A stretch of DNA of 33,525 bases, from positions 1-33,525 of the forward strand of contig JAJZVO010000047.1 in the NCBI GenBank assembly GCA_021845665.1, given 5' to 3'. Below are positions 1 through 33,525 of the stretch, in pieces. The stretch is from Bacteroidota bacterium (GTDB lineage: Bacteria > Bacteroidota > Ignavibacteria > Kryptoniales > JAKASW01). Each line of letters opens with the position of its first letter. Within the stretch, counting starts at the first letter, position 1. A program made the translations under genes and the position numbers. The notes beneath the pieces were generated by a model. That model did no database searches. It was not told the origin of the DNA and saw only the letters and a list, made by a program, of their open reading frames with translations.

Positions 1-131
1 CAGAAACTACAGCTCATCCCCCCGGAGCGGCTCACGAAAGAGTACAAATTGTAGTGCCGACTTTTCACCTTTTCCCTCTATTCTCGCATGGAATCCACGT
101 TTTCAGCCGAGAAGTGTCGAACTTGGGCTAA
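1..131 (+). repeat. Left copy of a 131-bp direct repeat, probable 3' end of an insertion sequence
   Basis: These bases match 32477-32607 in the same orientation with two substitutions (positions 67 and 74) and no gaps; the sequences diverge immediately after base 131. The first 54 bases can be read as the C-terminus of a protein ending in LTKEYKL followed by TAG, with the same reading in the right-hand copy, where it extends further upstream. A conserved coding tail followed by about 77 non-coding bases and an abrupt end is what the right end of an insertion sequence looks like. The family was not recognised. Base 1 of the window is already inside the repeat, so its left part is missing. Confidence 0.75.
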
Positions 132-222
132 GTTTCTCATGGCACAGTAGCTCTTTGAGGAAAGTATCTGCACACCTTTCTGAACCATATTTGAGGTAAA
201 TTCAAGGGGCGCAATATATCAT

Positions 223-1026
223 TCAGGTTTGTCCGTCCGGTTCCGCAGAGAAGAGTTCTTGGGCAGTTAGTCCCAGGATTTGGCGTTTTTCATCATCGGT
301 AATCTTCGCTCCAAGGATCCTACCGACTTGCTGGTCCGGCGACATGAATGGCATATCTGTGCCGAAGCAGATCCGCTCTGCCCCCGCATGCTTAACGAGT
401 CTCTCAATGAGGCCGTACCATGCGAGGGAATTGCAGGTCTCAAGGAAAATGTTGTTGCACGAGCGGACGGCGATGTAGTAGGAGCCTTCGTTTGTTATGC
501 CCGAATGGCCTAGAAGTATTCTTGCCGAATGGAATTCCTTAGCCACTTTAATGAGCGGGGCAACATGAATCTCTCCGTAAGTATGTGCCAGAACGACTGC
601 ACCAGTATGATTTGCGTACTCATAAAGCGGGAAGTAGTTGTGATGATCGAACGGCAAGCCGTTACCATCGTCGTGTATCTTGAATTGCTTAATGTTGTGT
701 CTTTCAGCTAGGTCAAGTATCTCTTTTGTTTCCTCTGGATAGTTCGGTTTTACGACCAAATAGGGAAAGAATAAATCCGGATAAGCCGCGTGAGCTTCAA
801 TCACCATTCTATTTCCGGCAATAGCATCATTTCTGATGGATAGAAGACTCGAACCGTACAGTCGCGTAATTCCTATTCTTCGCGCGTTTTCTATCACCGC
901 CGCAACTCCATTACTTGGAATCAGGAAATTGTAATATCTCCCGACATGCATGTGAGCGTCAATAACAATTTCGTCACGGAGTGGCCCCCCTGTGAACAGA
1001 TTCTCGATAAGTGGCCCGGTCTCCAT
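223..1026 (-). CDS. Amidohydrolase family protein (amidohydrolase 2 type), metal site intact
   Basis: A cytoplasmic TIM-barrel metal hydrolase of the amidohydrolase-2 group, which includes sugar-acid lactonases and ACMSD-like decarboxylases. Counting from a GTG at 1035, the metal-site residues are all visible: D26-x-H28-x-H30 (DAHMHVG), H121 (KIHDDG), H151 (LAHTYG), H177 (LGHSG) and D227 (FGTDMP). I prefer the ATG at 1026, three codons inside, because GGAG lies 7 bases before it; the GTG would overlap the stop of the upstream gene and leave almost no spacing. It is the last gene of the minus-strand operon, directly after a degenerate relative. Likely role is hydrolysis of a lactone or similar C-O/C-N bond in sugar-acid catabolism; the substrate is not readable. 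The fold assignment is firm, the reaction is inference. Confidence 0.88.
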   Translation of the reverse strand: METGPLIENLFTGGPLRDEIVIDAHMHVGRYYNFLIPSNGVAAVIENARRIGITRLYGSSLLSIRNDAIAGNRMVIEAHAAYPDLFFPYLVVKPNYPEETKEILDLAERHNIKQFKIHDDGNGLPFDHHNYFPLYEYANHTGAVVLAHTYGEIHVAPLIKVAKEFHSARILLGHSGITNEGSYYIAVRSCNNIFLETCNSLAWYGLIERLVKHAGAERICFGTDMPFMSPDQQVGRILGAKITDDEKRQILGLTAQELFSAEPDGQT

Positions 1027-1031
1027 ACCTA

Positions 1032-1826
1032 TCACTCCATTCTAATGTTTCGAATAAGCTCTCGAAGATTTCCGCCGCCTACTAACTTCTTAATATCCAT
1101 ATCGACATCGGCGTATGTTATCGTTGAGACGGCTGCGGCTGGCGTATATACGGGATAGTTGGTTCCGAAAAGGAGCTGGCCCAGGCATCCTTTATCCTTA
1201 AGAAAGGGGATAAGATCCGCAGCTGAGAACCAGGACGAATCGACGTAGAGGTTTCTGTTTGTCTGCCACAGAGGCAGGAGATACCTCAACTGTCTATAAT
1301 TTATTCCTGTAGTTATCACCGGAAGATAAGGGTGTTCATGGCACAATGTGTAGACATCATTCCAATCGAATTGTTGAAACGGCAATAACATTGGTATCCG
1401 GCAACGCTCTAGAACGGACAACAACTTGCCCATAGACCAAGAGGCGAGCGAGTAGGTGTGAAGTCTCGGGAAGGAAATCACCGCCTTCACGCCATTGTCG
1501 AGCATATCTCGGACGAACGTTTCGCTTTCTGGCATTTCACCACTTCCAGGTGGAAGGACGCACCAAATGGGCAGAAGCTCATCCGATCCACTGACCAGGT
1601 CGACGATTTCCCTGTTTCCGGTCGCTGGGTCGTAGTCTCGACTCGTGGCGTGGAACACAAGAGCTTGCGAGATGCGATAGTACGCCATATCTTGTTTCAA
1701 CTGATCTAACGACCATGGCTCGCCTTCGGGACGGTCAGCCCTCTTACCAACCATGCAATTGCAGTCGAATAGTTGAACGACAGCGCCTGCCTTCTCTTCG
1801 TTGAGACTATCGTTTCCTTTTTTCAC
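1032..1826 (-). CDS. Degenerate amidohydrolase-fold protein lacking metal ligands
   Basis: 264 residues, collinear with the next gene downstream (223-1026) and of the same fold, but the catalytic positions are altered. The DxHxH motif is replaced by D21-C-N-C-M (DCNCMVG), the LGHSG histidine region reads TTGINY, and the final aspartate motif FGTDMP is FGTNYP (N222). It therefore probably binds no catalytic metal in the usual way. It starts at GTG 1826 with AAGGAG four bases upstream and overlaps the 3' end of the symporter gene by 20 bases, suggesting translational coupling. Its stop at 1032-1034 adjoins the start of the intact amidohydrolase. A regulatory or structural partner of that enzyme is the simplest idea, but this is inference; a changed metal-independent activity is possible. 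Confidence 0.8.
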   Translation of the reverse strand: MKKGNDSLNEEKAGAVVQLFDCNCMVGKRADRPEGEPWSLDQLKQDMAYYRISQALVFHATSRDYDPATGNREIVDLVSGSDELLPIWCVLPPGSGEMPESETFVRDMLDNGVKAVISFPRLHTYSLASWSMGKLLSVLERCRIPMLLPFQQFDWNDVYTLCHEHPYLPVITTGINYRQLRYLLPLWQTNRNLYVDSSWFSAADLIPFLKDKGCLGQLLFGTNYPVYTPAAAVSTITYADVDMDIKKLVGGGNLRELIRNIRME

Positions 1827-3567
1827 GATGCTCCTTAACGTATATTGTAATCCCTACCGAAGATAGAAATAAGCCTGTGGCTACGTTCATTGCAGGGGCG
1901 CCCTTGTAGCCACCATGCAGTGCAAGCGAGGCGCCAATCACGATTACAAGAATCCCAAATAGCAAAGTAGCGACCGCGACCACCTGCCCATTAGAGAGAG
2001 TTGCTTTGGCAGATGATTCCGCAGTCTCCACAGATACGCGGGTTTCGAGATCCTTGAAGTAGCTGTCCGCTGTTTTTCTCTCTTCAGACGATCCGGGATA
2101 TCGAAGGGATGCTAGATACATAACTAGAATTGTTACTACGCTATTGAGAAGTATCGCCCCGGAATCCCAACCCTGCTTCAGCCAGTACTGCAGCCCAGGG
2201 TCGGTCGCGAACCTGGAGGCGTTTGCGTCAACCAAGCCGGCATTTACTAACATTAACGAGGTCCCCGTTACTGCGCCGGCGATTAGGCCGTATAGAGCTC
2301 CGCGAGCAGAGATTCTCTTCCAGAAAAAGCCCATTAGAATGGGGAGGGCTGTTGCCGGAAGAAGTGCTCCGAACGATTTGAGCATTATGTCGAAAAGGTT
2401 GAATCCTTTGAGTGAAGCAACGATTGTTGCCATAAGGATGATCAGGCCGCCTGCGACGACCGTAGCGATCTTGCCTACTCTTACGAGTTGCTGATCGCTT
2501 GCATTTGGCCTGAAGATTCGTTTGTAAAGGTCATTCGTAAGTATTCCCGCAAGGACATTGAACTCAGATCCCATTGTAGCTATGGTGGATGCAAACATTC
2601 CCACGACAAGTATTCCCATCATGCCGGTGGGCAACACAGTGAATGCGATCGCCGCATAGCTATATTCGGGGTGAGCCAGCTTAGGTAAGATCAGTCGGGC
2701 GAATATCGCCGGAGAAAAGAAAATTATAGGTGCGATAAAATTCAGCGCCGCCACCAGCCATGCTACTTTGCTCGCGTCCTTCTCAGTGGGCACGCAATTG
2801 AATTTATGGACAAGCGACCATGTGGTGTTGTAAGAGATTATCATCAGGGCGATAAACGAAAAATAGTCGAAGGCGTGATAGGGACCCGAGAAAGGACTAA
2901 GGAAACCGGCCGGAAGCTGGTCAATTGAAAAACCCAATTTGTAAAAGCGCACTATAGTGAATACGAAAATGACTACGACTATGAACATTGTAATGATGAA
3001 CTGTAGGAAATCTGTAACTATGACCCCCTTCTGTCCACCCGTAAGAGCGTAGATAATCATCACCAGACCTACGAGAGTGATTGCGACCGGTAGGGAAATA
3101 ACAGCGAGCTTCATTCCCACGTATAGGAAAATCGCGGTTGAGAAAATCTTCATTGCGTCATCCATTATCCTGACAGGGAAGCCAGTCCAGGCAAGGGCTT
3201 GTCTCATATAAAGGCTGTACCGTCGCTCGAGGAACTGAATTGGCGTAACAGTGCGCGACCTGCGCCATCTCTTCGCGACATACAGCCCTGCTAGAACCAG
3301 ACCCGTTATGCTAACTTGAAATATTAGTACTGCCGTAATGCCATATTTGTATCCAAGCTGGCCGTACATCACAAAGCTGAGTGCGCTATGACTCGCCATG
3401 AAAAATGATATACCAGCCAGCCACCACGGCATCGTTCCGCCGGCAATAAAAAAATCCCGAGATAATTTCGTCCTTTTTGAAAAATAGACGGCAGTTCCCA
3501 AGATAATCAGGAAATACCCCGCAATAATTATGTAGTCGTATGATTGAAGTGCTTTTCCAGTGTCCAA
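1807..3567 (-). CDS. Sodium:solute symporter (SSS family)
   Basis: A 586-residue inner-membrane protein with about 13-14 hydrophobic segments and the layout of SSS-family transporters. An early segment is followed by RTKLSRDFFIAGGTMPWW, matching the conserved start of this family, and the central region carries YALTGGQKGVIVTDFLQF. These transporters use the sodium gradient to import sugars, sugar acids, amino acids or related organic solutes. The start is a TTG at 3567 with only a weak AGGG upstream, 16 bases after the oxidoreductase gene. A soluble insert of roughly 50 residues lies before the last two membrane segments. Being in an operon with Gfo/Idh and amidohydrolase proteins, it most likely imports the monomer or short product handled by the locus; specificity cannot be read. 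Confidence 0.9.
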   Translation of the reverse strand: MDTGKALQSYDYIIIAGYFLIILGTAVYFSKRTKLSRDFFIAGGTMPWWLAGISFFMASHSALSFVMYGQLGYKYGITAVLIFQVSITGLVLAGLYVAKRWRRSRTVTPIQFLERRYSLYMRQALAWTGFPVRIMDDAMKIFSTAIFLYVGMKLAVISLPVAITLVGLVMIIYALTGGQKGVIVTDFLQFIITMFIVVVIFVFTIVRFYKLGFSIDQLPAGFLSPFSGPYHAFDYFSFIALMIISYNTTWSLVHKFNCVPTEKDASKVAWLVAALNFIAPIIFFSPAIFARLILPKLAHPEYSYAAIAFTVLPTGMMGILVVGMFASTIATMGSEFNVLAGILTNDLYKRIFRPNASDQQLVRVGKIATVVAGGLIILMATIVASLKGFNLFDIMLKSFGALLPATALPILMGFFWKRISARGALYGLIAGAVTGTSLMLVNAGLVDANASRFATDPGLQYWLKQGWDSGAILLNSVVTILVMYLASLRYPGSSEERKTADSYFKDLETRVSVETAESSAKATLSNGQVVAVATLLFGILVIVIGASLALHGGYKGAPAMNVATGLFLSSVGITIYVKEHREKRKR

Positions 3568-3583
3568 GTTCAGCCCTGTCAGG

Positions 3584-4606
3584 TTATTTAAGTTGAATCA
3601 CTTTATGCTCTTCGGCTGATTTGTATATCGCTAGGGCAATGGCCACAGCCTTTCTGCCATCCTCGGCTGTAATCGCCGGTTTGCGGCCTTCCGATATGGA
3701 CTGGACAAACTCTTGATTTTGCGCATTGAACGAACCCATGCGTACTTCCGCAAACATCCCTTCGCCCCTCCAATCAATTGGGCGTTGCTGAAACAGAGTC
3801 TCCCACGATTTTGAGTCAACACTCATTCTTAGGGCGCCATACCCATCGACGTCCAGCATTCCTCGTTCACCTACTACCAGTGAACGAAATGCAGTTGCTG
3901 GAAAACCAGGCATCTTGAGGTCGCCGCTGCTCCACACGGAGCTTAAAGTGCCGTTTTGCCATCTTATGATGGCCATAGTAGAGATCTCTATTCCGGAAGA
4001 AGTCTTCGTTATTTCCGCAGTAACGTCCTCTGCCTCTGCGTCCAAAAACCATCGAAGTCTATCGATATTGTGAATACCATAACCGAAAAATACTCCCAGA
4101 TTTTCTGGCAGTTGTTGCCACTTTGGATAAGTCTCTAGTGCGTTCGGCTGAAGTGCAAACTCTTGTATCATAGATACCCGCCCGATCACTCCAGCCCGAA
4201 TAAGCTCAAATGCCCTTCGGTTGGTTATCCGGTACCTTTGGGTGAAAGCAACCATGAGCACCAGATTACGAGTGGCAAACTCTCTCTCCATCGTTTCGCA
4301 TTCCGCTACGGTTGTGGCCATCGGCTTTTCGACTAGCGCGTGTTTGCCCGCCTCAGCGCACATCATGGCGTGCTTGAAGTGAAATGAATGGGGTGAAGTG
4401 ATGATTACGGCGTCGACATCTTTGTCCGCAGCCATTTGTTCGACTGAAGCGAAGTTCATCACATTGAATTCTCCAGCCAAGCTGGCAGCTCTCTTGCCTC
4501 CGGCTATTCCTGCTAGGACAGTTCCCTTCAGGTACCTCCTTATAGAGACTGCATGAGTGCGTGCAATGAACCCGGAACCTATTATGCCGATTCTAAATGA
4601 TCTCAT
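3584..4606 (-). CDS. Gfo/Idh/MocA family NAD(P)-dependent oxidoreductase
   Basis: 340 residues. The Rossmann nucleotide-binding motif is at the N-terminus (IGIIGSGFIARTH, residues 6-18), followed by the family signature E93-K94-P95 (VEKPMA) with the lysine that positions substrate. A C-terminal sheet domain contains GIHNIDRLRWF, corresponding to the usual active-site H-x-x-D element. Family members oxidise or reduce hydroxyls of sugars, inositols and sugar acids. The ATG start at 4606 lies 38 bases after the regulator gene, and the symporter follows after 16 bases, so the three are probably co-transcribed. A second, clearly different member is encoded at 10495-11511; together they could act on different hydroxyls of the same sugar or in an oxidation/reduction pair. 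Confidence 0.9.
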   Translation of the reverse strand: MRSFRIGIIGSGFIARTHAVSIRRYLKGTVLAGIAGGKRAASLAGEFNVMNFASVEQMAADKDVDAVIITSPHSFHFKHAMMCAEAGKHALVEKPMATTVAECETMEREFATRNLVLMVAFTQRYRITNRRAFELIRAGVIGRVSMIQEFALQPNALETYPKWQQLPENLGVFFGYGIHNIDRLRWFLDAEAEDVTAEITKTSSGIEISTMAIIRWQNGTLSSVWSSGDLKMPGFPATAFRSLVVGERGMLDVDGYGALRMSVDSKSWETLFQQRPIDWRGEGMFAEVRMGSFNAQNQEFVQSISEGRKPAITAEDGRKAVAIALAIYKSAEEHKVIQLK

Positions 4607-4644
4607 TGATCAGGTGTGCAATATAAGGTCGGTTGATGGTGGCA

Positions 4645-5424
4645 CTAGGCTGCAAAGCACTTTGCAATGTCGGTGACTCCGAGTTCAAGCGAGATGGCAA
4701 TTCCTTCCCGAGGTAACTGTTCCTTGACTTCGTCTAGGACAGATTTTTTAGCCCGGACCTTCGGCATTGATAGGCTCAATGCGGCGAAGGCATAATGTTC
4801 ATTATTGAAGATCGGGGCTCCGACACAGATAACTCCGTCATGCCCCTCTTCGTTGTCTATCGCATATCCCGATTTCTTTATATTGTCCAATTCTTCGTTC
4901 AATCTACCGATTCCGGAAATTGTCTTTCGTGTGAAGGTGGTGAATGTGTAATCTCTGAAAAGCGTTGCGCGTTTTTCCTTTGGGAGGAACGCGGCAATGG
5001 CCTTGCCGATCGAAGTTGCATGAAAAGGTGCGGCGTCGCCCACACTGTCGCTGATTCTGAACGCTTCTTCTGATTCTAAGATGTTGACGTAGACGGGGCG
5101 GTCATCCACGAGCCGGGCGAGGTTTACCGTCTCCCCAAATCGTTTATGCAACATCTCCATGTGCGGTCTTGCTACGGCAATCAGTCCTCTTCCTCCGCTG
5201 AGACTGCGCGTCAGGAGCATGAATTTCGAGCTTAGTGTATAAGTGAAATCCTTTTTGTCTTGCTCGACGTACCCGAGTTGTTCGAGTGTACTAAGGAGTC
5301 TGAAGACTGTCGGCTTTGGGTAGGACACTCGCTCCGTGATCTCTCTTAATCCTAGACCAGTATCTTCGCTTAAGGCCTCAAGGATTTCAAAAGTTTTGGA
5401 AACCACTTTGACTTTAGTTATCAC
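4645..5424 (-). CDS. IclR family transcriptional regulator
   Basis: A 259-residue DNA-binding regulator. The N-terminal winged helix is clear (FEILEALSEDTGLGLREI, then YPKPTVFRLLSTLEQLGYV), and the C-terminal effector domain has the IclR pattern HATSIGKAIAAFLP and GYAIDNEEGHDGVICVGAPI. The open frame runs upstream to 5508, but that extension has no family similarity. GTG 5424 is preceded by GAGG four bases before it and gives the normal IclR length, so I choose it. It is first gene of the minus-strand operon and divergent from the aminotransferase operon, the usual position of a local regulator controlling both directions. The effector is probably a catabolic intermediate of the locus (inference). 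Confidence 0.92.
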   Translation of the reverse strand: MITKVKVVSKTFEILEALSEDTGLGLREITERVSYPKPTVFRLLSTLEQLGYVEQDKKDFTYTLSSKFMLLTRSLSGGRGLIAVARPHMEMLHKRFGETVNLARLVDDRPVYVNILESEEAFRISDSVGDAAPFHATSIGKAIAAFLPKEKRATLFRDYTFTTFTRKTISGIGRLNEELDNIKKSGYAIDNEEGHDGVICVGAPIFNNEHYAFAALSLSMPKVRAKKSVLDEVKEQLPREGIAISLELGVTDIAKCFAA

Positions 5425-5479
5425 ACTACCTCTACAGCTCGTTGGACTGACAGTTCGTCGTTTTGGACATACATACCAC

Positions 5480-5508
5480 AATATAAAACGGCGACTTTCT
5501 GAAAACAA
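5480..5508 (-). promoter_or_regulatory. Candidate promoter of the iclR-like operon
   Basis: On the minus strand TTGTTT (5503-5508) is followed after exactly 17 bases by TATATT (5480-5485), leaving about 55 bases to the GTG start of the regulator. Spacing is ideal for a sigma-70 type promoter, although this lineage may use a different -10/-35 consensus. Confidence 0.4.
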
Positions 5509-5556
5509 GTAATAGCGTAGTCAGCGTCAAACAAATCGACGTATTGATTTTTTTTC

Positions 5557-5585
5557 TTGACAGATTGAGAAAATGTTGCTAGATT
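5557..5585 (+). promoter_or_regulatory. Candidate promoter of the aminotransferase operon
   Basis: A perfect TTGACA (5557-5562) is followed after 17 bases by TAGATT (5580-5585), 42 bases before the GTG start at 5628. It lies 48 bases from the divergent regulator promoter, so an operator in 5486-5580 could govern both. No convincing operator palindrome could be assigned by eye. Confidence 0.5.
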
Positions 5586-5627
5586 AAAACACGAGATGCT
5601 ATGTCACAATACGAAATAAGGTGATAC

Positions 5628-6947
5628 GTGATTAAACTAGCAGAAAGGCGCATTCCCGGGCCGCGCTCCGTAGAGTTGCTCCAAACTGCAAGAGAATATG
5701 AACCGCCAAGCATGGCGGACCAAATACCCGTGGTTTGGGATCATGCAGAGGGCGTCTGGATTACCGATGTCGATGGCAATATCTACCTCGACTTTACTTC
5801 TGGAGTCCTCGTGACGAATGTCGGGCACTCTAATCCAGAACATGTAGCCGCCATAGAAAAGCAGGCACACAGACTCCTCAACTGTTATTCATTTCCAACT
5901 CCTGAGAGAATTAATCTTTCTAAGAAGCTTGTTGAGTTACTTCCGGAGAATATCGACAGAATCTTTCTTCTGACAACGGGTGCAGAGGCAACGGAAGCGG
6001 CGATCCGTATTGCGAAGAGGTACTCCGGCAAGCATGAGATACTTGCTTTCTATGGTGCCTTCCATGGTCGCACCTATGGACCGATGAGTGTTTCCGGCAG
6101 CACGAACACCCGACGCAAGTTTGGGCCACAGCTTCCTGGTGGAGTGATGGCACCGTACGGAAATTGTTATAGATGTATTTACGGAAAGACTTTTCCCGAA
6201 TGCGACTACTATTGCATCAAAGCTCTCGATAGAATCATTGAATCAAGTACCACGGGAGACATGGGGGCTGTTATCGTCGAGCCGTACCAGGGAACAGCGG
6301 GTTTCGTATTTCCTCCGAAAGGGTGGCTGAAAGAATTGGAGAAGTGGGCCGCCCGTCGAGGTCTGATTCTCATAGTCGACGAAGTTCAATCGTCGTTCGG
6401 CAGAACGGGTAAGTTGTTTGCAATCGAATGGGAACAGATAAAGCCTCAAATGATTTGCCTCGGAAAGGGAATCGGCAGCGGAGTCCCGACATCCGCATTA
6501 GCCGGCGAAAGTAAGATCTTCGAGAGCATGCTTCCAGGTGAAATGTCGAGCACTACCGGCGGTAATCCGCTTTCAAGTGCGGCAGCCCTCGCGGTTATTG
6601 ATATTATGAAGAAGGAAGACCTTCCTGAGAATTCAAGGATTCAGGGGGAGCATCTTCTTTCACGGTTGACCGCACTTTGGAAGAAGTTTGAATTTGTGGG
6701 AGACGTCCGAGGGATGGGCCTGGTAATCGGAATCGAAATAGTTAAAGACAAAAAGAGTCGTAATCCTGATCCGGCTTTGTGCAAGAAGATCATTAGACGC
6801 TGTGCTGAGCTCGGTCTTATGCTAGGACGAGTCGGCATCTACGGTAATGTGATTCGGGTTGCACCGCCGCTAGTGATCAAGCAGGAAGAATGCGACATCG
6901 CGGTTGAGATATTCTCAACGGCGATGGACGAGGTGTCCAGATCCTGA
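5628..6947 (+). CDS. Class III PLP-dependent aminotransferase
   Basis: 439 residues, the normal length for the 4-aminobutyrate/acetylornithine aminotransferase class. Visible are the phosphate-binding region TTGAEATEAAIRIAKRY, AFYGAFHGRTYG, the cofactor-ring aspartate in IVDEVQSSFGRTGK, and the PLP lysine K280 in CLGKGIGSGVP. A four-cysteine segment (NCYRCIYG...ECDYYC) sits between them, as in some archaeal and bacterial GabT-like members. GTG 5628 has AAGGTG four bases upstream. It is the first plus-strand gene after the divergent promoter. The reaction is transfer of an omega-type or sugar amino group to a keto acid; the amino donor is unknown. Its place at the head of a polysaccharide locus suggests an amino-containing product is processed (inference). 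Confidence 0.92.
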   Translation: MIKLAERRIPGPRSVELLQTAREYEPPSMADQIPVVWDHAEGVWITDVDGNIYLDFTSGVLVTNVGHSNPEHVAAIEKQAHRLLNCYSFPTPERINLSKKLVELLPENIDRIFLLTTGAEATEAAIRIAKRYSGKHEILAFYGAFHGRTYGPMSVSGSTNTRRKFGPQLPGGVMAPYGNCYRCIYGKTFPECDYYCIKALDRIIESSTTGDMGAVIVEPYQGTAGFVFPPKGWLKELEKWAARRGLILIVDEVQSSFGRTGKLFAIEWEQIKPQMICLGKGIGSGVPTSALAGESKIFESMLPGEMSSTTGGNPLSSAAALAVIDIMKKEDLPENSRIQGEHLLSRLTALWKKFEFVGDVRGMGLVIGIEIVKDKKSRNPDPALCKKIIRRCAELGLMLGRVGIYGNVIRVAPPLVIKQEECDIAVEIFSTAMDEVSRS

Positions 6948-7163
6948 ACCTCTTCCAATTGCGTGGAGTTCGATTCCCGCTTTACGATGCATGCGAAAGA
7001 GGTACTTGTCTTAATTTCTGCAGTTCGGCCCAAGTTTAAGCGGGGGACGGCATTTATTCCCTTACGAGGACGCAATTGATCTTTAGAGGAGTTTGCGGGT
7101 ATTCTAATGCGGAACATCCCTCTTAGATGAATCAAATCAGATAACTGAAGGAGCTTTGAAAAA

Positions 7164-8147
7164 TTGAAAATTGTTGTAACTGATTATATAGAACCTGATT
7201 TGCATTGGGAGAAAGAACAGGTAGCAGCCTTGGGGGGGGTGCTCGAGTCTTACCAGATGAAATCGGCGTCGGCGGCCAAGCTTGCTGATACTCTGTCTGG
7301 GGCAGATGTCGCGATCGTAAATATGGCCAAGATCGATAGGGTCGTCCTTGATGGTATGAAAAAGTGTAAGTTGATAATAAGGCACGGAGTCGGGTACGAG
7401 AACATCGATATCGCGGCCGCAACCGAGCGTGGGATCCAGATATGCTATGTGCCTGATTATTGTGCAGACGAAGTGGCTGAACAGGCGATAATGTTGCTGC
7501 TTGCAACCTACCGGAAGTTCGGAAAACAAATTGAGAGCATGAGCTCCTCCATTAGAAAAGGGGAGTGGGACTTTTCCGGGATGGGAGGAGTGAAGAGAGT
7601 CCGCGGAAAAAAGGGAGGTCTGATAGGCTGCGGTAGGATCGGGAGCCGGGTTCTCACGGTAATGCGGAGTCTCGGGCTCGAAGTCTTGGTTAGCGATCCT
7701 TACTTGACTAAGCAACAGCAGGAAGAGTTGGGGATTAAAACAGTCCCGCTCGAAAAAGTCGTTTCCGAGGCTGATCTGATCAGTCTTCATTGCTCGCTTG
7801 ATGACAGCACTCGTCATTTAATAGGAGAAAGAGAACTCAGCCTGATGAAGAAAGATGCTGTTCTGGTCAATACTGCGCGAGGCCCGCTCATTGATGCGAG
7901 AGCGCTGGCCAAAGCTTGCAGGATGGGGCGAATAGCTGGCGCTGGTATTGATGTATTTGAAAGTGAACCGCCTAAGCAGAACTTTGACTTGATAGGACTG
8001 GATAACGTGATACTGACACCTCATCTCAGCTGGTTTTCTGAGGATGCCGCCTGGGAAATAAGAAAAAAAATAATCGAAGACGTGGAAAGGTACGTAAAAG
8101 GTGAACCACCAAGGTTTCCGTTGAACAGGGTAGACACGAATGGGTAA
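7164..8147 (+). CDS. D-isomer-specific 2-hydroxyacid dehydrogenase
   Basis: 327 residues in the D-2-hydroxyacid dehydrogenase family, closest in feel to the CtBP-like/phosphoglycerate dehydrogenase-like branch. The NAD-binding glycine motif is LIGCGRIGSRV, the substrate arginine is in VNTARGPLID, the glutamate in GAGIDVFESEP, and the catalytic histidine is H287 (LTPHLSW). It interconverts a 2-keto acid and a D-2-hydroxy acid in the cytoplasm. The start is TTG 7164 with AGGAG about ten bases upstream; no better in-frame ATG exists. The 216 bases separating it from the aminotransferase show no gene. The M20 hydrolase gene begins 8 bases before this stop, so the two are probably coupled. It could reduce the keto acid left by the aminotransferase (inference). 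Confidence 0.9.
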   Translation: MKIVVTDYIEPDLHWEKEQVAALGGVLESYQMKSASAAKLADTLSGADVAIVNMAKIDRVVLDGMKKCKLIIRHGVGYENIDIAAATERGIQICYVPDYCADEVAEQAIMLLLATYRKFGKQIESMSSSIRKGEWDFSGMGGVKRVRGKKGGLIGCGRIGSRVLTVMRSLGLEVLVSDPYLTKQQQEELGIKTVPLEKVVSEADLISLHCSLDDSTRHLIGERELSLMKKDAVLVNTARGPLIDARALAKACRMGRIAGAGIDVFESEPPKQNFDLIGLDNVILTPHLSWFSEDAAWEIRKKIIEDVERYVKGEPPRFPLNRVDTNG

Positions 8148-9426
8148 GAAGGAATTGCCGGAAGGAAACTTTACATTTGAAGATGTCCTGACCAGGAACT
8201 CTGAAGATGCCGCCGCATTTCTCAGCGATCTCATTCGGTTTTCTTCAACAAGGGGGAATGAAGGCCCCGTCAACAGGTTTATTTATGATAAGATGCGGGA
8301 TCTCGTCAGTAAAGCTGATCTGGTACGGATACCTGACTCGTTTAAGAAACACAAAGAGTACAAATGGTTTATTAGCAACTTGAGCTATGAAGACACTCCC
8401 AATGTCAGGCTTACCCTCGGGGATGGCGACATTGAAGCAAAGAGCCTGATACTGAATGCCCATAGTGATGTTGTGCCTGCCTCCCAAAATCAGATCGGCG
8501 CTTTCGAACCGACGATCGAAAATGGCGTTGTGTACGGACGTGGGGCATGTGATGACAAGGGGCAGATAGCCGCGGTTTATCTTGCACTGAGATCTCTCAA
8601 GGCCCTTGGTCTGAAACCGAAAGGTAAGGTGACCGTCGACATCGTGATTGAGGAGGAGAACGGGGGAAACGGGACGTTGTTCGCGATCCAGGATGCCCTT
8701 AAGGCGGATGCTGCTATCGTTATGGAGCCGACAGAGTTGAAGATTATACCCGCTGTAAGAGGTGCGGTTTGGTTCACACTTACGTGTGTAGGGAAACCAG
8801 GGCACAGCGGAAGGGCGAGGGATGTTGTGAGTGCACTTAAGCTTGCGGTAAAGGCGATGAGCGCATTGGAAAAGTATCATGACGATTTGCTGACTAGCTC
8901 GCGGGGGAAGAATCCGCTATTTGATCAGTTCGAGAATCCGATGCCGGTGACTTTTGGCGTCATGAATGCCGGTGATTGGCCTGCGACTGCCCCGGCAACA
9001 GCAATTGTCAAGGGCGTGTTTGGCTTTCTTCCCAACGTCCATATGAGGGAAGTTCAGGATGGAATGACTGACGCTCTAAGAAATCAGGGAGACGCGTGGC
9101 TTCGGGAGCATTTCGAACTGAAATTTGACATGCTCGCAAGCGACGGAAACGAAATTCCGGTTCATCATCCGCTGGTAAAATGTTTGGAGTCCGCGTCGCG
9201 AAGGTCAGGTTTCGATGCGGAAATATCTGCAATGACAGCTTCATGCGATGCATGGTTTTATAACAATCAGCTCGGAATTCCAACAGTTGTCATGGGTGCC
9301 GGAAGCCTCAAGCACGCTCACTCTAACGAAGAGCAAATCAAGATTGCGGACATCGAGAAAATGGGGATGACGCTTATCCATTTCATCGACGAATGGTGTG
9401 GGTTGGAGGAGATCGCTGTGTCATGA
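8140..9426 (+). CDS. M20 family metallohydrolase (ArgE/DapE/ACY1-like)
   Basis: 428 residues with the full M20 di-metal site: H108 in NAHSDVVP, D138 in GRGACDDKG, the glutamate triplet at 171-173 (IEEENGG), the glutamate in MEPTELK, and the late histidine in LKHAHSNEEQ. An inserted lid/dimerisation domain follows GKPGHSGRARD. Such enzymes remove acyl groups from N-acyl amino acids or cut short peptides. ATG 8140 overlaps the dehydrogenase gene by 8 bases, and its own stop overlaps the next ATG (ATGA), so it sits in a tight operon. Next to an aminotransferase it may deacylate a substrate whose freed amino group is then removed (inference). Carnosinase-like peptidase function cannot be excluded. 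Confidence 0.9.
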   Translation: MGKKELPEGNFTFEDVLTRNSEDAAAFLSDLIRFSSTRGNEGPVNRFIYDKMRDLVSKADLVRIPDSFKKHKEYKWFISNLSYEDTPNVRLTLGDGDIEAKSLILNAHSDVVPASQNQIGAFEPTIENGVVYGRGACDDKGQIAAVYLALRSLKALGLKPKGKVTVDIVIEEENGGNGTLFAIQDALKADAAIVMEPTELKIIPAVRGAVWFTLTCVGKPGHSGRARDVVSALKLAVKAMSALEKYHDDLLTSSRGKNPLFDQFENPMPVTFGVMNAGDWPATAPATAIVKGVFGFLPNVHMREVQDGMTDALRNQGDAWLREHFELKFDMLASDGNEIPVHHPLVKCLESASRRSGFDAEISAMTASCDAWFYNNQLGIPTVVMGAGSLKHAHSNEEQIKIADIEKMGMTLIHFIDEWCGLEEIAVS

Positions 9427-10454
9427 AGGCTCTTGTCAAAACGCAGAAGGGGAGAGGTTATCTAGAGCTGAAGGAAGTTCCTGTGCCGAAGATTAGTGAC
9501 GATGAGGTGCTCATAAAGGTTGAAGCTGCTGGCATCTGCGGAACGGACTTTCACATATACAATGATAAATTCCCGTATTGGCCGCCGGTAATTCTGGGCC
9601 ATGAGTGTTCAGGTACAATTGCGGCAACCGGAAATAACGTCGCCGATTGGCACGTGGGTGACCGTGTCGTCGGAGAGCCGCACACGATGGCGTGTGGAAA
9701 ATGCTATTTGTGCAGGACCGGGAATCCGCAGATTTGTGCATCGAAACGTTCGCCCGGCTGGGGTGTAGACGGGGCTTTTGCTGAATACATGCGTTGGCCC
9801 GAGACCCGTTTGCTCCACCGCGTGCCAGCGTCGCTACAGTTCGAAGCGGCAGTGTTGTGCGAGCCGCTTGCGAATGTGGTCAGCGACATGGCATTGAACA
9901 ACATTATTACCGTCGGTGATGTAGTGGTCGTCGCAGGTACTGGCCCGATTGGAATCATGGCGGCCGTGGTTGCCAGGCAGGTCGGCGCGCGACACGTCGT
10001 ACTTATCGGGCGGAACGAGTCTAAGATGGCGATAGCAAGGAGGATATCCGCTATCGATGAAGTCGTAAATATCAAATCGAATGATGTCGTGGATTTAGTA
10101 ATCGGGTTGACTGACGGACGCGGCGCGGATGTCTTCATCGACGCATCTGGGTCAGCTGAGGCGCTGGCATCGGGTGCACAAATGATAAGAAAGCTGGGCA
10201 CTTTCGCGGGAATAGGATTTTCTGATAATGACACAATTGATTTTCCCTATCGGCAGCTTATGATGAAAGGAGTGAAGTTCCTTTTCAATATCTCCACAAA
10301 GTACGAATCATGGGACAGATCGCTCGCACTCCTTGAAAGTGGGTCTATTCCTTATGAGAAGATAATTACCGGGAGAAGGAGGATCGATGAATGGGAAGAA
10401 GTATTTGAGGATCCGCGCGGCCGGGAATCACTGAAGGATATTTTCGTTTTTTGA
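9423..10454 (+). CDS. Zinc-dependent alcohol dehydrogenase (MDR superfamily, threonine/sorbitol dehydrogenase-like)
   Basis: 343 residues. The catalytic zinc site is C39, H60 and E61 (GICGTDFH; GHECSG), and the structural zinc lobe has C91, C94, C97 and C105 (CGKCYLC...QIC). The Rossmann glycine motif is GTGPIGIMAA. The reaction is NAD(P)-linked oxidation of a secondary alcohol on a polyol, sugar acid or hydroxy amino acid. An open frame starts at 9393, but ATG 9423 aligns with the family start (MKALV) and overlaps the preceding stop as ATGA, so I use it; GGAGGAG lies about 13 bases upstream. It is followed after 40 bases by an oxidoreductase gene, consistent with a shared sugar-oxidation pathway. 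Confidence 0.92.
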   Translation: MKALVKTQKGRGYLELKEVPVPKISDDEVLIKVEAAGICGTDFHIYNDKFPYWPPVILGHECSGTIAATGNNVADWHVGDRVVGEPHTMACGKCYLCRTGNPQICASKRSPGWGVDGAFAEYMRWPETRLLHRVPASLQFEAAVLCEPLANVVSDMALNNIITVGDVVVVAGTGPIGIMAAVVARQVGARHVVLIGRNESKMAIARRISAIDEVVNIKSNDVVDLVIGLTDGRGADVFIDASGSAEALASGAQMIRKLGTFAGIGFSDNDTIDFPYRQLMMKGVKFLFNISTKYESWDRSLALLESGSIPYEKIITGRRRIDEWEEVFEDPRGRESLKDIFVF

Positions 10455-10494
10455 AGAATCTGGAAACTTAAACACGAGGGTAATTGAGAAAGCA

Positions 10495-11511
10495 ATGACG
10501 ATCAAGATAGGAGTTGTCGGAACGGGCATAATGGGAAAAAGCGCAGTCATGGTGTGGCAGCGTTATCCCGGGGTTGAAGTCACGGCGGTTTGCGATAAAA
10601 ATTCCGAGCGGGCGGCTGCGGTTGCAAAGGAATTGGGAATTCCTAAATACTATAACGACCACAGAGAAATGCTTGAACACGGTGACTTAGACGCTGTACA
10701 TGTAAACACGCCCGATTGGGCTCATCGTGATCCGGTGGTGGACTCACTGAGATCCGGTAGGCACGTCCTCGTGGAGAAACCCATGACCACAGATATTCAA
10801 GAAGCAGATGAGATCGTCAAGTTGGTGGCAGAAACGGGAAAGAAGTTCCAGGTCTCGTTCAACCACCGATGGCTCTCCGTGTACCACAAGATCCACAGCG
10901 ACATAAAGGCCGGGAGAATTGGCAAGTGTCTGATGGGATATGCTAAGAAGAGCGATCCAATTTTGGTCCCCACTGAGTGGCTACCGTGGGCCGCGCACAG
11001 TACTTCTGCGTGGTTCCTTTCTTCGCACGACATCGACCTTGTTAGCTGGTGGGTAGATAGCGAGGGCGACGAAGTGTATGCTAGCGGCGCGCGGGAAGTT
11101 CTGAAGAAACGGGGCATCGACACTTATGATGCGATTCAGGCACACGTGAAGTTCAAGAATGGATTCTTTGCAACGTTTGAATCTGCATGGATTTACTCAA
11201 ACAAAAGTCCATATATGCCTGATTCTTATATGGAAATTGTGGGAACAGAGGGGCATATTTTCTCTGACAGGAAAGCGGAAGCGATTGAAATGGCGGATAA
11301 GGACACGTACACATATCCCAGGACGCTGTTGAATTACAAGATATTTGACAAATGGCAGGGTGCCCTTCCTTCCTGCATGTACAGTTTCACTGATTCAATA
11401 ACCGACGACCGAGAACCGTTTGTGACAGCAAAGGACGGAAGGCGTGTCACCGCAATACTTGATGCGATTCATCGCTCGTTGGCTTCTGGTAAACCGGAGA
11501 GAGTGGCGTAG
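10495..11511 (+). CDS. Gfo/Idh/MocA family oxidoreductase
   Basis: 338 residues with an N-terminal Rossmann motif (GVVGTGIMGK), the HVNTPDWAH segment and the family signature E94-K95-P96 (VEKPMT). The C-terminal part has FLSSHDIDLVSWW, placing the usual H-D-x-D residues, here with substrate-pocket tryptophans. The family uses NAD(P) to oxidise or epimerise sugar or cyclitol hydroxyls. It shares only the family pattern with the other member at 3584-4606, so the two likely have different substrates. It lies between the alcohol dehydrogenase gene and the VOC gene in the plus-strand operon; the ATG at 10495 follows GAGG-rich sequence at 10477-10491. Confidence 0.9.
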   Translation: MTIKIGVVGTGIMGKSAVMVWQRYPGVEVTAVCDKNSERAAAVAKELGIPKYYNDHREMLEHGDLDAVHVNTPDWAHRDPVVDSLRSGRHVLVEKPMTTDIQEADEIVKLVAETGKKFQVSFNHRWLSVYHKIHSDIKAGRIGKCLMGYAKKSDPILVPTEWLPWAAHSTSAWFLSSHDIDLVSWWVDSEGDEVYASGAREVLKKRGIDTYDAIQAHVKFKNGFFATFESAWIYSNKSPYMPDSYMEIVGTEGHIFSDRKAEAIEMADKDTYTYPRTLLNYKIFDKWQGALPSCMYSFTDSITDDREPFVTAKDGRRVTAILDAIHRSLASGKPERVA

Positions 11512-11578
11512 CAGTAATCGTGATATGTTCATTAGCTGAAGGATCTCAGGCAACTCAATGGAATGATAGGGTAATATT

Positions 11579-11965
11579 ATGATCAGTGGATTGGAGCATG
11601 TCGGGCTTTGTGCGCAGAATCCAGAACGATTGGTGGATTGGTACATTTCTGTGCTGAGATGCCAGGTTGTTCACAGGATAGAAGATCGTTCGACTTACTT
11701 CTTACGCTTGCCGGGCGGCGGGATGTTAGAAGTGTATCCAGCCACAGATCCGACAGTCCCTGTAGGGAATCTTCATTCCGGACTGCGGCATCTTGCAATT
11801 CGTGTGGACGATTTTGAGAGTGACTACGAGTATATGGTGGACCATGGTGCTTTTCTGATTCCAGGGATGACTGTGAGAAATGGAGAGATGAAGTTGGCAT
11901 TCTTTAAAGATGCAGAAGGTAACCTAATCCACTTGGTTCAGAGGTTTGGCGCAGTGCAATTTTGA
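11579..11965 (+). CDS. VOC superfamily (glyoxalase/dioxygenase fold) protein
   Basis: 128 residues forming two beta-alpha-beta-beta-beta modules of the vicinal oxygen chelate fold. Metal ligand positions can be read as H7 (LEHVGL), E51 (MLEVYP) and H71 (LRHLAI); the last position, usually glutamate (LIELVQ), is H118 here (LIHLVQ). That gives three histidines and one glutamate, an unusual set. VOC enzymes include glyoxalase I, epimerases and lyases. In a sugar-acid operon an isomerase or epimerase role is as likely as detoxification, but the reaction cannot be assigned. ATG 11579 is preceded by AGGGTAAT; the gene ends without a clear partner, next to a poorly coding 700-bp stretch. Confidence 0.85.
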   Translation: MISGLEHVGLCAQNPERLVDWYISVLRCQVVHRIEDRSTYFLRLPGGGMLEVYPATDPTVPVGNLHSGLRHLAIRVDDFESDYEYMVDHGAFLIPGMTVRNGEMKLAFFKDAEGNLIHLVQRFGAVQF

Positions 11966-12423
11966 CACCAAGCAAAATCACCTACCAGACCTGCCAAAGG
12001 TGGCCGTGGTTCACAGACGGGTGGTGGCGTCCAAAGTCGCACGGCATTGACGCGCCACCCATCAGGAGTCGGCAATTGGAAAATGATTTTGCCCCCGGAC
12101 CAGATATGCTGAGCTTCGCGCGGTATGGTGGCGATGTGGTTTTTGTGCGGGATTCTTTCTTCTTCATACTTACGCTTGGCAAATGCAGTGGACACAAACA
12201 TCTTCGTGAATTTGCCCAAGAGGCTATCCCGATTGTGAGACGGCATTTCACAATGCTGCAGACACTAATGGAGAATCCGCGCGTCCCGCGAAGAATGGTT
12301 GCGTTTTTTTCTTCACTTCTTGACAAGACTTGGATTGTGTCGTATCTTGAATGTGAGACGATGGTTCACAGTGTGAAACGACGTGATTTAGATGGCGAAG
12401 CTGTATTAGCATGTCACGGTTAG
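11962..12423 (+). CDS. Uncertain open frame in a poorly coding stretch
   Basis: An open frame of 153 codons beginning with TTG that overlaps the VOC stop, with no ribosome-binding site. I recognise no family; it is rich in Trp, Arg and Phe, lacks a consistent domain pattern, and an antisense frame of 114 codons (11982-12326) covers most of it. It could be a decayed gene fragment rather than a living gene. Confidence 0.2.
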   Translation: MTPSKITYQTCQRWPWFTDGWWRPKSHGIDAPPIRSRQLENDFAPGPDMLSFARYGGDVVFVRDSFFFILTLGKCSGHKHLREFAQEAIPIVRRHFTMLQTLMENPRVPRRMVAFFSSLLDKTWIVSYLECETMVHSVKRRDLDGEAVLACHG

Positions 12424-12664
12424 TAGCCACTTGGAGCTGTCGCCGCCTTCATGACCAAGGCTTTCTTTTTTGTGCTTCTCCCGTTGAGTTTTGCGCTCCC
12501 CATCGACCTTAAATGGCTGCTTTCGTTAAACTGTCAGCGCGACGATCAATACGGGGCGGCATTGAGGGAAGAAACGAGGCCCTCCTCTTACAGCTATACT
12601 TGATTTGCTTTGAAAGATGATTTATGCCTTTGAGAGCAAGAAATATGTATAAGAAAGGTGACCG
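11966..12664. other. 700-bp intergenic stretch without a convincing gene
   Basis: This is the only large gap in the plus-strand operon. Apart from the doubtful frame at 11962-12423 it holds a 50-codon frame at 12451-12603 starting MTKAFFFVLLPLSFALP, which has a hydrophobic, signal-like N-terminus but no family match and no clear ribosome-binding site. The last 20 bases (AGAAAGGTGACCG) supply the binding site for the RraA-like gene. No hairpin terminator was seen. Decay of a former gene, perhaps a membrane or exported protein, is the most likely explanation. Confidence 0.5.
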
Positions 12665-13333
12665 ATGGAATTTGAATCTGATTCCGAACTGTTTTCTTAC
12701 CTTGAAGCGAATGCCTATGCGGGCGTTTTTTCCGATGTCCTTGACGAAATAGGGCAACGCTTTCGGGTCGTTTCACCTCATTCCGGGATTCGACCGCTCG
12801 ACAACACATTTGTTGTCGTGGGAAGAGCGGTGACTTTGCTGAATGAGAAGGATGATAATGAGAAAGAACCTTACGACACTGTCATCAAATGCATAGATTC
12901 TCTTGGACCGAACTCACTTCTAGTAACGACTGGTAGCGACAATCTTGATGTTGGAATAATGGGTGAATTGACAGCCACCGCTCTTCGTGCCCGGAAATGT
13001 CGAGGTGCGATCGTCAACGGTTATAGTCGGGATGTCAGGAAATTAATAGGAATGAAGTTTCCTACTTTCGCGTGGGGACCTTCACCGATAGACACCACCG
13101 GGAGAGCAAGAGTCACCAATTACAATATTCCAATTATTATCGGTGGCGTTCGCATTTCTCCGGGTGATCTGATCTTTGCGGATCTCGACGGAACAGTGGT
13201 CATTCCTAGGGAGCTTGAGATAGACGTGGTTGAAAAAGTGATCGAGAGAATCAGCACTGAGAATCTTGTAAGAAAGGAATTGGCGGCGGGTCGAACCATG
13301 GCTGAAGTTTGGAGAAAATACGAGGTCCTTTGA
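12665..13333 (+). CDS. RraA-like protein / HMG-CHA aldolase family
   Basis: 222 residues with the RraA fold pattern: DVLDEIGQ near the N-terminus, GRAVT, then the core DVGIMGELTATALRARKCRG followed by AIVNGYSRD, where the Arg-Asp pair is the metal and carboxylate-binding element of the aldolases in this family; the more usual VDG is VNG here. A C-terminal DLIFADLDGTVVIPRE matches the family. Members are class II pyruvate aldolases/oxaloacetate decarboxylases acting on 4-hydroxy-4-carboxy-2-oxo acids, or inhibitors of RNase E; in a catabolic operon the aldolase role is favoured. ATG 12665 has AAAGGTG seven bases upstream. Its stop overlaps a TTG of the secreted protein gene, linking the cytoplasmic and envelope halves of the operon. 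Confidence 0.88.
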   Translation: MEFESDSELFSYLEANAYAGVFSDVLDEIGQRFRVVSPHSGIRPLDNTFVVVGRAVTLLNEKDDNEKEPYDTVIKCIDSLGPNSLLVTTGSDNLDVGIMGELTATALRARKCRGAIVNGYSRDVRKLIGMKFPTFAWGPSPIDTTGRARVTNYNIPIIIGGVRISPGDLIFADLDGTVVIPRELEIDVVEKVIERISTENLVRKELAAGRTMAEVWRKYEVL

Positions 13334-13341
13334 AATTGAAG

Positions 13342-16206
13342 ATGAAGGTGTTTGCTTCGTTAATTGTGGGGTTATTCCTCGTCTCTGCTTCCAAATGTTC
13401 TGCTCACCAAGGGTCACAGGTGGCGCCATCAACTTCTCCTTCATGCGGGGACAATCATATTGGTCAGATGCTTGTCAATACACCGTTGCCCGTTCCACCT
13501 TATTATATCGGGTCGTTCTACTGGGGATCGGCGCCCAAGGATGGGCCCCGTTCACGTCCAGCTTGGGATATTTCAACCAGTAAGATGAGGGACAGACTGT
13601 TTGCAAGATTAGAACAAATCGGCATCAATATGCTCACGTACGCGTATGTATACAGGAACAATGGACCGGTTTACCCGAACAATAATCCGAAACTAAAATC
13701 TCAGGTGAAGCTTTGGCTCGGGCACAATCCCGTGAAGGACTTTCTCGATGAATGTGAAACCCATCATATGTCCGGATATCTCGGATTAGCTTTGGTCCCA
13801 GACGGATTATCTGGTAAGAGATATTTCGATTATCTAAACGACATCACTACGGACATGGTAGGAAGGTTTAAGAAATATCCTGCGTTCAAAGGCTTCGTTC
13901 CACCGGTGGAATCCAGATCACCGAACCTCAATACCGAAGAGTTTTCGGAGTTAGCCCAGACTGCATTAAGGATTAAACCAGATTTGACAGTAATGGATTT
14001 TCCTAATGGACCGTTTGCTTCAGTGGTCAGGACGATCTTGAACCATATCCACTCCCGTAGAGTAAATATCGAAAACGTGCAGTTCTATATCGGGAATTTT
14101 TCGGAGTTCAGCTACGCTTTGTCCAATTATCGGGAAATGGAGGGCTTTCGCGGGCTCACCGATTTCGTTCAGGGTCTGTCGGACCGCGTAGGAACAATAG
14201 TCCATACCCATTACATGAATGGATACGGCGAGCGTGCCATACCGAAAGACCAAGTCTATCGAGTGTCACAGGGGGTCTTGCTGACGGCAACAACTTGTGG
14301 AATTCACTTCTTCAATTACTTTGATCTTTTCAATGGCTATGATATTCTGACGCACAGAAATGCATTTTGGCGTTGGGCTGCATGGTGTAAAGGCGTGCTG
14401 AGTGTCCAGAGGTATGTCCCATATTATGCAGGTTCAAAGTTGGTAGCCGCGGTAACTACGATCATTCCGAGGGAAACTGCCTTGGGCGGGACAGCTTTTG
14501 TCAACATGGCTTGGACACCTCTCGCGATAGCCCACATTCCACAAGCGTTTGCGGCTAATCTTGGAAACGTCCACACTAGAGTCTGGATAGTACCCTCGCC
14601 GGTCGGACTTTCAGAGAAACAAGTATCTTCGATTACCAGGTTCGTTAAAGATGGCGGTACGCTGATTTCTGTGCTTGACCCGAAGACGAACATCATCCCT
14701 AATCCGAATAATGATTTTGACTTCAAACTGGCAAAGTTCACTGTTGGAAAGGGGGAAGATCAAATCCCGCCGGATTTTCAGAAATTGTTGCGATGCGATT
14801 ACACTCACTACGTCGAGGACACATTACATTTCCTGTCGCGGATGTCGGCCTTTACAGGAGAGAAGGATATTGTAGCCGACGGGTTCGAATTGAATGCCAA
14901 ACCGAGAGATATAGTACTGGCGAGATGGTCGGATGGTAAACCGGCCGTATTGCTGCGCCACTTGGGCAAGGGCATTCTCTACATCATTCCCGGTGGCCTT
15001 CCATTCCTTGCGGAAGTCCTACCCCTTCTTGCTAGAGAAAACATGAACATGCCTGTAAAGGTCCGGAATTTACCGCACAGCTACATTCTCGAACTGTATC
15101 AGACGAAAGGACCATATTCGCACTCGTTGTTTTTAATCCTCGGAAGCAAGAAGGGCAGTACTGCGCGACACGTTGAGTTGGAACTTCCGTCGAGTATGAG
15201 GAGGAGGTTCGCAGTCTATCTTGATAACACCAAGCTCTGCGTCATAAAACCTGTAGTTAGAGGTGGTAACATCATACTTCGTCTGCCACGGATCAAGAAT
15301 TACGGTGCCTTGGTAATGTCCAACAACACTTTTCCGCTTCTTCATCCCGACGAATCATCGCGATACGTACTAGCGGGTAGCAGACAAAGAGTTTCTGTCA
15401 CATTGTTTAATGCTTTGGATGCCGCTATTAACGACACTTTGACCATGACGCTGCCTGAGCAATGGAGTCACATGACAACCTCCGTGCGAGAGCCTTATAA
15501 GCTTTTACCGGGTGAAAAGCGCACGTTCTGGTTCTATCTGACGGTGCCGAAAAACGTCGAACACGATACTTACTTCATTCACTTCACGACTCTAGGCCTG
15601 ACGCAACGTGAAATGTTCATTCCCGTCAACGGGAAGCCAAGGGTCATCATGCAAGGCCAAGCCGCTCCGACCCCGATGCCTCCTAGAGGAAAAATCGGAT
15701 ATCAATGGATAGGGGTCGCTGCCGGAGAAACGGGCAAACTTCGTTATGGCGGAATTGCCTATGTTGATAATAATCAGTACGACAACGATCCAGGTGTTTC
15801 ATTCTACTACAATGGTCGGTGGTCCGCTCCGCAGTCGGATAACGGGATAACATTTCGAACAGGAAAATATTCAACTCTCGCAGGCGGAGCCCGCTTCTGG
15901 ATAAACGGTGTGAACACTCATGCTAATTATGAATTAAGGATGATTTACAAGGCAAATTCCAACGGAAGAATACAAGTCTGGAACGGATCGCACTTCAAAT
16001 CGATTTCCGAAATACCGGTATCTCATTCCTGCGACACGCTCAATTGTGTCTTGCACGCTGGTGATTTTGTCAACGCTGATGGCACAGGTAATGTAGACGC
16101 GCTTGCGGAATTCTGTATTCCGCAAATCTCTGTAGCGAAGATTGATGTCAGAGAGGTGCCCTCTGGCGCCTTTTCGCCGACGGACTCGCTGCAAAGCACG
16201 AAGTAA
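13342..16206 (+). CDS. Large secreted TIM-barrel protein with GATase-like and C-terminal beta domains, putative glycan-active enzyme
   Basis: About 954 residues. The ATG at 13342 gives a signal peptide (MKVFASLIVGLFLVSASKCSA); a TTG at 13330 overlapping the RraA stop, with GAGG upstream, is the alternative. Residues about 40-370 look like a (beta/alpha)8 hydrolase barrel: YYIGSFYWGSAP, INMLTYAYVY, a strand end carrying E190 (FVPPVESRS) and another with D219 (VMDFPNGPF). Residues about 400-570 resemble the glutamine-amidotransferase-like domain of beta-galactosidase-type proteins (VWIVPSPVGLSEKQ, FVKDGGTLISVLDP, GKGILYIIPGG). Residues 660-770 form an Ig-like domain, and the last 180 residues are probably carbohydrate-binding. 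I cannot place it in a named family; glycoside hydrolase activity is inference. Confidence 0.75.
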   Translation: MKVFASLIVGLFLVSASKCSAHQGSQVAPSTSPSCGDNHIGQMLVNTPLPVPPYYIGSFYWGSAPKDGPRSRPAWDISTSKMRDRLFARLEQIGINMLTYAYVYRNNGPVYPNNNPKLKSQVKLWLGHNPVKDFLDECETHHMSGYLGLALVPDGLSGKRYFDYLNDITTDMVGRFKKYPAFKGFVPPVESRSPNLNTEEFSELAQTALRIKPDLTVMDFPNGPFASVVRTILNHIHSRRVNIENVQFYIGNFSEFSYALSNYREMEGFRGLTDFVQGLSDRVGTIVHTHYMNGYGERAIPKDQVYRVSQGVLLTATTCGIHFFNYFDLFNGYDILTHRNAFWRWAAWCKGVLSVQRYVPYYAGSKLVAAVTTIIPRETALGGTAFVNMAWTPLAIAHIPQAFAANLGNVHTRVWIVPSPVGLSEKQVSSITRFVKDGGTLISVLDPKTNIIPNPNNDFDFKLAKFTVGKGEDQIPPDFQKLLRCDYTHYVEDTLHFLSRMSAFTGEKDIVADGFELNAKPRDIVLARWSDGKPAVLLRHLGKGILYIIPGGLPFLAEVLPLLARENMNMPVKVRNLPHSYILELYQTKGPYSHSLFLILGSKKGSTARHVELELPSSMRRRFAVYLDNTKLCVIKPVVRGGNIILRLPRIKNYGALVMSNNTFPLLHPDESSRYVLAGSRQRVSVTLFNALDAAINDTLTMTLPEQWSHMTTSVREPYKLLPGEKRTFWFYLTVPKNVEHDTYFIHFTTLGLTQREMFIPVNGKPRVIMQGQAAPTPMPPRGKIGYQWIGVAAGETGKLRYGGIAYVDNNQYDNDPGVSFYYNGRWSAPQSDNGITFRTGKYSTLAGGARFWINGVNTHANYELRMIYKANSNGRIQVWNGSHFKSISEIPVSHSCDTLNCVLHAGDFVNADGTGNVDALAEFCIPQISVAKIDVREVPSGAFSPTDSLQSTK

Positions 16207-16241
16207 AGCTGCACTCTAATCGTCTTAGATTATCCCGGATT

Positions 16242-16272
16242 GGAACACCAACAGCAAGACGTACGGTGTTCC
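16242..16272. other. Intergenic inverted repeat between the barrel protein and AGE genes
   Basis: GGAACACC (16242-16249) and GGTGTTCC (16265-16272) form a perfect 8-bp stem around a 15-base loop, about 36 bases before the ATG at 16308. No T-run follows, so it is not a typical intrinsic terminator; it may be an mRNA processing, stability or binding site, or chance. Confidence 0.35.
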
Positions 16273-16307
16273 TCTCAACACACGCTTTTGAAATGGAGCG
16301 ATAAAAG

Positions 16308-17687
16308 ATGGACAGGCGCAAGTTTGTTGCTGCTTCAATCGGAAGTATTCTCGCCGCCAAATATTCTGGCAGCGAAGGTTTGTTGAACAGAGTCACCGCA
16401 GACCGGCGGAAAATGGATCCCGGAACTACCCAGCTGAAAATCGGCGACCTGTCTCTAAAGAAACTTCGCGATGATTATCACTACTACCTTTTTGAAGACT
16501 TCCTTCCCTTCATGGATAAGTACGTGATCGACCATAAGTACGGCGGTTTCATGTGTAACGACGACAGGGACGGAACGAGGCTCAACACGAAAAAACGCAC
16601 CTGGTTCGAAGGAAGGGGCATCTGGGTCTACTCGTTTCTCTACAGGCACTTCGGAAAGGACCAGAAATACCTCGATGTCGCGACGAACTCATTGAAGCTG
16701 ATAATGAAGACAGAGCCCACCGGGGACGAACTTTGGCCGTCCGTCATCACTCGCGAAGGCAAGCCACTGACACCACCTTCAAAGAGAATTTACGGAAGTG
16801 TTTTCGTTGCGGAGGGTTTGAGCGAATATTCTTTCGCTACAGGGGAACAAAAGTACTGGAACACCGCGAAAGGGATCATCCTAAAATGCTGGAAGATCTA
16901 TAATCGCCCCGACTATTATCCACGAATTGTGGCAGACTATTCCGGTCCCAAAGTGATCCCGTTTCCGGGAGCCAAAATCCAAGGCCATGCAATGGTAATG
17001 ATCACTACTATCAACGGAATGCTTGAACACCGAAGTGATCCAGATCTGGAGGAGATAAGAGCAAAGTGCATTGACGCCGTAATAAACAAGCACTTCAACC
17101 CCGAGTTCAGACTAAACAATGAGCTTCTCAACCACGACTATTCGCGTCCCGACAATTATCTGTCCGAGTTTGTATACACAGGTCATTCTATCGAAACCTT
17201 TCGACCGATAATGGAACAGGCGGTCGCATCCAAGGATTTGAAATTGTTCCGAACCGCGGCGGAGAGATTCAAACGCCATGTGGATGTTGCATGGGACCAG
17301 GTTTACTCGGGAGTTCTCAGGAGCCTAAATAACGTGGACATGGACCTATGGGAAATCAAGAGGACTCCAAAGGTCCTCTGGGCGCAGGAGGAGTCGTTGA
17401 ACGGCATGATGGTCCTTATTGAGCAGGTCGGGGACGAGTGGGCAAAGAAATGGTTTGCGAAAATGTATGAGTATATGGTTGCCAAATATTGGCTTAAACC
17501 TTACGGGTATCATTTATGGATCACTGCAGCGGATAGGAAGGTTACTTTCACTCCACATTACGATCGCATAGAGAACTATCATTTGCCCCGCCACCTCATG
17601 CTGACATACCTGGCAATAGAGAAGCTGATAAGAAATGACGGCCGACCAGCATGGCCTGAAGCAGCGGATAAAGTGAATCAGAATTGA
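16308..17687 (+). CDS. Tat-exported N-acylglucosamine 2-epimerase (AGE) family protein
   Basis: 459 residues. The N-terminus DRRKFVAASIGS is a twin-arginine signal (R3, R4), so the protein is probably exported folded. The rest is the (alpha/alpha)6 barrel of the AGE/cellobiose epimerase family: WFEGRGIWVYSFLYRHFG, H293 in YTGHSIE, W358-x-Q-E-E (VLWAQEESLNG) and H425 in NYHLPRHL, the positions of the general acid/base histidines and substrate clamp. Family members epimerise sugars at C2 or isomerise aldoses and ketoses. Export is unusual, since most known members are cytoplasmic. Its stop overlaps the next start (ATGA), so the two are translated together. Likely substrate is a free or reducing-end sugar released outside the inner membrane (inference). 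Confidence 0.85.
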   Translation: MDRRKFVAASIGSILAAKYSGSEGLLNRVTADRRKMDPGTTQLKIGDLSLKKLRDDYHYYLFEDFLPFMDKYVIDHKYGGFMCNDDRDGTRLNTKKRTWFEGRGIWVYSFLYRHFGKDQKYLDVATNSLKLIMKTEPTGDELWPSVITREGKPLTPPSKRIYGSVFVAEGLSEYSFATGEQKYWNTAKGIILKCWKIYNRPDYYPRIVADYSGPKVIPFPGAKIQGHAMVMITTINGMLEHRSDPDLEEIRAKCIDAVINKHFNPEFRLNNELLNHDYSRPDNYLSEFVYTGHSIETFRPIMEQAVASKDLKLFRTAAERFKRHVDVAWDQVYSGVLRSLNNVDMDLWEIKRTPKVLWAQEESLNGMMVLIEQVGDEWAKKWFAKMYEYMVAKYWLKPYGYHLWITAADRKVTFTPHYDRIENYHLPRHLMLTYLAIEKLIRNDGRPAWPEAADKVNQN

Positions 17688-19885
17688 TGCCAGAACGTAT
17701 CCCCACCCGTTTCGTTTCAAGGCTTGTCGCTATTTCTGCAATTCTAATTATCGCCCAGCCGGCGATGAAAGCATCTGGAGAAGTTATCGGCGTCTCGGTT
17801 ACCCCATTCGAAGTCAGTGTCGGAGACACTGTCAAAATCACGGTTCAATCTGCGGATGGGAGCCCGCTCAGCGCTGAGCTCCTTATCCCCGACAAAGGTG
17901 TAATTACGCTTAGCCTGACAAAAGTAAAGAGTTCGATTTATGATTCACGCTTCATTATCAGCAAAAATGATCCACAAGGACTTTATGCAATTCAGGCTTG
18001 GGAAGGCGATAGTGCCAGACCGGCGGCTGTAGGAAAAGCAGCGTTCCTGCTCAAGAAGATCATCGGTGATTTCTGTATGATCGGAGTCTTTGATCCGAAC
18101 GGTCTTAAATCCGATATGGAGAAATACATTGGTGAGATAAAAAGTTTCGGGGCGAATTTTCTTATAGCTCATACGATAATCACCACCAGCAGGGTTTACT
18201 ACAGATCGAAAATCTGCGACATGGATAGTTCCCCTCCAATCGACCAGAGTTACCTCGGTACTCTATTGAAGTGCGCCGACGAAAACGGGGTCTCTGTCAT
18301 GCTGTCGGTCAGCTGGGACATGACCAGAAAGATCCCTCCTCCCGAGCGGATGGAAAACACATATGAAATCATCAAAGAGCTATACAAGCTTTACGGGAGT
18401 CATCCATCACTAGTGGGGTTCTACTCGTACCAGGAAGGGAGCGGAATATATTATGCACCATACGTGAGAGAGTTCTGCGACAATGTCAAGAAGGTGAATC
18501 CCGGATTGCTCACCGCTTGCGCGCCATACACGGACAATCCGTTGCTCGCGGGTTACCTGAGTGCCATAAGAAGTCTCGACGTAATAATCTACCAGGGAAT
18601 GGTGATGGCTAGTTACCGACCTGATAACCGCATCAAATTTCCTTTCAGGAGGGTCAAAGACTTCGGCTCAATCGCGTCAGGTGCATCGGAACTTCAAAAC
18701 AAGATAGTCTTAACACACGTTGAGATTTTCGGGTACCTGGAGAATGCTCTGAAACATTTGTACATCGCTGATTACAACAACATCTATCAGCAATTCCTGA
18801 GCGCCGCGACGGTTCCGCACAATGACGGAATTATCATGTTCAATTACAGCGGAGTTATTTACAATACCCTCAGGCGCTATCCCCAATACCGGAAGGAATT
18901 CGATCGAAGCCGTGAGGCGGTCCTTAACGGCATGAAGGCATTTGATTTAATCGGAAAGGCTTCCGAACGTCGGAACCAACTGGCAGTCTATCTCCCTTGG
19001 ACAGATTTTCAGGAATACAATTGGGAGCGCTACTATTACAATGCCCTTGATGCGTTCAGGACATTGGGAATCCCTGTCGACATTCTTCCATGGGCACCAA
19101 CTCACAACGAATCTTACCCGCCATTTTACCCTCTCCGAGAAAATCGCCGGGTCTTGACGCGGTTGTTGAAGGAGAAAGAGGTGTTAGTCCTCCCAAGCTT
19201 ATCGGGTTTAAATGAAACGGACAGTCAGTTGATAAAACACTTCATTGATGATGGAGGTAGCGCTATCGCATTCGGGTCCGAGATACCGATGGGCACGACA
19301 TACTATCGTACTCTTCTCTTTGGGATAAACAAAACCGGCGATCGGCGGACACATACTGCCATCATCGATGAAGTTCCTTTCGGCAGGACCACTCCCGCCG
19401 GCAAGAAGTGGGACCTCGGTAAGGTGACGCTTCCGGTGTGGAGAGCCGAGGGCGCAAAGGTCCTCGCGAGATTTGAAGACGGGTCTCCTGCAGTAACCCT
19501 GAACATCTATGGTAAGGGCAAGTTCGTCTCTTTCATGACCGATGTGCGGATTGCCGGCCGCAAATTCCCCTCTTTGGTGCGCGATGTCCTTAACTACATC
19601 GGGGTACAGCGCTGCGTTGATATCGTCGGAACAAATCAGAATTGCGACGTGGCAGTTTCCAAAACCAAATTGGGCTTTGTGACAGCAGTGGTGAATCATA
19701 ACAATTCAAAACTCGAAATCAGTCTTAAACCGTTGACGCCTTATTATCAAGGTGAAACTCAGAATTGGAAGGATCTTGTCGCCGGAAAAGAAATAGCAAA
19801 GTTGAAGAATAACGCAGCACTCAAAATACAAATCATGCCTCGCAGCTACAGGTTGATTGATATGTCTGATCAAACAGGGAGATGA
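17684..19885 (+). CDS. Secreted multi-domain TIM-barrel protein (DUF4434-like architecture), putative glycan-active enzyme
   Basis: 733 residues, starting at ATG 17684 and overlapping the epimerase stop. Order: signal peptide (about residues 1-31, hydrophobic VAISAILIIAQPAMKA), a small beta-sandwich (VTPFEVSVGDTVKITV, about 35-120), a barrel of about 300 residues (MIGVFDPNGLKSDMEKYIGEIKSFGANFLI; VSVMLSVSWD), with a candidate acidic residue E251 in GFYSYQEGSG, then a GATase-like domain (YLPWTDFQEYN; VLVLPSLSGLNETD; HFIDDGGSAIAFG) and a small C-terminal beta domain. The domain order resembles the protein at 13342-16206, although the barrels differ. The barrel pattern resembles DUF4434-type hydrolase-like proteins, but this rests on motif impression only. 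Confidence 0.75.
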   Translation: MMPERIPTRFVSRLVAISAILIIAQPAMKASGEVIGVSVTPFEVSVGDTVKITVQSADGSPLSAELLIPDKGVITLSLTKVKSSIYDSRFIISKNDPQGLYAIQAWEGDSARPAAVGKAAFLLKKIIGDFCMIGVFDPNGLKSDMEKYIGEIKSFGANFLIAHTIITTSRVYYRSKICDMDSSPPIDQSYLGTLLKCADENGVSVMLSVSWDMTRKIPPPERMENTYEIIKELYKLYGSHPSLVGFYSYQEGSGIYYAPYVREFCDNVKKVNPGLLTACAPYTDNPLLAGYLSAIRSLDVIIYQGMVMASYRPDNRIKFPFRRVKDFGSIASGASELQNKIVLTHVEIFGYLENALKHLYIADYNNIYQQFLSAATVPHNDGIIMFNYSGVIYNTLRRYPQYRKEFDRSREAVLNGMKAFDLIGKASERRNQLAVYLPWTDFQEYNWERYYYNALDAFRTLGIPVDILPWAPTHNESYPPFYPLRENRRVLTRLLKEKEVLVLPSLSGLNETDSQLIKHFIDDGGSAIAFGSEIPMGTTYYRTLLFGINKTGDRRTHTAIIDEVPFGRTTPAGKKWDLGKVTLPVWRAEGAKVLARFEDGSPAVTLNIYGKGKFVSFMTDVRIAGRKFPSLVRDVLNYIGVQRCVDIVGTNQNCDVAVSKTKLGFVTAVVNHNNSKLEISLKPLTPYYQGETQNWKDLVAGKEIAKLKNNAALKIQIMPRSYRLIDMSDQTGR

Positions 19886-19892
19886 AGCCATT

Positions 19893-21224
19893 ATGATTGC
19901 GCGACTTGGGAGAGCCTCTTCATTTTACGATCACAACTCGGTGATTTTCAAAATGTTGAAATCGGTGGTCGTTCTTTCCTTTTTTTCTTTTGTAATGCTC
20001 GAGGGATGTTCAAAATCGCCTTATTCGAACGGGATAGTTGGTCCGACAAGTTCGACTCCGGTTACTCAAAAGATTCCAGGGTTTATCGGTTTGTACCATA
20101 ATTCGACAGGCACGATCTACGGCGGCTGGGGCTGGCCTTCAGGAGAATTGATTCAAACCGCATTCAACTTCGGATTAAATGGTGTCATATCGCAAGCTGA
20201 ATACTATGGATACACATTTCAGACAAACCTGGTGGACAATTGCACGATTTGGAACACAAACAAAGTCTACGGAATATTGCGGCCGCCCACGGAAGGTGGG
20301 GTCGTCAACCAGCCCGGGGATACTCTCCTTCTTCAGCCTTTTGCGCAATCGCCCGGAATGATCCAGGCTGCTCATCGGTTCTCGGAGTTGTCGAAGGAGT
20401 ATCCGCAGATCTCCGGTATTATCGTCGATGATTTCTTTGAGAATTTTCAAGGGGGGAAAATAACTGTTTCTCAGTTGCAGGAGATCAGGGAGGCTCTCGA
20501 GGGAAAAACCCTTGATGGAAACGGGAATGTCGAGGATACATCTCAGGCCACTACTCCAAATCTGAGACTCTATGTGGTCGTGTATGAGGATCAACTCGGC
20601 ATTTCCAGCCAGTCGGTCGTTAACTTGATCGATGGAGTGAACCTATGGATGCACCATCAGAACGAGAATTACACTAATCTTGATCAGTATATAAGTACTG
20701 TCAAGCAGAATTATCCAGGCAAGGGGGTAATTGTGGGAGTGTATTTCAAGAACTCTCTCGAACAGATGACGCCAGTCAGCATCAAGTATATGATTCAGAA
20801 CTCCATAAGCATGTATGATCAGGGAGACATTGGTGGAGTGCTTCTCTTCTCGGCGCCATGGCTGACCCAACAATACATAACTCAGGAACGCTGGGACTCA
20901 CTCGCAATTCCTCCATTCCTGGACAGCCTCTACTATCCGAATCTTGGTGAGGCAACCGGAACGGTAATCGACGCTCGTACCGGCAATCCGGTTGCCAATG
21001 CGCTCGTCTCCGTACAGAGACTGACAGAAAAGAACACACAGCTCGTTTCGAGAAAGTTCACTTCGAATGACGGTGAATACAGCTTTGGTGGCTGGGCGGG
21101 GAAAAGTAATGGCTCATCTTATGAAGTCGAGGTTGCTAAGGCTCCATACCAACCTGAGACGTTTGACATTCAATTGCAACCAGGAATGCAAATCGTATTG
21201 CCTAACATACAATTAAAGCAATAA
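19893..21224 (+). CDS. Lipoprotein with uncharacterised TIM-barrel-like domain and C-terminal CarboxypepD_reg-like domain
   Basis: 443 residues from ATG 19893 (AGGGAG 11 bases upstream); a start at 19953 would give the more classical lipoprotein signal MLKSVVVLSFFSFVMLEGC. Lipobox LEGC predicts acylation and an outer-membrane or periplasmic location. The barrel-like domain carries D179-D180 (GIIVDDFF) and E232 (VVYEDQL), the pattern of strand-end acidic residues in retaining or inverting glycosidases. The last 90 residues (GEATGTVIDARTGNPVANAL) are a carboxypeptidase-regulatory-like beta domain. It resembles the protein at 24224-25303 over the barrel, and the receptor gene begins 38 bases downstream. 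In position it could take the place of a SusD-like surface glycan-binding lipoprotein, but its sequence is not SusD-like. No named family recognised. Confidence 0.75.
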   Translation: MIARLGRASSFYDHNSVIFKMLKSVVVLSFFSFVMLEGCSKSPYSNGIVGPTSSTPVTQKIPGFIGLYHNSTGTIYGGWGWPSGELIQTAFNFGLNGVISQAEYYGYTFQTNLVDNCTIWNTNKVYGILRPPTEGGVVNQPGDTLLLQPFAQSPGMIQAAHRFSELSKEYPQISGIIVDDFFENFQGGKITVSQLQEIREALEGKTLDGNGNVEDTSQATTPNLRLYVVVYEDQLGISSQSVVNLIDGVNLWMHHQNENYTNLDQYISTVKQNYPGKGVIVGVYFKNSLEQMTPVSIKYMIQNSISMYDQGDIGGVLLFSAPWLTQQYITQERWDSLAIPPFLDSLYYPNLGEATGTVIDARTGNPVANALVSVQRLTEKNTQLVSRKFTSNDGEYSFGGWAGKSNGSSYEVEVAKAPYQPETFDIQLQPGMQIVLPNIQLKQ

Positions 21225-21262
21225 CATGATCCAATTGTCACCATTTACCTCAAGAGCGTATA

Positions 21263-24163
21263 ATGCACAGAAAAACCATTTTCCTGATCCTGGCGGTGCT
21301 CGCCGTGGGTTCAATTTCACCGAAGGCTTTTGCATCAAGCGGCATAGTCGAAGGATATGTGAGGGATGCTCAGACGGGTAGAGCTCTTTTGGGCGCAAAT
21401 GTTCTCCTTGTCGGTACAAGCATGGGTGCCGTGACAAATGGGGACGGCCACTTTGTTGTGAATGATGTTCCTGCTGGAAAGTATAAGCTCCGCGCTTCCT
21501 ATGTGGGATACAACAACGAAGAGCTTAGCGTTACGGTTGTGTCAAATTCCACTGCGAAGCGTGACTTCAGATTGCAGGCGGTGGGCGTAAAAGGGAGAGA
21601 AGTCGTTGTAACGGCACAGGCCGCCGGTCAGAATTCTGCGATCAATCAGCAGCTGTCTTCCGCCCAGATAATGAACGTCGTCTCGGCCGCGAGAATTCGC
21701 GAACTTCCGGACGCAAACGCCGCCGAGTCTATTGGAAGGCTGCCGGGCATTTCTCTCATCAGATCAGGCGGCGAAGGTGCACAGGTAGTGATACGTGGAC
21801 TGGCGCCGCAGTATAACGAAATCACGATCGACGGGGTTGAAGTTCCGCCGAACGTTTCTTCAAGCCGCGCAGTTGATCTGAGTGATATCTCGTCGAATAT
21901 GCTCGGTGGGATTGAGGTGATTAAAGCGATTACCCCAGACATGGATGCTGCCGCAGTTGGCGGGGTCGTTAATCTCGAACTCAGGGAAGCCCGCGCATCA
22001 AAGAGAGGCATTCTGACTACCTTGCTGGCACAAGGTGGTTACAATGCTTTAACAAACACCCATTCGGATTACAAAGTAGTTGGAACCGCCGAATCTCGCT
22101 TCTTCAATAATCGGTTTGGAATATTTGCCGAGGCTAACATTGAGGGACGTAACCTGACTGCTAATGAGCTTGGTGCCTCCTACAACCTGAATGCGCCGCA
22201 ACTCGGTAGATCTAACCCGACTTACATGCAGGATTTGAGTCTCACCGACATACCAAGATACAGGCAGCGTTACGGCGCTGAAGTGGTCATGGATTACAGG
22301 AGTCCCACATTTAAGGTGGGTTTCATGAACTTCCTGAGTTCCGGCAACACACATGAACAAATAAGAAACGAAAACTACGATCTGGTTGATAATACTCACA
22401 GCTACAGTGCGACGGACGAGAACAGTATTCTTGACATCATCATGAATCTCTTAGACATCAGAAAAACATTCCCGCTTTTCTCTGTAGATGCAAAGCTCGC
22501 GCACTCTTATTCTCAAACCTCAGTGCCGAACCTCTTGACTTTCAGCTTTGTACAAACCGATGTCGGCCTGAACAATGTGAACTATCAGCGTCTGAGCCCG
22601 CAGGTAATACCGACCCTTGCGAAAAACGATTTGTCCCAGACCTATTTTCAAACCGCCCTGCAATCGAGCAGCTTGTCCAGAAATCGTCAGCTGTCGGCTC
22701 AGGTCGATTTCATGTCAAACATAAATTTTTCGCGAGACATTACGAGTGTCCTAAAATTCGGCGGAGCATATAGATACACAATAAAGTCTTATAATTACGC
22801 GAGTCAAGCCAACCGCTTCCAAATAAACGGTATCGATACAACTATTCAGGCGATCCTAAATGCTTTTCCGTGGATGCAGAGCTCGGTTCCCTCCGGCAGT
22901 ATCTATTTACCCATGACACTGTTTGTGGATCCAAATTTCAGCTATGGAAACTTCCTGAACGGTCAATATCCAATGGGTGCGCCTTTGAATATCGGTCTGA
23001 TGCATCAAGTAATGAATGTCATTAATCAGGCACCTCCTCCGCAATCGTACGACTATGAAACCGATGTGTCGACTAACGATTTCTTGTCGACCACCAACAA
23101 CTATAACGGCTACGAGCGAGAGAGCGCTGCTTATATCATGTACACGTTGAACTTCGGTCAGGACATGACTTTCCTGCCAGGGGTAAGGTTTCAGCAGCTC
23201 TCAACATTGTACACAGCTCCAAGGGGAACTCAGACACCACTCTCTTATGAGTACAGTGATACCACCATCGAAGAGACGCACGGTTTTTGGCTTCCGATGG
23301 TACACTTGATTGTCAAGCCACTTTCATGGATGCAGATTCATCTGGCCTACACGAACACTCTTGCATACCCATCCTTTGATGCTATCACACCAAGAATCAA
23401 CATTGGGTACGCGAGCGTGGTCTGGAACAATTACGCTCTTAAACCAGCACATTCGACCAACTACGACGCAATTCTTTCGATTTATGACAACACCGTCGGT
23501 TTACTGACGGTCGATGGTTTCCTTAAGCAAATTCGCAACCTGATATTTCCGGTCAACTCTTACGTAGTGAATCCGGCAGACTATCCGGGGATACCGAGCA
23601 ACACAAAAGGCGAACCATTATCGACATCAATTAACAACCCGAATGTTGTCAATCTGTATGGGACTGAAATTGATTGGGAAACTCACTTCTGGTATCTACC
23701 GGGTACATTGTCGGGTTTAGTCTTAAGCGCGAATTTTACTCATATCTTTTCGCGCGCCAAATATCCCCTCACGACAGTAACTACGATTTACCTTCCGAAA
23801 TACCAGCAGGTAGTCAACGACACTTTCTATACCGATCGTATGATTTATCAGCCTGATGACATTGCCAACCTTGCCATCGGGTATGATTACAAGGAATTCT
23901 CGATTCGCGTTTCCATGATGTTTCAGTCGAACGTCTTTCAGGGAGCTAATTTCTGGCCTGAGTTAAGAGAGTATGGAGCAAACTATCTCAGATGGGATCT
24001 CGCCGCCAAACAGGGGCTTCCTTGGTATCATCTGCGAGTCTTTTTCGATATGAACAACATTAACGGCGCAAAGGATGTCTATCTAAACGGCGGATCCAGT
24101 TATCCGCAATCGGAGAATTCATACGGAATGACCGCCGACATTGGACTTGAGACGAACTTCTAA
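21263..24163 (+). CDS. TonB-dependent outer-membrane receptor with CarboxypepD_reg-like domain
   Basis: 966 residues. A signal peptide (residues 1-25, cleaved near AFA-SS) is followed by a carboxypeptidase-regulatory-like domain (about 27-105, GYVRDAQTGRALLGANVLLVG), the plug (about 115-250, with RELPDANAAESIGRLPGIS and VVIRGLAPQYNEITIDG) and a beta barrel ending in ETNF with the terminal Phe typical of outer-membrane barrels. The receptor uses TonB energy to import oligosaccharides or chelates. The plug pattern is that of large TonB-dependent receptors outside the classic SusC set, and no SusD-like gene lies next to it. It is flanked by the two related barrel proteins. The import role is well supported by the family, the specific ligand is not. 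Confidence 0.95.
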   Translation: MHRKTIFLILAVLAVGSISPKAFASSGIVEGYVRDAQTGRALLGANVLLVGTSMGAVTNGDGHFVVNDVPAGKYKLRASYVGYNNEELSVTVVSNSTAKRDFRLQAVGVKGREVVVTAQAAGQNSAINQQLSSAQIMNVVSAARIRELPDANAAESIGRLPGISLIRSGGEGAQVVIRGLAPQYNEITIDGVEVPPNVSSSRAVDLSDISSNMLGGIEVIKAITPDMDAAAVGGVVNLELREARASKRGILTTLLAQGGYNALTNTHSDYKVVGTAESRFFNNRFGIFAEANIEGRNLTANELGASYNLNAPQLGRSNPTYMQDLSLTDIPRYRQRYGAEVVMDYRSPTFKVGFMNFLSSGNTHEQIRNENYDLVDNTHSYSATDENSILDIIMNLLDIRKTFPLFSVDAKLAHSYSQTSVPNLLTFSFVQTDVGLNNVNYQRLSPQVIPTLAKNDLSQTYFQTALQSSSLSRNRQLSAQVDFMSNINFSRDITSVLKFGGAYRYTIKSYNYASQANRFQINGIDTTIQAILNAFPWMQSSVPSGSIYLPMTLFVDPNFSYGNFLNGQYPMGAPLNIGLMHQVMNVINQAPPPQSYDYETDVSTNDFLSTTNNYNGYERESAAYIMYTLNFGQDMTFLPGVRFQQLSTLYTAPRGTQTPLSYEYSDTTIEETHGFWLPMVHLIVKPLSWMQIHLAYTNTLAYPSFDAITPRINIGYASVVWNNYALKPAHSTNYDAILSIYDNTVGLLTVDGFLKQIRNLIFPVNSYVVNPADYPGIPSNTKGEPLSTSINNPNVVNLYGTEIDWETHFWYLPGTLSGLVLSANFTHIFSRAKYPLTTVTTIYLPKYQQVVNDTFYTDRMIYQPDDIANLAIGYDYKEFSIRVSMMFQSNVFQGANFWPELREYGANYLRWDLAAKQGLPWYHLRVFFDMNNINGAKDVYLNGGSSYPQSENSYGMTADIGLETNF

Positions 24164-24223
24164 CAGCTCAATTCATGATCGCTTCTATTCTCGGTCATTA
24201 CGCTATGTAGGAACCCAACTCAC

Positions 24224-25303
24224 ATGAAATCAATAAATCGCATACTATATCTCTTCATGATTTTTGGTCTCCTGACTAGTTCGAACGCCGGTACCGTATT
24301 TGCCGGTGGTCCCATCAAAGCTTCAGTGGCAGACCTGAAATCGATTGACGTCAATATCCAAAGAAATGCGGACCGGGGGACAATAGATAAGCTGCAAACG
24401 CCGGGTCGTAGCTCGAAGACGATAGCGAGACAAAACGCGGAGCATCTTGTCGCGCTCATGCGCATGCGAAGACTGTTCCCGGCTGGACACCGAAGAGTCG
24501 TAGCATATGCAGGAATGAAGTACGACGCACAGGGAAAACCAAGAATCAAAGAGATGATCGACAGACTCAAAAATCTCGGTGTCAACTGTTATAGCTACCT
24601 GATAGACAGCCATTCGGTGGCGGAACTTGATGCGCTCCCTGAATTCTGCCAACTTGCTTTGGAGGTTCATTTGGAAGTATGGGTTGTCTTGGTGCCGCCA
24701 AGCGAAGAGCCGGGATTGCAGCATGGCTCGAGAATGCGGTATCCACCGTACGGGCTCGATTATCAGAAGTGGGCAGAAGCAATCGGACAGGTCTCCAGGA
24801 CCCATCACAATCTCACGCTGTTAATGATCGACGATTTTCTTTACAACACGAATTATTTCACTCCCGATTACGTCAAAAAGATTCACGCAATTTTAGAAAG
24901 GGAAAACCCGAAACTCTTATTGGGGGTTACCATTTATGAGAACCAGTTGCACAATATGGAAGAGATCCGCCATTACATTCCATACGTCAACGCTGTGGAA
25001 TGGGGGTACCAGCACAAAGCCAGTCTGTCTCCCAGTTATGGGATTTCTGCTGCAAGCCTTCCCGGGAATATCAATGAATTCGCCAGGATTTTCCCGGACG
25101 CGGTCCTCATACCCTGCATTTATTTCACTCCTCATTCGTCATGGTCCAGAGAGGCAACTCCAATTTATTTGAAAGCAACAATGACAATAGCCTACAGACA
25201 AGCAGGCGTCGTTCTTGTGTTCCGTACACCATATCGTGACACGAGACGTTATGAATTGGTGAAGAAGTTTTGCAGTCGACACATTTTGAGTCACGACAAA
25301 TAA
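24224..25303 (+). CDS. Secreted uncharacterised TIM-barrel-like protein, relative of the 19893-21224 lipoprotein
   Basis: 359 residues with a signal peptide (MKSINRILYLFMIFGLLTSS, cleavage near residue 28). After a linker of about 60 residues comes a single barrel-like domain: VVAYAGMKYDA, NLGVNCYSYLID, LEVWVVLVPP, D203-D204 (LMIDDFLYN), E239 (GVTIYENQL), VNAVEWGYQH, LIPCIYFTPHSSW and GVVLVFRTPYRD. Segment order and motifs match those of the lipoprotein at 19893-21224, so they are paralogues, but this one lacks the lipid anchor and the C-terminal beta domain. It is encoded 60 bases after the receptor gene. Likely periplasmic or secreted hydrolase on the glycan; family not recognised, activity inferred only from the acidic strand-end residues. 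Confidence 0.75.
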   Translation: MKSINRILYLFMIFGLLTSSNAGTVFAGGPIKASVADLKSIDVNIQRNADRGTIDKLQTPGRSSKTIARQNAEHLVALMRMRRLFPAGHRRVVAYAGMKYDAQGKPRIKEMIDRLKNLGVNCYSYLIDSHSVAELDALPEFCQLALEVHLEVWVVLVPPSEEPGLQHGSRMRYPPYGLDYQKWAEAIGQVSRTHHNLTLLMIDDFLYNTNYFTPDYVKKIHAILERENPKLLLGVTIYENQLHNMEEIRHYIPYVNAVEWGYQHKASLSPSYGISAASLPGNINEFARIFPDAVLIPCIYFTPHSSWSREATPIYLKATMTIAYRQAGVVLVFRTPYRDTRRYELVKKFCSRHILSHDK

Positions 25304-25369
25304 AGGACTTGCTTTGAAAGTCCAGAGTGAGAACTAAAAGCGGCGGTAACCTTGAATAAGCAAGCAACA

Positions 25370-25386
25370 TCGCATTTAAAATGCGA
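25370..25386. other. Small inverted repeat in the intergenic region before the T9SS protein
   Basis: TCGCATTTAAAATGCGA (25370-25386) can pair over about 7 bp with a 3-base loop. The 155-base gap holds nothing else recognisable except AGAAAGGAAGGGA before the ATG at 25459. It is AT-rich and weak, possibly a minor operator or processing element. Confidence 0.25.
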
Positions 25387-25458
25387 GTATTATGTCAGAA
25401 GTTTTCTTGCGAGTGACCTCTGAGATTCTTAACCACAACAGAAAGGAAGGGAACCATC

Positions 25459-27297
25459 ATGAAACGATTACTCATAGCCTTGCTGATCGTGCCGATTGCG
25501 ATCCTGGCTGCGAGGCCAGCGAGCACATTTGCCCAGGCAGCGGATACTGTCTTGGTGCCAGCTAATCCGCCGGGCAGCATTAACACATTCATTATGGGTG
25601 ACACCACCACCACCGGTGCAAGAGTGAATCCAAATCGAGTGTATGAACTGTCCAAGGACTCGATATATTTTTTCACCGGAACAATGAACGTGAATTTCCC
25701 GCTAACTATAGTGGCCGGCCCCGGCAAGGGAGCACTGCCCGTCATAGAGCCAGCCATCCTCTCAGATAACTCCCGTCCGAATACTTTCATTAACCTTGAA
25801 AGCGGAAGTCTCACCCTTAGACAACTGTACTTGTTCGGCGTTGCGCCGGACCAGGCCCCAGTCAGACCGGGTAAAGCGGTCTTCGTTACGGGAGACAGCT
25901 TGGATATAACCGCGGACAGCTGCGTATTTGATGGCTGGACCGAGGCGGCTTTTTGGTCGAACGGAAATTGGAATAGCTACTGGCTGACCAACAACGTGTT
26001 CAGGAATCAACAAGATTACACCTCTTTCTACTACGGGGATGTTTTGTTTGCAACAAGCAAGATTCCCACGGACACCGTTTATATCGTAAACAACACAATA
26101 TTCTGTAATGAGGGCTACGCACTTGCAAACGTCTACTACAATAATTTTCTGGATTTCGACCATAATACTATCTTCCTGAGCGGCGCGCACCTCATGTATA
26201 TTACTTACCTCACACAAGCAACGATTACTAACAATATCTTTTATGGAACTGATGCTTCTGGAAGCATTCCAGTGATAGGTCTGGGTAGTCTCGGAGCGAT
26301 CGGAACGACATACGGCATAACGGAGGCTGAAAGACACGTTACACTCGATAACAACGATTATTATTGGCCACAGGGGATGCAAAATTTTTGGAATTCTATA
26401 AATGACACATCGACTTCAGTCGCCGACTCAATAATCCCTCCGGGATGGATGACACCATTCACGCGAGTAATGTTCAATGATACGACCTTCATGTCGATTT
26501 CGACTCATTATATCACGCAAGACACTACAATGAATGGTACGACCACTTCGTCAGCAGATACCCTTGTGGATACCACAACCTTCTATGCGGCGGATACTTC
26601 TTTTGTGCCCGACACCACTTTTGCCGCTGACACTACGGTAGGCACGGACACAACCATTATTTCTGATACCACCAACATAGTGAACACTTTCCCGACCACC
26701 AAGAGATATCCGTACTTCGAAGACACAGGAAATATGAGTGTTGATCCCGGCTTCTCCTCATCCATAATGGATCAGGTAGATAGTCTGGACCACTATGTGT
26801 ACTTGAGCAAAACTAAAGGTCTGGGAAAATACTTGTGGTGGTACAATCCGACAGGATCTGTGTATCCGCCTACTCAGCCATTACCAGAGAACCTTGTGTA
26901 TTCGAACGCGACACTCCAATCAGCTGGCACGAACAATTATGCTTTGGGGGATCTGAACTGGTTCCCGAGCCAATTGGAGGAATGGGAAGGTGGTGGTGTC
27001 AACGCTGTCAGATCAAATGCATCCCAAGTCCTGACGAAGTTCGAACTAAGCCAGAACTATCCCAATCCCTTCAACCCGTCAACCAACATTAAGGTCAGTG
27101 TGGCTCGGGCCGGCGTCGTGAGCCTGAAGATTTACAATGTTCTTGGTCAGCTGGTCAAAGTTGTTGACTTGGGCTACAAGCCTGCCGGCGCCTACACGTT
27201 CAACGTTAACATGGACAGATACGCTAGCGGAGTCTATTTCTATACTCTCCGGGAGGGAGCAAATGTCCTGACAAAAAAAATGATGTTGCTTAAGTGA
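25459..27297 (+). CDS. T9SS-secreted right-handed beta-helix protein, candidate polysaccharide lyase or binder
   Basis: 612 residues. A signal peptide (MKRLLIALLIVPIAILAARP, cleavage after AQA near residue 27) is followed by a parallel beta-helix region (about 100-290) with repeated N-x-N/D-x-F/Y turns (WLTNNVFRNQ, IVNNTIFCNE, FDHNTIFLSG, ITNNIFYG). Residues about 355-410 are a Thr/Asp-rich stretch with around a dozen Asp-Thr pairs. The last 85 residues, from FELSQNYPNPFNPSTN to YTLREGANVLTKKMMLLK, are a type A C-terminal sorting domain of the type IX secretion system, so the protein is exported to the surface or medium. Beta-helix proteins with this layout are often polysaccharide lyases or surface adhesins; no catalytic set could be assigned. 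A strong site AAAGGAAGGGA precedes ATG 25459. Confidence 0.85.
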   Translation: MKRLLIALLIVPIAILAARPASTFAQAADTVLVPANPPGSINTFIMGDTTTTGARVNPNRVYELSKDSIYFFTGTMNVNFPLTIVAGPGKGALPVIEPAILSDNSRPNTFINLESGSLTLRQLYLFGVAPDQAPVRPGKAVFVTGDSLDITADSCVFDGWTEAAFWSNGNWNSYWLTNNVFRNQQDYTSFYYGDVLFATSKIPTDTVYIVNNTIFCNEGYALANVYYNNFLDFDHNTIFLSGAHLMYITYLTQATITNNIFYGTDASGSIPVIGLGSLGAIGTTYGITEAERHVTLDNNDYYWPQGMQNFWNSINDTSTSVADSIIPPGWMTPFTRVMFNDTTFMSISTHYITQDTTMNGTTTSSADTLVDTTTFYAADTSFVPDTTFAADTTVGTDTTIISDTTNIVNTFPTTKRYPYFEDTGNMSVDPGFSSSIMDQVDSLDHYVYLSKTKGLGKYLWWYNPTGSVYPPTQPLPENLVYSNATLQSAGTNNYALGDLNWFPSQLEEWEGGGVNAVRSNASQVLTKFELSQNYPNPFNPSTNIKVSVARAGVVSLKIYNVLGQLVKVVDLGYKPAGAYTFNVNMDRYASGVYFYTLREGANVLTKKMMLLK

Positions 27298-27308
27298 CCT
27301 TTGCTGAA

Positions 27309-27342
27309 GACCGAGACTCACCACCTTGGTGAGTCTCGGGTC
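27309..27342 (+). promoter_or_regulatory. Strong intergenic hairpin between the T9SS protein and the lyase gene
   Basis: GAGACTCACCA (27313-27323) pairs perfectly with TGGTGAGTCTC (27327-27337) around the loop CCT; four further pairs extend it to 27309-27342 with a one-base bulge. No T-run follows, so it is not a normal intrinsic terminator. It sits 28 bases before the preferred lyase start and may stabilise the upstream mRNA or attenuate expression of the lyase. Confidence 0.6.
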
Positions 27343-27369
27343 TCGGCTAATCTTCCGGAGAATAGAGTG

Positions 27370-30300
27370 ATGCATAACAGAATGAGACTTGCCACATTTT
27401 TCTTTCTTTTTCTTTTCCAGCCGGTTTATAGTCCAGTAGCGGCTCAAGTGCTTGTGAGCAAGCTTAACCAGAGAGACCATTCGATGATAACCAAAAAGGT
27501 AGTCTACAAAGCAGATTTCAAGGAAGGAAATGTAAGTGGTTGGGAATCTTATCCCCCATTTCAAGACACAGGTTTTGATCCGTACTTTCACTGTGAAGCG
27601 ATCAGCGGGCCGACCAACAGCGTTTATTCCCTAATGATCGAATTCCGACCCGGTTTAGTTACGGAACATAAGATCGGCTTTGTAAGAAAACTGTCGCTCA
27701 TTGCCGATGCTACCACAAGAGCCTCCTTTTATTATAAGGCGAATGGATATGGCGACTTCAAAGGTATCACACTTATTCTATACGGCTCTGACGGGAAACA
27801 GTATTCTTATCATACCGCCATAAGAGACGACAGGGAGTGGCACAAGATCAGTGTAGGCCTCTCCGATTTCAAATTCTTGCGAACCTGCATGAAGCCGGGC
27901 ATCGGTATCGGGGGCTTTTCCTTAACAACTGACATCCCCAAGACCAACCCCGACGTTACCTACCGACTGTTTCTAAGCGATTTTCACCTTACCGCACGCG
28001 AACCTGTGCAATTCGAGATACAAGAGCCTGCGTCATATTATCTGAAGAATCTTCAATTATTAGTTCCATTACACCACTACACTCGGGGGGAGCACGTCGA
28101 TTTATCAGCGAAGCTTCCCAGCGGGGTGAAATTATCTGGAGTGAATATCAGCATTATCAATCCGGCTGGCAAAACAATCATAGAAGATGACGCACTGCAT
28201 TTCAACTCGACCGATAATTCCTGGGCGAAGAAAAACGTATACACTTTCTCGCGTCACGATACGCCCGGCCAGTGGACCGTGAAAATCGAGGGCGAAGATC
28301 GAATCGGAAGAAAGGTTGATACTGAGTTCAACCTATGGCTGGCAAAAGAGAATTTAAAGCATCCGAGACTTTTCTTCCGACAGAGAGAGATTGATAATTG
28401 CAAAGAGAAAATCAGAACCCAACACTGGCAGAATTGGTGGGATTCTCTTGTTCAGGAAGCTGCAAAGTCGAGAGAAACATCTACATTAGGGTCAATAAAA
28501 TTTGGCTCCGAAAGTTCAAGCCTAAGAGAAGTTCCGCCGAGAGAACTCGGACTAGAATCTCTGTCGAAGGTGAACTTTGCGGTTTTCGATTCCGTGTATT
28601 TGATACCAACCCTGTCGCATTATTTCAGCATAATGGAATCTGCTGAAAAGATTTTGCGCGAGAACGCTTTAGTCTATGCGGTGACAGGCGATACTGCCGC
28701 TGGTGAATATGCGAAGGAGGCGTTAATTAGGATCGCAAAATGGAAGACCTGGAACCATCCATGGTTTCAGGCTCGTCACAGGGAGACGTATTACCCAATG
28801 GGTGAGCTCGGTATGCGGGTGGCTTTTTGTTATGATATAGTTTATCCGCTAATGACCGCCACAGAGAGAGACGAAGTCAGCGAAGGTTTACTGAAAGATT
28901 GCATCATACCCGCCTATGAAGAATATGTATTGCATGATAGGACACCTTCCGCAACGACGAACTGGATCGGAAACACAGTGGGTGGCGCGATCTGCTGCGC
29001 TCTAGCCGTATACAGGGACGACCCGAAGTTGGGTGATCTTGAACCGTATCTTTCTGGGTTGTTAAAGAAATTCGAGATGTACTTTGATAATACTTTGGAT
29101 ACCACAGGAGCGTGGGGGGAAGGAATAAGCTACCAGGCTTTCGCATTTGCCAATGATCTACCTACGATCTCTGCCATCCGGCATGTACTTGGGATCAATT
29201 TAGCGAGTAAAGGACTACTCAATTCCTATAAGTACTTTCTTTACAATTATTCTGAACCACAAATACTGGATAACGGTGACAGTCATCCGGAATTGAGCAC
29301 TTTGTCATCGTTTTCATGGCTTTCCACTCACTCAAACGATCCGTTTTTCCAGTGGCTGTACATGAAAAGCCCCCGCAACAATGTCTTGGATTTTATGTTT
29401 GGAAGCGATTCCGGAGTTGAGACTCCACCGACATCCCTTCCGAAGTCAAAGGAATTCCCTGAGTTGGGTGCCGTTGTTTTCAGGTCAGGCTGGTTACCTG
29501 ACGACATAGTGCTGAATTTCAGGTGTGGTCCCTGGTACAACCATGAACATTACGATCAGGGAAGCTTTCAACTGAACGCCTTCGGCAAAACGTTAGTGCC
29601 TGAAGCTGGCGACGTAAATTATTACGCTGACCCGTGGTACCAGAGGTACTATATCCAGCCGGCGGGACATAATACTGTGCTCGTTGATCAAGACGCCGGG
29701 TCTCAGGAAAGCGGGGACTATCTGCATTTCATAAAATCCGCTCATAGGATGGCGAGAATAACCGACTTCATATCAACAGACGACTATTCGTCTGTTACTG
29801 GTGAACTGGCAGACCTGTACTACGGAAAACTGGCAGAGTTCCAGAGAAATATCGTCTTCTTGAATAGAAAATATTTCGTGATCTTTGACAGACTGAAATC
29901 CTCGGGAGCGCCTCACCAGTACGATCTGTTATTCCACTTCGGTAATCGTAAAGATGTTACTTTGGAGCGAAGCAACGTTTTTACATTCAAAACTGAGAGG
30001 GCTTCTCTATTTGCCCAGGTGGTTTATCCGGGAAATCCGACGATGAAAATCTGCGGAGCGCCGACCCGTTTTGGTCCGCCGCTACGCGAACCCGGGTACG
30101 TTCAAGTGAGTAATTCAAAGAAAAGCGGGAGAGAGAATTTCCTTACGGTACTTTATCCGGTGAAGGGTGACGGCGATGTTGAAATGATGTCCAAGAATAT
30201 CAAAAAGATAAACGGTAACGGCTGTGTGGGGGTAAGCGTGAAAATAGGTACCGGCGTCGACGCGTTGCTGTTCAAAACTGGCAGTGCGAAAATGGCAGAT

Positions 30301-30633
30301 GAAAAGGTTGTCACCGACGGCGAAATTGCAGAGGTTTCATTGCAAAACGACAAGCTATCGCATCTTGGTGCTTCTGAGGCCACCTATTTTAGCTATAAGG
30401 GCAATGAGCTGATCAAAGCTGATGCGCCGGTGACATTCGACGTGAGGCGTGTTGCAACAAGAGAGAAGTGGACAATTAACAGTAACGAAGAATGCAAGGC
30501 GTCGATCCTTCTTGAGTCCGAACCGACTGCAATAACACTTAATGGCATACCGCTAGAAGGGCTCAACGAAGTTGGAAAATCGATCCAAGTTCCTCTTTCC
30601 AAAGGATCAAACTCCTTGGAAATAGAATTCTGA
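27370..30633 (+). CDS. Secreted heparinase II/III-family polysaccharide lyase
   Basis: 1087 residues from ATG 27370, with GGAG nine bases upstream; the open frame continues to a TTG at 27301, but that stretch contains the hairpin and is rejected. A signal peptide (MRLATFFFLFLFQPVYSPVAAQ) is followed by a jelly-roll-like domain (about 20-215), an Ig-like domain (about 220-325), then the lyase core. The alpha-helical part has NWIGNTVGG (N531) and GEGISYQAF with Y588 as candidate catalytic tyrosine; the beta-sandwich part has NHEHYDQGSFQLNAFGK with H725 and H727. The family cleaves uronic-acid-containing polymers (heparan/heparin, alginate, hyaluronan-like) by beta-elimination, giving unsaturated ends. 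Subfamily and substrate are not determined. It is the last intact gene before a terminator. Confidence 0.9.
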   Translation: MHNRMRLATFFFLFLFQPVYSPVAAQVLVSKLNQRDHSMITKKVVYKADFKEGNVSGWESYPPFQDTGFDPYFHCEAISGPTNSVYSLMIEFRPGLVTEHKIGFVRKLSLIADATTRASFYYKANGYGDFKGITLILYGSDGKQYSYHTAIRDDREWHKISVGLSDFKFLRTCMKPGIGIGGFSLTTDIPKTNPDVTYRLFLSDFHLTAREPVQFEIQEPASYYLKNLQLLVPLHHYTRGEHVDLSAKLPSGVKLSGVNISIINPAGKTIIEDDALHFNSTDNSWAKKNVYTFSRHDTPGQWTVKIEGEDRIGRKVDTEFNLWLAKENLKHPRLFFRQREIDNCKEKIRTQHWQNWWDSLVQEAAKSRETSTLGSIKFGSESSSLREVPPRELGLESLSKVNFAVFDSVYLIPTLSHYFSIMESAEKILRENALVYAVTGDTAAGEYAKEALIRIAKWKTWNHPWFQARHRETYYPMGELGMRVAFCYDIVYPLMTATERDEVSEGLLKDCIIPAYEEYVLHDRTPSATTNWIGNTVGGAICCALAVYRDDPKLGDLEPYLSGLLKKFEMYFDNTLDTTGAWGEGISYQAFAFANDLPTISAIRHVLGINLASKGLLNSYKYFLYNYSEPQILDNGDSHPELSTLSSFSWLSTHSNDPFFQWLYMKSPRNNVLDFMFGSDSGVETPPTSLPKSKEFPELGAVVFRSGWLPDDIVLNFRCGPWYNHEHYDQGSFQLNAFGKTLVPEAGDVNYYADPWYQRYYIQPAGHNTVLVDQDAGSQESGDYLHFIKSAHRMARITDFISTDDYSSVTGELADLYYGKLAEFQRNIVFLNRKYFVIFDRLKSSGAPHQYDLLFHFGNRKDVTLERSNVFTFKTERASLFAQVVYPGNPTMKICGAPTRFGPPLREPGYVQVSNSKKSGRENFLTVLYPVKGDGDVEMMSKNIKKINGNGCVGVSVKIGTGVDALLFKTGSAKMADEKVVTDGEIAEVSLQNDKLSHLGASEATYFSYKGNELIKADAPVTFDVRRVATREKWTINSNEECKASILLESEPTAITLNGIPLEGLNEVGKSIQVPLSKGSNSLEIEF

Positions 30634-30744
30634 CCTGAGGATGGTTAGTCAAGGATTGAGGGCCATCGCAAGTATACGGAGAATAGACTATCTCCGGAAT
30701 TCGACATAATTCTATCAGAATAGATGGGACCTTCTAATTTCTAC

Positions 30745-30778
30745 CCGTCTCGTGGAGCTTTGCTGAGACGGTTTTTTT
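30745..30778 (+). terminator. Rho-independent terminator of the plus-strand operon
   Basis: CCGTCTC (30745-30751) pairs with GAGACGG (30765-30771), followed directly by seven T (30772-30778). The loop contains a possible extra AGC/GCT pair. It lies 112 bases after the lyase stop and marks the end of the long operon. Confidence 0.85.
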
Positions 30779-30779
30779 A

Positions 30780-31061
30780 TGTGCTGCTGGCGGAGCGCAT
30801 TTGCTTGGAGGTGAACCCGCGAGATTAATGAAGTTCTCTACACACCCGACAAGGGACAGAGTTAGTGGGACTGCCAATATCTGTGCCAAGCAATCGACAA
30901 CGGCTTTTGCGAACGGAACAAGGCTATCCAACAGAATACCTGCCGGTAGATTGATTTATCTGGGCAGCATCCAAGGCGTGCTGACATTTTTTTGTTCAGA
31001 CGAATCGAATTATCTGAACGCAAGCGTAGTCACGGTTGACGGGATGTGGACGCGCAAGTGA
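30780..31061 (+). pseudogene. 3' remnant of a short-chain dehydrogenase/reductase gene
   Basis: The last 50 codons before the TGA at 31059-31061 read as an SDR C-terminus: LSNRIPAGRL, then TFFCSDESNYL and VVTVDGMWTRK, matching the family pattern of Arg-Ile-Pro-x-Gly-Arg, Phe-x-x-SD-x-S-x-Y and VDG-x-W. Upstream the same frame stays open back to the terminator but shows no YxxxK or Rossmann motif, so the front two thirds of a normal 250-residue protein are gone or scrambled. SDRs beside a KDPG aldolase typically reduce unsaturated-uronate-derived keto sugars (DEH or 5-keto-4-deoxyuronate), which would fit the lyase upstream. The remnant has no start or ribosome-binding site and follows a terminator, so it should be dead. 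Confidence 0.6.
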
Positions 31062-31097
31062 AGAACCTTTCTTAATATTTAAACTCAAGGCGAAAAC

Positions 31098-31272
31098 ATG
31101 TCGAGAAGTGAAACAATTGAGAAGATTGTTCGGAATGGTGCTGTCGCAGTTATCAGGCTGAGCAATCCGGAGAAACTTATAAGGTCGCAGAAGCTGTCAA
31201 TAAGGGTGGTACAAACGGGATTGAAATTACTATGACCGTTCGCGGCGCTATCAAAGTAATAGTGGGAGCTGC
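31098..31272 (+). pseudogene. eda: Frameshifted, truncated KDPG aldolase gene interrupted by IS630
   Basis: From ATG 31098 (preceded by AAGGCG) the frame reads MSRSETIEKIVRNGAVAVIR then LSNPEKL, the usual N-terminus of 2-dehydro-3-deoxy-phosphogluconate aldolase. A one-base loss or two-base gain near 31179-31183 shifts the frame; the other frame then gives VAEAVNKGGTNGIEITMTVR and GAIKVI, the next conserved stretch including the IEITM glutamate. The IS630 element begins at 31275 and the catalytic lysine half is missing. No continuation is found beyond the element. The intact enzyme splits KDPG into pyruvate and glyceraldehyde 3-phosphate, the final step of uronate breakdown via KDG. Two independent lesions indicate a decayed gene. 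Confidence 0.75.
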
Positions 31273-32378
31273 TAGTGTAGTGCGGCCAACGCTTCTTTAC
31301 TTTTGGCGATCTTAGCCATGATGCGTTGGATAGGAGCAGTCCAGACGAAGAGTTTCGGGTTCTGATTGCAATTACTAATGTAATCATAGATTGTTTTGAC
31401 CAAGATTGGTACGTTATGGAAAGAACCGCGCCTGAGTCGTTTATCTGTCAGTTCGCGGAACCATCGTTCAACCAAATTGAGCCATGATGAAGAAGTAGGG
31501 GTAAAATGGAGATGAAAACGTGGATGTCGGCTGAGCCATCTTTTGACAGAGGGATGTTTATGAGTCGCATAGTTGTCCATTATCAAATGCAAGTCAAGTC
31601 CATGCGGCGTCTGGTCATCAATTTTCTTGAGAAATCGAATGAACTCTTGATGTCGATGACGCGGCAGGCATTCACCAATTACTTTGCCGTCAAGAACGGA
31701 AAGAGAGGCAAATAATGTGGTTGTACCGTTACGCTTGTAATCATGTGTGATGGTGGCACGCCGCCCCTTCTTTAATGGAAGAGAAGGCTGAGTCCTGTTT
31801 AATGCTTGTATTTGGCTCTTCTCATCCACACACAGAACAAGAGACTTCTCGGGAGGATTTAAGTACAGTCCAACAACGTCAACGAGTTTCTCGATGAAGT
31901 GCTTATCACGGCTCAGCTTGAATGTCTTGACCAAATGTGGTTTCAGGTTGTGTTGTTTCCATATTCGCCGCACAGTCGCTTCGCTGATGCCTTTTTCCTG
32001 TGCCATCATGCGGGTGCTCCAATGTGTAGCATTACGAGGCTTGGTATGAAGCGTAGCCTCCACTACCTCATGGACTTTTTCCTCGGAAATCTTCGGAATC
32101 CGTCCGGGACGAGGTGCGTCTTTCTCCAGACCATTAATCCGAAGCGCAAGAAAACGCTCCCGCCACAACTGAACCGTCGGTCGGGACATCTTAAGTCTCC
32201 TTGCGATATCTTTACTCTGTGTTCCGCCAGCCGCCAAAAGGACAATGCGAGCGCGTTCCACAAACCGTGCAGGAACGCTTCTTCCTCGTGCCAGCTTTTC
32301 CAACTCCGAGCGCTCCTCATTGGACAACGTAATAGCTTCTGCTTTTCTCATAGTGAAATAATATACGAATTCACACAT
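31272..32378 (-). CDS. IS630-family transposase
   Basis: 368 residues from 32378; a start at the internal Met ([10 protein letters not shown], 32351) is equally possible. The N-terminal helix-turn-helix region ([22 protein letters not shown], about 55-76) and a second one ([15 protein letters not shown]) are followed by the DDE catalytic core: D185 ([10 protein letters not shown]), D268 ([11 protein letters not shown]) and E304 ([11 protein letters not shown]), the last two 35 residues apart, as in the IS630/Tc1-mariner group. The stop codon TAG overlaps the TA target dinucleotide at the element end, so the coding region spans the terminal repeat. The frame is complete and the element may be active. 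Confidence 0.93.
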
Positions 32379-32409
32379 TATAAGTCAAGAGATTTACGAC
32401 GCACTACAC
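31275..32409 (-). mobile_element. IS630-family insertion sequence
   Basis: 1135 bases bounded by the inverted ends GTGTAGTGCG (31275-31284) and CGCACTACAC (32400-32409), with TA flanking each side (31273-31274 and 32410-32411), the target duplication typical of this family. It carries a single transposase gene on the minus strand. Left flank is a KDPG aldolase fragment, right flank a transposase C-terminal fragment; the flanks do not join into one gene, so either it inserted at an existing junction or it took part in a rearrangement. Confidence 0.9.
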
Positions 32410-32411
32410 TA

Positions 32412-32529
32412 GAAAGGGGATCGACATCAGGTTACAGTGCGTGTCAAAACCAGATAAAGACCTTGCATGGATGTTGCAGAAACTACAGCTCATCCCCCCG
32501 GAGCGGCTCACGAAAGAGTACAAATTGTA
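32412..32529 (+). pseudogene. C-terminal fragment of an unidentified protein, probably a transposase
   Basis: Immediately right of the IS630 element an open frame reads ...CVSKPDKDLAWMLQKLQL then IPPERLTKEYKL and TAG (32527-32529). The last 17 codons are duplicated at positions 1-54. A protein tail located at the end of a repeat suggests the C-terminus of a transposase; I could not place the family. The upstream part is missing. Confidence 0.45.
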
Positions 32530-32607
32530 GTGCCGACTTTTCCCCTTTTTCCTCTATTCTCGCATGGAATCCACGTTTTCAGCCGAGAAGTGTCGAACTT
32601 GGGCTAA
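32477..32607 (+). repeat. Right copy of the 131-bp direct repeat
   Basis: Same orientation as 1-131 with two substitutions. It ends exactly where an ISKra4-like transposase fragment begins on the other strand, so the repeat end is likely an element boundary inserted into older transposase sequence. Confidence 0.75.
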
Positions 32608-32737
32608 TCCTCTTTCCAAACTCTTCTGCTGTCTCTATCGCTCCTGTGTACGTCGTCGACAGCTCGTCTCTTATTGGGTATCCATTCTTGTCGACGCTCG
32701 TCTGAGCAAAAATCGACCCTAACTTCGCTTCCCGTGT
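32606..32737 (-). pseudogene. ISKra4-like transposase fragment
   Basis: On the minus strand, from 32737 downward, the frame gives TREAKLGSIFAQTSVDKNG, then YPIRDELSTTYTGAIETAEEFGKRI. This matches the conserved core of ISKra4-family transposases (EAKxG..F.QT, PxRD..STTY.GAIE...FG). The frame is cut at 32606 by the end of the 131-bp repeat, and stops interrupt it just upstream near 32740-32770, so only about 44 codons survive. Confidence 0.65.
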
Positions 32738-33140
32738 TTTACATATCTCTTCTCACATCCATCTCCTCTACCACCGTAACTGAGCGGTTATCTCAATTCG
32801 ATCTGCAGAACTAGAAATCGACTCTTCCGGTGGAGTGTCGGGGAAGTATCCACATGGGAAATTTTCTCGAGAAATAACACGAGAAATTCTTCCACATATA
32901 CCCCACACCTTCGACACACTTTCATACCAAATCATACCTCTCGGTACCACAGAATCTTTGAATACGCTCTAAAATCAGCGATTCCACTTCGCACGGTGGC
33001 ATTGTCCCTGCCTGCCAAGCAGGTGTCGAATCATTACACAGTCCTAAGGACCCTTCGGATACGGAATTGACTCACCGGTATTGGCTCCATTTAGATCTGA
33101 TTGGAAAAACAAGGTTTGCCTGATCGCGACAGCTTGTCAG
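32738..33140. other. Non-coding stretch, probably decayed mobile-element sequence
   Basis: A 60-codon minus-strand frame (32768-32950) precedes the ISKra4-like fragment and could be its degraded upstream part, but shows no motif I recognise. The rest of the stretch has no convincing gene, promoter or terminator. Confidence 0.4.
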
Positions 33141-33288
33141 TCCCGAGAGCGGGAGTCGAACCCGCACGGAGTGTGAGCCCCGTCCCGACTGAATTGTAAT
33201 TCAGTCGGGACGCGTCTACTACCGCAAGTCGGGAAGTCGGACAGCGTCTCGGAAAGCGAGTCGTGTCGTCGAAGGCTGCGCCGCCTGA
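33141..33288 (-). repeat. tRNA-Leu-like palindromic repeat, copy 1
   Basis: Read on the minus strand, 33165-33149 is a perfect T arm (GCGGG-TTCGACT-CCCGC) preceded by GTG and followed by TCTCGG, which can pair with CCGAGA at 33252-33247; GGTAGTAGACGCG resembles a D arm of tRNA-Leu and GGGGCTCACACTCC a class II variable arm. Instead of a normal anticodon arm there is a 15-bp perfect palindrome around GT (33181-33195 with 33198-33212), giving an even-sized loop with TTA. The region between acceptor and D arm is also too long. It is therefore a tRNA-derived or tRNA-mimicking element, not a standard tRNA. It is repeated 237 bases downstream. Confidence 0.55.
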
Positions 33289-33377
33289 GCCGGAAGGGTG
33301 GATTAGTGGAGAAGGAAGGCTGATTGGTCCAGAGACGGAGAACGGTGAAACTCGAATTGAATGCTTGGGCTCAGGAG

Positions 33378-33525
33378 TGCCGAGAGCGGGAGTCGAACCT
33401 GCACGGAGTGTGAGCCCCGTCCCGACTGAATTGTAATTCAGTCGGGACGCGTCTACTACCGCAAGTCGGGAAGTCGGACAGCGTCTCGGAAAGCGAGTCG
33501 TGTCGTCGAAGGCTGCGCCGCCTGA
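33378..33525 (-). repeat. tRNA-Leu-like palindromic repeat, copy 2, cut by the window end
   Basis: These 148 bases match 33141-33288 with two substitutions. One of them changes the T-arm stem (CCTGC instead of CCCGC on the plus strand), creating an A-C mismatch, while the long palindrome (33418-33432 with 33435-33449) is unchanged. The 89 bases between copies show no gene. The window ends inside or at the end of this copy. Confidence 0.55.

Follow-up and report, generated by a model that had tools for sequence, protein, structure and literature searches.

A metal-less amidohydrolase-fold protein kept beside an intact PF04909 amidohydrolase, probably as its non-catalytic subunit

Background

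A dead protein of the amidohydrolase superfamily can be kept for structural reasons: an inactive dihydroorotase, for example, is the partner of some aspartate transcarbamylases. Within Pfam family PF04909, three papers describe AibH1H2, the hydroxylase of the Aib monooxygenase, as a live and a non-catalytic subunit that both belong to the family and are encoded by adjacent genes (PMC7782822, PMC12141560, PMC10811679), with the non-catalytic subunit being needed for activity (PMC7782822, PMC12141560). The ligands given there for AibH2 are Asp25, His27, His211, Glu265, Asp337 and His340 (PMC7782822). ACMSD forms homodimers in which both sites are live, and its essential Arg239 enters the active site from the subunit next to it (PMC11650718).

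Here we describe a pair of adjacent genes from a Bacteroidota bacterium in which a PF04909-type barrel stripped of its metal ligands (A) precedes an intact one (B). The pair differs from the inactive dihydroorotase in that the partner is not a transcarbamylase but a live protein of the fold that A itself has. A search of the open-licence literature returned no description of such a metal-less/live pair in PF04909, whether fused or split. The reading we favour, at a probability of about 0.8, is that A has become fixed as a pseudoenzyme, a subunit without catalysis of its own, and that it and B form an obligate pseudo-dimer in which the chemistry is left to B, an amidohydrolase-fold enzyme with a mononuclear metal site. 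Throughout, the window is the whole 33,525-nucleotide stretch of DNA that was analyzed.

Results and discussion

The gene pair and its motifs

Both genes lie on the minus strand, A first (1032-1826, 264 aa) and B second (223-1035, 270 aa), each with a GTG start; the stop of A and the start of B share four bases (GTGA, 1032-1035), so the adjacent, overlapping frames that a first-pass annotation had placed at 223-1826 are both present. Such an overlap is the pattern expected for coupled translation, and an overlap of four bases is likewise found at the syntenic locus of another genome (L002). At its other end, A shares 20 bases of its start with the 3' end of the gene for a sodium:solute symporter. 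A fused gene broken by a frameshift was also considered and was ruled out, because the four-base overlap recurs at the syntenic locus and the same gene order is found at two further loci (L089 and L090).

The motifs of B are D26-A-H-M-H (that is, D26-x-H28-x-H30), K119, H151, H177 and F224-G-T-D with D227. In A the first is replaced by D21-C-N-C-M (residues 21-25), the place of the beta-5 His is taken by LLPFQQ and that of the beta-6 His motif by TTGINYRQLR (which includes R181), and F220-G-T-N (220-223) carries N223 where B has Asp. The two substitutions reported earlier for the upstream protein, DCNCM for DAHMH and FGTN for FGTD, are therefore real. For B, the reported D-x-H-x-H and final Asp held up, while the "three further histidines" proved a loose count, the family-conserved ones being two (H151 and H177).

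Family membership and fold

B scored well above the Pfam cut-off for PF04909 (Amidohydro_2; 81.8 versus 26.4 bits, E 9e-23) and carries the residue set of the family: D-x-H-x-H, two His and an Asp (H28, H30, H151, H177 and D227). A fell below the same cut-off (18.3 versus 26.4 bits, E 0.002) and lacks the metal residues (DCNCM, FGTN), a loss that is family-wide. That the two share one fold, as had been proposed, was borne out by alignment of the A profile with the B profile over 245 columns (E 9.6e-32), by the TIM barrel that AlphaFold2 predicted for A (pLDDT 92.3, pTM 0.89), and by the match of this model to solved structures: under scoring by VIA, 3irs came first (Z 23.1, rmsd 3.1, 240 residues aligned) and 3cjp next (Z 23.0, rmsd 3.1, 224 aligned), both being amidohydrolase-type TIM barrels, with the 2,6-dihydroxybenzoate decarboxylase 2dvt third (Z 22.0, rmsd 2.8, 240 aligned). 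3irs, which also ranks first among solved structures in the profile comparison with A (E 1.1e-11), is BB4693 of Bordetella bronchiseptica, an uncharacterised protein with FGTAYP, and so the final Asp is absent there too. At E 0.01 neither A nor B matched an NCBIfam family, the curated ACMSD model included.

A and B are kept together, mostly in one chain

With A alone as query, a search of 100 relatives matched 13 genomes. Only two matches were close orthologues (G400 at 81% and G402 at 73%); the others were at 22-34%, and nearly all of these lay inside frames of 473-601 aa, several of which were matched twice, the second time more weakly. In a sample of the phylum, an A match was found in 7 of 395 genomes, and the A3 query returned the same seven. 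A search of the class (391 genomes) with an alignment of 13 A-type domains at a threshold of E 1e-8 matched 41 genomes: 38 had an A-type match and three (G497, G530 and G631) had weaker, B-like matches only. The regions around the matches were then re-read with a profile of A-type domains, those scoring over 100 bits being taken as A-type.

This gave 42 A-type frames outside the window. In 35 of them the A-type domain comes first and an intact B-type domain follows within one protein of 473-632 aa; five are separate A genes directly followed by B (L085, L086, L089, L090 and L092); the remaining two (L088 and L097) stand at contig ends, and B halves are found on other contigs of the same genomes (L099 and L096). 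None of the 42 was a lone A gene. Thus the search that had been proposed for conservation of the pair came out in its favour. One genome, G402, holds a split pair as well as a fused protein. Most of the relatives sampled have the protein as a single chain, of which the split pair is the unfused form; the counts are not independent, since a few families of one class supply most of the loci.

The fused homologue L076, from the same genus and 29% identical to A, was modelled with AlphaFold2 at pLDDT 92.0 and pTM 0.92, and each half of the model individually matched amidohydrolase barrels. The high pTM only suggests a defined arrangement of the halves.

Some fused loci had features of their own. 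At L094 (4336-7951, genome G171) two more amidohydrolase-like genes, each coding for a single domain, come in succession after the fused protein. The fused proteins of L094 (6194-7951) and L095 (7116-8864) start with twin-arginine-like stretches (SRREFIRQ and NRRAFLRQ), which hints at export by the Tat route.

The lost metal site is fixed across the A family

Residues were counted over 43 A domains (the 42 plus that of the window, with the plasmid pairs L134-L136 standing outside these counts), and over 43 B partners, from which the single-domain matches L093, L101 and two L094 frames and the truncated L100 were left out. The A half of L098 begins past the first motif and is a gap in the His counts, hence 42 rows there. 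Among the A domains the first His was kept in 2/42, the second in 0/42 and the final Asp in 1/43 (L102). The first place is held by Tyr (19), Phe (9) or Asn (9) in most rows, the second most often by Met (20) or Tyr (8), and that of the final Asp by Gly (30) or Asn (5). The column that opens the beta-5 loop has His in none of the 43 A domains (six being gaps), and a His stands three columns past the beta-5 position in 16 of them. At residue 173, beside the beta-6 position and in a region where the A-B alignment is less sure, His occurs in 1/43.

The B partners kept their site: D-x-H-x-H was present in 42/42, and H151, H177 and D227 each in 43/43. The one gap in the first of these counts is L091 (6365-7783), a fused protein of 473 aa; its B half is without the D-x-H-x-H stretch in the alignment, through either a real deletion or an assembly error. 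It had been reasoned that homologues of the degenerate protein which normally keep the histidines would speak against the pairing idea; no such homologues were seen. Because the loss recurs in 42 other A-type domains, the loss of the metal site in A is more than chance.

The split clade (the window, L085, L086, L089 and L090) has D-C-N-C and FG[TS]N in all five A rows, its C-x-C being fixed. A new, cysteine-based metal site built on D-C-N-C was considered for A and set aside, as the two cysteines flank the former first His and would be expected to face away from the middle of the barrel.

A is under purifying selection

Pairwise dN/dS (Nei-Gojobori) for A was 0.24 between the window and L085, 0.10 between the window and L086, and 0.09 between L085 and L086, and for B it was 0.19, 0.07 and 0.10 respectively, the comparisons with L086 being near saturation of synonymous sites; L089 and L090 were saturated, so that no ratio could be computed. 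Three neighbouring genes compared between the window and L002 gave 0.11-0.16. By these coding-sequence comparisons A is under purifying selection, and the dN/dS near 1 that a decaying copy was expected to show was not found (0.24 and 0.10, the second near synonymous saturation).

These values bear on the idea that A is a decaying duplicate of B. The shared fold, the adjacency of the genes and the lost active site are what such a duplicate would look like, but dN/dS is low, the loss is common to 43 domains over several families that stand on one side of a tree branch, and A is fused to B in 35 of 42 frames. Simple decay, against which the first-pass annotation had already argued, was therefore ruled out on dN/dS together with the family-wide fixation of the loss, and we consider it extremely improbable.

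In a tree of 90 rows (L100 being left out), the 43 A domains fall on one side of a branch with an SH-aLRT of 68, a modest support for an A group in the alignment; the B domains require two changes, and proteins with a single, lone domain stand near both A and B. The five split pairs (the window, L085, L086, L089 and L090) form a clade in A (support 96) and in B (99). The split-pair clades among the A and the B domains and the position of A on one side of a branch mean that fused and split forms draw on one A family and that A and B travelled together.

Could A have a chemistry of its own?

Several polar residues of A are conserved: H59 (40/43), E97 (41/43), R181 (43/43) and S198 (42/43), most of them just past barrel strands. 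They could line a pocket that is active in its own right; A may then be a metal-independent enzyme with a changed mechanism that shares a pathway with B and acts, for instance, on a ligand bound through these residues. Furthermore, according to one paper, some characterised PF04909 enzymes work without a cofactor (PMC10811679), and thus lost metal ligands alone do not prove lost catalysis. However, the catalytic positions of the fold are replaced in A by hydrophobic or varied residues, and the constant linkage to B fits a subunit better than an independent enzyme. Of the two possibilities raised earlier, a pseudoenzyme partner or an enzyme with a changed mechanism, the former is thus favoured by the family-wide loss and the linkage, and the latter is kept as a rival that we regard as improbable.

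Comparison with AibH1H2

The likeness to AibH1H2 is one of fold and layout: two adjacent PF04909-type genes, the upstream product non-catalytic or degenerate and the downstream one catalytic, in the order of aibH1-aibH2 (PMC7782822). The A model also matches an AibH1H2 chain (8ful_G; Z 19.2, rmsd 3.4, 239 aligned) and SfbO (8sm6_D; Z 19.3, rmsd 3.4, 240 aligned). This raises the alternative that B is a dinuclear amidohydrolase-related oxygenase with A as its non-catalytic partner. The differences from that system are several: i) AibH1 keeps a Zn site, whereas A has lost the metal positions; ii) AibH2 is dinuclear, with a beta-6 Glu and a His three residues past the final Asp, whereas B has a mononuclear-type set in which His177 stands, by order, at the place of AibH2 Glu265, and a His three residues past the final Asp (position 230) occurs in 0/48 rows; iii) AibH2 takes electrons from a ferredoxin, and a Pfam scan of 19 proteins of the window, A and B included, found no Rieske or ferredoxin gene; iv) AibH1H2 consists of two chains, whereas the A/B family is mostly one chain. 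Since it has neither a Zn site in the non-catalytic subunit nor a dinuclear catalytic subunit, the A/B pair is not an AibH1H2; an oxygenase of that type was ruled out on the ligand pattern, and we give it a very small chance. By analogy, the pair may nonetheless work like AibH1H2 in keeping a non-catalytic twin.

Comparison with ACMSD and the invariant arginine

In its ligand pattern B resembles ACMSD and other PF04909 decarboxylases, with His, His, His and Asp plus the beta-6 His (PMC11650718). Unlike ACMSD, B lacks both an NCBIfam match and an Arg eleven residues past the beta-6 His, and the A/B pair would have one live site where the ACMSD homodimer has two.

The invariant R181 of A, which lies on the helix after strand 6 (177-189 in the model), may reach into the site of B. 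The HMMER alignment to 3ij6 places R181 on an Arg of that protein, whereas hhalign against the ACMSD-like proteins of the class places residue 176, not R181, on their Arg. In B, the column equivalent to R181 holds Arg in 30/43 and Tyr in 5/43, the B of the window being among the Tyr rows, and the A domain of an archaeal homologue (Halomontanus rarus) is without this Arg. Because the alignments disagree, most B partners have an Arg of their own and the archaeal A has none, donation of an arginine in trans is only a hypothesis. In its fullest form, which we think unlikely, A would be an arginine-donating pseudoenzyme, derived from an ancestral homodimer with mutual lending of Arg that turned lopsided and was fused in most lineages: A would have given up its metal site and kept R181, B would have kept the metal and in some lines dropped the Arg, and the outcome would be a one-site enzyme made from two barrels, in bacteria and in a haloarchaeon.

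Occurrence outside the phylum

Plasmid records were searched at the protein level with a fused protein as query, and four of them matched. In the haloarchaeon Halomontanus rarus the protein is fused (541 aa) and its gene lies beside one of mandelate-racemase type; a class-III aminotransferase and a further long amidohydrolase are encoded nearby. A Subdoligranulum record (Bacillota as named) holds a split, overlapping pair whose A has D-C-N-I-A and FGSN. In Nonomuraea (Actinomycetota) the A-type frame is degenerate (DAHRL, FGTG) and overlaps a longer frame that gave a weak match. In the fourth record, from Klebsiella, only the C-terminal half was matched (46% covered). The Halomontanus rarus plasmid (L134) has two consecutive long amidohydrolase-family frames, of 543 codons (5914-7542) and 571 codons (7592-9304), the second with a weak A-profile match in both halves.

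Neighbouring genes and possible pathway

In the window, the pair is preceded on the same strand by the sodium:solute symporter gene (PF00474; 1807-3567, minus strand), which is syntenic in four of the five other split loci (L085, L086, L089 and L090), by a GFO/IDH/MocA oxidoreductase gene (3584-4606, minus) running in the same direction as the pair, and by an IclR-type regulator gene (4645-5508, minus) whose best NCBIfam matches, BhcR and KdgR, are both below cut-off. On the plus strand follow a divergent class-III aminotransferase gene (5628-6947), a D-2-hydroxyacid dehydrogenase gene (7164-8147) and a gene for an M20 deacylase of ArgE/DapE type (8140-9426). The window also encodes an RraA-type aldolase and a heparinase II/III-like protein.

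Across 45 A-type loci (the 42 plus three plasmid records), many of them cut by contig ends, a class-III aminotransferase was present in 35: 31 were glutamate-semialdehyde-aminotransferase-like, the gene standing nearly always directly before the A-type gene, and four were of the window's own type. The heparinase II/III-like protein of the fused loci was found in 18/45 loci and the GFO/IDH gene in 16/45. Moreover, L090 has a KDPG aldolase and a KDG-kinase-type gene as neighbours, and L061 has enolase-superfamily and FAA-hydrolase genes. From these neighbours (class-III aminotransferases, GFO/IDH, KDPG aldolase, KDG kinase, enolase-superfamily, FAA-hydrolase and heparinase II/III-like) we infer that the pair works in the catabolism of carbohydrate acids, perhaps amino-bearing ones. 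For the reaction of B, the guess that we place first, and offer tentatively, is that it hydrolyses a sugar-acid lactone or carries out a similar ring opening.

Elsewhere in the window, the region 13309-30633 is a row of genes next to the catabolic ones, coding for GlcNAc-2-epimerase-type, DUF4434-like, Por-secretion-tail and heparinase II/III-like proteins and for one that looks TonB-receptor-like from its sequence. Two direct repeats were seen close to the two ends of the contig, one of 131 nt at 98% (1-131 and 32477-32607) and one of 150 nt at 99% with a spacing of 237 (33139-33288 and 33376-33525), and a transposase-like gene (DDE_3, 31272-32378) adjoins the copy at 32477. The contig probably ends in repeats. 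No Rfam match was found in the window.

Conclusions

Because relatives in other microbes carry the same pair, mostly fused, the dead half is best read as a kept working part rather than as a decaying gene. In the pseudo-dimer that we favour, B would carry the metal and do the chemistry, and A would be a twin subunit shaping the shared face, which may shape or stabilise the active site of B; the contact between A and B would be like that between the two subunits of ACMSD-like homodimers.

The architecture of a live barrel with a metal-less twin, usually in one chain, appears to be both undescribed and widespread within a very large enzyme family. A single "amidohydrolase family protein" label, as in the Halomontanus record, hides its pseudoenzyme half. 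Since fused and split forms coexist, even within one genome (G402), the family offers a clean system for studying what keeps a dead copy in place and by what route a homodimer turns lopsided.

Follow-up and report, generated by a model that had tools for sequence, protein, structure and literature searches.

The window, the whole stretch of DNA analysed (33,525 nucleotides), carries on its forward strand two genes coding for barrel proteins, P0001 (19893..21224) and P0002 (24224..25303), both of which were recovered exactly where a preliminary description of the sequence had placed them, on either side of a gene coding for a TonB-dependent receptor (21263..24163). P0001 consists of a barrel domain (approximately residues 61-349; 20073..20939), delimited by homology to P0002 and by a low-confidence model, followed by a C-terminal domain (residues 355-441) that had been noted simply as an added beta domain, and which proved to be CarboxypepD_reg (PF13620, 9.9e-10). 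Matches to CarboxypepD_reg in other genomes reflected that common domain only, and were rejected as relatives of the barrel. Translation of P0001 may begin at M21 (window position 19953, 60 bases downstream) instead of at 19893, given the poor conservation of residues 1-20, although the upstream purine run is better at 19893 than at 19953. Its assignment as a lipoprotein was found to be plausible, with LEGC, LDSC and LNGC at the expected place, albeit as an atypical lipobox. P0002 is a soluble exported protein with a signal peptide only.

The surrounding genes place the pair within a glycan-catabolism cluster, bringing together, on the forward strand, an RraA-like protein (12665..13333), an N-acylglucosamine 2-epimerase family protein (16308..17687; PF07221), a DUF4434-like or GH42M-like barrel protein (17684..19885), the TonB-dependent receptor, a beta-helix protein with a type IX sorting tail (25459..27297) and a heparinase II/III-type polysaccharide lyase (27301..30633; PF07940, 1e-17; PDB 8khv, 6.6e-12). 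Gfo/Idh, amidohydrolase and symporter genes are also present. Such a grouping of TonB receptor, heparinase II/III lyase, epimerase, symporter and sugar-acid catabolic genes resembles a polysaccharide utilisation locus, but differs from one in having no SusC/SusD pair, a receptor of the TIGR01782 type and two copies of an unnamed barrel. The receptor scored 323 bits against TIGR01782 (cut-off 310) as opposed to 57 bits against the SusC model TIGR04056 (cut-off 368), and being so far below the latter it would not be expected to have a SusD partner. No SusD domain was detected in the window proteins scanned, and the proposal that the lipoprotein replaces SusD was left unsupported by a receptor that is not of SusC type. 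GH18, GH20 and GH84 were likewise not found in the window itself.

The 965-residue protein encoded at 13309-16206 and the DUF4434-like protein (17684-19885) showed an apparent distant kinship to each other (profile probability 58%), and on these sequence comparisons the window may hold a second, unassigned barrel pair; as relatives of P0001 and P0002 both were rejected, as was GH84, at profile probabilities of about 2% or less. Downstream of the lyase, close to the contig end, is a gene for a DDE_3 transposase (31272-32378).

Homology and subdivision of the barrel family

The homology claimed for P0001 and P0002 was apparent from BLASTP of the single pair (E = 1e-4), which extended across the whole barrel, and was confirmed by profile-profile comparison of their respective families (96-97%, E 4e-10 to 1e-9). 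When scored with the profile of the P0002 family, P0001 achieved 26.4 bits compared with 8.1 bits for the best of 5000 shuffles; the profile of the P0001 family, on the other hand, failed to raise P0002 itself above its shuffles, and the homology consequently rests on the P0002-family profile, the profile-profile comparison and intermediate sequences rather than on the pair alone.

Searches of whole genomes and contigs yielded 25 sequences, which were sorted into three subfamilies: A, the P0002-like proteins (8 sequences); B, the P0001-like proteins (10 sequences); and C, 7 sequences some 310 residues long that come from a different class of the phylum. Profile comparison joined A to B (96.7%, E 4e-10) and B to C (97.6%, E 3e-12), and direct BLASTP of C members with P0001, conducted against a small reference set, gave E values down to 3e-13. 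In the resultant tree fully supported branches set off A and C, each from all the other sequences; B was not set off in this way, since C had no fixed position among the B sequences. Both A and B were represented in two orders (genomes G482 and G626 besides the window's genus), and the pair is therefore either old or has moved as a unit. In three genomes (G009, G011 and G002) orthologues of P0001 and P0002 shared a contig and were separated by about 4 kb, as in the window, with a 966-residue gene between them in G002.

Neither barrel returned a Pfam, NCBIfam or PDB sequence match, in agreement with the earlier failure to name a family for them, and PDB sequences searched with the family profiles included none that matched the barrels. 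The sole PDB match of the 25-member profile, a septin (E 4e-4), was judged to be due to chance because its fold differs. No relatives of the barrels were found in the viral contigs or plasmids searched. P0001 and P0002 are a real, homologous and as yet unnamed barrel pair belonging to a new small family.

Predicted fold and conserved residues

The expectation of a barrel fold was upheld by the model of P0002, in which residues 91-353 (24494..25282) are predicted to fold as a (beta/alpha)8 barrel, with eight strands and helices in alternation. This model, built from six sequences, had a mean pLDDT of 64 and a pTM of 0.66, while that of P0001 was poor (mean pLDDT 46). Foldseek returned Cwp19 (5oq3) as the top match of the P0002 model (E 1.5e-8), whereas with a second aligner GH5, GH2, GH39, GH113 and GH164 tied at Z values of 17-18, with Cwp19 at 16.7; the fold matches of P0001 presented the same picture at lower Z. 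Entries for GH84, GH114, GH135 and GH85 were absent among the fold matches listed. Matches to such generic glycoside hydrolase barrels support a barrel fold in these models, not a particular family.

The [I/V]DDF and YExQL segments, two of those on which the original comparison of the two proteins was based, were both present in each of them, but the catalytic residues suggested from these segments fared unequally on alignment. The Asp pairs, D179-D180 of P0001 (20427..20432) and D203-D204 of P0002 (24830..24835), were invariant in 18/18 members of A and B, whereas the Glu of YExQL (E232 in P0001, E239 in P0002) was conserved in only 10/18, being replaced by H, R, T, S or A in the other eight, and hence is excluded as a catalytic acid on which the whole family depends. 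In the P0002 model D203 and D204 directly follow strand 4 (residues 197-202), on the catalytic face, which accords with the anticipated location of two acids at a strand end; the pocket geometry, deduced from the strand ends of low-confidence models, is a predicted one.

Throughout A and B the residues D203, D204, F205, Y238, W260 and Y300 (P0002 numbering) were kept in 18/18, and when C was added D204, F205, Y238, W260 and Y300 remained invariant in all 25 sequences. The position of D203 is occupied by Asn in subfamily C, which thus has N-D where A and B have D-D, giving [D/N]-D-F at the end of strand 4 in 25/25. Y238 (24935..24937) is placed at the end of strand 5, W260 (25001..25003) in strand 6, and Y300 (25121..25123) in strand 7 (residues 294-301). 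An acid overlooked in the preliminary description, E134 of P0001 or E161 of P0002 (24704..24706), follows strand 3 and was kept in 17/18 of A and B. The sole other near-universal acid, E110, sits in helix 1, and no acid on the catalytic face besides the strand-4 pair was kept in all members. This pattern of conservation locates the putative active site at the neighbouring D203 and D204, in preference to an Asp combined with the YExQL Glu.

Partial subfamily A barrels fused to a beta-helix-like protein were also encountered (L055:6235-8049, L054:3786-5471 and L056:8012-8560). In these half-barrels, which adjoin surface-polysaccharide genes, the Asp pair is changed to ED or RN, and they are probably non-catalytic remnants; such pair-less relatives make binding-only roles possible in the wider family.

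Comparison with GHL10 and other barrel families

The nearest known kind is GHL10 / DUF187 (PF02638), to which Cwp19 belongs. In common with the predicted barrels described here, it comprises exported (beta/alpha)8 proteins with Asp-Asp-aromatic after strand 4 and no strand-7 Glu, and of the five barrel families compared by profile it gave the best match. Cwp19 has Asp195-Asp196 on strand 4, a Gly (Gly328) in place of the strand-7 Glu and no other plausible catalytic acid (PMC5765458), and is a lytic transglycosylase acting on NAM-NAG in peptidoglycan (PMC6016235). At the strand-4 place of 30 GHL10 sequences from this phylum, the first Asp was present in 30/30, the second in 27/30 and a following Tyr in 26/30.

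In global mode the combined profile of the three subfamilies aligned with GHL10 over 219 columns (31%, E 9.4e-5), DD falling on DD, while GH84, GH20, DUF4434 and the family of the 965-residue protein gave E values of at least 0.19; in a column-shuffle null 2/400 comparisons exceeded the real score, both of them one-column artefacts. However, GHL10 was not found by single-subfamily profiles in the same mode, local mode gave the three-subfamily profile a probability of 5%, and with another scoring setting GH20 also reached E 7e-4. The PF02638 cut-off was not reached by the 18 members of A and B, by one C member or by consensus sequences, none of which matched that model. Moreover, the strand-3 W100 and R105 and the strand-6 PQxYW of GHL10 (L097 numbering) are absent from the barrel family, where a different set, Tyr, Trp and Tyr, is invariant. 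These comparisons of sequence weakly suggest a likeness to GHL10 that is distant or convergent, and not membership.

An adjacent Asp-Asp on a barrel is equally a feature of GH84 (O-GlcNAcase, PF07555), the enzymes of which are acetamido-assisted and use such a pair as catalytic acids: in human OGA, Asp174 and Asp175, an Asp orients the acetamide group beside the catalytic acid (PMC6008586). The likeness holds for all 18 members of A and B, subfamily C having N-D, and a GH84 gene is present in the G482 cluster. Homology to GH84, considered on the basis of the DD motif and this neighbouring gene, was rejected, there being no PF07555 match and no significant profile comparison. The N-D form of subfamily C may in turn be compared with the endo-beta-N-acetylglucosaminidases of GH85, which combine an Asn and one acid with Tyr and Trp, the Asn (Asn171, with Glu173) taking the orienting position (PMC2646837); as the Asn and Glu of GH85 are two apart, and not adjacent, this would be a mechanistic analogy only.

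Gene neighbourhoods and putative activity

Families acting on N-acetylhexosamines recur beside the barrel genes in separate lineages. The G482 cluster contains four P0001-like copies, GH84, GH3, a SASA esterase, an Nramp transporter, a P0002-like gene and a lyase; the subfamily C member of G806 adjoins GH20, GH18, GH3, GH9 and a TonB receptor, and that of G804 adjoins GH20, GH18 and a LacI regulator. In G699, by comparison with the RraA-like gene of the window, a subfamily C member adjoins two RraA-like genes, an enolase-superfamily protein and an epimerase. Subfamily A has a heparinase-type lyase nearby in the window as well as in G482 and G626, and G002 has a 1098-residue gene at the matching place. 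The recurrence of N-acetylhexosamine-acting families is the main, if circumstantial, ground for proposing an N-acetylhexosamine-containing polysaccharide as the likely substrate, and the family probably has a putative activity of cutting amino-sugar-containing glycans by means of the Asp pair.

The four P0001-like copies of G482 (L049:13989-16598 and L050:3656-6851) include some with and some without type IX tails. The Nramp-like transporter gene directly precedes the P0002-like gene in both G482 and G626 (L050:8371-9639 and L052:14649-15920), an arrangement not seen in the window.

In the proposed mechanism the strand-4 [D/N]-D pair would constitute the active centre, with D204 serving as the general acid, D203 (Asn in subfamily C) positioning the substrate, probably through its 2-acetamido group, and Y238, W260 and Y300 lining the pocket. 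The lack of any other universal acid on the catalytic face, together with a Tyr at the strand-7 nucleophile position, would imply a cleavage that involves no nucleophile from the enzyme: the substrate itself may assist, as in GH84 and GH85, or a 1,6-anhydro product may be formed intramolecularly, as in Cwp19. That P0001 and P0002 represent a (beta/alpha)8 glycan-cleaving family operating in this manner, whether distantly related to GHL10 or convergent with it, is rated as about an even chance.

A lipid anchor on P0001 itself and type IX sorting tails on four of its subfamily B relatives suggest surface display for this subfamily, and not a SusD role. P0001 may thus act on the polymer at the cell surface and the TonB receptor would take up the products, leaving P0002 to trim the imported fragments in the periplasm, where the lyase and the sugar-acid enzymes would also be at work; such a division of labour is plausible from the signal peptides of the two proteins. 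The fuller proposal is tentative, and is placed somewhat short of even: a new glycan-cleaving family of at least three subfamilies, relying on one universal acid (D204) with assistance from the adjacent Asp or Asn, would act on an N-acetylhexosamine/uronate polysaccharide, with a surface-plus-periplasm pair arranged around a SusD-independent TonB receptor. If the barrels do cleave glycans, the carbohydrate-active enzymes would gain a new sequence family, one whose active site is sparse ([D/N]-D with Tyr, Trp and Tyr). Genes found repeatedly in uncultured Bacteroidota, in clusters for polysaccharide breakdown as well as next to genes for exopolysaccharide biosynthesis, would then acquire a function, and the result would have a bearing on the way in which GHL10-like barrels break glycosidic bonds when the usual second acid is missing.

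Members of clan GH-A have Asn-Glu at strand 4 and a nucleophile Glu at strand 7. As barrels of this clan dominate the structural matches, and E161/E134 is kept in 17/18 of A and B, the family could instead consist of divergent GH-A-like barrels, glycoside hydrolases of the conventional two-acid type (whether retaining or inverting) with E161 and D203/D204 as the catalytic pair. The E161 column is not aligned as an acid in subfamily C, although a nearby Glu (KIERAA or KVERAA) may be equivalent; strands 5-8 are without a conserved acid, the strand-4 Asn-Glu of the clan is Asp/Asn-Asp here, and the strand-7 Glu position is occupied by Tyr300. A two-acid hydrolase is on this evidence considered unlikely.

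Similarly improbable is a non-catalytic role in glycan binding, whereby the lipoprotein would capture polysaccharide for the receptor and P0002 would be a periplasmic binding or chaperone protein. That both genes flank the receptor in the window's genus, that degenerate half-barrel relatives are known and that one putative active-site Glu position is highly variable would all be in keeping with binding, but the receptor is not SusC-type, and simple binding proteins usually relax conserved positions such as the Asp pair and three aromatics that are strictly kept in 18 sequences from two orders, with D204 in 25/25. Least credible, to the point of being very improbable, is a place in the endo-galactosaminidase group GH114/GH135/GH166/GH191. 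Its members are retaining, endo-acting (beta/alpha)8 barrels in which an Asp nucleophile is paired with a Glu acid/base at the C-terminal face (PMC12054363), and this arrangement would fit the Asp-plus-Glu pattern first described: a strand-end Asp on that face is shared and the D180-to-E232 spacing of 52 in P0001 resembles some of the group, but the required acid/base is not kept, the candidate Glu being found in only 10/18 (on which ground the GH135-type Asp plus Glu was rejected), there is no Pfam match, and no PDB sequence of these families was found by the barrel-family profiles.

Against the reading preferred here, cleavage of amino-sugar glycans by the strand-4 pair, stand those members of the barrel family that have no amino-sugar enzyme alongside, such as the ones in the exopolysaccharide clusters of G006 and G008, as does the failure to find GH18, GH20 or GH84 in the window. 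P0002-like proteins with an extra N-terminal region of about 300 residues (L027:11252-13180 and L028:10507-12345) were recorded in the same genus, in apparent exopolysaccharide biosynthesis clusters.
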